The notes below the pieces were generated by a model. That model was not told the origin of the DNA, searched no databases, and saw nothing but the letters and a program-made list of their open reading frames with translations. Positions 1 through 41,174 of a stretch of 41,174 nucleotides of DNA are shown here, in pieces (the stretch's first letter is position 1; each line of letters starts with the position of its first letter). The translations under genes were made by a program, and so were the position numbers. The stretch covers positions 1 through 41,174 of IMG/VR virus record IMGVR_UViG_3300035698_010134. One strand, given 5' to 3'. This DNA is from a virus.

Positions 1-1
1 C

Positions 2-583
2 CTGTGGTGTGTGCTGTTAGCAACCCCGTATCGTTGTTGTTTCTGGCGCAGGCCTGCTAATGTTGATTTAGACCAGTTATACAAAGATCACTGGCATAAA
101 CCAGATCGCAAACGTTGGGCTTATACTGAAATCTCAGAAGATAATGTTAACACTGCTAACCAATCGTTTCTATATCCAGTATTCCTATATCATAATTCTA
201 ATTCTATCGAACAATGGCAGCAATCGAAATTTAAAGTAGTAGTATACACTGATATTATAACTCAATCTGCAATGAGTATCGAGAAACAAACCAGTTATGG
301 TATCACATGTAACGATTATACTGATATAGAATCTGTTTCTGTCAAATTAGCCAATATGACCCCAGTAATCAAGTACAAAAATCAATCAGTGTCCAGCTGG
401 CATGCAATCACTGTGGACTTTGAAAAGGCAGACTTGGTGGTACGATTACAAGATATAGTACAGACCGATGGCGAGGCGTTGCTCGGCCCATTAGGGTATA
501 AAGCAAATCAGCGTACTCGAGATTTTACCAAACACTACCTAAGTCAGCATTCAGAGTACACTCGACGATTGTTATTGCGATGA
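2..583 (+). CDS. Hypothetical phage protein, 5'-partial
   Basis: The reading frame is already open at the left edge of the window, so the true start probably lies outside. The first in-frame start-type codon is a GTG at 11, which would give 190 residues. I do not recognise the family. The protein is soluble-looking, rich in Tyr, Ser and Asn, without membrane segments, and has a basic C-terminus ending in RRLLLR. Its stop overlaps the next start by four bases (ATGA), so it is translationally coupled to the gene at 580. Its place next to virion-type genes suggests a structural or assembly role, but this is inference only. Confidence 0.6.
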   Translation: MWCVLLATPYRCCFWRRPANVDLDQLYKDHWHKPDRKRWAYTEISEDNVNTANQSFLYPVFLYHNSNSIEQWQQSKFKVVVYTDIITQSAMSIEKQTSYGITCNDYTDIESVSVKLANMTPVIKYKNQSVSSWHAITVDFEKADLVVRLQDIVQTDGEALLGPLGYKANQRTRDFTKHYLSQHSEYTRRLLLR

Positions 584-1164
584 CCTTATATCATTACCCA
601 TGCTCTGGCGAATCACTGCTTCATCATTATAACGATTATCAGTTACTGGAAATCACCAACGACATAAATATCTCAGTAAACAGTAGAATTCTAGTTTGTA
701 GTTTGCCATTGCAACTTGCTATAGCTATAGACGAACATGATTGGATTTTCCGTTGGTTTAATCCGGACGTGTACTTCAATCATGAATTCAATAGACTGAT
801 ATACGAGTTCCGATATTTAGCGCCAGAGTATGTTCCTAACGGAATCTCTGATTTTTTCAGTAAACGAATTCCTAGGATAATCATAAATGAAATCATGAAA
901 GATCCCAAAAGATGCTTACGATTCTTAAAGAAAGACATGCGCTATATAATAGACAAGTATTGCGCCCATTTTGGAGTTGATTATAATGATCGCATTATCT
1001 TTCATGGGTACCTTTCGCCGATAAATATAAGAGATCACGATGTAATATACTTTGATCAGACGTTGACAGAGTTGTTACAAAAACATGATGCTGATGCTAT
1101 TAGATGGTTATCAAATCATCCCACAGTAGCCAATCTAGGAGTGCACCTTGATACTGACCGATAA
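580..1164 (+). CDS. Hypothetical phage protein (194 aa)
   Basis: An ATG overlaps the previous stop (ATGA), giving a 194-residue product. No family is recognised. The sequence is rich in aromatic residues, Asp and His, and carries a basic central patch around residues 100-125 (KDPKRCLRFLKKDMR). It has no signal peptide or membrane helix. It sits in a tightly coupled cluster with its left neighbour and the Dps-like gene, so it is probably co-transcribed with them. The coding call rests on the coupled start, uninterrupted length and phage-like packing; function is unknown. Confidence 0.65.
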   Translation: MTLYHYPCSGESLLHHYNDYQLLEITNDINISVNSRILVCSLPLQLAIAIDEHDWIFRWFNPDVYFNHEFNRLIYEFRYLAPEYVPNGISDFFSKRIPRIIINEIMKDPKRCLRFLKKDMRYIIDKYCAHFGVDYNDRIIFHGYLSPINIRDHDVIYFDQTLTELLQKHDADAIRWLSNHPTVANLGVHLDTDR

Positions 1165-1594
1165 CCTCAGAACAGCCATGGCGAATACTTTTCAGATGTA
1201 CTATCGAGCGTATTCCTGTTATTGGAACAGTCAAGGAATTCATTTTTACAGCGTTAGACTTTTTCTTAAAGAGATGTACACCGATTTGTGGGAGACCGTA
1301 AACGGATTAGCCGAACAAATCAGAAGTTTAGATACGTCAGTACCGGGCAGCATCAGTCGATTGCTAACGTTTTCTACAATCGAGTGCGACCAGTCTAGCA
1401 GAAAGCAGCCTGTGGATATATTAAAAGGTCTATTAGACGCGAACACTCAGGTCATCAGCAGTTTAGAACTCTCACTAGAAAGCTCTAGAGAAACTAATAC
1501 TCATAACGTAACGCACTATTTAGAAGAACGTCTCGCAAATCATGCTAGGTATAATTGGATGATCAAGGCCACTTTACATGGAATCAAGAAATGA
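1148..1594 (+). CDS. Dps/ferritin-like protein lacking canonical ferroxidase ligands
   Basis: The 148-residue protein follows the Dps pattern: helix A with an aromatic-rich xYWNxxG motif (residues 24-30), a helix ending in GLAEQIRSL (53-61), a P-G-S segment, and a C-terminal helix with HARYNWMIKATL. Dps proteins form 12-mers that oxidise iron and shield DNA. Compared with E. coli Dps, the ligand positions appear changed: His of the HWN motif is Tyr25, the second His is Arg37 and Asp is Asn52, with only the Glu (Glu56) kept. It may therefore be a structural or DNA-binding member and not an iron oxidase. The start is a TTG overlapping the previous gene by 17 bases; ATG at 1178 would clip helix A. 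Confidence 0.68.
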   Translation: MILTDNLRTAMANTFQMYYRAYSCYWNSQGIHFYSVRLFLKEMYTDLWETVNGLAEQIRSLDTSVPGSISRLLTFSTIECDQSSRKQPVDILKGLLDANTQVISSLELSLESSRETNTHNVTHYLEERLANHARYNWMIKATLHGIKK

Positions 1595-1803
1595 AGATAA
1601 GAGAAATGACCGAAGGTGTTGGTAGAATCACCCCACAAAACACCACAGCAGATGTAGGACCAGATGCCATCGTGAAACAGGCCGCTAAATTAGGACTCAA
1701 GGTCGATCGAGATGGCCGGCCACCTCTTCTTCATAAATCCGCCCCCAGAAAATCATCACCCAACACCCTTGATAATATGGGAATCTACGGCAGTTCGCAG
1801 TGA
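1591..1803 (+). CDS. Small protein with MKIREMTEG N-terminus
   Basis: This start is chosen because the ATG overlaps the Dps-like stop (ATGA) and gives a 70-residue protein beginning MKIREMTEG. That N-terminus resembles the short leader on other products here (MKISELLTES at 4168) and recalls the capsid-targeting peptide of T4 internal head proteins. The rest is Pro-, Lys- and Gly-rich, hydrophilic and probably disordered. No enzymatic motif is visible. A longer reading from 1555 exists but would overlap the Dps-like gene deeply. A small virion-associated protein is a plausible reading, not a demonstrated one. Confidence 0.55.
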   Translation: MKIREMTEGVGRITPQNTTADVGPDAIVKQAAKLGLKVDRDGRPPLLHKSAPRKSSPNTLDNMGIYGSSQ

Positions 1804-2138
1804 AATATTCCACCGTACGAATAACGATATCTGCTAATAAAAAAGAAGGGCGGCGTGATCCTTCTTATCAACTGTATCTAGACGGGCATTTGATCATCGA
1901 GCGACAATTTTGGCCTCGATCGCCACTGTATGACATAACTGAAATGCTTACCATGCTGAATGATGGTAATAGTCACACAATTCGAGTACAAGACGTATTT
2001 CCGGATGACGGATCAGTGAGAGTCGAGAAAGTACAGGTGATTGATGCCGATACTGGGTTAGAGATACCAAACAGCGTATCTGGGTTGACAGAAGGATGCT
2101 CCTATATTAATATCAAGTTGACAGAGTCAGTCAGTTAA
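1800..2138 (+). CDS. Hypothetical protein (112 aa), GTG start
   Basis: A GTG start overlaps the preceding TGA (GTGA), giving 112 residues. The sequence reads as alternating beta strands (VRITISAN, YQLYLDGHLIIERQFW, HTIRVQDVF, VRVEKVQVIDADTG, YINIKLTESV), so it is probably a small beta-sandwich. No signal peptide or catalytic motif is evident. It ends the first coupled run, with about 80 bases and a candidate late promoter before the next gene. A structural or decoration role is possible; function is unknown. Confidence 0.6.
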   Translation: MKYSTVRITISANKKEGRRDPSYQLYLDGHLIIERQFWPRSPLYDITEMLTMLNDGNSHTIRVQDVFPDDGSVRVEKVQVIDADTGLEIPNSVSGLTEGCSYINIKLTESVS

Positions 2139-2186
2139 CATGTCACAAGTGTTATCTAGACTCTTATGAAGATCTTGCTGGTTGCA

Positions 2187-2194
2187 GATAAATA
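2187..2194 (+). promoter_or_regulatory. Candidate late promoter, GATAAATA
   Basis: GATAAATA lies 27 bases before the ATG at 2222 and is followed by AACACG. The T4 late promoter is TATAAATA at -10 with no -35 element. The same octamer stands before the genes at 37273 and 39698, and the first two copies extend to GATAAATAAACxC. The octamer is observed; promoter function is inferred. Confidence 0.45.
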
Positions 2195-2221
2195 AACACG
2201 TTAATTGGAGATTCTTAGATT

Positions 2222-4168
2222 ATGAAAAAGTATAACGTAACGGTTACTGCACTCGATGGCGAGACTGTTCAACTATCACACCGACAGTTTAATTTGATCG
2301 AAGCTGAAAAATATGGTCAGAGTTTGGTAGATCAGGGCGGTTATCGGTCATATCAGTTACATGAAGAAACTGGTCTGGTTAAACACGCAGAATACAAGGG
2401 CTATCACTTGTGCAGTCAGGAAGGTCGAGACAGCAAGGGATTTCCGGCACCGGAGTTTGGTATTTGCGACGAGAACGACAGAGTTTTGATTCGAAATACT
2501 CAGAACGTATCTAGTGAAGACACTCCTGTCCAGTATGTTAATTGGTTTCATAGAGTAGTAGACCATTACTCTAGTGAGAATGATATTCATGAACAAGACA
2601 TGGATTTACCAGAACAAATGATGAGTTTCGTCGGTCGAGGCAAAAAGGGCGGCGGGTATATTATGAAGGTCGGTAACGGTTCTGAAACACTGTTTTGGGG
2701 AGAGACTAAAAATCCGCTAACTGGGCGAAAAATATATCTGTGGAATACCTTTACCGCTGGTGGTGACGTACCTATCACAAGCAAAGCTACTCTATTCAAA
2801 AGATACAACAAAGGCCAAGCAGTATTTAACGAAACCGCAGAGGTTCGTGGTCGTAATTTACTAAACATTTTCCGTCAAGGAATTATCGACGGTGCTAAAG
2901 AACAAGCATTACAGAAAATCTCCAATGAAAAGGTTGATGACTATAAAAGTAAAATTGGGTTAGCCGGTTCTCTTAAAGAAGTCATTGAAATCTTAAAAGA
3001 CGCACAATATATGGGCCACCTTTCAGAGTCAGCTATGATTCGAGAAGGCCTAGCCTCTGATGCACGCCGAGTTGAAGCTGATAATGAAGTTCAAATGGCC
3101 CGGGGCGAACTATATCACATTGCGCAAGACGCTATTCAGTTGCATCAGCATCTAGGTACGATTGATCCAGATACTGATCTTGAATATTGGGTCACCAGTA
3201 AAATTACACAAGCAAAGACTCATCTGTCAAGTGTAGCAGATTATATGGAATATCAGTCAGCAGAAACCCAGTTACCAACAGAAGATCCCGTACTGTCAGG
3301 TACGTTTGAATCGAGCAAGCGATCAATAAAAGAAAACGACGAAAATAAAAGCCAAATGACAGAAGACGGGACGCGCAGGCGGTATCTTAACGGCAAACGC
3401 CTTCACAAAGACCGCCCATTAGTAGTACAATATAAAAAGAATAACCAGGTCGGTACTACAGGTAAAAGTTCAAACAAAGGTGTAGCAGAATCAACTGACA
3501 GAAACAAGGGTGTGATTAAAGCATTCGTAAATGCAAAAAGACTTGCCGGCTGGAGTGTCTATTCATCAAGAATAAACGACAACCAGCTTCGACTGGAATT
3601 TGATCGAGATGGTATGGAATTTGAAATCAATGGTCGAGGCGGCCGTTGGGAATTATTCTCAAAAGGTCCTACACTCAGTGGTCAAGGCGAAATGTTCTCC
3701 AGTCTTGATGATGCGTTTGAAACAGCCGTTAGCACTAACGAGAACACTGCTGGTGCGGTGGCCGGTGTTGCAATGCCCTTGGGTAAAACCAGAAAGCGGG
3801 CGAACATGTTTGAGAATGACAGAGATCGCGCTGAGAATTTGTTGAGAAAACTGCTAGACGAATACAACGCTATTATGGCTGGTATGAGCGACCGAGACGA
3901 AGGTGAGGTAACTGATGAAATCGAAAAGATATGCGACGAATATGATCTAGACCCTGAGGATTATTTGAACGAAACTAAGAAGAAAAGAGTTAATGAAGAT
4001 ACCGAGCGAACTTATGTAGCAGTGCATGCGAAAAAAGGCAAGACCGAAGTAACTGGATCTAGCAGCTATGATGCTGCTAAGAAGGCCGCTGCTAAATGGA
4101 AACTTAAAAGTACAGCCGGTATTGACGTACACGTAACTGACCGTCCGATATCAACTGCGAGTTTATAA
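2222..4168 (+). CDS. Large virion/head-type protein of marine T4-like phages
   Basis: The 648-residue protein is preceded by a good ribosome site (TTGGAGA) and the GATAAATA box. Three parts are visible. The N-terminal third is a mixed fold. A central helical module (about residues 268-345, with EVQMARGELYHIAQDAIQLH and WVTSKITQAKTHLSSVADYM) resembles a module recurring in structural proteins of marine T4-like phages. The C-terminus (about 595-648, YVAVHAKKGKTEV and SSYDAAKKAAAKWKLKS) resembles another recurrent small domain. Residues about 350-440 are charged and probably disordered. These recognitions come from family memory, not a search. The gene overlaps the next start by one base (TAATG). 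A head or virion-associated role is inferred. Confidence 0.65.
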   Translation: MKKYNVTVTALDGETVQLSHRQFNLIEAEKYGQSLVDQGGYRSYQLHEETGLVKHAEYKGYHLCSQEGRDSKGFPAPEFGICDENDRVLIRNTQNVSSEDTPVQYVNWFHRVVDHYSSENDIHEQDMDLPEQMMSFVGRGKKGGGYIMKVGNGSETLFWGETKNPLTGRKIYLWNTFTAGGDVPITSKATLFKRYNKGQAVFNETAEVRGRNLLNIFRQGIIDGAKEQALQKISNEKVDDYKSKIGLAGSLKEVIEILKDAQYMGHLSESAMIREGLASDARRVEADNEVQMARGELYHIAQDAIQLHQHLGTIDPDTDLEYWVTSKITQAKTHLSSVADYMEYQSAETQLPTEDPVLSGTFESSKRSIKENDENKSQMTEDGTRRRYLNGKRLHKDRPLVVQYKKNNQVGTTGKSSNKGVAESTDRNKGVIKAFVNAKRLAGWSVYSSRINDNQLRLEFDRDGMEFEINGRGGRWELFSKGPTLSGQGEMFSSLDDAFETAVSTNENTAGAVAGVAMPLGKTRKRANMFENDRDRAENLLRKLLDEYNAIMAGMSDRDEGEVTDEIEKICDEYDLDPEDYLNETKKKRVNEDTERTYVAVHAKKGKTEVTGSSSYDAAKKAAAKWKLKSTAGIDVHVTDRPISTASL

Positions 4169-5100
4169 TGAAGATAAGTGAATTACTAACCGAATCTAAT
4201 ATTAACGAAGGGGGCAATATATTCAAAGACACCCCTACGGTTCGCATCAACAGAGAGCATGTGGTTCCGACCGTCAAATGGCTCGAGAAATACACCGGAT
4301 TACCATTAGTCGATAATATGATGGGTAGTACTGGAAGAAAACCCACCAGTGGCGATCTTGATTTAGCAGTTGATGTGAACAACATTAGCAAAGATGAGCT
4401 GGTATCTCGCCTCCAAGCACTCGCTGGAAAGATAGGTTTAGATCCTAAAACCAGTGTAGTGAAAAGTGGAATCAGCGTTCATTTCTACACACCTATATCT
4501 GGTAGCGAAGGTTACGTTCAAACCGACTTTATGTTCATGCCTGATGTAGAATGGGGCAAGTTTCAAATGAGCGGTGACAGTGGTAAGTTTACCGGAGCTG
4601 ATAGAGCAAGAGTGCTAGCAAGCATTGCTAAAAGCCGAGGCTTTAAGATCACCGGAGCTGGTATGATGGCACGAGAAAGCGGTAAGTTCTTTTCTAAAGA
4701 TTTGGACGATATTGCTCGTGCTTTGCTTGGTCCCGGCGCGTCTGGAGACGATATTTGTGGAGTAGAAACCATGGTCTCTGCCCTTCGAACCAGCAAAGAC
4801 TCAGATGCTAAAACCATTCTGGCACAGGCTGCTGAATCATTATCACAGTATAATGTCAATATACTAGAAAGTAAGAGAAAATCACTAATTATCGAAAAAG
4901 AAGGCGGTATGAGCGACAAAGAACGTAAAGCCTACAACCGCAAAAATGGATCCAATCTAAAACGAGCACAGCCGGGCGGCGGCAAACGACGAACCAGCTA
5001 CTGCGCACGAAGCAAAGGGCAGATGGACATGCACGATATTGATTGCAGAACTGACCCAGACAAACCAATATGTAAAGCAAGAAGAGATTGGAACTGTTAA
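4168..5100 (+). CDS. Nucleotidyltransferase-like protein with Cys-rich (DUF6321-like) tail
   Basis: The 310-residue protein has three parts. Residues 1-10 (MKISELLTES) look like a head-targeting leader. Residues about 15-220 carry MGSTGRKPTSGDLDLAVD (51-68), which fits the nucleotidyltransferase-fold signature of a Gly-Ser followed by paired acidic residues on a strand (DLDLAV). A third acidic residue is plausible in QTDFMFMPD. The last 65 residues (MSDKERKAYNRKNGSNLKR to the Cys-rich end DWNC) resemble the small basic Cys-containing domain I know as DUF6321. Possible roles are nucleotide transfer to a nucleic acid or protein, perhaps as an injected protein. Its start overlaps the upstream structural gene. 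The substrate is unknown. Confidence 0.55.
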   Translation: MKISELLTESNINEGGNIFKDTPTVRINREHVVPTVKWLEKYTGLPLVDNMMGSTGRKPTSGDLDLAVDVNNISKDELVSRLQALAGKIGLDPKTSVVKSGISVHFYTPISGSEGYVQTDFMFMPDVEWGKFQMSGDSGKFTGADRARVLASIAKSRGFKITGAGMMARESGKFFSKDLDDIARALLGPGASGDDICGVETMVSALRTSKDSDAKTILAQAAESLSQYNVNILESKRKSLIIEKEGGMSDKERKAYNRKNGSNLKRAQPGGGKRRTSYCARSKGQMDMHDIDCRTDPDKPICKARRDWNC

Positions 5101-5122
5101 TTAATCAAAGAGGACACTATCA

Positions 5123-5785
5123 ATGACTGACAATACTATCTACATAAGTTTTCCAGGCGCCGTTCTGCCTGGCGGACACCTAATCGGACAAGTCGTGTCG
5201 CACCTTAAATTTCACACGCCAGTTAATATAGACAGCAATGGCAGTTGTCATGACAAGAACCATCACATCAATCTATACCCAGATGCTAGTTATGATGCTT
5301 CGGTGATTGATACCGATGATGACATCGTTTTAGTTCATTGCGAGGATTTACGTCCTCTGATCGATACTGGTAACCCTGTAATTTATGTAACAGTCGACTC
5401 TAGTGAAGCTGATGAGATTATTCGTCGATTAGAGAAAAAAGTAGATCTGCGAATGGTATTAAAACATCAGAAAGAATACGAATACATTAAAGGCAGTGAC
5501 TGGGTAGAATTTGAAGAACTAACTGAGCAGTTGATTAATACCTATGCGGAAGAACTACAGATTCTAAATCAGAGATTTATTCACAGTTGGACCTATTTGC
5601 TGCCATCAGTGTATGATAAATCAAAAGTGCTAGAAATCAAATTCAGTGAGATAGGCACTGCTGAAATGGTCTTCAAGATACAAGAATTTCTTCGATTAAC
5701 TGACAACATGTATCCTAGTTTATATCAACGGTTGGTTGAATACCGATCTAAGAATGCGGTTAACTTAGCAGAAACGGCCTCTTGA
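5123..5785 (+). CDS. Hypothetical protein (220 aa)
   Basis: The gene starts after a clear ribosome site (AGAGGA). The N-terminus (IYISFPGAVLPGGHLIGQVV) resembles a beta strand followed by a glycine-rich turn, and the last third (KVLEIKFSEIGTAEMVFKIQEFLRL) resembles the C-terminal region of P-loop sulfotransferase-like proteins common in marine phages. No complete phosphosulfate-binding loop is visible, so that assignment is weak. A cytosolic globular protein is expected. Four bases separate it from the next gene, so the two are probably co-transcribed. Confidence 0.55.
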   Translation: MTDNTIYISFPGAVLPGGHLIGQVVSHLKFHTPVNIDSNGSCHDKNHHINLYPDASYDASVIDTDDDIVLVHCEDLRPLIDTGNPVIYVTVDSSEADEIIRRLEKKVDLRMVLKHQKEYEYIKGSDWVEFEELTEQLINTYAEELQILNQRFIHSWTYLLPSVYDKSKVLEIKFSEIGTAEMVFKIQEFLRLTDNMYPSLYQRLVEYRSKNAVNLAETAS

Positions 5786-5789
5786 TAGA

Positions 5790-6374
5790 ATGGATAAGAG
5801 ATGGGTCGATCCTGAACGACAGAGATGGATATGGCGACATGCTCAATCATTCGTACCATCACAGAGGTTTGCCGAAAACTTTGTACGACATGTTTCCCAG
5901 ATACATTGGTTAGATCGGACGACTAATCCCAACTTTGAGCGAGACTTAGCTCTCGCTGCTGAACTATTCTCTCATAGCTCTCTACATAATCGATTAGATT
6001 ATCCCAAACTGTTGAAAGCAATAGCGTATCCGATAGCTATGAATCAGTATTCTTTAATCGGTGACAGTTTTATGAGTGTGGGTTTCTTTAACGCTGAAAC
6101 TGAAAAACTCTGGTTCAGAAGCAACACTATTGTAACTGACCCAATGATTTTACGGTCGGGTAATCGAGGCTGGGTCGTCGACTCTGTTTCGACTAATGGT
6201 AGAGTGCGAGATGTGGTTGCTGGTATTACTCTGTGGTGTCAGAGAAACCGCGTTCCTGAGACTCATTTGGATTTCATTCGATGCTACCCGAACGGCGAAG
6301 AGCGAGTAAATCGCTGGAGTTTGAGATATCGGAAAAAATATGCCGACCGTATGCGATCAATTGAGAATCCATAG
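5790..6374 (+). CDS. Hypothetical protein (194 aa), Arg/Trp-rich
   Basis: It begins four bases after the previous stop and ends just before a sigma-70-like promoter. The protein is rich in Arg, Trp and aromatic residues (PERQRWIWRHAQSF, ENFVRHVSQIHWL) and is predicted soluble, with a mainly helical first half and beta strands from about residue 95. I do not recognise a family. Position immediately before the replication block and after virion-type genes gives no firm clue to function. Confidence 0.6.
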   Translation: MDKRWVDPERQRWIWRHAQSFVPSQRFAENFVRHVSQIHWLDRTTNPNFERDLALAAELFSHSSLHNRLDYPKLLKAIAYPIAMNQYSLIGDSFMSVGFFNAETEKLWFRSNTIVTDPMILRSGNRGWVVDSVSTNGRVRDVVAGITLWCQRNRVPETHLDFIRCYPNGEERVNRWSLRYRKKYADRMRSIENP

Positions 6375-6381
6375 TCTTTTA

Positions 6382-6411
6382 TTGACTTAGACGCCCGTTG
6401 GTTGTTATATT
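6382..6411 (+). promoter_or_regulatory. Sigma-70-like promoter before dsbA-like gene
   Basis: TTGACT (6382-6387) and TATATT (6406-6411) are separated by 18 bases, followed 24 bases later by the ATG at 6436 with an ACAGGAGA ribosome site. This matches a host sigma-70 early or middle promoter and would drive the DsbA-like, polymerase and methyltransferase-like genes. Confidence 0.55.
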
Positions 6412-6435
6412 GAAAAGATATCAACAGGAGAACTC

Positions 6436-6714
6436 ATGAGTCGAAATTTTACCGCCGATCAAATCAAAAAATTGGTTCAGTTAATACGAGAAGGAATGGC
6501 AGTCAGGCAAGAGACAGAAGATTTAAATGCTGGTCTTAAAGATACAGTGAATGCAGTAGCCGAAGAGATGCAGATTAAAGCCAGCATTATCAACCGAGCT
6601 ATCAAGATCGCGCACCGTGGTGACGTTACTACCCACAGCGATGACCATGAAACTCTAGAGAGTATTCTTATAGCAACCAAATACAAAGAGGTTGACGATG
6701 ACAACATCAACTAA
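6436..6714 (+). CDS. dsbA: DsbA-like double-stranded DNA-binding protein
   Basis: The 92-residue protein has the layout of the phage T4 DsbA family: an N-terminal helix (FTADQIKKLVQLIREG), a helical middle (LKDTVNAVAEEMQIKASIINRAIKIA, read as two consecutive helices) and an acidic tail. In T4, DsbA binds double-stranded DNA and modulates late transcription; it is unrelated to the thiol oxidase of the same name. Length matches the family (about 90 residues). It is the first gene after a sigma-70-like promoter and overlaps the next gene, upstream of DNA polymerase. Assignment is by pattern recognition and could be confirmed by a profile search. Confidence 0.65.
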   Translation: MSRNFTADQIKKLVQLIREGMAVRQETEDLNAGLKDTVNAVAEEMQIKASIINRAIKIAHRGDVTTHSDDHETLESILIATKYKEVDDDNIN

Positions 6715-6958
6715 CTCAGTTCCTCGGACAGCTACTGATTTACTGGGTAACCAGTTAACTGTTGGCTCGTATGTTGTTGGTGGAGGTGGTAATAAACACA
6801 GTTTAGCCGTGTATCAGATTATACGCTTTACTCCAAAAATGATATACTTACAACCGTTAGGCAAAAACAATGGAAAGAAATACTTGCGTGACAATGAAGT
6901 AGCCGTCATATCCGATGAGGCTGCTACTGTATACGCATTAAGGAAAGGGAGCAACTGA
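6698..6958 (+). CDS. Small conserved hypothetical protein (86 aa)
   Basis: An AAAGAGG ribosome site (6685-6691) favours ATG 6698 over the in-frame TTG at 6692. The product starts MTTSTNSVPRTATDL and reads as a small beta-barrel (LTVGSYVVGGGG, LAVYQIIRFTPKMIYLQPLG, KYLRDNEVAVIS). The pattern of strands with a glycine loop resembles SH3-like or KOW-like small domains in T4-like phages, but no family is certain. It ends two bases before the proposed start of DNA polymerase, so the two are likely translationally coupled. Confidence 0.6.
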   Translation: MTTSTNSVPRTATDLLGNQLTVGSYVVGGGGNKHSLAVYQIIRFTPKMIYLQPLGKNNGKKYLRDNEVAVISDEAATVYALRKGSN

Positions 6959-6959
6959 T

Positions 6960-9611
6960 ATATCATACGTAGACGCAATACTAGACCGTAAAACAAACAA
7001 GATTCAAGTAGTAGAAAGAAAACATGGGAAAAGATTATTTACATCTTACCCGGCCGAGTACGTTTTTTATTACGATGACCCAAATGGCAAGTACACCAGT
7101 CTCACTGGTAATCTGACAACCAGAGTAAAAACAAATAATTGGGGCGAGTTCTCGCAAGAAAAGAAAATGCGAGCTGGTAAAAAACTGTACGAGAGTGATA
7201 CTAATCCTCTTTTTCGGTGTTTGAGCACTCGGTATCTTGGTCAAGATGCGCCCACGCTGAATGTTGCTTTCTTTGACATCGAAGTAGACTTTGACAAAAA
7301 TCGAGGGTTCGCTCCGCCAGAAGACCCATTTAATGGTATAACTGCAATCACTGTTTATCTGTCATGGCTAGATAAATTAGTAACGTTGGTTATGCCTCCA
7401 CCTGGTATGAACTCATCTATATCAGAGAAGATTGCTGCTAAGTTCACTAATACCATACTGTTTGATGACGAAAGAGAGTTGCTTCAAACTTTTATGGAAT
7501 TGGTTTATGATGCTGACGTGCTGAGTGGGTGGAACAGTGAAGGGTACGATATTCCTTATACTGTCAACCGGATCACCAAAATTTTAAGTAAAGATGACAC
7601 TCGCTCTTTGTGCTTATGGGAAATGTTGCCAGCACCTAGAAAATACGAGAGATATGGTAAAGAACAGCATACCTATGATTTAATCGGCCGGCTTCATATA
7701 GATTATATGCAATTGTACCGCAAATATACCTATGAAGAGCGACATAGTTTTAGTCTAGATGCTATCGGCGAATATGAACTAGGCGAGAAAAAGATCTCAT
7801 ATAACGGCACTCTTGATGACCTATATCGAAAAGACTTTGAGAAGTTTATCGAGTACAACCGACAAGACGTTATGCTTATCGTCCATTTGGATCAAAAGCT
7901 TCAGTTCATAGACATTGCTAATCAGCTAGCACATGATAACGGGGTGTTGTTGCAAACCACTATGGGTACTGTTGCGCTAACTGATCAAGCGATTCTAAAT
8001 CACGCTCACAGCAAAAATCTAGTAGTGCCGGATAAAAAGAGTTCGACTGGTAGTGGTAGTCACGTTGCTGGTGGGTACGTAGCTAAACCACGCAAAGGAT
8101 TACATGATTGGGTAGGCAGCGTTGATATCAACAGCTTGTATCCAAGTGCGATTCGTGCGTTGAATATGAGTCCAGAAACCGTCGTCGGTCAAGTACGCCT
8201 AACCCACACTGAACATTACCTTAAAGATCGAATGGCCAAAAACCCTCGGATGACCCTAACCGGCGCTTGGGAAGGATTATTCAGTACCCTAGAATATCAA
8301 GCGGTAATCGAACGTCGTTCTGATATCAGTCTAACTATAGATTGGGAAGATGGTAATCAAGACTTTGTTAATGGTGACGATGTATACTGTTTGATCTTCA
8401 ATAGTGATATGCCATGGTGTTTAAGTGCTAACGGTACTATCTTTAGATATGACCAGAAAGGGATTATTCCTGATCTATTAGAACATTGGTATGCAGAACG
8501 TAAACAACTTCAAGCTAAGAAGAAAGCAGCTACTGATCCTAAAGAGATTGAGTTTTGGGATAAACGGCAACTAGTCAAGAAAATCGTACTTAATTCGCTT
8601 TACGGAGCTTTGCTTAATGCAGGCAGTAAATTCTTCGACCAGAGACTTGGGCAGAGTACTACACTATGTGGGCGAAGTATCACTCGATTTATGATCGAGC
8701 AAGTGTCCGATCTACTAGGTGCCGGTAATCGAATCAATAGTGAGGTAAATATTTATGCCGACACTGATAGTTCTATTTTCTCAGTTTGGCCGATGATCCG
8801 AGATCAGGTGACCGCCGGAGAGAAAGAATGGGGAGTCGAGCAATGTGTTGAGATGTACGACCAGCTAGCTGATTCTATAAATGAAAGATTTCCTGGAGGA
8901 ATGCAACGCTTGTTTGGGATAACACACGAAGCTGGCAAAATTATTCAATGTGGAAGAGAGGCTGTCGCAACCAAGGGGCTATTCGTAACCAAAAAGAGAT
9001 ACGGTATGTTGCTTGCTGATTTAGAAGGTCAACGCTTTGAGTCAAAAGATTACAGACTTAAAGCTATGGGGTTAGATCTAAAACGATCTGACACTCCCGA
9101 CTATATGCAAGAGTTCTTGAAAATACTGCTAGAAAGGGCTCTTCGAGGTGCTGACGAAGAAGAAATCTCAGCTAGACTCCGTGAATTTAAAGCCGAGTTC
9201 CGCAATCGAGAACCATGGCAAATGGGTACTCCCAAACGAGTAAATAACTTGACCAAGTTCGTCGAAACCGAAAGAAGAAATGGTAAGGCTAATATGCCTG
9301 GGCATGTTAGAGCTAGTATGAATTGGAATAATCTTAAAGATATGAATAACGACCGATATAGTATGTCCATAATGGATGGGCAAAAAACAGTGGTATGTAA
9401 ACTAAAGAATAACCCAATGGGGTATACCAGTGTCGCTTATCCAATTGACCAAGATAGATTGCCAGACTGGTTCAAAGAGCTACCATTCGATACTACTGAA
9501 ATGGAAAAGACTATTGTTGACAGCAAAGTTGAGAATTTACTTGGCGTGCTTGATTGGAATCTAGAACAAACCAATAACACTGCTCAGAGTTGGGATAGTT
9601 TGTTTGAGTAA
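6960..9611 (+). CDS. 43: Family B DNA polymerase (T4 gp43-like), apparent ATA start
   Basis: This is the replicative polymerase with 3'-5' proofreading. Visible motifs: exo I FDIEVDF, exo II SGWNSEGYDIPY, exo III EYNRQDVML, polymerase A VDINSLYPSAI, B KKIVLNSLYGALLN, C IYADTDSSIF, and the KKRYGML thumb motif. The first ATG (7167) would give 814 residues. However, the frame is open and polymerase-like for 69 codons upstream (SYVDAILDRKTNKIQVVERK onward) without any ATG, GTG or TTG. ATA at 6960 lies 8 bases after an AAAGGGAG ribosome site and would give 883 residues, close to T4's 898. The true start codon is unresolved (non-standard start or a single-base change from ATG); a shorter product from 7167 is the fallback. 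Confidence 0.93.
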   Translation: MSYVDAILDRKTNKIQVVERKHGKRLFTSYPAEYVFYYDDPNGKYTSLTGNLTTRVKTNNWGEFSQEKKMRAGKKLYESDTNPLFRCLSTRYLGQDAPTLNVAFFDIEVDFDKNRGFAPPEDPFNGITAITVYLSWLDKLVTLVMPPPGMNSSISEKIAAKFTNTILFDDERELLQTFMELVYDADVLSGWNSEGYDIPYTVNRITKILSKDDTRSLCLWEMLPAPRKYERYGKEQHTYDLIGRLHIDYMQLYRKYTYEERHSFSLDAIGEYELGEKKISYNGTLDDLYRKDFEKFIEYNRQDVMLIVHLDQKLQFIDIANQLAHDNGVLLQTTMGTVALTDQAILNHAHSKNLVVPDKKSSTGSGSHVAGGYVAKPRKGLHDWVGSVDINSLYPSAIRALNMSPETVVGQVRLTHTEHYLKDRMAKNPRMTLTGAWEGLFSTLEYQAVIERRSDISLTIDWEDGNQDFVNGDDVYCLIFNSDMPWCLSANGTIFRYDQKGIIPDLLEHWYAERKQLQAKKKAATDPKEIEFWDKRQLVKKIVLNSLYGALLNAGSKFFDQRLGQSTTLCGRSITRFMIEQVSDLLGAGNRINSEVNIYADTDSSIFSVWPMIRDQVTAGEKEWGVEQCVEMYDQLADSINERFPGGMQRLFGITHEAGKIIQCGREAVATKGLFVTKKRYGMLLADLEGQRFESKDYRLKAMGLDLKRSDTPDYMQEFLKILLERALRGADEEEISARLREFKAEFRNREPWQMGTPKRVNNLTKFVETERRNGKANMPGHVRASMNWNNLKDMNNDRYSMSIMDGQKTVVCKLKNNPMGYTSVAYPIDQDRLPDWFKELPFDTTEMEKTIVDSKVENLLGVLDWNLEQTNNTAQSWDSLFE

Positions 9612-9613
9612 TA

Positions 9614-10963
9614 ATGACCAACAAGAAAATCAATTTATCCAAACATATCAGGCAGAAAGCAGCGGTAGAGCAGCAAGATTGGAATTATGAATTCAGGCAA
9701 TTATCAAAAAAATTAGGGGAATTCTCAGAAGCTGCTGATACATACTTTACTGAATTTCCAGTTGATTTCAACGTAAGCATCAACAAGTTTCATATTATAA
9801 ACCAGCAGCTACAACGTCACCGCGATCAATTTTTATCATATTTAGACGAGACTATAAACGCCGAAAGATTAAAACTGATTAAGGCTGCTGACCAAAACTT
9901 CAAATACGACTTGCGGGGCTCCAGTATTACTTCAAGAGCGAGTCAATGGAAGACTGATAACGCGCTGATTGAACGATTAAAGAGTTTAATAGGGCAGAAT
10001 GCTGATTGGCGGTTTCCAGTTATATACTTTGAACCAAATACCGGAGAACTTACTCGGTTAGTGGTACACGGTGACCCATTCTATGTTGTCGATGATTTCA
10101 GTGACAGTATTGATTATGTGCTAGGGCGATTGCCTGAGGAAATGACCAGAAGAATCCATTGTTATTCTAAAGATGCGGCCGATGACCGTATACCGGATCA
10201 TAGCATAGGGTTAGCCGTAGTGTGGAATAATTGGAGATTCAAACGAGTAAACGACATTCAAGCTGACATGCGATTCCTATCAAAGAAATTGATGCCAGGC
10301 GGAATCTTGTTTTTTGATTTTAATGATGGAGATACCCCTCAAGGTGCCGCAGACGCAGAGGAATACCACCAGAGTTTTATTTGGCAAACCAAACTAGCAA
10401 GATTGTTAGATGACAATCAGTTAGAGATTCTAGTTCATCAGCACTCTCCTACTAACAGAATCAGTTACATGTTAACTCAGAAAAAGGGAGAGCGCCCTAA
10501 GATCAATCTAGTTAATAAACTAGCAGTGGTCGAAAAGAATCCACGTGCTTTCTCTGAATTACAAAACGAAGAAACCGCAGTCAAAGAGGAACGATGGTTC
10601 CGCCGCCTGTCAAAGCGGCAGCAAGAAGATACTGCCCGTCGCCAGTTAGATGCGATGATAAGTGCTGAGCAAAAAGACAGAGAAATCGATCAGACTGCTA
10701 TTCTGACTGCTAAGCTGGACCGGGCGTTAGCACACCTGTCAGTGTGCATACCTCGTTACGGTAAGAACCACGACACTACAATACGAGCTCAAATTAGTAT
10801 TGGAATGATTCTGGTTGCCCAAAAGAAAATCAAAGAAGCGACGGGGTTATTTCAAAGGATCACTCGTGCCGCCACAAATACCACATTGTCATACGACACT
10901 GCTGAAGATTTACAGCATTTGAACAGTATTATATTAGAGAAACATATTGATACTGAAGAATAA
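9614..10963 (+). CDS. Methyltransferase-like domain protein with helical C-terminus
   Basis: The 449-residue protein starts two bases after the polymerase stop. The N-terminal 110 residues are helical. Residues about 135-290 resemble the second half of a Rossmann methyltransferase (YVVDDFSDSIDYVLGRLP, LAVVWNNWRFKRV, LSKKLMPGGILFFDFND, ending ISYMLTQK). A classical glycine-rich SAM loop is not obvious, so catalysis is doubtful. The C-terminus (about 365-430) forms TPR-like helices (KLDRALAHLSVCIPRYG, IGMILVAQKKIKEATGLF). Sitting between polymerase and clamp suggests a role at the replication fork or on DNA, but this is inferred from position only. Confidence 0.55.
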   Translation: MTNKKINLSKHIRQKAAVEQQDWNYEFRQLSKKLGEFSEAADTYFTEFPVDFNVSINKFHIINQQLQRHRDQFLSYLDETINAERLKLIKAADQNFKYDLRGSSITSRASQWKTDNALIERLKSLIGQNADWRFPVIYFEPNTGELTRLVVHGDPFYVVDDFSDSIDYVLGRLPEEMTRRIHCYSKDAADDRIPDHSIGLAVVWNNWRFKRVNDIQADMRFLSKKLMPGGILFFDFNDGDTPQGAADAEEYHQSFIWQTKLARLLDDNQLEILVHQHSPTNRISYMLTQKKGERPKINLVNKLAVVEKNPRAFSELQNEETAVKEERWFRRLSKRQQEDTARRQLDAMISAEQKDREIDQTAILTAKLDRALAHLSVCIPRYGKNHDTTIRAQISIGMILVAQKKIKEATGLFQRITRAATNTTLSYDTAEDLQHLNSIILEKHIDTEE

Positions 10964-10975
10964 GTCGCGTATATT
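10947..10975 (+). promoter_or_regulatory. Sigma-70-like promoter before clamp gene
   Basis: TTGATA (10947-10952), a 17-base spacer and TATATT (10970-10975) precede the clamp ATG at 11004. The -35 lies inside the end of the upstream gene. The spacer between promoter and gene holds a short direct repeat (GTATATTG / GTATATTG). Moderate match to sigma-70 consensus. Confidence 0.4.
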
Positions 10976-11003
10976 GTATTTATTGTATATTGAAAGGAAA
11001 ACA

Positions 11004-11732
11004 ATGAGAGATTATCTGCTTGACGTAGTAAAGCATACGTTACCTTTAGGTGCGTTCTCGACTCTTCGAATTGAAGGTACCGATACCGCAACTGAAATTA
11101 CCGCCAGCGAAGAACAGAAGCACATGGTGCTAAAGGCAAAGTTCAATGCTCCTTGTGTTGATTTAAAAGGTGTTTTTGGTATTCCAGATCTAAACTTGCT
11201 TAACACTATTATTGGTATCGAAGATTACGCCAATAACGCTACTATTGAAGTTCGCAAGCGCGAGCGCAATGGCGAGACTGTACCAGTAAGTATTTTCTTC
11301 TCTAGTGAGAATGGTGACTTTGAGAATGAGTTCCGACTGATTGGTGAGAATATTATCAACAAAATTGAACCACAGATTACTGTTAAAACAAATAATTGGC
11401 CAGTAGAGTTTGGACCGCACGAACGCAGTCAGTTACGATACAAACGACAATTGAGTGCTAATAGTGACGAAAAAACTGTTAAGTTTGATGTCAGAGACGG
11501 GGTAGTAACTGTATACTTTGGTGACGGAAGTAATCACCATGGCCGATTCGAGTTCGCAACTGGTATAGATGACAGCGTCACTCTAAACGTGACCGTAAAC
11601 CGTCAGTTTGTTGCTGGAATCTTTGCGATGACAGGTGATAAAGTTATGAGTATCGGTCCTAGCGGCGTGAAAATTCTAGTTGATAGTGGTTTAGTAACCT
11701 ACGATTATATCTTACCGAATATCACAAAGTAA
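11004..11732 (+). CDS. 45: Sliding clamp, T4 gp45-like
   Basis: The 242-residue protein matches the size of gp45-type trimeric clamps (T4: 228 residues). The start follows GAAAGGAAAACA, a good ribosome site. The sequence shows two similar alpha-beta halves: residues 1-120 (LLDVVKHTLPLG, FNAPCVDLKGVFGIPDLNLLNTIIG) and 130-242 (KTVKFDVRDGVVTVYFGD, LNVTVNRQFVAGIFAM, ending LVTYDYILPN). Clamps tether the polymerase to DNA and, in T4, activate late transcription. Position directly after the polymerase block supports the call, and the recurrence of late-type promoter boxes in the window is consistent with a gp45-dependent late system. Confidence 0.75.
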   Translation: MRDYLLDVVKHTLPLGAFSTLRIEGTDTATEITASEEQKHMVLKAKFNAPCVDLKGVFGIPDLNLLNTIIGIEDYANNATIEVRKRERNGETVPVSIFFSSENGDFENEFRLIGENIINKIEPQITVKTNNWPVEFGPHERSQLRYKRQLSANSDEKTVKFDVRDGVVTVYFGDGSNHHGRFEFATGIDDSVTLNVTVNRQFVAGIFAMTGDKVMSIGPSGVKILVDSGLVTYDYILPNITK

Positions 11733-11733
11733 T

Positions 11734-13194
11734 ATGCAAAAAGACCTATCGCTCACTCAAAATGATTATGCCATATACCTTCCAGCTATAAGCGGAGCGT
11801 ATGCCGGTCCAATTGGTCGGCAATATGAAGACTCCAGCTATATACCGGCCGGTCGAATTCCTCCAGGCATGCCGGATGGACCCACTAGTTTGGATTTCTT
11901 CCGTGATGACCGGTATATGTTTCGATATCCGTGGGCGCTGTTCAGTGCTGGTCATGCCACTTTAGATCCGACGAAGCCTGCTCGTAATGAGACTATGATG
12001 TATGAGAGAAATCGTGACCGTACTTTCTTGCTAGGTGATTCAGGCGGCTACCAAATAGGCAAAGGTGTCTGGGCTGGTGATTGGATCGACCCCAACTGCG
12101 AGCGCGCCGGGAAAAAACGGCGAGAAGTGTTAGCTTGGATGGAAAGGTATATGGATTATGGTATGGTACTCGATATTCCTACTTGGATTAGCAAACGTCC
12201 AGAGAGTGCTGCGGCTACCAATATTCACAGCTTTGACTCTGCGGTCATTGCTACCAAACTAAACCACGAGTATTGGATGAAGCATCGATCCGGCAAGTGC
12301 AAGTTTCTAAACGTTCTTCAGGGCGAAACTCACGGTCAAGCTGATCGATGGTATGAGGAAATGAAAGACTACAGCGATCCCACTATTTACCCAAACACTT
12401 ATTTCAATGGTTGGGCTATGGGCGGTCAAAACATGTGTGACATTCATTTAGTTCTACGTCGGCTAATCACCTTGCGGTTTGATGGTTTACTGGAAGATGG
12501 TATTCATGACTGGATGCATTTTCTTGGGACCAGCAGATTAGAATGGGCAGTTATATTGACTGCTATTCAAAGATCAGTGCGGAAGTATCATAATCCAAAC
12601 TTCACAGTAAGCTTTGACAGTGCTTCGCCGTTCTTGTCAACAGCAAATGGAAAAATCTATACCAAATACCGCATTGAACCAAACACTCGGTGGAGCCTCT
12701 TTATCGAAGATATGATTGATGATAAGAAGTATGCTAACGATCCTACCTTATTAGGTGATGTTATTCGCCGAGAAATACAACCTAATTTTGTCGAAAGCCC
12801 AGTCAGTGAGAAACTACGCATTCAAGACATTTGCGTATATGCTCCTGGCGACGTAAACAAGATGGGTAAAGAAGGTAGGACCAGTTGGGATAGCTTTGCT
12901 TATGCGATTATGATGGGGCACAACGTATGGAGTCACGCTAATGCCGTACAAAAAGCCAACGAAGCCCATGATCGAGGCGAATATTCTAGCATGTTACATG
13001 AAGAAAAATTTGACAGTTTGTATATTCATGCTATAATAGATGAAATATTCCAGCAGACTGATAAAGATCGAGCACTAGCATTAATTGAAGACTACAATTA
13101 TTTTTGGTTACAAATTCAGGGCAGTCGCGGGGCCAGTGGTAAGAAAACACTTAACGGCGAAGCCGCATTTGATGATTTATTTAAAACAAGCTGA
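11734..13194 (+). CDS. dpdA: DpdA-like DNA 7-deazaguanine transglycosylase (TGT superfamily)
   Basis: The 486-residue protein carries tRNA-guanine transglycosylase core motifs: GDSGGYQ (101-107, base-recognition Asp), LDIPTW (146-151), VLQGETHG (194-201, equivalent of the VQGG loop), HFLGTSRLEW (262-271) and VSFDSASPF (292-300), where the Asp is the expected nucleophile. The zinc-binding Cys cluster of tRNA enzymes is not evident. In phages this family (DpdA) swaps guanine for 7-deazaguanine bases in DNA, protecting it from restriction. FolE, QueD and QueE genes at 21.8-24.3 kb supply the precursor. It starts one base after the clamp stop and heads a run of four genes. DpdA is preferred to a tRNA enzyme because of that context and divergence. 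Confidence 0.85.
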   Translation: MQKDLSLTQNDYAIYLPAISGAYAGPIGRQYEDSSYIPAGRIPPGMPDGPTSLDFFRDDRYMFRYPWALFSAGHATLDPTKPARNETMMYERNRDRTFLLGDSGGYQIGKGVWAGDWIDPNCERAGKKRREVLAWMERYMDYGMVLDIPTWISKRPESAAATNIHSFDSAVIATKLNHEYWMKHRSGKCKFLNVLQGETHGQADRWYEEMKDYSDPTIYPNTYFNGWAMGGQNMCDIHLVLRRLITLRFDGLLEDGIHDWMHFLGTSRLEWAVILTAIQRSVRKYHNPNFTVSFDSASPFLSTANGKIYTKYRIEPNTRWSLFIEDMIDDKKYANDPTLLGDVIRREIQPNFVESPVSEKLRIQDICVYAPGDVNKMGKEGRTSWDSFAYAIMMGHNVWSHANAVQKANEAHDRGEYSSMLHEEKFDSLYIHAIIDEIFQQTDKDRALALIEDYNYFWLQIQGSRGASGKKTLNGEAAFDDLFKTS

Positions 13195-13204
13195 GAGAAA
13201 TCTT

Positions 13205-13720
13205 ATGAAACGAGCCTATATTACTGGGAATGACATCGTTGACGCAGTGTTTTTTACCGGTATTGAAATTGAAGACACACCTCACCGAGGTAAGCCAGTA
13301 CTATTTGTAGTAGGGGACCAATCGTTTGAGAGTATCGTATCTAGAGCAAATGACCATCTTATCAACGTCGTTTATATAGGAGCTAATCACAGCTTTACCA
13401 AGTCTGATAACACGGTTGCTACAGTTAAAGCTCTACTAGATCATGGCATTGAGGTAACATATGACTTCACAGTCAGTGATGCTGAATGGGTTAAAGACCA
13501 GTTTGCTGATTACATTTCTCATCCATCACTGACGTTTATGGCAAGTGTAAAGTTTCCATACGCTGATAGCTTTCTAAGCAACACCGTCCTAAAAATTGAT
13601 GACACTGATTTTCAAGCCACCAACAGTGCGGTGTGGACTATTCCTCTAAGAGGAGTAACAAACCTAGCACTTAGAACTGACTGGAACGAATATGGCGAAT
13701 CTGACACCACCATTCGATAA
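13205..13720 (+). CDS. Unknown protein encoded directly after dpdA
   Basis: The 171-residue protein starts ten bases after the dpdA stop, with the dpdA tail and GAGAAATCTT as its leader. It looks like a Rossmann-type alpha-beta protein: YITGNDIVDAVFFTGIEIE, VLFVVGDQSFESIVSRA, INVVYIGANHSF, VATVKALLDHGIEVTYDF, SLTFMASVKFPYAD. The DH, GANHSF and DFTVSDAEW segments hold the most likely functional residues. I do not recognise a named family. Its operon position between dpdA and a QueD-like protein suggests a part in making, tailoring or delivering the deazaguanine base. This is inference from context. Confidence 0.6.
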   Translation: MKRAYITGNDIVDAVFFTGIEIEDTPHRGKPVLFVVGDQSFESIVSRANDHLINVVYIGANHSFTKSDNTVATVKALLDHGIEVTYDFTVSDAEWVKDQFADYISHPSLTFMASVKFPYADSFLSNTVLKIDDTDFQATNSAVWTIPLRGVTNLALRTDWNEYGESDTTIR

Positions 13721-13973
13721 CTTAAATAATGCGATTGATTACTTAGTTGAAAATGAGGTGATATCAAGTTCCTTAAGGGATCGATTAGACGAGTTGAATC
13801 AGCTTTCCCTTAAGGTCGATCGATCCGAATTATACGAAATATTTGATCGGTTAGACTCACTTGAAAAACTAACTCGCCTACTAGATGTAAGGACTGGGCT
13901 GACCGATCAGTATGCTATCGATATGCTTGACCAAGCAGAAACTTATGCCCGTCTAACCAAAGCAAAAACCTAA
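13692..13973 (+). CDS. Small coiled-coil protein (93 aa)
   Basis: The gene overlaps the end of its upstream neighbour by 29 bases in another frame. The product is almost entirely helical, with heptad-like leucine spacing (AIDYLVENEVISSSLRDRL, LSLKVDRSELYEIFDRL, LEKLTRLLDVRTGL), predicting a coiled coil or helical bundle. No enzyme motif is present. Its position between the dpdA-linked unknown gene and the QueD-like gene could mean an accessory subunit, but nothing in the sequence shows this. Confidence 0.6.
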   Translation: MANLTPPFDNLNNAIDYLVENEVISSSLRDRLDELNQLSLKVDRSELYEIFDRLDSLEKLTRLLDVRTGLTDQYAIDMLDQAETYARLTKAKT

Positions 13974-13987
13974 CCCAGAGGAAAAAT

Positions 13988-14371
13988 ATGAGAAATACGT
14001 ATATTGTAATACGAACAGACTTCGAAGGATTTCATTACTACCCAGGTGCTGGTGATATCGATCCTCGAATCCGTTTTTTAGAGTCTGAGCATAGACATAC
14101 CTTCTATGTTACTGTTAAGATTGGAGTCACTCACTTAGACCGAGAACTTGAATTCTTCTTAGTCAAATGGGCTCTAAATGATTTTATTGAAGCTGGAGCA
14201 ATGAATCACAAAAGCTGTGAAATGATTGCTACTGACATTCTTGATCAGCATTTGATCCCACTCTATGGCGATGATCGATATTATGAAGTTAATGTTAGCG
14301 AAGATAATGAGAGTGACGGAATAGTCGAATATATTCCCGTCTCTTTATCGCAATACGAAATCTCTCAGTAA
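13988..14371 (+). CDS. QueD/PTPS-like T-fold protein, second copy near dpdA
   Basis: The 127-residue protein has a T-fold pattern: an N-terminal strand (YIVIRTDFEGFHYY), a histidine pair on a strand (ESEHRHTFYVTVKIGV), a paired helix region (ELEFFLVKWALNDFIEA), SCEMIATDIL, where QueD proteins have PTAENIA, and a closing strand (YEVNVSEDNESDGIVEY), matching the conserved VxVxE strand. It differs clearly from the QueD gene at 23018. The RBS is AGAGGAAAAAT. Being third after dpdA, it could act on a carboxy-deazaguanine or pterin intermediate, for example as a decarboxylase. The fold assignment is moderately sure; the reaction is inferred. Confidence 0.55.
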   Translation: MRNTYIVIRTDFEGFHYYPGAGDIDPRIRFLESEHRHTFYVTVKIGVTHLDRELEFFLVKWALNDFIEAGAMNHKSCEMIATDILDQHLIPLYGDDRYYEVNVSEDNESDGIVEYIPVSLSQYEISQ

Positions 14372-14392
14372 GTGAACAGTACTGAGGATAAT

Positions 14393-14419
14393 CTCCCGTA
14401 AACCGAGGTTATGCGGGAG
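14393..14419 (+). other. RNA hairpin downstream of QueD-like gene
   Basis: CTCCCG (14393-14398) pairs with CGGGAG (14414-14419), and the inner TAAACC and GGTTA segments extend the stem around a GAG loop. No T run follows, so it is not a standard terminator. It may stabilise the 3' end of the dpdA operon transcript or form part of a longer structured RNA with the following elements. Confidence 0.4.
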
Positions 14420-14453
14420 TTGGAACAAATATAGTTCTAGAAAATAGTTATAG

Positions 14454-14461
14454 TATAAATA
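14454..14461 (+). promoter_or_regulatory. TATAAATA box, exact T4 late-promoter consensus
   Basis: TATAAATA in an AT-rich spacer matches the T4 late -10 element exactly. A transcript from here would begin close to 14468-14471, at the base of the hairpin terminator that follows. It could drive the gene at 14535 only by reading through that hairpin. Function is inferred. Confidence 0.35.
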
Positions 14462-14470
14462 TAAAGAGCC

Positions 14471-14511
14471 GTGGGTTGACTTGCTAATCTATTAAAGTCA
14501 ACCCACTTTTT
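14471..14511 (+). terminator. Rho-independent terminator
   Basis: A perfect 12-base inverted repeat (GTGGGTTGACTT at 14471-14482 and AAGTCAACCCAC at 14495-14506) with a 12-base loop is followed directly by TTTTT. It is well placed to end transcription of the clamp-dpdA run before the cargo region. Confidence 0.7.
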
Positions 14512-14534
14512 AATCCACTACATGGAGTATAATT

Positions 14535-14762
14535 ATGGTGGTAAGAGTTCGCGATCGTAAAGTTAATGAAATCTTTGATGACCTTGATCGCTATCGAGCA
14601 TGGTGTGTAGAATTTGGTTATGTCTTCGATGAAGCTGATCTGTACCGTCACCGTTCAAGTTGGAATCTTTACCAACGACACAGACATGGTGACAAAGGCG
14701 TACCCAATCAGTGGGTTCAAGCAACTATGCCATATTACAAGAATAAAGCGCCTAATCGATAA
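14535..14762 (+). CDS. Small conserved marine T4-like phage protein (75 aa)
   Basis: The 75-residue protein starts after an ATGGAGTATAATT leader with a GGAG ribosome site. Its sequence (DRKVNEIFDDLDRYRAWCVE, FGYVFDEADLYR, NQWVQATMPYYK) fits a small, strongly conserved family I associate with marine T4-like phages, with no assigned function. It is basic at both ends and acidic in the middle, mostly helical and cytosolic. It is the first gene after the terminator and shares one base with the next start (TAATGG), so it probably opens the methyltransferase and tctA operon. Confidence 0.6.
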   Translation: MVVRVRDRKVNEIFDDLDRYRAWCVEFGYVFDEADLYRHRSSWNLYQRHRHGDKGVPNQWVQATMPYYKNKAPNR

Positions 14763-15052
14763 TGGACACCTATCGACATCAATTTTTTGATGTAGGCACA
14801 TTCGGTACCAGAAAATCAAGTAACATTCGTAGTATCTCTAACTTTGCAAATTTGTCAGAAATTCAATCAAAGATCACGGCGGCTATGGTTAGAGATGGAG
14901 CTAAACAGAATCGTGATTTTCTTTTCACCCCGAGAGCAATGTCTAACAGTAAAAGAATAGGAGTAACCTTGTCCTATACACCAGATTTTGAAGCAACGGT
15001 GGTTCTTTTATTATTAACATGGGACTCAATCAAATTGAGATCAACATTATGA
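14762..15052 (+). CDS. Hypothetical protein (96 aa)
   Basis: The ATG overlaps the previous stop by one base, giving 96 residues. The sequence begins MDTYRHQFFDVGTFG and ends with a hydrophobic stretch (ATVVLLLLTWDSIKLR) too short and charged to be a clear membrane anchor. The frame overlaps the next start as ATGA. No family is recognised. Coupled packing on both sides supports it as a real gene. Confidence 0.5.
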   Translation: MDTYRHQFFDVGTFGTRKSSNIRSISNFANLSEIQSKITAAMVRDGAKQNRDFLFTPRAMSNSKRIGVTLSYTPDFEATVVLLLLTWDSIKLRSTL

Positions 15053-15744
15053 ATCAAAAAATATACAATAGGCTACTAGAGATAGTGAAAGACTACCCAC
15101 ATTCGCTGGTTGATAGAGACTTGTTGTCTCTATTAGTCAAATACGAGTTTGACGCAGCACTATCTTGTTCGACTAGATCTGCAGAAAATCTAATAGTTCT
15201 AACAAATCTTATTGATGATAAAGTAATGACTAACTATTTTGGCGGTGTTTGGAAACCGTCAGAAGGAGACGGTCCTTCAGACGAAAAAAGACTGACTGCT
15301 CGCATTAAGGAATTAAAGCCTCGGACTATTCTTGATATTGGGTGTGGCGAGAATCATTTGAAACGATCTTTTCCCGCTTTAACTGGCCTAGACCCATACA
15401 CCGCCGCTGCTGATATACGCAAGCCCTTACTAGATTATACTACTGGTCAAAAATATGACCTGGTATTGGTATTGGGAAGCATCAATTTTGGCGGAATAGA
15501 AAAAATTATCGCAGAGTGCGAGAAAGCGATTAGATTAATTTCCGAAAGAGGGAGACTTATTTTTCGAGTAAATCCAGGGATATCTCATCCTTCTGATGAG
15601 AGTCGTTGGATTGACTTTTTTGAATGGTCTCCCTCGTTTATCTGTAATCTCGGTCATGGGTTGGGGATGAAGGTCGAGCGACTCGAACGAGATCGAGTCG
15701 GTCGAATTTATTTTGAATGGTCTGCCCTAAAACCTAAACAATGA
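15049..15744 (+). CDS. SAM-dependent methyltransferase-like protein
   Basis: The start is the ATG coupled to the previous stop (ATGA); an ATG 30 bases earlier is less likely. The 231-residue protein carries a typical motif I, TILDIGCGENHLK (about 93-105), then TGLDPYTAAADIR (motif II region), YDLVLVLGSINFGG (motif IV) and GRLIFRVNPG (motif V/VI). This is a class I methyltransferase fold. The target is unknown: small molecule, sugar or DNA. It is coupled (ATGA) to the tctA permease gene, so it belongs to the cargo operon and not to the replication block. Confidence 0.7.
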   Translation: MNQKIYNRLLEIVKDYPHSLVDRDLLSLLVKYEFDAALSCSTRSAENLIVLTNLIDDKVMTNYFGGVWKPSEGDGPSDEKRLTARIKELKPRTILDIGCGENHLKRSFPALTGLDPYTAAADIRKPLLDYTTGQKYDLVLVLGSINFGGIEKIIAECEKAIRLISERGRLIFRVNPGISHPSDESRWIDFFEWSPSFICNLGHGLGMKVERLERDRVGRIYFEWSALKPKQ

Positions 15745-17192
15745 TTGAGTCTTTAGTAGCCATCAGTGTCGGTACTGTATATGGGTTGGTGATTGGCTTC
15801 ATTCCTGCGGCCGGGGCAACCACTGGTCTGATAGTGCTATTTCCAATCATCGGTTGGTTGATCAGCTTAGGTGAACCATATGCTGCGGTAGTTTTTCTGA
15901 TGGCTACCGTAGCGTCTAGTACCACTGGCGACACCTTTTCTAGTGTCTTATTAGGGATCCCTGGGGCGAACAGTAGTGCCGCTACCGTAGTAGACGGTTA
16001 TCCACTAGCAAAAAATGGCGAAGCTAGTTATGCATTAAGTGCTGCTATAACCAGCAGCACTCTAAACGGCATACTATGGGGGCTACTGACTTTCTCTTTT
16101 CTCCCTTGGTATGGGGGAGTAATGCTCTTTTTCGGCGTGCCAGAGTTATGGGCTCTAACTATGTTGGCGCTGGCTACTGTGGTATTTCTAAGCAACAAAT
16201 GGTGGCTACGAGGACTGATTGCTCTCGGTTTTGGATTAGGCACTGGATTAATAGGAGTAGACCCACTTACCAACTCAGACCGACTAACATTTGGCTGGGA
16301 TTACTTGGCTAGTGGAGTACAACTGATGCCAGTGGTTGCAGGGTTATTCGCTGTTCCTGAACTCATTGGTGCTTGGAGATCTAGTTCAATACAATACAAT
16401 AATCATGACTACGGTCGTCAAACCTTAGATGGTATCAGAGACACCGGAAAACATTGGGTTGCTAGCATACGAGGCGGAGTGATGGGAGGCATAATTGGGA
16501 TTCTTCCGGGACTTGGCGGGGCGATTGCTGACTGGCTAGCGTATAGTCAAACCGTTGCTAACACAAAGAATCCCAGTCCAGCATTTGGTGAAGGTAACAT
16601 CATCGGAGTGATTGGTGCTGAAGGCGCGAACAACGCACAAAAAGCAACCAGTATGATACCAACAGTATTATTTGGTATTCCTGGAGCTCCATTTGCGGCA
16701 GTGTTGATAGCTATGTTTACCTACCTAGGTTTTGAAGTAGGATCTATTACATTACTGTCAGATCAATCATTTTTTGACAGTCTGTTTCTAGGCTTTATAG
16801 GAGGCACTGTTCTCACCGCATTGATTTGTTATGCTATTATTCCGTTAGCAGGTCAGTTTATGAGGATTCCGTTCTGGATATATGCACCGATTGTTATGGG
16901 TCTAATAGTATGGAGCTGTCTCCAATACACTGGTACTATTGATGATCTAATTATGCTTGTGATTTTCGGAGCAATCGGTGTCTTTTGTAAGGTTTTCAAA
17001 TTTAACCGTATTGCTTTATTGATTGGTTTCTTGTTATGCGGTAGAATTGAAAAACTTTCAATACAATTAATTGACATCTACTCAGTGGAGATGTTATTAT
17101 CGAATAATGTGTTCTTACTAATACTAGGGTGTATAATCTTATTATTAGGCTGGACCATTATATTCAGGCAAAATAAAATCAATTTTGCTTGA
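15741..17192 (+). CDS. tctA: TctA-family large permease subunit (tripartite tricarboxylate transporter)
   Basis: The 483-residue integral membrane protein has the two-repeat TctA pattern. In the first half: GLVIGFIPAAGATTGLIVLF, SSTTGDTFSSVLLGIPGANS and AATVVDGYPLAKNGEASYAL. In the second half: GGIIGILPGLGGAIADWLAY and SMIPTVLFGIPGAPFAAVLI. About ten to twelve hydrophobic helices are visible, close to the usual 500 residues. TctA is the transport channel for secondary uptake of citrate-like or other organic acids with a periplasmic TctC. It is coupled to the methyltransferase upstream, and a TctC-like gene follows 400 bases later. A normal TctB is missing. Intact and likely functional; substrate unknown. 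Confidence 0.9.
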   Translation: MIESLVAISVGTVYGLVIGFIPAAGATTGLIVLFPIIGWLISLGEPYAAVVFLMATVASSTTGDTFSSVLLGIPGANSSAATVVDGYPLAKNGEASYALSAAITSSTLNGILWGLLTFSFLPWYGGVMLFFGVPELWALTMLALATVVFLSNKWWLRGLIALGFGLGTGLIGVDPLTNSDRLTFGWDYLASGVQLMPVVAGLFAVPELIGAWRSSSIQYNNHDYGRQTLDGIRDTGKHWVASIRGGVMGGIIGILPGLGGAIADWLAYSQTVANTKNPSPAFGEGNIIGVIGAEGANNAQKATSMIPTVLFGIPGAPFAAVLIAMFTYLGFEVGSITLLSDQSFFDSLFLGFIGGTVLTALICYAIIPLAGQFMRIPFWIYAPIVMGLIVWSCLQYTGTIDDLIMLVIFGAIGVFCKVFKFNRIALLIGFLLCGRIEKLSIQLIDIYSVEMLLSNNVFLLILGCIILLLGWTIIFRQNKINFA

Positions 17193-17201
17193 TTCTATTG
17201 C

Positions 17202-17230
17202 TTGACAATACCCATTGTCAGGTAAATACA
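17202..17230 (+). promoter_or_regulatory. Candidate promoter between tctA and mini membrane genes
   Basis: TTGACA (17202-17207) is a perfect -35 with a weak AATACA-type -10 about 17 bases on. GGTAAATA (17221-17228) overlaps it. TGACAAT and ATTGTCA (17203-17219) form a short inverted repeat that could act as an operator. Early and late readings are both possible. Confidence 0.35.
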
Positions 17231-17233
17231 ACA

Positions 17234-17249
17234 GTGATATAGATATCAC
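17234..17249 (+). promoter_or_regulatory. Palindromic operator-like site
   Basis: GTGATAT and ATATCAC form a 7-base inverted repeat separated by AG, located just downstream of the candidate promoter and 20 bases before the start at 17269. Its size and position suit a repressor site or a small 5' hairpin. No regulator is identified. Confidence 0.3.
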
Positions 17250-17268
17250 CTAAAAAGAGAACTAACGA

Positions 17269-17412
17269 ATGAAGAATAAACTGTATGACGTTGCTACTAT
17301 CGCAGTAGTGATCGCAATTGTACTATTTGGCGTGGGCGGTTTTGGAGCATTTACCAACAGTGGTCAAGTGTTTGAAGATCCAATCGTTCCAGATGGCACT
17401 AACGACAATTAA
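17269..17412 (+). CDS. Mini membrane protein A (47 aa) in the tct cluster
   Basis: A short frame starting at ATG 17269 after AAAGAGAACTAACGA encodes one hydrophobic helix (VATIAVVIAIVLFGVGGFGA, residues 8-27) followed by a short acidic tail containing SGQVFEDP. A second tiny gene just downstream has the same layout and the motif NGQVFENP, so the two are paralogues. They sit exactly where tctB would be between permease and binding protein, although TctB usually has about four helices and 150 residues. They may be small accessory subunits; this is inference. Confidence 0.6.
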   Translation: MKNKLYDVATIAVVIAIVLFGVGGFGAFTNSGQVFEDPIVPDGTNDN

Positions 17413-17433
17413 TCAACCACGGAGAAAATGAAT

Positions 17434-17571
17434 ATGAACAAATCAGTACTTATGTATGTGGCCGCAGGTGTGGTAGCACTTGTAATCTTGGTCGGGGCTG
17501 TTGTAACATTTACAGGTAATGGACAGGTTTTTGAAAATCCATTAACTGTTGAGACCCCTTCTAGTAACTAA
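17434..17571 (+). CDS. Mini membrane protein B (45 aa), paralogue of A
   Basis: ATG 17434 is preferred because GGAG at 17421 gives proper spacing; ATG 17428 would be too close. The product has one helix (MYVAAGVVALVILVGAVVTF, residues 7-26) and a tail with GNGQVFENPLTVE. The shared GQVFExP motif and one-helix layout show duplication of mini gene A. Fourteen bases and an AGAAAGAAAATAA leader separate it from the TctC-like gene, so all three are probably one transcript. Confidence 0.6.
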   Translation: MNKSVLMYVAAGVVALVILVGAVVTFTGNGQVFENPLTVETPSSN

Positions 17572-17585
17572 CAGAAAGAAAATAA

Positions 17586-18665
17586 ATGACAAAAACCAAA
17601 GCACTTATTGGAGTGCTTAGTTTGGTGGTTTTGGGCGGTATTCTTGCCCTTAATCACCAAACTACTACTCCTCAGCCAGCTAATTTCACGTTTGTAGTGC
17701 CACAAGAACCTGGTGGCGGGACCAGCGTTTGGGCAGAAATTGTAGCCCGAGAAATGGACAAGTATCTTGATGGTACAATTACTATCCGACATATTCCCGG
17801 TGCCAGAGATATCCCAGGGTTTGATCAATGGCATAATGAGCTGCAATCTGATCCTTCGATGGTTATGGTAAGTCATGGTGGTAACGGAGAAGCATTTCTT
17901 CAAGAAGATGTTGACTATGACTATCGAGAATATGCTAGTGTAGGGATAATGAATCTCAATATCATTGCCGGTATCAGAACCGACAGCGATCCGTTTAACC
18001 CGGTATTCGCAGCTGGTAGTGGCATGACCCCAGAAGCGTTTGCTATGACCATGCTGATCTGTGGGCCCGGGTTGACTGTTGAACAATATACTGCCTGTTT
18101 CCAAGACAGTGTCACTTGGGTACGAGGCATGAACAGTGGTGAACGACGACTAGCTTTCCAACGAGGTGAGCTCACCGCAACTAGAGAGAATCCGGCAGCA
18201 TATCAAGTGCATGTTACTCCTCTAGAATACGCGAGTGTCTGGTTTCATCATGGTCTAATGCAACCAGACGGCAGTCACACCGATGACCCGAATTACCCAG
18301 GCTATCAATTTGAAACACTGTTTGAAAATCTATGGGGCGAGGCACCAAGTGGTGATTTTTACAATGCCTATAAATTAGTAAAGAGTTTTCGAGATGTTCT
18401 TCAAAAGGCGCTATGGGTCAGTGCTGACAACCCACACCTAGAAGAACTACGAGAAGCGCTAAGACAGGTAGCATCTAATCCAGAAAGTGTCGCAGCGATT
18501 GCGAGTGACGTAGGCAACTACGAATGGGTTATCGGCGAGGAAGCCGAATCTCTTAGAGACACCTTGTATGGTTTCATTACCCTGCAAACTCTAACTGACT
18601 TAGCTTACTTTAGTGAACAGGGACTTGGCTTAGAGTCACAGATCAAATTGGACCTGATTCAGTAA
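17586..18665 (+). CDS. tctC: TctC/Bug-like periplasmic solute-binding protein
   Basis: The 359-residue protein has an N-terminal export or anchor segment (ALIGVLSLVVLGGILAL, residues 6-22) without a lipobox Cys. It then has the TctC pattern: FTFVVPQEPGGGTSVWAEIV (the family's substrate-binding PGGG loop), a strand leading to IRHIPGARDI, MVMVSHGGNG and YREYASVGIMNL. TctC proteins bind organic acids or amides in the periplasm and hand them to TctA. Length fits the family's roughly 320 residues plus the anchor. A run with Cys at about 155-175 (LICGPGLTVEQYTACF) departs from the family norm and may form a disulfide. The ligand is unknown. Confidence 0.75.
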   Translation: MTKTKALIGVLSLVVLGGILALNHQTTTPQPANFTFVVPQEPGGGTSVWAEIVAREMDKYLDGTITIRHIPGARDIPGFDQWHNELQSDPSMVMVSHGGNGEAFLQEDVDYDYREYASVGIMNLNIIAGIRTDSDPFNPVFAAGSGMTPEAFAMTMLICGPGLTVEQYTACFQDSVTWVRGMNSGERRLAFQRGELTATRENPAAYQVHVTPLEYASVWFHHGLMQPDGSHTDDPNYPGYQFETLFENLWGEAPSGDFYNAYKLVKSFRDVLQKALWVSADNPHLEELREALRQVASNPESVAAIASDVGNYEWVIGEEAESLRDTLYGFITLQTLTDLAYFSEQGLGLESQIKLDLIQ

Positions 18666-18666
18666 C

Positions 18667-19329
18667 ATGAATCAGTATGTTTTCTTTGCTGGCGCTCCTG
18701 GAAGTAAATGGAGCAGTGTTGTAAAAAACATCTATTGGAGTGATGATTTTGATCACTCCGACTACAGTGAAGAACGAACGTACTACCATGATGCTGACAC
18801 TCCTGGATACCCGCAATTGATGCACTTAGGTGCTTATTGGGATCCCGGCATGGAGTTTGGAAATCACTGGTGGGATTTCGGCGACTACAGCAAAGACGAA
18901 CTACAACGTGATTATGATGCGCCGTTTGGAGAGAAATCATCCGCTCGGCGCATCATAAAAAGTCATATATTTTGTAGTCATTTGCCTAAGATATCCCGAT
19001 TATGGGATGGTATGCCTATTGTTATGGTGTATCGTAATGACTATGAATGCTTAGAGTGGTGGAAACGCTGTGGTGAATTCAAGATCACATATCCTTCATA
19101 CGAACGATATTATCAAAACCTAGACCACATGCGTGACCAAATAGAAATTCAAAACCAAAACATAATGGGGTTTATTCACGACCATAGTGACAATACCAAA
19201 AGAGTATGGTCGAACGTTGATCTAGCTCGTGAGTTGGGTATTAGACTAAATGCCCAACAGCGCTCACCTCGAAACCTTCATGATTATCAAGAGAAGGATA
19301 TTCAAGTTTATGTCTACCAACCCAAGTAA
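18667..19329 (+). CDS. Sulfotransferase-like P-loop protein
   Basis: The 220-residue protein begins with a strand and a loop, VFFAGAPGSKWSSVVKNIYW (4-23), that resembles the 5'-phosphosulfate-binding loop of sulfotransferases. Later PIVMVYRNDYECLEWWKRCG (about 116-135) occupies the 3'-phosphate-binding region, with Arg in the expected place but Glu/Cys where the usual Ser is. Such divergent sulfotransferase-like proteins are frequent in marine phages. It starts one base after the tctC stop and overlaps the oxygenase gene. Activity is uncertain; it might act on a sugar or cell-surface molecule together with its neighbours. Confidence 0.6.
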   Translation: MNQYVFFAGAPGSKWSSVVKNIYWSDDFDHSDYSEERTYYHDADTPGYPQLMHLGAYWDPGMEFGNHWWDFGDYSKDELQRDYDAPFGEKSSARRIIKSHIFCSHLPKISRLWDGMPIVMVYRNDYECLEWWKRCGEFKITYPSYERYYQNLDHMRDQIEIQNQNIMGFIHDHSDNTKRVWSNVDLARELGIRLNAQQRSPRNLHDYQEKDIQVYVYQPK

Positions 19330-19978
19330 CTGGCAAGCCGGAATAGAACAGAGCAACTTTCACTTTGACTGGCAGCGACAAGAACCAGCAGGGTATGACT
19401 ACCGTTGGATTGGACGATTTTCGGGGTATTGGGAGAGTGCTTTAGAAAGAACTCTAAAGATAGCTACATCAAAAACTTGGGAATCACGTGGGAAGAAACG
19501 TCATCCACAAGACGCTGATCTAGAGAGTGAGCTGAGAGATTTACGCCAAGCTGGGATCGATCCCGATAAACCTATCTTTCACAAAACTGATCAATTAGAA
19601 CCGGTGTTCCAACGCATGGTTGATTTCTTAGGTATGACTGACGTCAAAGCTAATATACATATCCAACATCCTGGTGAAATGCTTCAGCTCCATGTCGATA
19701 AACAACGTGAGATGAACAACGATCCAAATCAGGTTGCTCGCATGTTTATATTTTTAGAAGATTGGAAACCCGGTCATTTTATTCAAATGGGAACAAGTTT
19801 CCTTCGTTGGAGAAAAGGCGACATTATATACTTTGATTGGCGAAACATACCACATGCTACAGCTAATGCTGGGTGGGAACCTCGCTCTCTCGTACAGGTA
19901 ACTGGTACCATTACTAGTGCTACACAAGAATTACTAAGTGGTATTCATAATTCAATTGACAGTGTCTTTCAAGTGTAA
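19310..19978 (+). CDS. 2-oxoglutarate/Fe(II) oxygenase-like (Asp/Asn beta-hydroxylase type)
   Basis: The start at ATG 19310 follows GAGAAGGA. The 222-residue protein contains an iron-binding HxD (H128 and D130 in MLQLHVD) and a distal His (H182 in IPHATANAG), followed by R192, which fits the 2-oxoglutarate-binding Arg. The core is a cupin-like jelly roll (IHIQHPGEMLQLHVD, RMFIFLEDWKPGHFIQMG, KGDIIYFDW). Such enzymes hydroxylate proteins, nucleic acids or small molecules. Lying between sulfotransferase-like and glycosyltransferase genes, it may tailor a glycan, lipid or protein. The substrate cannot be told from sequence. Confidence 0.7.
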   Translation: MSTNPSNWQAGIEQSNFHFDWQRQEPAGYDYRWIGRFSGYWESALERTLKIATSKTWESRGKKRHPQDADLESELRDLRQAGIDPDKPIFHKTDQLEPVFQRMVDFLGMTDVKANIHIQHPGEMLQLHVDKQREMNNDPNQVARMFIFLEDWKPGHFIQMGTSFLRWRKGDIIYFDWRNIPHATANAGWEPRSLVQVTGTITSATQELLSGIHNSIDSVFQV

Positions 19979-20001
19979 TACGCTAGCGAAAAGGAATCAT
20001 T

Positions 20002-21090
20002 ATGACCATATATGTTGTTGAAATCGAACCAATTCCCACCCGCTACACAGAACAATGGAAAACCCATGTGCCTAAACAATTAGGGCGGCACACTGATGAG
20101 CCTATTGTAGTAATTGAAGGTGAAATGGTTGACAGCGAAACAACCCCAGGCATGTTTTTAAACTTCAGTGCCACTAACATCTATAAAAGCAGTCAAATGC
20201 GCGAGATTGCTGTGATGTTTGATCGCCGAGAGATTAAGGACGGCGACTACTTCTTATATACTGATGCTTGGAACCCCACTGTCATACAGTTAAAATATAT
20301 GGCCGATCTGTTTTCAATCGATCTTGGTATCGGTGGTATGTGGCACGCTGGCAGTTATGATTCTTATGATGGTCTGGGACGACATATCGGCGCAGCTCCT
20401 TGGGTAAGGCATGCCGAACGTAGTATGTTCGAATGTTATACTCACAACTTCTTTGCTACTAGGTTTCATGCTAAGCTATTTGGTTCCGGCGTGTTGGATC
20501 ATTTTGACGGGAAAAGACCTCATAAAGACGGTATTCCATACGATGATAGTATTGTTATAACTGGCTGGCCGATGGAATACCTGAAAGACGAACTCGCGCC
20601 CTATCGAGATCTCGAAAAGCAGCCAATGATTTTATTTCCACATCGCGTTGCTCCAGAAAAGCAACCTGAAATATTCCGAGACTTATCTACCACTCTGCCA
20701 GAGTATGAATGGGTAATGTGCCAAAATCAAAAGCTAAGTAAACACGAATACCATACTATGCTAGGCGAAGCTACTATAGTATTCAGTGCGAATTTACAGG
20801 AGACCCTTGGAATCTCATGGTTCGAAGGGTGTTTAGTTGATACAGTACCTCTTGTACCAAATAGACTCAGTTATTCTGAAATGGCTATTGATCAATACTC
20901 ATACAATGAACGATGGACCAGCAGCTGGCAAAATTACCAGAACATGAAAGGTGAGTTGGTGAAACGAATCAGAGATGTGATGGAGAATCCACAAACGTAT
21001 CGATCTCATTTGACCGAACAGATACAGAAGCTTGATAGCTTCTTTAACGGTGATGTACTGTACAAAACAATTACATCGAGGAATCAATAA
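20002..21090 (+). CDS. GT-B fold glycosyltransferase (GT4-like)
   Basis: The 362-residue protein starts after AAAAGGAATC. The N-terminal half is divergent, with TDAWNPTVIQLKYMADLF. The C-terminal half is typical of GT-B enzymes: MILFPHRVAPEKQPEIFRDL (about 209-228), a cysteine-linked strand YEWVMCQNQ and the E-x7-E-like signature QETLGISWFEGCLVDTVPLV (about 264-283), which binds the nucleotide sugar. It may glycosylate phage DNA, a virion protein or a host surface structure. Fixed cargo context (oxygenase and sulfotransferase-like neighbours) favours a surface or small-molecule target, but DNA cannot be excluded. Confidence 0.72.
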   Translation: MTIYVVEIEPIPTRYTEQWKTHVPKQLGRHTDEPIVVIEGEMVDSETTPGMFLNFSATNIYKSSQMREIAVMFDRREIKDGDYFLYTDAWNPTVIQLKYMADLFSIDLGIGGMWHAGSYDSYDGLGRHIGAAPWVRHAERSMFECYTHNFFATRFHAKLFGSGVLDHFDGKRPHKDGIPYDDSIVITGWPMEYLKDELAPYRDLEKQPMILFPHRVAPEKQPEIFRDLSTTLPEYEWVMCQNQKLSKHEYHTMLGEATIVFSANLQETLGISWFEGCLVDTVPLVPNRLSYSEMAIDQYSYNERWTSSWQNYQNMKGELVKRIRDVMENPQTYRSHLTEQIQKLDSFFNGDVLYKTITSRNQ

Positions 21091-21446
21091 TGTCTGCTAT
21101 ACCCGCCACGGCAACTTTAAGTAAACTAGATCTCGTTGAAAGAGAAGATAATCGAACTACCAAAAACAAAAACACTCGAACCGTAGAATCAGTGCTAACA
21201 CTATATGAACCGACCGAAGATACATTTCGACGAATTAGAGAGCGTTATCAATCATTTAGCGAATGCTTAATCTTAAATACCTCGAGTGTGAAGTCGGTTT
21301 CCCTAAACAAGGACGACTCTATCATGTATATCACCAACGTTTTAATAAGCCAAGATCATCCAGAATACCAAGAGTTTGAGGTGATGATGGCAATGGGAGT
21401 ATTCACTCACCTGTTAGATGGTACTGGTCGATTGACGAGGTTATAG
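21090..21446 (+). CDS. Hypothetical protein (118 aa)
   Basis: The ATG overlaps the glycosyltransferase stop (TAATG). The 118-residue product has a Lys/Asn/Thr-rich N-terminal tail, then a helix and strands (DTFRRIRERYQSFSECLIL, SVSLNKDDSIMYITNVLIS, EFEVMMAMGVFTHLL). No family recognised. Coupling to its neighbours on both sides supports the call. Confidence 0.55.
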   Translation: MSAIPATATLSKLDLVEREDNRTTKNKNTRTVESVLTLYEPTEDTFRRIRERYQSFSECLILNTSSVKSVSLNKDDSIMYITNVLISQDHPEYQEFEVMMAMGVFTHLLDGTGRLTRL

Positions 21447-21730
21447 TGAAAGACAAATCCACTAACCATAACCGTATATTAGTAGAACAAATCGATCTAG
21501 GTGAATTCAACCTCGACAATGGATCGATTCGTGATCGAGTTGATTTCCTCAGCGCGAACGGGCTATCTCCAAAGATGAATATAGATATGGAAAGTAGATT
21601 TCCTGCTGATCCTCACTCCACCGTCGGAGTATCGTCAGCACCAGTGTACTTGAGTATAACCGTCGACCCGGTAGTAGACAATTTCGACGAAACTATGACG
21701 TTGTATAATATGAAGTTTTGTTCAAAATAA
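21446..21730 (+). CDS. Hypothetical protein (94 aa), GTG start
   Basis: A GTG one base into the previous TAG (TAGTG) starts a 94-residue soluble protein with a short helix and terminal strands (PVYLSITVDPVV, TMTLYNMKFCSK). It ends the cargo run; an AT-rich spacer with the folE promoter follows. No family recognised. Confidence 0.5.
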   Translation: MKDKSTNHNRILVEQIDLGEFNLDNGSIRDRVDFLSANGLSPKMNIDMESRFPADPHSTVGVSSAPVYLSITVDPVVDNFDETMTLYNMKFCSK

Positions 21731-21741
21731 CCAATTATATA

Positions 21742-21770
21742 TTGCTATTTTCAATGGTAAATACTATAGT
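21742..21770 (+). promoter_or_regulatory. Sigma-70-like promoter before folE
   Basis: TTGCTA (21742-21747), 17 bases and TATAGT (21765-21770) precede folE by 41 bases; a CGGAGAAACT ribosome site follows. GGTAAATA (21756-21763) and the palindrome TACTATAGTA lie in the same spacer, so a second, late-type start is possible. Confidence 0.45.
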
Positions 21771-21811
21771 ATAAAAAGATAGACATCCACGTCTATAACT
21801 CGGAGAAACTA

Positions 21812-22507
21812 ATGAAAACAAGTGAAGTAATACGACAACGCATTCAGAATGATAATGCGAAATTTTTTGCCAACAGTAATATCAGTGAATACATCAAGGA
21901 CGGAGAACTAGACAGTCTAATAGACGAATTAGAAGAGCAGTTCTCAGGTGTCTTGCACTCGTTGGTAATTGACACTGATAATGACCCAAACAGCGTGGGT
22001 ACCGCTAGACGACTAGCAAAAATGTATGTAAACGAATTGATGCAAGGACGGTATTCATCGCCGCCAGGTGCTACTGCTTTCCCTAATTGTGAGAGTAATG
22101 GCTATAAGGGCATGTTGGTGGTACGCGCAGAATTGACCAGCATGTGTAGCCATCATCATCAGCCAGTAACTGGTGTTGCTTATATCGGCATTATTGCGGC
22201 TCAAAATCTATTGGGGTTGAGTAAATATTCGAGGGTAGCACAATGGTGTGCTCGACGCGGGACTTTACAAGAAGAACTGGCTACAGACATTGCTCGAGAA
22301 ATTCAAAAAGTTACTCAGAGTGAAAACATCGGAGTTCATATCGGAGCTCAACACGGATGTTGTCTTCATCGGGGGATTCAAGCATCTTCGAGTCTTACCC
22401 AAACAACAGTCTTGCTTGGATCATTCTTTAATGATCCTGGAGTGAAGAAAGAATTCTTTGACAATATCAAACTTCAACAAAGTAACACCAGAGGAGATGT
22501 GTACTAA
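21812..22507 (+). CDS. folE: GTP cyclohydrolase I (FolE)
   Basis: The 231-residue enzyme opens GTP to 7,8-dihydroneopterin triphosphate, the first step of the 7-deazaguanine pathway. The zinc site is visible: SMCSHHHQP (110-118) supplies Cys112 and His115, and HGCCLHRG (181-188) supplies the second Cys. GLSKYSRVAQWCARRGTLQEEL (136-156) matches the conserved LSK-x-x-R-x-x family block. Size matches bacterial type I enzymes (about 220 residues). It opens the folE-queD-queE operon behind its own promoter, so the phage can supply precursor without the host enzyme. Confidence is high. Confidence 0.93.
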   Translation: MKTSEVIRQRIQNDNAKFFANSNISEYIKDGELDSLIDELEEQFSGVLHSLVIDTDNDPNSVGTARRLAKMYVNELMQGRYSSPPGATAFPNCESNGYKGMLVVRAELTSMCSHHHQPVTGVAYIGIIAAQNLLGLSKYSRVAQWCARRGTLQEELATDIAREIQKVTQSENIGVHIGAQHGCCLHRGIQASSSLTQTTVLLGSFFNDPGVKKEFFDNIKLQQSNTRGDVY

Positions 22508-22508
22508 T

Positions 22509-23012
22509 ATGAGCTTTCCAGATGTAGACCTACTGACACAATCGCTCCGCGAACAGCTATTTAAAAAAATCGAAAAGATGAACAACAAGGACCGCGAGTT
22601 AACCAAGTACCAAGGTACTACTAATACCCACCTAAGTACTTCTAACGATACCTCAGATACCTCAGATACCTCAAATACCTGGCACGATCGATACGTATGG
22701 CGTGATAAGACGAATTACCCTTATCCAAATTTTCCAAATTATCCAATTCGATTCCCAGACTCTAGAACTACCACCGCGGAACGATTACCAATAGACGGCG
22801 ATGATATAATGATAACGATTGATAATTCTAGAGTGTCCCTTAGTAAGGTCTTAGAACCACTGATCGATCAGTCTAGAACTATTATCGATCGTGATGACAC
22901 TGTTGACCCGCAATTAGACTTAATGTATAGTGATTATTTGGGCAAGGTGGCAGAGTTGAAAGACATTGTTGACATGTACCGTACATTTGAAGCATTGCTA
23001 AAGGCGAAATAG
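22509..23012 (+). CDS. Hypothetical protein with low-complexity repeat, between folE and queD
   Basis: ATG 22509 follows the folE stop directly; AGAGGAG at 22489 is a rather distant ribosome site. The 167-residue product has an N-terminal helix (LLTQSLREQLFKKIEKMNN), a Thr/Ser/Asp-rich linker with DTSDTSDTS, an aromatic-Pro stretch (NYPYPNFPNYPIRFP) and a helical C-terminus (LGKVAELKDIVDMYRTFEAL). It looks like a two-ended adaptor with a flexible centre. Its position inside the deazaguanine operon is notable but no motif links it to catalysis. Confidence 0.55.
   Translation: MSFPDVDLLTQSLREQLFKKIEKMNNKDRELTKYQGTTNTHLSTSNDTSDTSDTSNTWHDRYVWRDKTNYPYPNFPNYPIRFPDSRTTTAERLPIDGDDIMITIDNSRVSLSKVLEPLIDQSRTIIDRDDTVDPQLDLMYSDYLGKVAELKDIVDMYRTFEALLKAK
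22647..22680 (+). repeat. Short tandem 9-base repeat
   Basis: GATACCTCA is repeated three times in tandem, followed by a partial AATACCT, encoding the DTSDTSDTS linker. Such in-frame microrepeats change length by slippage; only the linker would be affected. Confidence 0.8.
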
Positions 23013-23017
23013 AGATC

Positions 23018-23503
23018 ATGGAATACGATACTAACGAACGATTTTTTACTTCAACCAAAAGTTATTATAACTTTCCATGCGCGCATAGACAATTTAGACA
23101 CGATGGTAATTGTGCTCTTATCCACGGGTACAGTCGTAGCTTTCATTTTGTCTTCGCTGCTATAACTACCACTAAAGAAGGATTTATTGTTGACTACGGC
23201 GATCTAAAAGAACTTAAAGCGCATTTGGATTATATGTACGACCATACTCTTGTGCTTGATCCGGAAGATCCTTTAATGGACACTTTTCGTGAATTAGAAC
23301 GACAAGGAGCCTGTGCTATTCGTATTCAACCACTCGGTCCTGGTATGGAAGGTGCTGCGCACTATCTCGGTGAATGGTCTGATAAGTGGCTGCGAGAGAA
23401 AACCAAGGGACGTGCTTGGGTCATTAGTGTCGAAGCTCGAGAAAACGATAAAAACAGTTCAATTTACCATAATCCAAATACTGGATTCAAAGGATGGAAG
23501 TAA
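23018..23503 (+). CDS. queD: QueD-like 6-carboxytetrahydropterin synthase
   Basis: The 161-residue protein makes 6-carboxy-tetrahydropterin from dihydroneopterin triphosphate. His23 (FPCAHRQF) and His36 (IHGYSRSF) fit two zinc ligands; the third, usually His in HGH, is Tyr38 here (HGY), a variant I associate with phage QueD-like proteins, and His43 is a possible substitute. Cys32 fits the catalytic Cys. DYGDLKELKAHLDYMYDHTLVL (65-86) supplies the Asp/His pair, and VISVEARENDKNSS (141-154) the substrate-binding Glu strand. It stands four bases before queE. The call is firm as a family member; whether the HGY form keeps full activity is uncertain. Confidence 0.85.
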   Translation: MEYDTNERFFTSTKSYYNFPCAHRQFRHDGNCALIHGYSRSFHFVFAAITTTKEGFIVDYGDLKELKAHLDYMYDHTLVLDPEDPLMDTFRELERQGACAIRIQPLGPGMEGAAHYLGEWSDKWLREKTKGRAWVISVEARENDKNSSIYHNPNTGFKGWK

Positions 23504-23506
23504 CAT

Positions 23507-24346
23507 ATGTTTGGAACTAACCAAATTGTCGGCCAGAAGTGGTTCCGTGAAAACGAAGAAGCTAATGCTGGTAAACTGTACGTAACCAGTAGGTTCTATA
23601 CGCTTCAAGGTGAAGGTCCCAAAGCTGGTTACCCTGCGATCTTTATTCGATTGACCAAATGCAATTTGAAATGTGCTTGGTGTGATACGTTCTTTGACGA
23701 AGGTGATTGGTACACCCAAGAAGCATTGATTGATGAAATTAAAACTCTAACACCGCATCCTACCAAATCAATTGGAATCGTATTGACTGGTGGCGAGCCG
23801 ATGCTGCAGGCTAACATCAGTCAATTAATTGAGAAGCTGCTAAAAGAATACGCTTGGGTTCAAATTGAGAGCAACGGGATTGTTTATCAACCTCTGCCAG
23901 AAGAAACTATTCTAGTGATCAGTCCAAAATGCTCAGAAAAAGACGGGGTTAGTGTAAAATACATTAAGCCACATCCTCGCAATCTTGATCGTGCGGCGTG
24001 TCTCAAGTTTGTAATGAGTAGTCCAGAGAATGAATCAGATTATTCTCCATACGCCGAAATACCAGAATTTGCGTTTGAGTGGCGAACTAATACTGGTAGA
24101 GACATATATGCTAGTCCGATGAATATCTATAACGAAGAGCCACAAGCTAGTAAAAAGGCGCGGCTTTTAAAGAATCGCCTCGAAGTCGAAGAGCGAAGCA
24201 CGGTGGATGAAAAAATCAGTTGGTGGACACCTGGTCTATTGAACATGGATGCTAATCAACGAAATCACGAATACACTGCTCAATATTGTTTGGATCATGC
24301 GGTACGGTTGAATCTGCAACAACACCTTTATGCATCATTGGCATAG
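23507..24346 (+). CDS. queE: QueE, 7-carboxy-7-deazaguanine synthase (radical SAM)
   Basis: The 279-residue protein turns carboxytetrahydropterin into 7-carboxy-7-deazaguanine (CDG). The radical SAM cluster is CNLKCAWCD (Cys52, Cys56, Cys59), preceded by the family hallmark YTLQGEGPKAGYPAIFIRLT (31-50). TGGEP is the SAM-binding loop, and SPKCSEKDG follows. Length is at the upper end of the family (about 210-280). It ends the operon; a new promoter lies in the next 70 bases. With FolE and QueD, the path to CDG is complete. No QueC gene is in the window, so conversion to preQ0 would need host QueC or does not occur. Confidence 0.92.
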   Translation: MFGTNQIVGQKWFRENEEANAGKLYVTSRFYTLQGEGPKAGYPAIFIRLTKCNLKCAWCDTFFDEGDWYTQEALIDEIKTLTPHPTKSIGIVLTGGEPMLQANISQLIEKLLKEYAWVQIESNGIVYQPLPEETILVISPKCSEKDGVSVKYIKPHPRNLDRAACLKFVMSSPENESDYSPYAEIPEFAFEWRTNTGRDIYASPMNIYNEEPQASKKARLLKNRLEVEERSTVDEKISWWTPGLLNMDANQRNHEYTAQYCLDHAVRLNLQQHLYASLA

Positions 24347-24349
24347 GGG

Positions 24350-24378
24350 TTGACGGCTCACATAAGCTATGTTACTCT
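24350..24378 (+). promoter_or_regulatory. Sigma-70-like promoter
   Basis: TTGACG (24350-24355), 17 bases and TACTCT (24373-24378) precede the small gene at 24413. Extra -10-like AT-rich sequence (TAATAATAG) follows. It probably drives the small-gene and RNase H block. Confidence 0.45.
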
Positions 24379-24412
24379 AATAATAGAAAATTAAACAAGC
24401 GAGGTACATGAA

Positions 24413-24601
24413 ATGAGTGAAACCGGAGTTCGTGACGGCATTTACGATTGGGTGTCTGAGCATAATCCAACCTTGACGTTAAAGGAGAGAATTCGTCGCA
24501 GAATCGAAGTGCATCAGGTTAGTTATGATCTTGGTTACAAGATGCCAAACACTCGATCCGAACTCACATCACTCCTCGCATTAGCAGAGAATTATTCGTA
24601 A
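24413..24601 (+). CDS. Small hypothetical protein (62 aa)
   Basis: ATG 24413 follows GCGAGGTACATGAA. The 62-residue product is helical and basic in the middle (TLKERIRRRIEVHQVSY), ending in a leucine-rich helix (LTSLLALAENYS). No family is known to me. First gene after a sigma-70-like promoter, so likely an early product, perhaps acting on host functions; that role is inferred only from position. Confidence 0.55.
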   Translation: MSETGVRDGIYDWVSEHNPTLTLKERIRRRIEVHQVSYDLGYKMPNTRSELTSLLALAENYS

Positions 24602-24614
24602 TAAAGGAACAAGC

Positions 24615-25025
24615 ATGTTATCATCATTATTTAAACTATTAGGGTATCAACCTATTCCAGAACCTATTCCAGAACCAGAACCAGAACCAGCTCCTCTATC
24701 TATCAAGGAACAAGCAACCGAAGATGGCTTGCCATTTATTGACGTAGTATCTTTTGAATTAACAGAAGATAGTCACAACTATGGGGCATTTGAATTGGAT
24801 TGGAACGACATTTTTGTTACTCAATTGAGAATTAACGGATTTAACGGTAAGACCGATGAAGACGTTGTTGAAAATTGGTTTACCGTAGTATGTCGAAATA
24901 TTGCGTTAGAAACGTACGAACAAGAAGAAGCCAATACAGTAACAGATAACTCAAACGCCATTGAATCAGCAGGTCAATTTGTTCGTAGAAAATCACGCGG
25001 CGACGGGAAGTCAGAAGTCCAATGA
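24615..25025 (+). CDS. Conserved phage protein with Pro/Glu-rich N-terminus
   Basis: ATG 24615 follows AAAGGAACAAGC. The 136-residue product begins with a short amphipathic segment, then a PIPEPIPEPEPEPAP repeat (residues 13-27), then a globular domain (VVSFELTEDSHNYGAFELDW and NGKTDEDVVENWFTVVCRNI) of a family I associate with marine T4-like phages, where it also lies near the RNase H gene. Its stop overlaps the RNase H start (ATGA). The proline repeat probably acts as a spacer. Function is unknown; a replication accessory role is suggested only by linkage. Confidence 0.6.
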   Translation: MLSSLFKLLGYQPIPEPIPEPEPEPAPLSIKEQATEDGLPFIDVVSFELTEDSHNYGAFELDWNDIFVTQLRINGFNGKTDEDVVENWFTVVCRNIALETYEQEEANTVTDNSNAIESAGQFVRRKSRGDGKSEVQ

Positions 25026-26041
25026 AATATGCTCTTATTGACGGCCTAAACATGTTTTTCAGAGGTCGACATTCTGCTCCACGAGGTACTGATGAATGGA
25101 CTCGCATAGGGCTATCTCTTCACATCGTCCTTAGTAGTATCAACAGCGTAACGGAAGCGATGGGCATCGATCATGTCGTATTGTGTCTTGAAGGACGAAG
25201 CTGGCGTAAAGATGTATACAAGCCGTACAAAGCAAATCGTCGCGCAGCGCGTGAAGCGAGAAGTGAGGAGCAGGCCGAAGAAGATCAGATGTTTATCAAT
25301 GCGTTTGATGATATGTGTGAATTTTTTAATCTCAAAACTGCCTGTACCGTACTGCGGCATAAGAACGCCGAAGCAGACGATTTGATCGCTAGATGGATAG
25401 CTTTACACCCTGATGACCATCATGTGGTCATTAGCAGTGACAGTTATTTTTATCAGCTCTTATCTCCAACTGTGTCGCAATTCAACGGTATAACAAATGA
25501 ACACATGACTATTGACGGAGTGTACAACCTTAAAGGTAAACCAGTTAAAGATAAAAAGACCGGAGAGCAGAAAAGACTCGCTGACCCTGCCTGGTTGCTG
25601 TTTGAAAAATGCGTTCGCGGTGATAGCAGTGACAACATTTTTAGTGCCTATCCCGGAGTGAGAACGAAAGGCAGCAAGAATCGGGTTGGGTTGACAGAAG
25701 CTTTCTCAGATAGAAATACTCGAGGTTTCAACTGGAATAACCTAATGCTTCAAACGTGGCTCGACCACGAAAATGTAGAGCACCGAGTGTTGGACGATTA
25801 CCAACGTAACCGGAGTCTAATAGATCTCAATGCCCAACCTGATTGGGTAAAAAAAGAGATTGACCAACACATCCACGAGACCGTCAAGCTCGAAAAGCCG
25901 GGCGGCATCGGTATGCGTTTTTTACAGTTTTGCGGGAAATATGAATTGATACGCGCGAGTGAAAATGCTGTGAAATATACCCGGTGGTTGGGTAATGAAT
26001 ATCAAGGAGTATTGGCGAATGATCTTAAAACCAGTAGTTGA
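25022..26041 (+). CDS. rnh: T4 RNase H-like 5'-3' exonuclease/flap nuclease
   Basis: The 339-residue protein belongs to the FEN/5' nuclease family that removes RNA primers and flaps on the lagging strand. Metal-binding acidic residues are in YALIDGLNMFF (Asp7), ECLEG-type strand VVLCLEGRSWRKDVYKPYKA, NAEADDLIARW, VVISSDSYFYQLL and RGDSSDNIFSAYPGV (helix-hairpin-helix region). T4 RNase H is 305 residues. In T4 it cooperates with gp32 and the clamp. Its start overlaps the conserved upstream gene, as in relatives. It complements the polymerase and clamp found at 7-11.7 kb. Confidence 0.85.
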   Translation: MKYALIDGLNMFFRGRHSAPRGTDEWTRIGLSLHIVLSSINSVTEAMGIDHVVLCLEGRSWRKDVYKPYKANRRAAREARSEEQAEEDQMFINAFDDMCEFFNLKTACTVLRHKNAEADDLIARWIALHPDDHHVVISSDSYFYQLLSPTVSQFNGITNEHMTIDGVYNLKGKPVKDKKTGEQKRLADPAWLLFEKCVRGDSSDNIFSAYPGVRTKGSKNRVGLTEAFSDRNTRGFNWNNLMLQTWLDHENVEHRVLDDYQRNRSLIDLNAQPDWVKKEIDQHIHETVKLEKPGGIGMRFLQFCGKYELIRASENAVKYTRWLGNEYQGVLANDLKTSS

Positions 26042-26486
26042 TGGTCAATTTTGGATCGTAAAGAATTCAGTCGGCGAAAAGATTGGCACAGTTCAGCGGG
26101 CCGGGAATCACGTGAGAGTGTTCGTAGATGACGTTACTAGTGAGTTTGATTCTATCGATGCCGCTATAGCAGCGCACAGTTTTGAAATTGAAATGCCAGG
26201 TCAGGAAACAATTTCTTCAAAAGAATGGGACGTTAATGGATTTCCAGCAAGAACTGAGCCCTTTAACGCTACGTATGACGCTAAATTAAAAGTTCACATG
26301 TATACCAAAAAACCAGAGTCAAACAGCTTCTATGCTGCTGGGTTCTTCGTGATTGAAAACAACAGTCAGCTAAGTCAGAACCTGTGTCCACGATTGAGCA
26401 CTTTAAAAAAGAACGTATGGCGCGGACCTTTCAATAATCGAGTAGAAATGATGGAAGTGTTACGCAAATGGTCGAAAGAATTATGA
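26019..26486 (+). CDS. Conserved hypothetical phage protein (155 aa)
   Basis: AAGGAG at 26004-26009 sets the start at ATG 26019, inside the last 23 bases of the RNase H gene. The 155-residue protein has an N-terminal strand pair (DGQFWIVKNSVGEKIGTVQR, HVRVFVDDV), a helix, and a second half with FPARTEPFNATYD, YAAGFFVIENN, LCPRLSTLKKNVWRGPF, a pattern I recall in marine T4-like phages downstream of RNase H. No function is known. Cytosolic and beta-rich. Confidence 0.6.
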   Translation: MILKPVVDGQFWIVKNSVGEKIGTVQRAGNHVRVFVDDVTSEFDSIDAAIAAHSFEIEMPGQETISSKEWDVNGFPARTEPFNATYDAKLKVHMYTKKPESNSFYAAGFFVIENNSQLSQNLCPRLSTLKKNVWRGPFNNRVEMMEVLRKWSKEL

Positions 26487-26683
26487 CAAGTACCGCAGCG
26501 ATTCAAGAATTCCAAAAACGAATACACGCTATGGAAAGCGCTCGTTCTCGAGAGTTGCGAATGAGCGATCAAGAAGCTCGCAATTTAAATCGAGAAATCA
26601 GTATATTACTAGCTAAGCTTGCAGAGACCCAGAGCAAAAATGATACTACAACTGAAGTTCAAATTGTAGCTGAAAGGTTTTGA
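26483..26683 (+). CDS. Small coiled-coil protein (66 aa)
   Basis: The start is placed at ATG 26483, coupled to the previous stop (ATGA); an ATG 15 bases upstream is the alternative. The product is a single long charged helix (IQEFQKRIHAMESARSRELR, QEARNLNREISILLAKLAET) expected to form a coiled coil. It overlaps the next start by one base. No named family recognised. Confidence 0.55.
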   Translation: MTSTAAIQEFQKRIHAMESARSRELRMSDQEARNLNREISILLAKLAETQSKNDTTTEVQIVAERF

Positions 26684-26898
26684 TGTCGTATCACTTCACC
26701 GACTCCAGTAGCTTTTCTGATGCTATCGATTTCATTATTTCGTGTGCCGGTGACATGGATATATCTACAGCTTCTTATTTAACTACTGGAACTGTAACAT
26801 TTCCTAATGAAGATGACGAGATTGCTTTTCTATTGCGTTTCTATGATCATATTTCACCTCAAGAGATACGGCATGATGGTATTCACGGTATTCACTGA
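26683..26898 (+). CDS. Small paralogue-family protein 1 (71 aa)
   Basis: ATG 26683 overlaps the previous TGA. The protein is a short helix-strand unit ending VTFPNEDDEIAFLLRFYDHI. Its neighbour at 26873 shares FTDxxxA at the start and the block F-x-N-E-x-D-x-x-x-F-x-L-R near the end, so they are tandem duplicates. Similar C-terminal blocks recur at 27491 and in the 32.1-33.2 kb group. Function unknown; a small regulatory or host-takeover protein is a guess. Confidence 0.5.
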   Translation: MSYHFTDSSSFSDAIDFIISCAGDMDISTASYLTTGTVTFPNEDDEIAFLLRFYDHISPQEIRHDGIHGIH

Positions 26899-27187
26899 CC
26901 TAGGCGCCGCAAAAGAAGCTTTAGCGTATGTTAATAGACGAGGCGGATCGATTCAATTTCTATCTAATAGCAAGTCTATTATCAATAATATCGAATTTGC
27001 GAATGAAGAAGACCAACTCGAATTCTTTCTCCGGTATTCTAGTTTTATCTCGACTGACATGGGTATTATATCAGATATCCTCGGTAAAGAAATAACAAAC
27101 CAAGTAGCTGAGAGTTTAATCAGTGTTCAACCGATGAATAACCAGAACTTGTATAAGATCTTTCAACGTGACTTTGATGATAAATAA
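26873..27187 (+). CDS. Small paralogue-family protein 2 (104 aa)
   Basis: ATG 26873 (or 26876) lies within the end of gene 1 and follows AAGAG. The product begins VFTVFTDLGAAKEALAYVN and contains IEFANEEDQLEFFLRYSSFI, matching the neighbour's FTDSSSFSDA and VTFPNEDDEIAFLLR. It has a 35-residue helical tail absent from gene 1. A GATAAATA octamer at its very end may be chance. Function unknown. Confidence 0.5.
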   Translation: MMVFTVFTDLGAAKEALAYVNRRGGSIQFLSNSKSIINNIEFANEEDQLEFFLRYSSFISTDMGIISDILGKEITNQVAESLISVQPMNNQNLYKIFQRDFDDK

Positions 27188-27213
27188 CACTGTACTTTAT
27201 CAAGGAACAGTGA

Positions 27214-27513
27214 ATGGCAAGACCAAAACCCAGTGTAATTTTAGAACATATAGACAAGCGCACATTTAAAAGTGAACAGGTATTAGAATGCGAAGGTCTC
27301 TGGGCTGTATTTTATCAAGATAAGCCTTTTAACTTAAAGAATCATAACGTACTTACTACATACCCTGGACCAAAATACAAACGAAATGTTTTTAGTAACC
27401 CAGGACATGCGCACAGTTTATGTCGTAAACTAAACAAGCGATTCCGTACTACTGACTTCGCAGTAGTTCTATTAGATAGAGGAACACCAGTTGACCAGAA
27501 GGACCCAACTTGA
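27214..27513 (+). CDS. Conserved marine T4-like phage protein (99 aa)
   Basis: ATG 27214 follows AAGGAACAGTGA. The 99-residue sequence (MARPKPSVILEHIDKRT, GLWAVFYQDKPFNLKN, YPGPKYKRNVFSNPGHAHSL, FAVVLLDRG) closely resembles a small basic protein I know as widespread and uncharacterised in marine T4-like phages. It reads as a beta-rich domain with a C-terminal strand. It is cytosolic, with no catalytic motif obvious. Confidence 0.65.
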   Translation: MARPKPSVILEHIDKRTFKSEQVLECEGLWAVFYQDKPFNLKNHNVLTTYPGPKYKRNVFSNPGHAHSLCRKLNKRFRTTDFAVVLLDRGTPVDQKDPT

Positions 27514-27820
27514 CTATCAACGTGCCTTCTCTCGAGAGATACCTGAAGACGAACTCCCAGTAGTTTGGTGGGCAAATCCAAATACGTTTCAACTAACACA
27601 ATTTGCCTTTTGGGCTATCTATCGGCGGGTTCATCACTGGTCCTTTAAATTAGATCCTGCCACCGTTACATCTGCGGTATTGGTAAAATTATCTCGACAT
27701 CTCGAGACTCCCTTTCATATCCATAAGAACACCCTGTTTTTGTTTGACGAGGATGATTACACTCTGTTATTATTAACAGGTGGTGATATCAGCTGTTTAT
27801 ATGGTGGAGAAAAGTTGTGA
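27491..27820 (+). CDS. Small paralogue-family-like protein (109 aa), TTG start
   Basis: TTG 27491 has a good AGAGGAA site (27477-27483) and no ATG alternative; it overlaps the previous gene by 23 bases. The C-terminal NTLFLFDEDDYTLLLLTGGD follows the same strand-acidic-hydrophobic pattern as the paralogue family (F-x-E-D-D-x-x-x-L-L-L). The middle (FWAIYRRVHHWSFKLD) is aromatic. Membership in the family is tentative. Confidence 0.45.
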   Translation: MTRRTQLDYQRAFSREIPEDELPVVWWANPNTFQLTQFAFWAIYRRVHHWSFKLDPATVTSAVLVKLSRHLETPFHIHKNTLFLFDEDDYTLLLLTGGDISCLYGGEKL

Positions 27821-28059
27821 TCGAAGAAAAAAGAATAACGACAGGTCAAGTTATGCGCTTGCTGCTCTGCAATTATCAAGATTACCTCACTTCTCAATTA
27901 CACAATCTTCGAGGACCAATAATTTTCATTGACCTAGATTTTGAAAGACCGAAGTGGTACATAGGCGGTAAATCATTAACGTTCGCTGAATGGGCCATGT
28001 ATGCTGAACTGACTGAAGAAGAAATAGTTCTGCTGATTTTGAGATATGGTTCAAAATAA
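27817..28059 (+). CDS. Small hypothetical protein (80 aa), GTG start
   Basis: GTG 27817 overlaps the previous TGA (GTGA). The product carries a helix (GQVMRLLLCNYQDYLTSQL), a strand (PIIFIDLDFERPKWYIGG) and a helical end TEEEIVLLILRYGSK, again acidic then Leu/Ile-rich as in neighbouring small genes. It ends the block just before the MoxR operon promoter. No function known. Confidence 0.45.
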   Translation: MIEEKRITTGQVMRLLLCNYQDYLTSQLHNLRGPIIFIDLDFERPKWYIGGKSLTFAEWAMYAELTEEEIVLLILRYGSK

Positions 28060-28063
28060 CCGC

Positions 28064-28092
28064 TTGACAACCCACCCGATCAGTCATATAGT
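28064..28092 (+). promoter_or_regulatory. Sigma-70-like promoter before AAA ATPase gene
   Basis: TTGACA (28064-28069), 17 bases and TATAGT (28087-28092): near-consensus. The ATG at 28129 follows with a TGGAG site. A strong early-type promoter. Confidence 0.65.
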
Positions 28093-28128
28093 GTAAGAGT
28101 AAGTTAAAGCCAACAATGGAGAAACCGA

Positions 28129-29292
28129 ATGGCTAAAAAAGAAGCAATCGACATTACCCGGTTGTCAAGCACACGAATTGCGCGATTGGTGCAGATTGGT
28201 GCGATTAAGAACAAACTCTCAACCTTTATATGGGGACCCCCTGGGATCGGAAAGTCAGACACTATTCGACAGATTGGTGACAAACTGAATGCTCCGGTGA
28301 TCGATGTTCGACTGAGTAGCTTTGATCCTACTGATGTTCGCGGCATCGCATTCTTTAATCCTGAGAGTCGGCGTATGGAATGGGCGCAGCCTGTTTCGTT
28401 CCCTGATGAAGAATTCTGTGCTAAACATAAGCATGTTATCCTATTCCTTGACGAGATTAACAGTGCTGCGCCTAGCGTACAGGCTGCGGCATACCAGTTG
28501 ATTCTCGATCGTCGTGTTGGTGAATATGTGTTGCCTGATAACGTAGCGATTATCGCTGCTGGTAACCGTGACACTGATCGCGGTGTCACTTATAAGATGG
28601 CAACCCCGCTTGCTAACCGTTTCCTGCACTTGGAGATGAAGGCCGACTTTGATAGTTGGTTTGATTGGGCGATTGAGAATGATGTCCACAGTGCTGTGAT
28701 CGGATTTCTTGGCGAGCACAAGCCGAAGCTGATGGACTTCGATCCTACTAGTGGCAGCCGTAGCTTTCCTACGCCGCGTAGCTGGACCATGCTTTCTACT
28801 CTGCTCAAAGAAGACTTGAGCGAAGACGATATTCGGGTGCTAGCTGAAGGCACTGTGGGACCTGCTGCTACTAACGAGTTCATGCAGCACCTTAAGTTTC
28901 ATCACCAGCTTCCAAAGGCAGCAGACGTGCTTGATGGTAAGGTTACTGAACTGAAGGTCAAGGATATCAGTGCGCATTACAGCATGTTGGTTAACCTTTA
29001 TTATGAATTGACTGATCGGTTTGAAAAGATTCCGGTGAATGAACGAACCTATCCTAACCGGGATGCCGGACCTAAGATGGTAGAGTTCTTTAAGGGTATG
29101 GACCGCACAATCGAATTCATGATTAATAACTTCACTGATGAGATGTGCATCTTGTCGCTAATTATGATCGCAAAGGGTCGAGGCGTAGACGGAGAAACAG
29201 AAGGTAAGTTTCTCTTTGACCACCACTACCTTACTAACTTCTCAGTCTTTGCGAAGAAATATAGCAAGTACATTACCGCAGCGGCACATTAA
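28129..29292 (+). CDS. MoxR-type AAA+ ATPase
   Basis: The 387-residue ATPase has Walker A GPPGIGKS (36-43), Walker B VILFLDEINSA (103-113), sensor 1 AAGNRDTDRG (143-152) and a basic MATPLANRFLHLEM region with the likely arginine finger. MoxR ATPases act as chaperones that remodel VWA-domain partners, and such a partner follows immediately at 29373. The gene has its own strong promoter, and its codons look more GC-rich than neighbouring small genes. Target process is unknown; host-directed remodelling or virion assembly is possible. Confidence 0.88.
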   Translation: MAKKEAIDITRLSSTRIARLVQIGAIKNKLSTFIWGPPGIGKSDTIRQIGDKLNAPVIDVRLSSFDPTDVRGIAFFNPESRRMEWAQPVSFPDEEFCAKHKHVILFLDEINSAAPSVQAAAYQLILDRRVGEYVLPDNVAIIAAGNRDTDRGVTYKMATPLANRFLHLEMKADFDSWFDWAIENDVHSAVIGFLGEHKPKLMDFDPTSGSRSFPTPRSWTMLSTLLKEDLSEDDIRVLAEGTVGPAATNEFMQHLKFHHQLPKAADVLDGKVTELKVKDISAHYSMLVNLYYELTDRFEKIPVNERTYPNRDAGPKMVEFFKGMDRTIEFMINNFTDEMCILSLIMIAKGRGVDGETEGKFLFDHHYLTNFSVFAKKYSKYITAAAH

Positions 29293-29300
29293 TACAGAAA

Positions 29301-29344
29301 CTGAGTGCGAGGGTGTTGACAGCACTCGCACTCAGTGCTATTAT
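29301..29344 (+). promoter_or_regulatory. Sigma-70-like promoter inside an 11-base inverted repeat
   Basis: TTGACA (29316-29321), 17 bases and TATTAT (29339-29344) precede the ATG at 29373, with AGGAG as ribosome site. A perfect inverted repeat, CTGAGTGCGAG (29301-29311) and CTCGCACTCAG (29325-29335), brackets the -35. It could be an operator or a hairpin ending the upstream transcript. Confidence 0.6.
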
Positions 29345-29372
29345 AATTAGACAGAGATAGGAGTTATCGACA

Positions 29373-30668
29373 ATGTCTATTGAACTAGAACCAGAAACCG
29401 AAGTTGCTCCGGTAACCAAGTTTGACCCCGTTCGAGACCTAGCAGCACGTGAACGCCTGCTTGAGGCACGAGTACGAATGCTGATGAAGTATCCGTTCTG
29501 GGGCAAGCTAGCATTGCGTATGCGACTGATCAATGCTGACAACTGGGTGCCCACTGCGGCGACCAATGGTCGAGACTTCTTCTATAATACTGACTTTATC
29601 CTCGGTCTTAAGAATGCCGAAGAAGCTATTTTCCTGTTCGCGCATGAGACTCTCCACTGTGTTTATGATCATATGCCGCGAACCAACGGCCGACATGCGG
29701 CGCTTTCAAACATCGCGCAAGACATGGTTATTAATGCTGATCTTATCCACGGCCGAGTAGGTGAAAAGATCTCAGGAAGCGACCTCTGCTACCAGCCTAA
29801 ATATTACGGCTGGAACTTTGAGGCAGTATATGATGATTTGATGAAAGACGCAAAGTTCGTCAAAATGAGCGATGAAGAATTGAATGGTATGACACTGGAT
29901 GATCACATCAATCCAGGTCAACCAACTAGTGGTGATGGTCAAGGCGATGTGTTCGAAGATGAAAACGGTAACCTCCGCAGCAAATCTCGGCCCGCTCCTT
30001 CCGAAGAAGAGAAGGAAAAAGCCAAGCAAGATATGCGCGACGCTATGATCGAATCCGCAAATAGTACTTCTAATGCGGGCGATCTCCCTTTAGGCATCGG
30101 TCGAATCATTCGAGACATCAAATCACCGGTTATGGATTGGCGTGATTTGATTGACGTAGCGGTACCAAGTTTGTACAAGGATGACTATAGTTACACGCGG
30201 CTTAATAAGAAGTATGCTAGTCAGGGTTTTGTGTTTCCTGGTTTGAGTGAAGCCGAAAAGATCGACGTTGCGGTTGCTATCGACACCAGTGGTTCGATCA
30301 GCGATGTTCAGCTTCAGGAAATGTTCAGTGAAGTGGTTGGTATTATGGAGATGTACGCTGATTACATTATCCGCGTATGGCAGTTTGATACCGAAACGTA
30401 TGGTTATGCTGAATTTACTCCGGAGAATAAGGAAGAGATCACAGAGTACAAGATCAAAGGCGGTGGTGGTACTGACTTTATGGCAAACTGGAAGTTTATG
30501 CGAAAGAATGAGATTGAACCAGAATTGCTAATCATGTTCACCGACGGATACCCTTATAATAGCTGGGGTGAAGAAGATTACTGCGACACTATTTTCATTA
30601 TCCACAATTCGTTTGATGCTGGGATTACAGCGCCTTTTGGAAGGACCGCGTACTATGAGAAAGTCTAA
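29373..30668 (+). CDS. VWA-domain protein with metallopeptidase-like N-terminus (DUF2201-type)
   Basis: The 431-residue protein has a zincin-like motif AHETLHCVYDH (90-100; HETLH at 91-95) in the N-terminal domain, a charged linker (about 190-235) and a C-terminal VWA domain with the metal-ion site DTSGS (304-308) and GGGGTDFM. This is the architecture of putative metallopeptidase/VWA proteins paired with MoxR ATPases. The HExxH Glu is present, so peptidase activity is possible, though many relatives are untested. It overlaps the GGCT-like gene by 14 bases. It probably works with the ATPase; substrate unknown. Confidence 0.82.
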   Translation: MSIELEPETEVAPVTKFDPVRDLAARERLLEARVRMLMKYPFWGKLALRMRLINADNWVPTAATNGRDFFYNTDFILGLKNAEEAIFLFAHETLHCVYDHMPRTNGRHAALSNIAQDMVINADLIHGRVGEKISGSDLCYQPKYYGWNFEAVYDDLMKDAKFVKMSDEELNGMTLDDHINPGQPTSGDGQGDVFEDENGNLRSKSRPAPSEEEKEKAKQDMRDAMIESANSTSNAGDLPLGIGRIIRDIKSPVMDWRDLIDVAVPSLYKDDYSYTRLNKKYASQGFVFPGLSEAEKIDVAVAIDTSGSISDVQLQEMFSEVVGIMEMYADYIIRVWQFDTETYGYAEFTPENKEEITEYKIKGGGGTDFMANWKFMRKNEIEPELLIMFTDGYPYNSWGEEDYCDTIFIIHNSFDAGITAPFGRTAYYEKV

Positions 30669-31089
30669 GACACAGACCGTATTCACGTACGGTATGTTGA
30701 TGGATATGAGACGGTATGTTGATAATCCACGTCGAGTCGGGTCAGCGCGTGTTAAGGGCTATCGGCTAGAATTTGACCGATATGCTGTTATGCGAGAAGA
30801 CCCAGCGGGTGAGATATATGGTGTTGCGTGGGAAGTGACTCTTGCGGATCTGGCGGCCTTGGACGAATTCGAAAGAGCTCCTCTTCTTTATCATCGGATT
30901 CCGGTTAGTATAATTACTCCTACCTCCGTCATCGATGGTCAAGCGTATCATTCACTGGTGTTAGATTCGAACGAATCGCCGGATCCGCAGTATTTCAATT
31001 CTATGTTAGGAATGTACCAAATGGCAGGGTTTCCAGTCGATTGTCTGTATCGAGCATTAGAAAATACCAAACAGGCGGAGGCAGCATGA
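30655..31089 (+). CDS. Gamma-glutamylcyclotransferase-like (GGCT fold) protein
   Basis: ATG 30655 lies within the end of the VWA gene, nine bases after GGAAGGA. The 144-residue protein starts with the fold's entry strand (VFTYGMLMDMRRY, the YGxN-type loop modified to YGML) and carries GEIYGVAWEVTLADLAALDE with FERAPLLYHRIPVSII, matching the VxGxxYxV...LDxxEgxxYxR pattern. These enzymes release 5-oxoproline from gamma-glutamyl amines or are peptide-tail cyclases. It may serve glutathione or amine metabolism, or modify a peptide; function in phage is unknown. Confidence 0.7.
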   Translation: MRKSKTQTVFTYGMLMDMRRYVDNPRRVGSARVKGYRLEFDRYAVMREDPAGEIYGVAWEVTLADLAALDEFERAPLLYHRIPVSIITPTSVIDGQAYHSLVLDSNESPDPQYFNSMLGMYQMAGFPVDCLYRALENTKQAEAA

Positions 31090-32117
31090 AAAGTGTAGCA
31101 TTCGTCTGTCATAGCAGCATAGTCCGAAACAACGGTATTACCCGATTTATGATTGAAGGTGCTACAATCCTTCGAAGGCATGGGGTGCTGGTGGACCTAA
31201 TTACTGATAATCCCACACCAGAAGATGTCGCGTCTTTCTTTGATGCTGTTATTGTGCCATCTGATATTGCCGAGTATGCATCTCAAATTGATTCAGCAGG
31301 GCTTCCGCTAATCAACCATGACCCGATGATTACTGAACGACTGATAAGCAGCATTGGGTCGGTTGGTAATCCTTACAGTCTTTATATCACTAACGATCTT
31401 CACAGCGGTCTGGCTTGCGAACATCTTGGTGTACCATTTATCAATTACCTGCATACCGCAGCCTTAATTGGTGATACGAACTACACGTATCTAAGCGACT
31501 CGTATTTAGATATGGAACGAGACTTAATGAGCCGCAGTACCGTAGGTGTTCCCACTCGGGCTATCAGAAAAATGTTTCCAGTCTGGAACACTGTGGATCT
31601 TGGCTTGCCGATCTCAGACACTAGATATTTTAGCCCACAGAAGGGTGATCAGAAGACCCCTAGCATACTGTTCGTAGGTGAAGGTACACGGCGTAAGGGT
31701 GCTGACACCTGGAAAAGTGTAGTATCTCGTACTCCGTATACACCCCATGTCGTAAGCAGTGGTGAACCTGAAGTCCAGTTTGATGATTTAAAGAAAGTGG
31801 ATCTAAGACGATTCAGTTCATCAGAAACTGCTGAAAAGGCCAATTTTATTCGACAGTCTCGAATGATGTATTTTCCTAGTCGCTGCGAAACTGTGGGGTA
31901 TGTGATTCTTGAAGCACTGCTTAGTCAGCCAGTCTTAGTAGATCGGCAATATCCTTGGGCAGCTAGCGCACTTGAAGTAGGAGCAGAATTAGGCGACTAC
32001 GCCGGAGTATTCCAAGATATCGAGAGACTAATGAAGAGTCGGTACGCACCAGACGCCGTTACTCAGTATCTGTCTCAGAGCCGGGTACAATGGGAGAATC
32101 TTCTTGGTCACTACTGA
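31086..32117 (+). CDS. GT4-type glycosyltransferase
   Basis: The ATG overlaps the upstream stop (ATGA). The 343-residue protein has an N-terminal Rossmann half (VAFVCHSSIVRNNGITRFM, a glycine-asparagine loop), IVPSDIAEYA, and a C-terminal half with ILFVGEGTRRKGADTWKS and the E-x7-E signature CETVGYVILEALL, followed by QPVLVDRQYPWA. This is the typical retaining GT-B layout. It differs from the glycosyltransferase at 20002. Acceptor and donor unknown; phage DNA, virion or host glycan are possible. Confidence 0.75.
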   Translation: MKSVAFVCHSSIVRNNGITRFMIEGATILRRHGVLVDLITDNPTPEDVASFFDAVIVPSDIAEYASQIDSAGLPLINHDPMITERLISSIGSVGNPYSLYITNDLHSGLACEHLGVPFINYLHTAALIGDTNYTYLSDSYLDMERDLMSRSTVGVPTRAIRKMFPVWNTVDLGLPISDTRYFSPQKGDQKTPSILFVGEGTRRKGADTWKSVVSRTPYTPHVVSSGEPEVQFDDLKKVDLRRFSSSETAEKANFIRQSRMMYFPSRCETVGYVILEALLSQPVLVDRQYPWAASALEVGAELGDYAGVFQDIERLMKSRYAPDAVTQYLSQSRVQWENLLGHY

Positions 32118-32403
32118 TCTACCCTCGATAACCTATAACAAACCTGACTTCGACCACCATGTGATAGTCGAAACTGGTGTCGAACAGCGTCAAAATATTC
32201 TATTATGGATTACTTCGAAAATAGGACCTGGATCTAACTTTTTACTGTTTCAGTATCATAGGGACGACCCTTGGGGGTTCACTATGAACTACCAGGATAA
32301 CCGAATGACTATTTATTTTAAAAACGAAGAAGATCTGGTTCTGTTTCTATTTAACTGGGAGACAAAAGACTTATGTTACAAGGTGCGATGTACCGGACTA
32401 TAA
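32104..32403 (+). CDS. Small paralogue-family protein 3 (99 aa), TTG start
   Basis: TTG 32104, five bases after GGGAGAA, is the likely start within the glycosyltransferase end. The product carries KIGPGSNFLLFQYHRDDPWG and TIYFKNEEDLVLFLFNWE. The gene at 32910 shares IGPG, WG and a DRL/NRM-strand-F-x-N-E-D-L-x-x-F-L block, proving duplication. Compact alpha-beta protein of unknown function. Confidence 0.5.
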   Translation: MVTTDLPSITYNKPDFDHHVIVETGVEQRQNILLWITSKIGPGSNFLLFQYHRDDPWGFTMNYQDNRMTIYFKNEEDLVLFLFNWETKDLCYKVRCTGL

Positions 32404-32657
32404 TAGACGAGTGGTCCCACTCCTTCTATGTTTGGCCAGCACCGAAATGGTATCCCTGGGGGAAATTCTTTATGAGTGCTTTGTGGACTGCGTCTAATTC
32501 TGATGCTGAATTCTTCGAAAAGTGCCGAGGTGTAACTCGTCGTCGATTCAATCGGTGGGTCATTGGGACTGAGCTTGATTTACAGGCCTTACTATTGATG
32601 ACCCCAGATCACATGCGGATTACTATCGTCAAGAGCGACCCGACTCGTAGTAAATGA
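32388..32657 (+). CDS. Small paralogue-family-like protein 4 (89 aa)
   Basis: ATG 32388 follows AAGG with good spacing; ATG 32373 is the alternative. The product is aromatic (EWSHSFYVWPAPKWYPWG) and ends RWVIGTELDLQALLLMTPDH. That ending aligns with the out-of-frame tail of the next gene (HIVDDEELTVILLRYHST), so the two are related. It overlaps the next start (ATGA). Function unknown. Confidence 0.45.
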   Translation: MYRTIIDEWSHSFYVWPAPKWYPWGKFFMSALWTASNSDAEFFEKCRGVTRRRFNRWVIGTELDLQALLLMTPDHMRITIVKSDPTRSK

Positions 32658-32886
32658 CTGACTCGCGGCAAGTTATACACATTCGAAAAACGCCGTGGTG
32701 GAATTTTCAATATAAATATTCTGCCGACGCACAACCAGTACTATTTCACTTTTTAGATATTGCTAATCAGTTAGATCTAGATCTAAAGAGTAATGGATTT
32801 TTTCTTGGCATATCGTCGACGACGAAGAATTAACGGTGATATTGTTAAGATATCACAGTACATTGACTTTTAAATTTGAAGATTAA
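32654..32886 (+). pseudogene. Frameshifted paralogue-family gene
   Basis: ATG 32654 opens a frame (MTDSRQVIHIRKTPWWNFQY onward) that stops at 32833 after 59 residues. From about 32804 a -1 frame carries on to 32886 and encodes HIVDDEELTVILLRYHST, the family's conserved ending. The switch point is a run of six T (32798-32803). Adding one T would restore a single frame of about 77 residues. It is a decayed gene, a programmed slip or a homopolymer sequencing error. Confidence 0.55.
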
Positions 32887-32909
32887 CATTAGAGATATTG
32901 GGATACCAG

Positions 32910-33209
32910 ATGAGCTTTAGTCTCGATGAAATGAAAAAAGCTGCGATCAAAGACGGGTTGTTCTTATTCAACTATGAATTTCCGGTTAACCCACTTGATA
33001 GGAAGAGAGGTACGCTTATTTCCCTAGTAGAGTGGTTGAACCTAAATATAGGTCCCGGGATTTCATTAATGTATATCGATTATTCGACTTGTATTTTCAG
33101 TATGAAAGACTACCAATGGGGTATTATTAAAATGAATGACCGTTTGTACGTTGGCTTTCGTCAAAATGAAGATTTGACCTTCTTTCTCTTATCATACATC
33201 TCGGAATAG
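32910..33209 (+). CDS. Small paralogue-family protein 5 (99 aa)
   Basis: ATG 32910 is preferred to the TTG 12 bases upstream. The product has a helix (MSFSLDEMKKAAIKDGLFLF), NIGPGISLMYIDYST, YQWGIIKMNDRLYVGF and QNEDLTFFLLSYISE. It aligns along its second half with the gene at 32104. A strong terminator follows 40 bases after its stop, so it closes the MoxR-to-paralogue transcription unit. Confidence 0.5.
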   Translation: MSFSLDEMKKAAIKDGLFLFNYEFPVNPLDRKRGTLISLVEWLNLNIGPGISLMYIDYSTCIFSMKDYQWGIIKMNDRLYVGFRQNEDLTFFLLSYISE

Positions 33210-33250
33210 ACGGGGTGCGTAACGAACACATAGGTATCTATCAGATGTGA

Positions 33251-33281
33251 AGAAAGGGGAGACTCCCCTTTCTGTGTTTTT
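33251..33281 (+). terminator. Rho-independent terminator between convergent genes
   Basis: AGAAAGGGGA (33251-33260) and TCCCCTTTCT (33264-33273) form a perfect 10-base stem with a GAC loop, followed by GTGTTTTT on the plus strand. It ends rightward transcription before the minus-strand endolysin. The minus strand lacks a matching T run. Confidence 0.75.
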
Positions 33282-33290
33282 AATATTGAC

Positions 33291-34007
33291 TTATCGGTAA
33301 CAGAATTGTTGGTGCATTGCATCCATATTCTTCTCACGTCCAAGACTATACGCTCCCACGCTTTTCCAAGCATCCATAAATTCAGCACACTCTGGACGAC
33401 TTAGATAGGCCTGACTCCATGGTGTACGAAGACCATTTCTCGCGGGATCAAAATCAATAGCAATACCCCAGGCATGAGTGCTCCACCGGGTCCCACCTCG
33501 AATTTGACGAACGTTTAGACACCCACCAAAAAGGTCAAAACCATGCTGCGAAATCTCTGACGGACTATAAGCCTTCTTGACTCGTTCTAGTGCGGTGTAC
33601 ATTGCTTCGCCTACTTTCTCATGGCAGCTAAACACTTTGATCTTCTGCCGAGTGTTCCAAGCTAGTTTCATTTCGTAAGGTACTTCTAACAGCATTTGGT
33701 TCTTGCCCACACCGCCGTAGAAATTCATCAGGTTCTCAGTAGTTTCTCGTGGCCATCTGCGATATGAATAATGAATGTCAGAAGATGGTGCAGAGCTCTC
33801 GTTTGTGTCGGCCGGTCTAGCGGTTAACGCTGATTCGAACGCTTCTCGAGTTCTTCCGCCAACCACACCATCTGCGGTCAATCCATTCAGTCGTTGAAAT
33901 CCCCGAACTGCGGTTGTGGTATTTCTTCCTTGAAGTCCATCAATTGGTCCATTGTATAGATCCAATTCTTTCAAATGCATCTGATATCTTTTGTCTATAG
34001 TTTGCAT
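33291..34007 (-). CDS. Endolysin: peptidoglycan-binding domain plus M15 peptidase
   Basis: The only minus-strand gene. ATG at 34007 follows AAGGAGAG on that strand, giving 238 residues. Residues about 5-55 (LKELDLYNGPIDGLQGRNTT and AVRGFQRLNGLTADGVVGG) form a PG_binding_1 domain. The C-terminal half has an M15-type zinc peptidase signature STHAWGIAIDFD (SxHxxGxAxD) and a final MHQQF His. Such enzymes cut peptide cross-links or stems in Gram-negative peptidoglycan and lyse the host, after a holin lets them out. No signal peptide is visible. A GTAAATAA box upstream suggests late expression. Confidence 0.82.
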   Translation of the reverse strand: MQTIDKRYQMHLKELDLYNGPIDGLQGRNTTTAVRGFQRLNGLTADGVVGGRTREAFESALTARPADTNESSAPSSDIHYSYRRWPRETTENLMNFYGGVGKNQMLLEVPYEMKLAWNTRQKIKVFSCHEKVGEAMYTALERVKKAYSPSEISQHGFDLFGGCLNVRQIRGGTRWSTHAWGIAIDFDPARNGLRTPWSQAYLSRPECAEFMDAWKSVGAYSLGREKNMDAMHQQFCYR

Positions 34008-34038
34008 AACTCTCCTTATTCGATTATGGTATCTGCTA

Positions 34039-34046
34039 TTATTTAC
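34039..34046 (-). promoter_or_regulatory. Candidate late promoter for endolysin
   Basis: On the minus strand GGTAAATAAT reads 32 bases before the endolysin ATG, a distance similar to the GATAAATA boxes of structural genes. It lies back to back with the rightward sigma-70-like promoter at 34069. Late use is inferred. Confidence 0.35.
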
Positions 34047-34068
34047 CGTTCCAAGCGTGAAATCACAG

Positions 34069-34097
34069 TTGACACTGACAGATATATATCGTATAGT
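34069..34097 (+). promoter_or_regulatory. Sigma-70-like promoter, possibly giving a leaderless transcript
   Basis: TTGACA (34069-34074), 17 bases and TATAGT (34092-34097). The best start codon of the next gene is at 34104, where transcription would itself begin, and no ribosome site lies between. Confidence 0.6.
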
Positions 34098-34103
34098 AAG
34101 CGT

Positions 34104-34766
34104 ATGACAATTATAAGAATCATCGGTGACCTTCATGGATTGTTCGAATCCTATCAACGTATCACCAAGGGCTGCGATCACTCTATTCAAGTTGGTGATG
34201 TTGGTTTTGGGTTCAACACCGAATGGGATCGAAAAGTTATTCAGTGGCAACACAATAATCCCAATCACCGATTTATTCGTGGTAACCACGACAATCCAGA
34301 GGTGTGTCAACAGTCGCCAAATTGGATAACCGATGCTTCTGTAGAAGAAGGTGTATTCTTCCTAGGTGGTGCTTGGAGTATTGACTGGAATTATAGAACT
34401 CCTGGTATTGATTGGTGGTTTGACGAAGAATTGAATGATCAACAGTTGACAGAGGCTATCGAAACGTATATTGATTTGAAACCTCAAGTAGTGGTTAGTC
34501 ACGATTTTCCTACGCAAGTGAGCTACGATATGTTCGTTTCGCGCGGACGAGCGTTTGGACCTAACATGATCAAAACAAGAACTGGCGAAGCTCTACAGGA
34601 GATGTTCGAAGCACATCAACCAATTTATTGGTTTGGCGGGCACTGGCATAATACTCTCGCACAGAAGATTAATGGTACTCAATTTCAATGCCTAAACGAA
34701 CTAGATTGGGCAGACTTTAACACCGTCACCAAGGAGGTTACATATGTTTCCACCAGAAATGACTGA
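34104..34766 (+). CDS. Calcineurin-like metallophosphatase
   Basis: The 220-residue protein starting at ATG 34104 has all core motifs: IIGDLHG (DxH), IQVGDVGFG (GDxG), IRGNHDNPEVC (GNHD), VVVSHDF and FGGHWHNT (GHxH), which bind two metals. Members act as protein or nucleotide phosphatases, nucleases or Ap4A hydrolases. An earlier in-frame ATG (34029) would add 25 residues and overlap the promoter; it is unlikely. The last 23 bases overlap the next gene. It differs from the second metallophosphatase (LpxH-like) at 38915. Substrate unknown. Confidence 0.8.
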   Translation: MTIIRIIGDLHGLFESYQRITKGCDHSIQVGDVGFGFNTEWDRKVIQWQHNNPNHRFIRGNHDNPEVCQQSPNWITDASVEEGVFFLGGAWSIDWNYRTPGIDWWFDEELNDQQLTEAIETYIDLKPQVVVSHDFPTQVSYDMFVSRGRAFGPNMIKTRTGEALQEMFEAHQPIYWFGGHWHNTLAQKINGTQFQCLNELDWADFNTVTKEVTYVSTRND

Positions 34767-35064
34767 AATGATAGAGTTGTATGGCCTGTTTCCGGCACTG
34801 ATAAGTGAGTTGATTTTTACAGGAACCGTCATACTGATAATCAAACTGTTCGATCAAATAATCAACCCAATAACTAACATTGCGAATTGGAAAGATCTTT
34901 ACCTGCACCTTTTTGGATCGCTAACCGGTATCGGAGTTGTTTCCTTCGGATTATTGTTAATAGCGGGATCATTCCAACATGTTATGCCATTCCTAGTATA
35001 CTTCGTGTGGCTACGGCTAAATGAATACGAAGCTGTAGCGGAGCAATTAAATGGAAAAGGTTAA
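34744..35064 (+). CDS. Integral membrane protein (106 aa), holin candidate
   Basis: ATG 34744 follows a near-perfect AAGGAGG. The product has about three hydrophobic helices (LFPALISELIFTGTVILIIK, LTGIGVVSFGLLLIAGS, VMPFLVYFVWLRL) with a charged C-terminus. Size, membrane topology and nearness to the endolysin fit a holin or lysis accessory protein, but no holin family is recognised. It begins a run of four small membrane proteins, partly overlapping. Confidence 0.6.
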   Translation: MFPPEMTEMIELYGLFPALISELIFTGTVILIIKLFDQIINPITNIANWKDLYLHLFGSLTGIGVVSFGLLLIAGSFQHVMPFLVYFVWLRLNEYEAVAEQLNGKG

Positions 35065-35266
35065 ATTCCCGCAAATTATACGGTATGCCGTATACGATTT
35101 TGGACAATTTTTAATGTTCATATACTTGTTCATCTATCTAATGACTGCCATCCCTGTTATAGGCGTGATATTAATTTCAATAGATCTCTACAACCGTATG
35201 AAAACAGTGATCAGTCAAACAAACAACACTGAGAAGAATCAAAAGGAATCATTTAATGACATATGA
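35051..35266 (+). CDS. Small membrane protein (71 aa)
   Basis: The ATG lies within the previous gene's end. One or two hydrophobic helices (FGQFLMFIYLFIYLMT, AIPVIGVILISIDLY) are followed by a polar Asn/Gln/Lys tail. It overlaps the next start by 11 bases. Possibly a lysis-linked or host-membrane protein; not recognised. Confidence 0.5.
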   Translation: MEKVKFPQIIRYAVYDFGQFLMFIYLFIYLMTAIPVIGVILISIDLYNRMKTVISQTNNTEKNQKESFNDI

Positions 35267-35612
35267 ACGAAGAGACAGTACAGCCGTAGAGGTTAGTTTT
35301 GATGATGCCGATGGTGTTTCGCATTGGAAAATTCCATGCGTCTGTACCGATTCGGAACACGATGTAGAGTTGTATTTCGAGAGATCAGACAATGGCGATG
35401 GTTATGAATTGACTATGAATATGACCTTGTATTATAATAATGGTTTGAGATGGGGGTCTGTTCACAGCTTATGGCAACGAGTGATTGATGCTGGAATTCT
35501 ATTGTTTACCGGCAAGGTTCATGCTCAAGGAAACATATTGTTAGATCAACGCGGAGTTAATGGATTGAAGGAGGCATTAGAATATGGAGTCAAAACTGCC
35601 AAGGGAGAATGA
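35256..35612 (+). CDS. Hypothetical protein (118 aa)
   Basis: ATG 35256 follows AAAAGGAATC. The 118-residue protein is soluble and beta-rich (AVEVSFDDADGVSHWKIPC, DVELYFERSDNGDGYELTM), with a helical C-terminus (GVNGLKEALEYGVKTAKGE). It sits between small membrane genes and overlaps the next by 29 bases. No family is recognised. Confidence 0.55.
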   Translation: MTYERRDSTAVEVSFDDADGVSHWKIPCVCTDSEHDVELYFERSDNGDGYELTMNMTLYYNNGLRWGSVHSLWQRVIDAGILLFTGKVHAQGNILLDQRGVNGLKEALEYGVKTAKGE

Positions 35613-35910
35613 AGACGACGATTCTAAACTGGGAGAGATCCTGGATGAAATAACACAGAGGCAGACAATTGCCCCGCGTGTCTTAGAAGATACAGCCGAT
35701 CAACATTGGGATGCGATGACCGTTGATGAACGATTATTGATCACTTATAAGGTGTTCAAATTGTTTCAGGAAGCTGTAGATACCAATCGAAGTTATCGAG
35801 GTACATTGTATAGTGTGTTCGGGTTTGGACTTAATTCGTATGCGGTAATGTTTGACACTGGATTGATGGAAATGTTGGATTTGATTGACACCGGAAAGAA
35901 ACATCAGTAA
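35584..35910 (+). CDS. Hypothetical protein (108 aa)
   Basis: ATG 35584 follows GAAGGAGG inside the previous gene. The 108-residue product is acidic at the N-terminus and helical (DERLLITYKVFKLFQEAVD), with a glycine-aromatic middle (GTLYSVFGFGLNSYAVMF). Cytosolic. Its stop overlaps the next start (TAATG). Not recognised. Confidence 0.5.
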   Translation: MESKLPRENEDDDSKLGEILDEITQRQTIAPRVLEDTADQHWDAMTVDERLLITYKVFKLFQEAVDTNRSYRGTLYSVFGFGLNSYAVMFDTGLMEMLDLIDTGKKHQ

Positions 35911-36086
35911 TGCTGTATGTGATAGAAGCTGTATTATTCTTCAGTTGGGCAGCTCTTGCCTTAACAGTCCCGCTTTTAATCTTTTTCCAGAATCCAATTA
36001 TTCGAGGAGCAGCGTACGGTACTCAAATTTTCGCATGGTTTCTATTGACCAAGATCTTATTTTACATCGGCACCCTAGGAGGTTGA
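35910..36086 (+). CDS. Tiny membrane protein (58 aa)
   Basis: A short frame coupled to the previous stop by TAATG. It encodes two hydrophobic helices (LFFSWAALALTVPLLIFF and IFAWFLLTKILFYIGTLGG) with a short polar loop (QNPIIRGAAYG). Its end, CTAGGAGG, also serves as the ribosome site of the next gene. Coupling and hydrophobic pattern support it. Possible holin-like or antiholin protein; inferred. Confidence 0.5.
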   Translation: MLYVIEAVLFFSWAALALTVPLLIFFQNPIIRGAAYGTQIFAWFLLTKILFYIGTLGG

Positions 36087-36088
36087 GA

Positions 36089-36262
36089 ATGGTGAAAACT
36101 ATATTTGTGAATATTGGGTGGATTGTGACCACTCTGGTCTTGTTTTGGTTATCGTGGTTCTTTTCAGAAATCGATCCAATATTAGGTTTGGTGACGCTGG
36201 TCTCATTTGGTGCCATTTTGCTGTTCTCAATGTTTGGTCCGTTACCAGGAGGTGAAAAATGA
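36089..36262 (+). CDS. Tiny membrane protein (57 aa)
   Basis: ATG 36089 sits after AGGAGGTTGAGA, a strong site. Two hydrophobic helices (IGWIVTTLVLFWLSWFF and LGLVTLVSFGAILLFSMFG) flank EIDPI; the end is GGEK. It overlaps the next start (ATGA). Pairs with its neighbour at 35910 as twin two-helix proteins near the lysis gene. Not recognised. Confidence 0.5.
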   Translation: MVKTIFVNIGWIVTTLVLFWLSWFFSEIDPILGLVTLVSFGAILLFSMFGPLPGGEK

Positions 36263-36513
36263 AAGACAGAATTTTCGTAGATGGGGTTACTGTTTTTGTC
36301 TTAGATGATGAATCAGCTAAACGAATGTCTAAAACTAATCGACTATGTCCATACCTACTAGAGACACCAGCAAGAATGCAGGCTGACAACGCAATTCAAC
36401 TGCTCAAAGAACGCCCAATTGTCGGTCAATATAGTGACCTTGAAGATTTCGTCAAAGCGTATGAGAATTGGGTCACTCACGTTCGTCGATTGGTGGAGGC
36501 AGTTAATGTCTAA
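36259..36513 (+). CDS. Hypothetical protein (84 aa)
   Basis: Start coupled to the previous stop (ATGA) with GGAGG upstream. The 84-residue product has an N-terminal strand pair (RIFVDGVTVFVLDDESAKR) and a helical rest (NAIQLLKERPI, LEDFVKAYENWVTHVRRL). Soluble. No family recognised. Confidence 0.5.
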   Translation: MKDRIFVDGVTVFVLDDESAKRMSKTNRLCPYLLETPARMQADNAIQLLKERPIVGQYSDLEDFVKAYENWVTHVRRLVEAVNV

Positions 36514-36571
36514 CAACAGCCCCATTAGTAGGGTACCTGCCGAACCTGTCCGTCTACCCGAGAGAAAGTAA
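36506..36571 (+). CDS. Possible micro-gene (21 aa)
   Basis: A frame starting at ATG 36506, seven bases after GGTGGAGG, overlaps the previous stop and ends five bases before the next start. The product would be a Pro/Arg-rich peptide (MSNNSPISRVPAEPVRLPERK, here split: first residues MSNNSPIS, last LPERK). It may be only a coupling leader that carries ribosomes to the next gene. Low confidence. Confidence 0.25.
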   Translation: MSNNSPISRVPAEPVRLPERK

Positions 36572-36575
36572 CCGA

Positions 36576-37223
36576 ATGATGCTATTTGGGTCAGTAGCCA
36601 TAACAATCACTAGTTTTGTGATGGCATGGTTGGTTTGGTTAGCAGCCAATGGAAAAAGTGTCATTAATACACGAGACTTAACAATCCATTTCCTCAACGG
36701 TAAAAAGCATCGAACCGACGGTCCAGCCGTAGTTAGTGAAGAGATAGAAGGGTGGTACGTCAAGGGACGACTTCACCGAATCGACGGTCCTGCCAAGACT
36801 TTCAATTTTACGAACGGTACCTCCTATCTAAAAATCTGGGCAATTGATGACAAAATACATCGAACTGATGGTCCTGCTATAGTGTATCATACGCATTACT
36901 ACACAATCACAGTCTGGGCAATTGACGGAAAATTTCATCGAGAAGATGGCCCCGCATTTGAAAGAGTCATACATGATGAAGTGTTTTCGTCAGTTCTTCC
37001 AGCCCAATATGCGTGGGGGTGGCAAGGACAAGCTATAGCAACCGAGGCGTGGATGAATCATCCAGACATTCCATTAGAAACCAAAACACTCGCAGCACTC
37101 ACATGGAAACAGATTGGAGAAGAAGTCAGTCAGATATTATTGACAGAAGATAAAAAGAGTCGAAGATATGACGATACTAGACGTGTTATAGCTGATGAAT
37201 TGGCTTCTCTTTTTAAAGTCTAG
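36576..37223 (+). CDS. Membrane-anchored HRxDGPA-repeat protein
   Basis: The 215-residue protein has an N-terminal membrane helix (VAITITSFVMAWLVWLAA) and then four repeats of the form [G/D]K-x-HR-x-DGPA (His at about residues 45, 67, 95 and 121), each on a beta-hairpin containing W or F (GWYVKGRLHRIDGPA, KIWAIDDKIHRTDGPA). This resembles MORN/antitoxin-like beta-hairpin repeats found in phages and bacteria. A helical tail (LETKTLAALTWKQIGEEVSQ) follows. The anchor would leave the repeats inside or outside the membrane. Function is unknown; exclusion or host-surface interaction is a guess. Confidence 0.65.
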   Translation: MMLFGSVAITITSFVMAWLVWLAANGKSVINTRDLTIHFLNGKKHRTDGPAVVSEEIEGWYVKGRLHRIDGPAKTFNFTNGTSYLKIWAIDDKIHRTDGPAIVYHTHYYTITVWAIDGKFHREDGPAFERVIHDEVFSSVLPAQYAWGWQGQAIATEAWMNHPDIPLETKTLAALTWKQIGEEVSQILLTEDKKSRRYDDTRRVIADELASLFKV

Positions 37224-37237
37224 ATTCTCTACGCTTT

Positions 37238-37245
37238 GATAAATA
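37238..37245 (+). promoter_or_regulatory. Candidate late promoter, GATAAATA
   Basis: GATAAATAAACGC stands 28 bases before the start at 37273, almost identical in sequence and spacing to the box before 2222. An AGGAGTTT ribosome site follows. Confidence 0.5.
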
Positions 37246-37272
37246 AACGCATAAACGTTTAGGAGTTTCAAT

Positions 37273-38232
37273 ATGCATAGTGACGAGTTAATCAAATATA
37301 TCAAACTGGTAGAAGGTATTCAGTTAGATGAAGACCTAGGTAACCTAAAACAAATCGAAGCTGACCTTCGGAAGTTGTTCCAACCATTTGGAAAAAAATC
37401 AATGCTTTCAACTGCTGGAGAAAATAGTCCAGTAGAACTGATTGACGTTTCTAATGGTAGTGCCATGATGAGAGCTGCTGAAGAGAAAGATACCATTGGT
37501 CTTGTTTTTGTCTTAGACGGTGAACAGATTGCTGGGGTAAGTCTACGTAAATCTGGTCGATATGGCGTTGGCGGAGATAGTAATTTCTTATTGTCTGACC
37601 GCGCACAACGCATTAGTGGCTTCCCGTATAAAGAGTTATATAACCAAAAGTTTGGTAGCTCGAAATCGGCCCATCGAAACGCATTCGTAACTATAAAGAA
37701 ATTTGCTCAAGAGAGTGGTATGACTTTCGAAGTCAAAGCTATCAAAACCGATATGACCCGAGTCGCTAAGCAAATTGATCGTCGCAAGTCTCGTGATGGG
37801 GCAACTGCTATGATGAATCCAGAAAGATTACGCGCACAGATAAAAGGTGAGTTACAGTCCAAACTGGTAAATTTCAAAGCTAGCAAAGCAACGTCGGTGA
37901 AAGAATTTGATGACATCATCAGCGCTTTTCAGGATGAATTCTTAGAAACCATTAACGTGGGCGGATACTCATACCAAATGAGTAATGATAGATTAAACTA
38001 CGGCAGTTTGAAGAGCGGTGGTGATAGTTGGTCCACCAGCTACCTAACTTATACCATGACTCCAGATAGCAAAGAAAAAGCATACGCAGACTGGAAAGCT
38101 CGGAGAACAGCTAGCGGTGATTTAGAAGGCCGGGACGATGACGATCGAGCTCCGTCTGGCTTTGAGGTTCATTTAAAATTAGGCAAAGGCCGTACATTAG
38201 AAATAACAAAAGTTGAACCCAACGCATACTAA
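37273..38232 (+). CDS. Phage structural-type protein (319 aa)
   Basis: The protein starts MHSDELIKYIKLVEG, a short amphipathic leader like those of other late products in this window. The rest is alpha-beta: LRKLFQPFGKKSML, DTIGLVFVLDGEQIAGVSLR, SGFPYKELYNQKFG, AHRNAFVTIKKFAQESGMTF. It ends with a charged region (GRDDDDRAPSGFEVHLKLGK). It has no signal peptide and no recognised catalytic residues. The GATAAATA promoter supports late expression, so a head or injected protein is plausible. A terminator-like hairpin follows. Confidence 0.55.
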   Translation: MHSDELIKYIKLVEGIQLDEDLGNLKQIEADLRKLFQPFGKKSMLSTAGENSPVELIDVSNGSAMMRAAEEKDTIGLVFVLDGEQIAGVSLRKSGRYGVGGDSNFLLSDRAQRISGFPYKELYNQKFGSSKSAHRNAFVTIKKFAQESGMTFEVKAIKTDMTRVAKQIDRRKSRDGATAMMNPERLRAQIKGELQSKLVNFKASKATSVKEFDDIISAFQDEFLETINVGGYSYQMSNDRLNYGSLKSGGDSWSTSYLTYTMTPDSKEKAYADWKARRTASGDLEGRDDDDRAPSGFEVHLKLGKGRTLEITKVEPNAY

Positions 38233-38260
38233 TATCCGGGAGAAACTGCAAATCGTTGAG

Positions 38261-38281
38261 AGAATCAGACAGTCTGATTCT
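38261..38281 (+). terminator. Hairpin, probable terminator
   Basis: AGAATCAGA and TCTGATTCT form a 9-base stem around CAG, followed by TTCATGATTTCATTT. The T run is interrupted, so termination may be partial. It lies between the late gene at 37273 and the next early-type promoter. Confidence 0.45.
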
Positions 38282-38294
38282 TTCATGATTTCAT

Positions 38295-38322
38295 TTGACA
38301 TTTGCTTTATTCCTGTTATACT
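38295..38322 (+). promoter_or_regulatory. Sigma-70-like promoter
   Basis: TTGACA (38295-38300), 16 bases and TATACT (38317-38322), 34 bases before the ATG at 38357 with a CAAAGGATAACCAA leader. Close to consensus. Confidence 0.6.
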
Positions 38323-38356
38323 GTAAGCATAATACAGAAACACAAAGGATAACCAA

Positions 38357-38893
38357 ATGAATGAGAGTCAACTTCGTTCTACATTCGCACACTGGCTGGA
38401 CATCACTCCTGACATATACTATTATACTAGTGACTTTGCTGATAAGACTGGGAATCGTTCATTGTATCTCAGTCTTATCGCTTGCGGGCTACCGGTATTC
38501 TTAGATACAGTACCAGATAATCAAACTCTAATAGCAGAACTATCAGGGCTGAATGATTCCGGAACCAATTGGCGAATGAAGACAAAAGTCGTGCGGCATC
38601 AAGAAAGTGATGGTATAATCGACTTGGGCTACGCCGATCTTAGTCCTGATGAGCTGCGAGATAGAATATCAGTTGACGTCGACATGCTGTCTAAACCGAC
38701 CTTGTTTGCGCATCGAAGTGTTGGCCAACAGCTAACACAAAATGACCCTCGAACTCCTGCTGAAATTATTGCTACTCTTTTGGCAAGCGCGTTGCTCGAG
38801 AAAGGTGATGCTGAGTTTTCAAAAGAATTCGTGAGCAAAGTTGCGGGCAGCGACGAGTATGCGGTGGTATCGATTTCACTACAGGAGATCTAA
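38357..38893 (+). CDS. Hypothetical protein (178 aa)
   Basis: The 178-residue protein follows a near-consensus promoter and an AAAGGA site. It looks soluble and alpha-beta (FAHWLDITPDIYYY, NRSLYLSLIACGLPVFLDTV, AEIIATLLASALLEKGDAEF, EYAVVSISLQEI). No family is recognised. Its early-type promoter and position before the LpxH-like gene suggest a host-directed unit, without direct evidence. Confidence 0.6.
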   Translation: MNESQLRSTFAHWLDITPDIYYYTSDFADKTGNRSLYLSLIACGLPVFLDTVPDNQTLIAELSGLNDSGTNWRMKTKVVRHQESDGIIDLGYADLSPDELRDRISVDVDMLSKPTLFAHRSVGQQLTQNDPRTPAEIIATLLASALLEKGDAEFSKEFVSKVAGSDEYAVVSISLQEI

Positions 38894-38914
38894 AGTGATA
38901 GGTAAATACTTCTG

Positions 38915-39670
38915 TTGATAGGAAGTGATTTGCCCAACCATTATAGATCTATCTTTCTAAGCGATGTTCATTTAGGAAGTCGCGCGTGTCAAGCTGATCA
39001 CTTATGTCATTTCCTTAAACATAACACCTGTGACACTCTTTATCTAGTCGGCGATATAATCGACGGGTGGGCATTACATCGTAGGTGGCATTTCCCCCAG
39101 AGTCATGCGAATGTGTTGCGGCGTATCCTTACAGCCGCAAAACGTGGCACCACAGTTTATTACGTGTTGGGCAACCATGACGAGTTTCTTCGCAAATATC
39201 TAAAATATCAAATCAGCATCGGTGGGGTCAGTATTGTCAATGAAGTGACTCATCACTCGGTGACCGGCGAAAGATATTTGGTTACCCATGGTGACTTCTT
39301 TGATCCTATTATGAATCAAGCCAAATGGCTGATGCATGTCGGTGACTTTGCGTATAATACTGTCATATGGTTCAACCTGCACCTCAACTGGTTCCGCCTC
39401 AAGCTAGGTTTGCGACCATGGAGTCTAAGTAAATATCTCAAACACCGAACCAAACAAGCTGTGAATTTTATTGGCGATTACGAACGTCAACTTAGCAGTC
39501 ATTGTTTAAACAATGGTTTCGACGGTATAATATGCGGTCATATTCATACTCCTGCTGATCGAATGATCGACGGTATACGCTACATTAACACCGGTGACTG
39601 GTGCGAAAATACCACTGTGGTTGTTGAGCACCTTGATGGTAGATTGGAATTAATTCATCTATCAAACTAA
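38915..39670 (+). CDS. LpxH-like UDP-2,3-diacylglucosamine hydrolase (metallophosphatase)
   Basis: The 251-residue protein contains FLSDVHLGSR (DxH), LVGDIIDGW (GDxxD), YVLGNHDEFL (GNHD), YLVTHGDFFD and ICGHIHTP (GHxH), as well as family-specific RRWHFPQSH and LKHRTKQAVNFIGDYE. These match the LpxH-like (COG2908) group common in Alphaproteobacteria, which cleaves UDP-2,3-diacylglucosamine to lipid X in lipid A synthesis. It is full length. The start codon is TTG (38915, or 38930 after GGAAG), with no ATG. GGTAAATA lies just upstream. The likely role is to alter host lipid A supply or outer membrane during infection; some relatives act on other phosphoesters. Confidence 0.8.
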   Translation: MIGSDLPNHYRSIFLSDVHLGSRACQADHLCHFLKHNTCDTLYLVGDIIDGWALHRRWHFPQSHANVLRRILTAAKRGTTVYYVLGNHDEFLRKYLKYQISIGGVSIVNEVTHHSVTGERYLVTHGDFFDPIMNQAKWLMHVGDFAYNTVIWFNLHLNWFRLKLGLRPWSLSKYLKHRTKQAVNFIGDYERQLSSHCLNNGFDGIICGHIHTPADRMIDGIRYINTGDWCENTTVVVEHLDGRLELIHLSN

Positions 39671-39671
39671 T

Positions 39672-39679
39672 GATAAATA
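39672..39679 (+). promoter_or_regulatory. Candidate late promoter, GATAAATA
   Basis: GATAAATATAG begins two bases after the LpxH-like stop and 26 bases before the start at 39698, which has a CAGAGGAAAG site. Third copy of the octamer at matched spacing, here before the tail-fibre unit. Confidence 0.5.
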
Positions 39680-39697
39680 TAGTCAGAGGAAAGATAC

Positions 39698-39946
39698 ATG
39701 CGACAAATACAACTGACTATGAATGTAGAGCTTAGTGCAGATATAGAAATCGAAACTCTAGATTTTCTTCGATCAGAGCTACAAGATTTTCTATCTAATT
39801 TCAATCAAGGATCAGTACTACGCCTTGAAATTGTAGAGTTTATCCCTCCGCTTCAACAACAAATAGAACTACAGAAAAAAGCTACTGGTGTGGTTAATGC
39901 GTTCGATGATCAAACCACCAAACCTTATGGAGATTTCGAAGAATGA
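39698..39946 (+). CDS. Small protein preceding the tail-fibre gene (82 aa)
   Basis: The ATG follows a good ribosome site and the GATAAATA box. The 82-residue protein has a first strand pair (RQIQLTMNVELSADIEIE), an amphipathic helix (LDFLRSELQDFLSNF), a strand (VLRLEIVEFIPP) and an acidic tail. It overlaps the next start (ATGA). Possibly a small structural or assembly protein coupled to the fibre; not recognised. Confidence 0.55.
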   Translation: MRQIQLTMNVELSADIEIETLDFLRSELQDFLSNFNQGSVLRLEIVEFIPPLQQQIELQKKATGVVNAFDDQTTKPYGDFEE

Positions 39947-41174
39947 CAATACTCAGAATTAAAGGTAGCACGTCAGCAGGCGATCCTCCTGTATTAGGCA
40001 ATCGAGAATTAGCGTATAGTTCGGCAGATTCGCAATCAATAGCAGGAGGTGATCGATTATACATTGGTGTAGGCACCGAAACAAATGGCAATGCTGCTTC
40101 TCATTTGGTGATTGGCGGAAAATACTTTACTGACAAGTTGGTTCACACCCCAGGTACGCTAACAGCAAGTAGCGCACTATTGGTCGATGCTAATTCTAAA
40201 ATTGATAGACTACTGGTAGATGATATTGTTATTGATGGTTCGATTATTACTGGTCTAGATGATCCGGTATTACCACAAGACGCAGCTACAAAATCGTATG
40301 TAGACACCGCGCTTGGAGATATCAGTGCAGATAGAATCTCGGCATTAGGTGCCACCGTAGTTGCCAACAATGATAGTACGATCGATGTAATAATCGACAG
40401 CAGTGTTGTTGGTCAATTTTCTAGTAGTTCATTCACAGTAGTTAATGATTTAATAGTAACTGGTGACTTTACTGTCAACGGTACCAATACCAGAATTAAT
40501 AGCACCACTACAACCATAGACGACGTAAACATTGTTTTGGTCAGCGGCGCTGCTGAGGCGACTGCCGCTGACGCTGTGGCGACAGCCGCCGACCGAGTTC
40601 AGACTGGGCTGGACAGGGTTCAAACAGTTGCCGACAGGGTCCAGACTGGTCTTGATCGAACAGCAGTTGCCAGCGACCGGACCGCTGTTGCTGCGGACCT
40701 CGTTAGCACGGTTGCCGCCAAGGACGCCGCACTGCTGGCCTTTGCCAATTTTGAGGACTCATACCTCGGGCCGTCTGCGACAGAGCCGACGCTGGACCTT
40801 GACGGTTCCGCGCTGGAGGCTGGTGATCTTTTCTACGACACCGCCAACAACGTGATGAAGGTCTACACAGGCTCAGCATGGGCGTCAGCCTACGTTTCAG
40901 CGGCAGGGGTGACGCTGATTGCCAACAACCTGAGCGACCTCAACAGCGCGGCGACTGCCCTGACAAACCTGGGCCTGACGGCTACAGCGGCGGAGCTGAA
41001 CCACGTGGACGGTGTGACAAGCGGACTCCAGACGCAGCTTGACGCCAAGGCTGCCCTCGCCAGCCCTACGTTTACAGGGACACCAACAGCCCCCACGCAG
41101 GCACCGGGCGACAACAGCACAAAGCTGGCAACAACGGCGTTTGTTGCGGCGGCGGGCGCGTTCACGATTGGCGA
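39943..41174 (+). CDS. Tail-fibre/virion structural protein, 3'-partial
   Basis: The frame starts at the coupled ATG 39943 and runs off the window after 410 codons without a stop. The N-terminus (MTILRIKGSTSAGDPPVLGN, RELAYSSADS, GDRLYIGVGTET, VIGGKYFTDKLVHTPG) matches the virion-attachment region of marine T4-like structural proteins, followed by LIVTGDFTVNGT and NSTTTTIDD. From about residue 203 the codons become much more GC-rich. There follow heptad repeats (DRVQTGL type), a GDLFYDTANNVMKVYTGSAW module, a TAAELNHVDGVTSGLQTQLD module and ASPTFTGTPTAPT, all typical of phage tail fibres. It probably contacts the host receptor through its missing C-terminus. Confidence 0.82.
   Translation, partial: MTILRIKGSTSAGDPPVLGNRELAYSSADSQSIAGGDRLYIGVGTETNGNAASHLVIGGKYFTDKLVHTPGTLTASSALLVDANSKIDRLLVDDIVIDGSIITGLDDPVLPQDAATKSYVDTALGDISADRISALGATVVANNDSTIDVIIDSSVVGQFSSSSFTVVNDLIVTGDFTVNGTNTRINSTTTTIDDVNIVLVSGAAEATAADAVATAADRVQTGLDRVQTVADRVQTGLDRTAVASDRTAVAADLVSTVAAKDAALLAFANFEDSYLGPSATEPTLDLDGSALEAGDLFYDTANNVMKVYTGSAWASAYVSAAGVTLIANNLSDLNSAATALTNLGLTATAAELNHVDGVTSGLQTQLDAKAALASPTFTGTPTAPTQAPGDNSTKLATTAFVAAAGAFTIG
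40570..40716 (+). repeat. Seven 21-base (heptad) repeats in tail-fibre gene
   Basis: Seven consecutive in-frame 21-base units encode DAVATAA, DRVQTGL, DRVQTVA, DRVQTGL, DRTAVAS, DRTAVAA and DLVSTVA, a coiled-coil-like shaft. Units 2 to 4 are the most alike. The repeats begin within 25 bases of the switch in base composition. Confidence 0.75.

What the first reader, a model, noticed from the sequence alone, without database searches (positions are those of the whole stretch)
11734..24346. A 7-deazaguanine DNA-modification pathway split over two loci and lacking QueC
DpdA-like transglycosylase (11734) and FolE-QueD-QueE (21812-24346) are all recognisable by core motifs. Known biochemistry: FolE, QueD and QueE end at 7-carboxy-7-deazaguanine, and QueC is needed for preQ0. 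No QueC-like gene (PP-loop SGGxDS motif) is visible in the window. Deoxy-CDG and deoxy-7-deazaguanine are reported phage DNA bases, so this phage may carry one of these or a new derivative. The link from CDG to the DNA base is inferred.
Basis: partly seen in the sequence, partly recalled or inferred. Interest (0 to 1): 0.85.

Follow-up and report, generated by a model that had tools for sequence, protein, structure and literature searches.

The report
Phage cassette rewriting DNA guanines, QueC-free
This large-phage fragment carries one conserved gene cassette, found in hundreds of phage sequences, that should replace guanines in phage DNA with a 7-deazaguanine made without the usual enzyme QueC, using two extra uncharacterised enzymes, one of which looks like a sugar-adding enzyme.

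Summary
The genes are real: a TGT-fold DpdA (11734), FolE (21812), QueD (23018) and QueE (23507), with no QueC in the window. The window is a 41-kb fragment of a jumbo phage related to Sinorhizobium phage Phosso and Pseudomonas phage PA5oct. Both of those have complete genomes (469 and 287 kb) that carry FolE, QueD, QueE and DpdA but no QueC, so the absence is not only a fragment artefact. "Two loci" is wrong. In IMG/VR the usual order is DpdA, T17812, GT, FolE, (QueD), QueE, and the window has an insertion of mostly non-conserved genes in the middle. T17812 (13988-14371) is a small QueD-like T-fold protein. GT (20002-21090) is a GT4-like glycosyltransferase. Neither occurs in 80 QueC-seeded loci, and QueC is in none of 232 loci seeded on GT, DpdA or T17812. 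Controls (Vibrio 2.275.O, Nanhaivirus) pair DpdA with QueC/QueF and lack both partners. Best reading: a QueC-free branch from CDG in which T17812 processes CDG, DpdA inserts the base and GT glycosylates it. The base itself is unproven, and glycosylation is inferred from gene linkage. Cultured phages (PA5oct, Paride, ACP17, Phosso) make it testable.

The parts
11734..13194 (+). DpdA-like guanine transglycosylase (486 aa), TGT fold
   Evidence: 13 phage records match, all jumbo phages; TGT motifs conserved; AlphaFold pLDDT 90.2; Foldseek: top 26 hits are TGTs, prob. 1.00
13205..13720 (+). 'N' protein, 171 aa, unknown function, directly after DpdA
   Evidence: 36 of 41 large GT/DpdA-seeded loci (as ORF 13085-13720); among named phages only the 11 PA5oct-like records and ACP17 (2 records)
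13988..14371 (+). T17812 (phrog_17812), 127 aa, QueD-like T-fold protein; proposed to process CDG in place of QueC
   Evidence: 41 of 41 large loci; model pLDDT 92.9 with b-b-a-a-b-b topology; Foldseek to QueD/PTPS and QueF-like, prob. 1.00; H16, H35, H37, C77, E78, E105, D106, E108 invariant in 65 sequences
14762..19978 (+). insertion in the cassette, mostly not conserved: weak methyltransferase (15019-15744), TctA (15741-17192), TctC-like ORF (17586-18665), ORF 18667-19329, 2OG/Asp-hydroxylase-like ORF (19250-19978)
   Evidence: TctA PF01970 5e-95; PF05118 0.0042, below its cut-off; first four genes in 0 of 41 large loci, the last in 5 of 41
20002..21090 (+). GT: GT4-like glycosyltransferase (362 aa); proposed to glycosylate the modified base
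   Evidence: 41 of 41 large loci; PDB profile hits are glycosyltransferases, best 6tvp E 0.0011; PHROG glycosyltransferase 0.002 for the PA5oct homologue; R215-x4-K220 and E267-x7-E275 invariant in 52 sequences
21812..22507 (+). FolE, GTP cyclohydrolase I
   Evidence: PF01227 5.8e-37, phrog_2197
23018..23503 (+). QueD, 6-carboxytetrahydropterin synthase
   Evidence: PF01242 2.6e-17, phrog_2389 6.3e-34
23507..24346 (+). QueE, CDG synthase (radical SAM, CX3CX2C)
   Evidence: phrog_2076 1.2e-49; 52% identical to Phosso QueE; CNLKCAWC motif read

Best explanation
This is a DpdA-dependent 7-deazaguanine DNA-modification cassette of the QueC-free (CDG) branch. FolE, QueD and QueE make 7-carboxy-7-deazaguanine (CDG). 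The QueD-like T-fold protein T17812 takes the place of QueC (and QueF) and acts on CDG or on the inserted base. DpdA exchanges guanine in phage DNA for the product. The GT4-like glycosyltransferase GT adds a sugar to the modified base. Shown here: the genes, their folds or families, the conserved linkage, and the mutual exclusion with QueC. Inferred: the order of steps, the chemistry of T17812, that the acceptor of GT is the base, the sugar, and the purpose (evasion of restriction and other DNA-targeting defences).
For: (1) The order DpdA-T17812-GT-FolE-(QueD)-QueE dominates 232 IMG/VR loci. In all 41 GT/DpdA-seeded loci of at least 18 kb, DpdA, T17812 and GT occur together, with FolE in 39 and QueC in 0. 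(2) Unbiased QueE seeding: of 38 loci of at least 18 kb, 27 have T17812+GT and none of those has QueC; 3 have QueC and none of those has T17812 or GT (Fisher P 0.01, kinship ignored). Reverse test: 80 QueC-seeded loci contain 0 T17812 and 0 GT. (3) PF06508 finds no match in complete Phosso, PA5oct, PAC2, ACP17, BUCT-ZZ01 and RHph_I1_18. (4) T17812 accompanies three DpdA types: the window type; phrog_10773 (ACP17, X1, BUCT-ZZ01); and a Bipper-like type in Amycolatopsis prophages. Vibrio 2.275.O, with the window-type DpdA, has QueC and QueF and lacks T17812 and GT. (5) T17812 is a QueD-like T-fold. (6) 19 phage records match GT (20 counting BUCT-ZZ01); in every lineage examined a CDG-pathway gene is in the genome, including distant PhiXhv-12 with Gat-QueC and QueE. 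(7) ACP17, X1 and BUCT-ZZ01 carry GT but no thymidylate-synthase-family gene, so the known route to 5-hydroxymethylpyrimidine acceptors is absent.
Against: No base has been measured. Host QueC could still supply preQ0. T17812 also occurs without a nearby GT (RHph_I1_18, MA9V-3, Amycolatopsis prophages), so glycosylation is not obligatory. If T17812 merely decarboxylates CDG, the product has no obvious group for GT. Several large cassette-bearing contigs carry a divergent SGGxDS/CxxC PP-loop protein elsewhere. GT linkage could reflect a different substrate. The loci are related to one another, so the counts are not independent. Most contigs are fragments.
Confidence: 0.55

Rival explanations
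1. A simple QueC-free base: T17812 decarboxylates CDG (the role called DpdL in the literature, from memory) and DpdA inserts 7-deazaguanine (dDG), or DpdA inserts CDG itself (dCDG). GT does something unrelated to the base.
For: T17812 occurs without GT in several QueC-less phages. The T-fold with a conserved His triad suits a small deazapurine or pterin substrate. dCDG and dDG are known phage bases (Cui 2023; paper not held, known from its citation in PMC12783734 and from memory).
Against: GT is in 41 of 41 large GT/DpdA-seeded loci and beside DpdA or FolE in unrelated lineages, which is hard to explain if it is unrelated.
Confidence: 0.25
2. Host QueC completes the pathway: the phage boosts CDG, host QueC makes preQ0, DpdA inserts preQ0, and GT acts elsewhere.
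For: Many bacteria have QueC (control genomes). DpdA-only phages exist and may rely on host-made precursor (PMC6884629).
Against: QueC absence is tied to T17812 presence across three DpdA types, and related phages with QueC lack T17812 and GT.
Confidence: 0.15
3. The window's genome has its own QueC outside the sequenced 41 kb.
For: The window is a fragment of a genome likely to be several hundred kb. Some large cassette contigs have QueC-like PP-loop proteins.
Against: No PF06508 match in complete Phosso, PA5oct, PAC2 and ACP17. None over the cut-off in 28 of 30 large contigs (59-518 kb); the other two have only short partial matches.
Confidence: 0.1

Closest known systems
Phage dPreQ0/dG+ systems (phage 9g, CAjan; PMC6884629)
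   Same: FolE, QueD, QueE and a TGT-fold DpdA proposed to insert a 7-deazaguanine in DNA
   Different: No QueC or Gat-QueC. T17812 and GT are added. The DpdA is not found by Pfam or PHROG.
Mycobacterium phage Bipper (QueC-less; PMC6884629 suggests CDG is possible)
   Same: DpdA, QueD, QueE and FolE without QueC
   Different: No GT gene listed beside it. Its gp4, in the place that T17812 has in Amycolatopsis prophages, is not detectably homologous to T17812.
dCDG/dDG phages and DpdL/DpdM/DpdN (Cui et al. 2023 NAR; not readable here)
   Same: CDG-derived bases inserted by DpdA
   Different: To my memory no glycosyltransferase was described. Whether T17812 belongs to the family called DpdL could not be checked.
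T4-type base glucosylation (alpha-/beta-GT on 5hmC)
   Same: A phage glycosyltransferase that would modify a hypermodified base in DNA
   Different: The acceptor would be a guanine analogue, and three GT-bearing phages have no thymidylate-synthase-family gene.

Membership tests
DpdA-dependent 7-deazaguanine DNA modification | TGT-fold transglycosylase with the catalytic Asp motifs | tested here: met
DpdA-dependent 7-deazaguanine DNA modification | CDG synthesis genes FolE, QueD, QueE | tested here: met
DpdA-dependent 7-deazaguanine DNA modification | 7-deazaguanine present in virion DNA | not testable with these tools
   needs LC-MS of nucleosides
preQ0-type (dPreQ0/dG+/dPreQ1) systems | QueC or Gat-QueC | tested here: not met
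   window; complete relatives; large contigs
preQ0-type (dPreQ0/dG+/dPreQ1) systems | QueF or QueF-like reductase/amidotransferase beside the genes | tested here: not met
   0 of 232 loci
PTPS/QueD superfamily (T17812) | T-fold b-b-a-a-b-b topology | tested here: met
PTPS/QueD superfamily (T17812) | Zn-binding His triad | tested here: inconclusive
   H16, H35 and H37 are invariant and fit the triad by sequence; metal binding not tested
PTPS/QueD superfamily (T17812) | QueD catalytic Cys four residues before HxH | tested here: not met
   that position is an invariant Leu31, so T17812 is not filed as a QueD
GT4 glycosyltransferases (GT) | R-x4-K and E-x7-E donor motifs | tested here: met
   R215/K220 and E267/E275 at 100% in 52 sequences
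GT4 glycosyltransferases (GT) | GT-B fold | tested here: inconclusive
Published DpdA subfamilies (DpdA1-4) | sequence membership in one subfamily | tested here: inconclusive
   no PHROG or Pfam hit; published subfamily sequences not held
DpdL (CDG decarboxylase) | homology of T17812 to published DpdL | not tested
   paper and sequences not held

The most novel reading that the evidence does not exclude
A widespread class of phages carries a glycosylated 7-deazaguanine in its DNA, made by a preQ0-independent route: CDG is processed by a new T-fold enzyme family, inserted by DpdA, then sugar-coated by a dedicated GT4 glycosyltransferase. It would be a guanine counterpart of T4's glucosylated hydroxymethylcytosine.
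Probability: 0.42. Interest if true: 0.9.

Novelty: new variant of a known kind. Interest (0 to 1): 0.77.

Why it matters
7-Deazaguanine DNA bases let phages escape restriction (PMC6884629). As far as I know, every described derivative carries only a small group at C7. A cassette that swaps QueC for a T-fold protein plus a glycosyltransferase predicts bulky, sugar-bearing guanines, and it was found in hundreds of viral contigs. It also occurs in cultured phages such as PA5oct, MIJ3 and Paride, where two papers checked do not mention it. One LC-MS run on virion DNA would settle the base, and two single-gene assays would settle the enzymes.

Tried and rejected
Two separate loci: rejected, relatives have one cassette and the window has an insertion of mostly non-conserved genes. 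QueC hidden elsewhere: no PF06508 match in complete Phosso and PA5oct; their only SGGxDS ORFs look like an NAD synthetase (by sequence context) and TilS (reported for the close relative MIJ3). Cellulophaga phi38:2 as a QueC-less precedent: rejected, it has QueC. Bipper gp4 as a T17812 homologue: not detectable by HMM or hhalign. The QueD HGY change (second His of HxH to Tyr) as a marker of altered function: rejected, QueC-bearing phages share it. 2.275.O gene 469 as a GT: no similarity. Profile search of DpdA against PDB sequences: nothing, even with 54 sequences; the fold comparison was needed. Single-sequence IMG/VR scan with DpdA: no relatives; the alignment scan worked. Nanhaivirus DpdA as phrog_10773: not so. 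My 'DpdAy' profile mixes two subfamilies, so its counts only mean 'another DpdA-like'. Promoter scan: no more hits than shuffles.
Full report
WHAT THE WINDOW IS. The window is a whole IMG/VR record of 41,174 bases, linear and probably a fragment. Its family B DNA polymerase is closest to Sinorhizobium phage Phosso (469 kb), Agrobacterium phage Atu_ph07 (490 kb) and other jumbo phages. It is therefore likely a piece of a genome of several hundred kb, and absence of a gene in the window alone proves little.

THE OBSERVATION. FolE, QueD and QueE are clear. The ORF at 11734 has no Pfam or PHROG match and no PDB sequence match even as a 54-sequence profile. Its AlphaFold model (pLDDT 90, pTM 0.89) matches tRNA-guanine transglycosylases in all of the top 26 Foldseek hits at probability 1.00. 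The TGT-type motifs DSGGxQ, LDxP and the nucleophile-like D295 are invariant in 54 relatives. It is a DpdA-like enzyme. QueC is absent by profile and by motif in six frames.

ABSENCE OF QueC IS A LINEAGE PROPERTY. Complete genomes of Phosso and PA5oct carry FolE, QueD, QueE and the same DpdA type. Neither has a PF06508 match; nor do PAC2, ACP17, BUCT-ZZ01 and RHph_I1_18. Controls with QueC (2.275.O, Nanhaivirus) were detected in the same search. In 30 large cassette or QueE contigs of 59-518 kb, 28 have nothing over the cut-off. Two have short partial matches just over it. These and similar weaker hits lie in PP-loop ORFs with SGGxDS; some also have a Cys-rich tail. They may be the QueC-like singletons that Hutinet et al. 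consider a different subgroup (PMC6884629), and remain a caveat.

ONE CASSETTE, WITH TWO MISSED PARTNERS. tblastn of window proteins against Phosso and PA5oct showed shared order: polymerase, sliding-clamp-like protein, DpdA, a 127-aa protein (T17812), a glycosyltransferase-like protein (GT), FolE, QueE, exonuclease, AAA+ and VWA genes, with local rearrangements (in Phosso DpdA lies elsewhere, and in PA5oct FolE and QueD do). In the 232 loci kept, the dominant order is DpdA-T17812-GT-FolE-(QueD)-QueE, with no QueC and no QueF. In all 41 GT/DpdA-seeded loci of at least 18 kb DpdA, T17812 and GT occur together. The window genes between T17812 and GT (methyltransferase, TctA, TctC-like and others) occur in almost none of these loci, except the 2OG-like ORF (5 of 41). 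The apparent second locus is thus an insertion.

MUTUAL EXCLUSION WITH QueC. Seeding on QueE, independently of the partners, gave 38 loci of at least 18 kb: 27 with T17812+GT and no QueC, 3 with QueC and neither partner. Seeding on QueC gave 80 loci with no T17812 and no GT. The Fisher P for the QueE set is 0.01 and ignores kinship. The pattern crosses DpdA types. T17812 sits with the window-type DpdA, with phrog_10773-type DpdA in ACP17, X1 and BUCT-ZZ01, and with a Bipper-like DpdA in Amycolatopsis prophages, next to QueD-QueE-FolE and terminase. Vibrio phage 2.275.O has the window-type DpdA with QueC and QueF and lacks both partners.

WHAT T17812 AND GT ARE. T17812 is predicted with confidence (pLDDT 92.9) as a b-b-a-a-b-b T-fold. 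Its best PDB matches are QueD/PTPS proteins and the archaeosine synthase QueF-like (prob. 1.00). H16, H35 and H37, the likely zinc ligands, are invariant, as are C77, E78, E105, D106 and E108. The position of the QueD catalytic Cys is an invariant Leu, so it is not a QueD. GT carries the R-x4-K and E-x7-E motifs typical of GT4 enzymes at 100% conservation. A 7-sequence profile hits PDB glycosyltransferases weakly, but a deeper 52-sequence profile did not, so its fold is untested. The GT family is rare in named phages: 19 records, 20 with BUCT-ZZ01. Every lineage I examined carries CDG-pathway genes, including the distant PhiXhv-12, where GT lies beside Gat-QueC and an annotated sugar deacetylase and QueE is in the genome. 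Background: 257 of 50,697 phage records matched the window QueE. ACP17, X1 and BUCT-ZZ01 have GT but no thymidylate-synthase-family gene, so the known 5-hydroxymethylpyrimidine route is missing.

MECHANISM PROPOSED. FolE, QueD and QueE make CDG (established biochemistry; PMC13329287). T17812 acts on CDG or its DNA form in place of QueC/QueF (inferred from linkage and exclusion). DpdA exchanges it for guanine in DNA (inferred from the family). GT glycosylates the base (inferred from linkage). The chemistry of T17812 is open. If it only decarboxylates, GT lacks an obvious acceptor; if it leaves or makes a polar group, a glycoside or glycosyl ester is possible. T17812 without nearby GT in some phages suggests its product can be a finished base.

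WHAT IS KNOWN. QueC-less phage Bipper was noted in 2019 as possibly CDG-modified (PMC6884629). dCDG and dDG were later reported (Cui 2023, cited in PMC12783734; not held, so details are from memory). Literature searches found no paper linking DpdA to a glycosyltransferase in this way, and the MIJ3 and Paride papers do not mention the pathway. Whether T17812 equals published DpdL is untested. I therefore call this a new variant of a known kind.

LIMITS. Co-occurrence counts come from related loci and are not independent. IMG/VR loci are fragments and were the best 80 hits per scan. Profiles were built from few sequences, and the DpdAy profile mixes two subfamilies. No base was measured.

Noticed in passing
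window 15741-18665: TctA (PF01970, E 5e-95) followed by an ORF that reads like a TctC-type binding protein (no Pfam hit), inserted in the phage cassette; one relative (L292) carries both genes near its cassette.
   Followed up: partly
window 13205-13720: Protein 'N' (171 aa, unknown) directly after DpdA; in 36 of 41 large GT/DpdA-seeded loci and, among named phages, only in the PA5oct group and ACP17.
   Followed up: partly
L065 7762-10996 (Xanthomonas phage PhiXhv-12): Gat-QueC annotated as a fructose-6-phosphate aminotransferase, followed by an annotated BshB/PIG-L-type deacetylase and a distant GT: possibly an amino-sugar on an archaeosine-type base.
   Followed up: partly
L425, L427, L429 (Amycolatopsis genomes): Prophage-like loci with Bipper-like DpdA, T17812, QueD, QueE, FolE and terminase/portal genes, without QueC in the locus.
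   Followed up: partly
L428 5975-9397 (Aurantimonas sp.): DpdA-T17812-GT in an isolate genome contig.
   Followed up: no
L301, L302, L406, L407: PP-loop ORFs with SGGxDS in large cassette-bearing contigs, some with a Cys-rich tail; QueC-like singletons of unknown function.
   Followed up: partly
window 23018-23503: The QueD family here has HGY instead of the usual HGH zinc motif; the same holds in QueC-bearing phages, so it is not specific to this cassette.
   Followed up: yes
window 28129-30668: AAA+ (MoxR-like) ATPase next to a DUF2201 metallopeptidase/VWA protein, conserved in Phosso and PA5oct.
   Followed up: no
L055 9158-9721 (PA5oct 169 kb): PA5oct has a second, divergent PTPS gene next to its FolE, besides its QueD.
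   Followed up: no
L310 7212-8363 and L313 7428-8309: T17812 fused behind unrelated N-terminal parts (unknown in Vibrio phage Bakedbeans, endonuclease VII-like in Chryseobacterium phage MA9V-3).
   Followed up: partly
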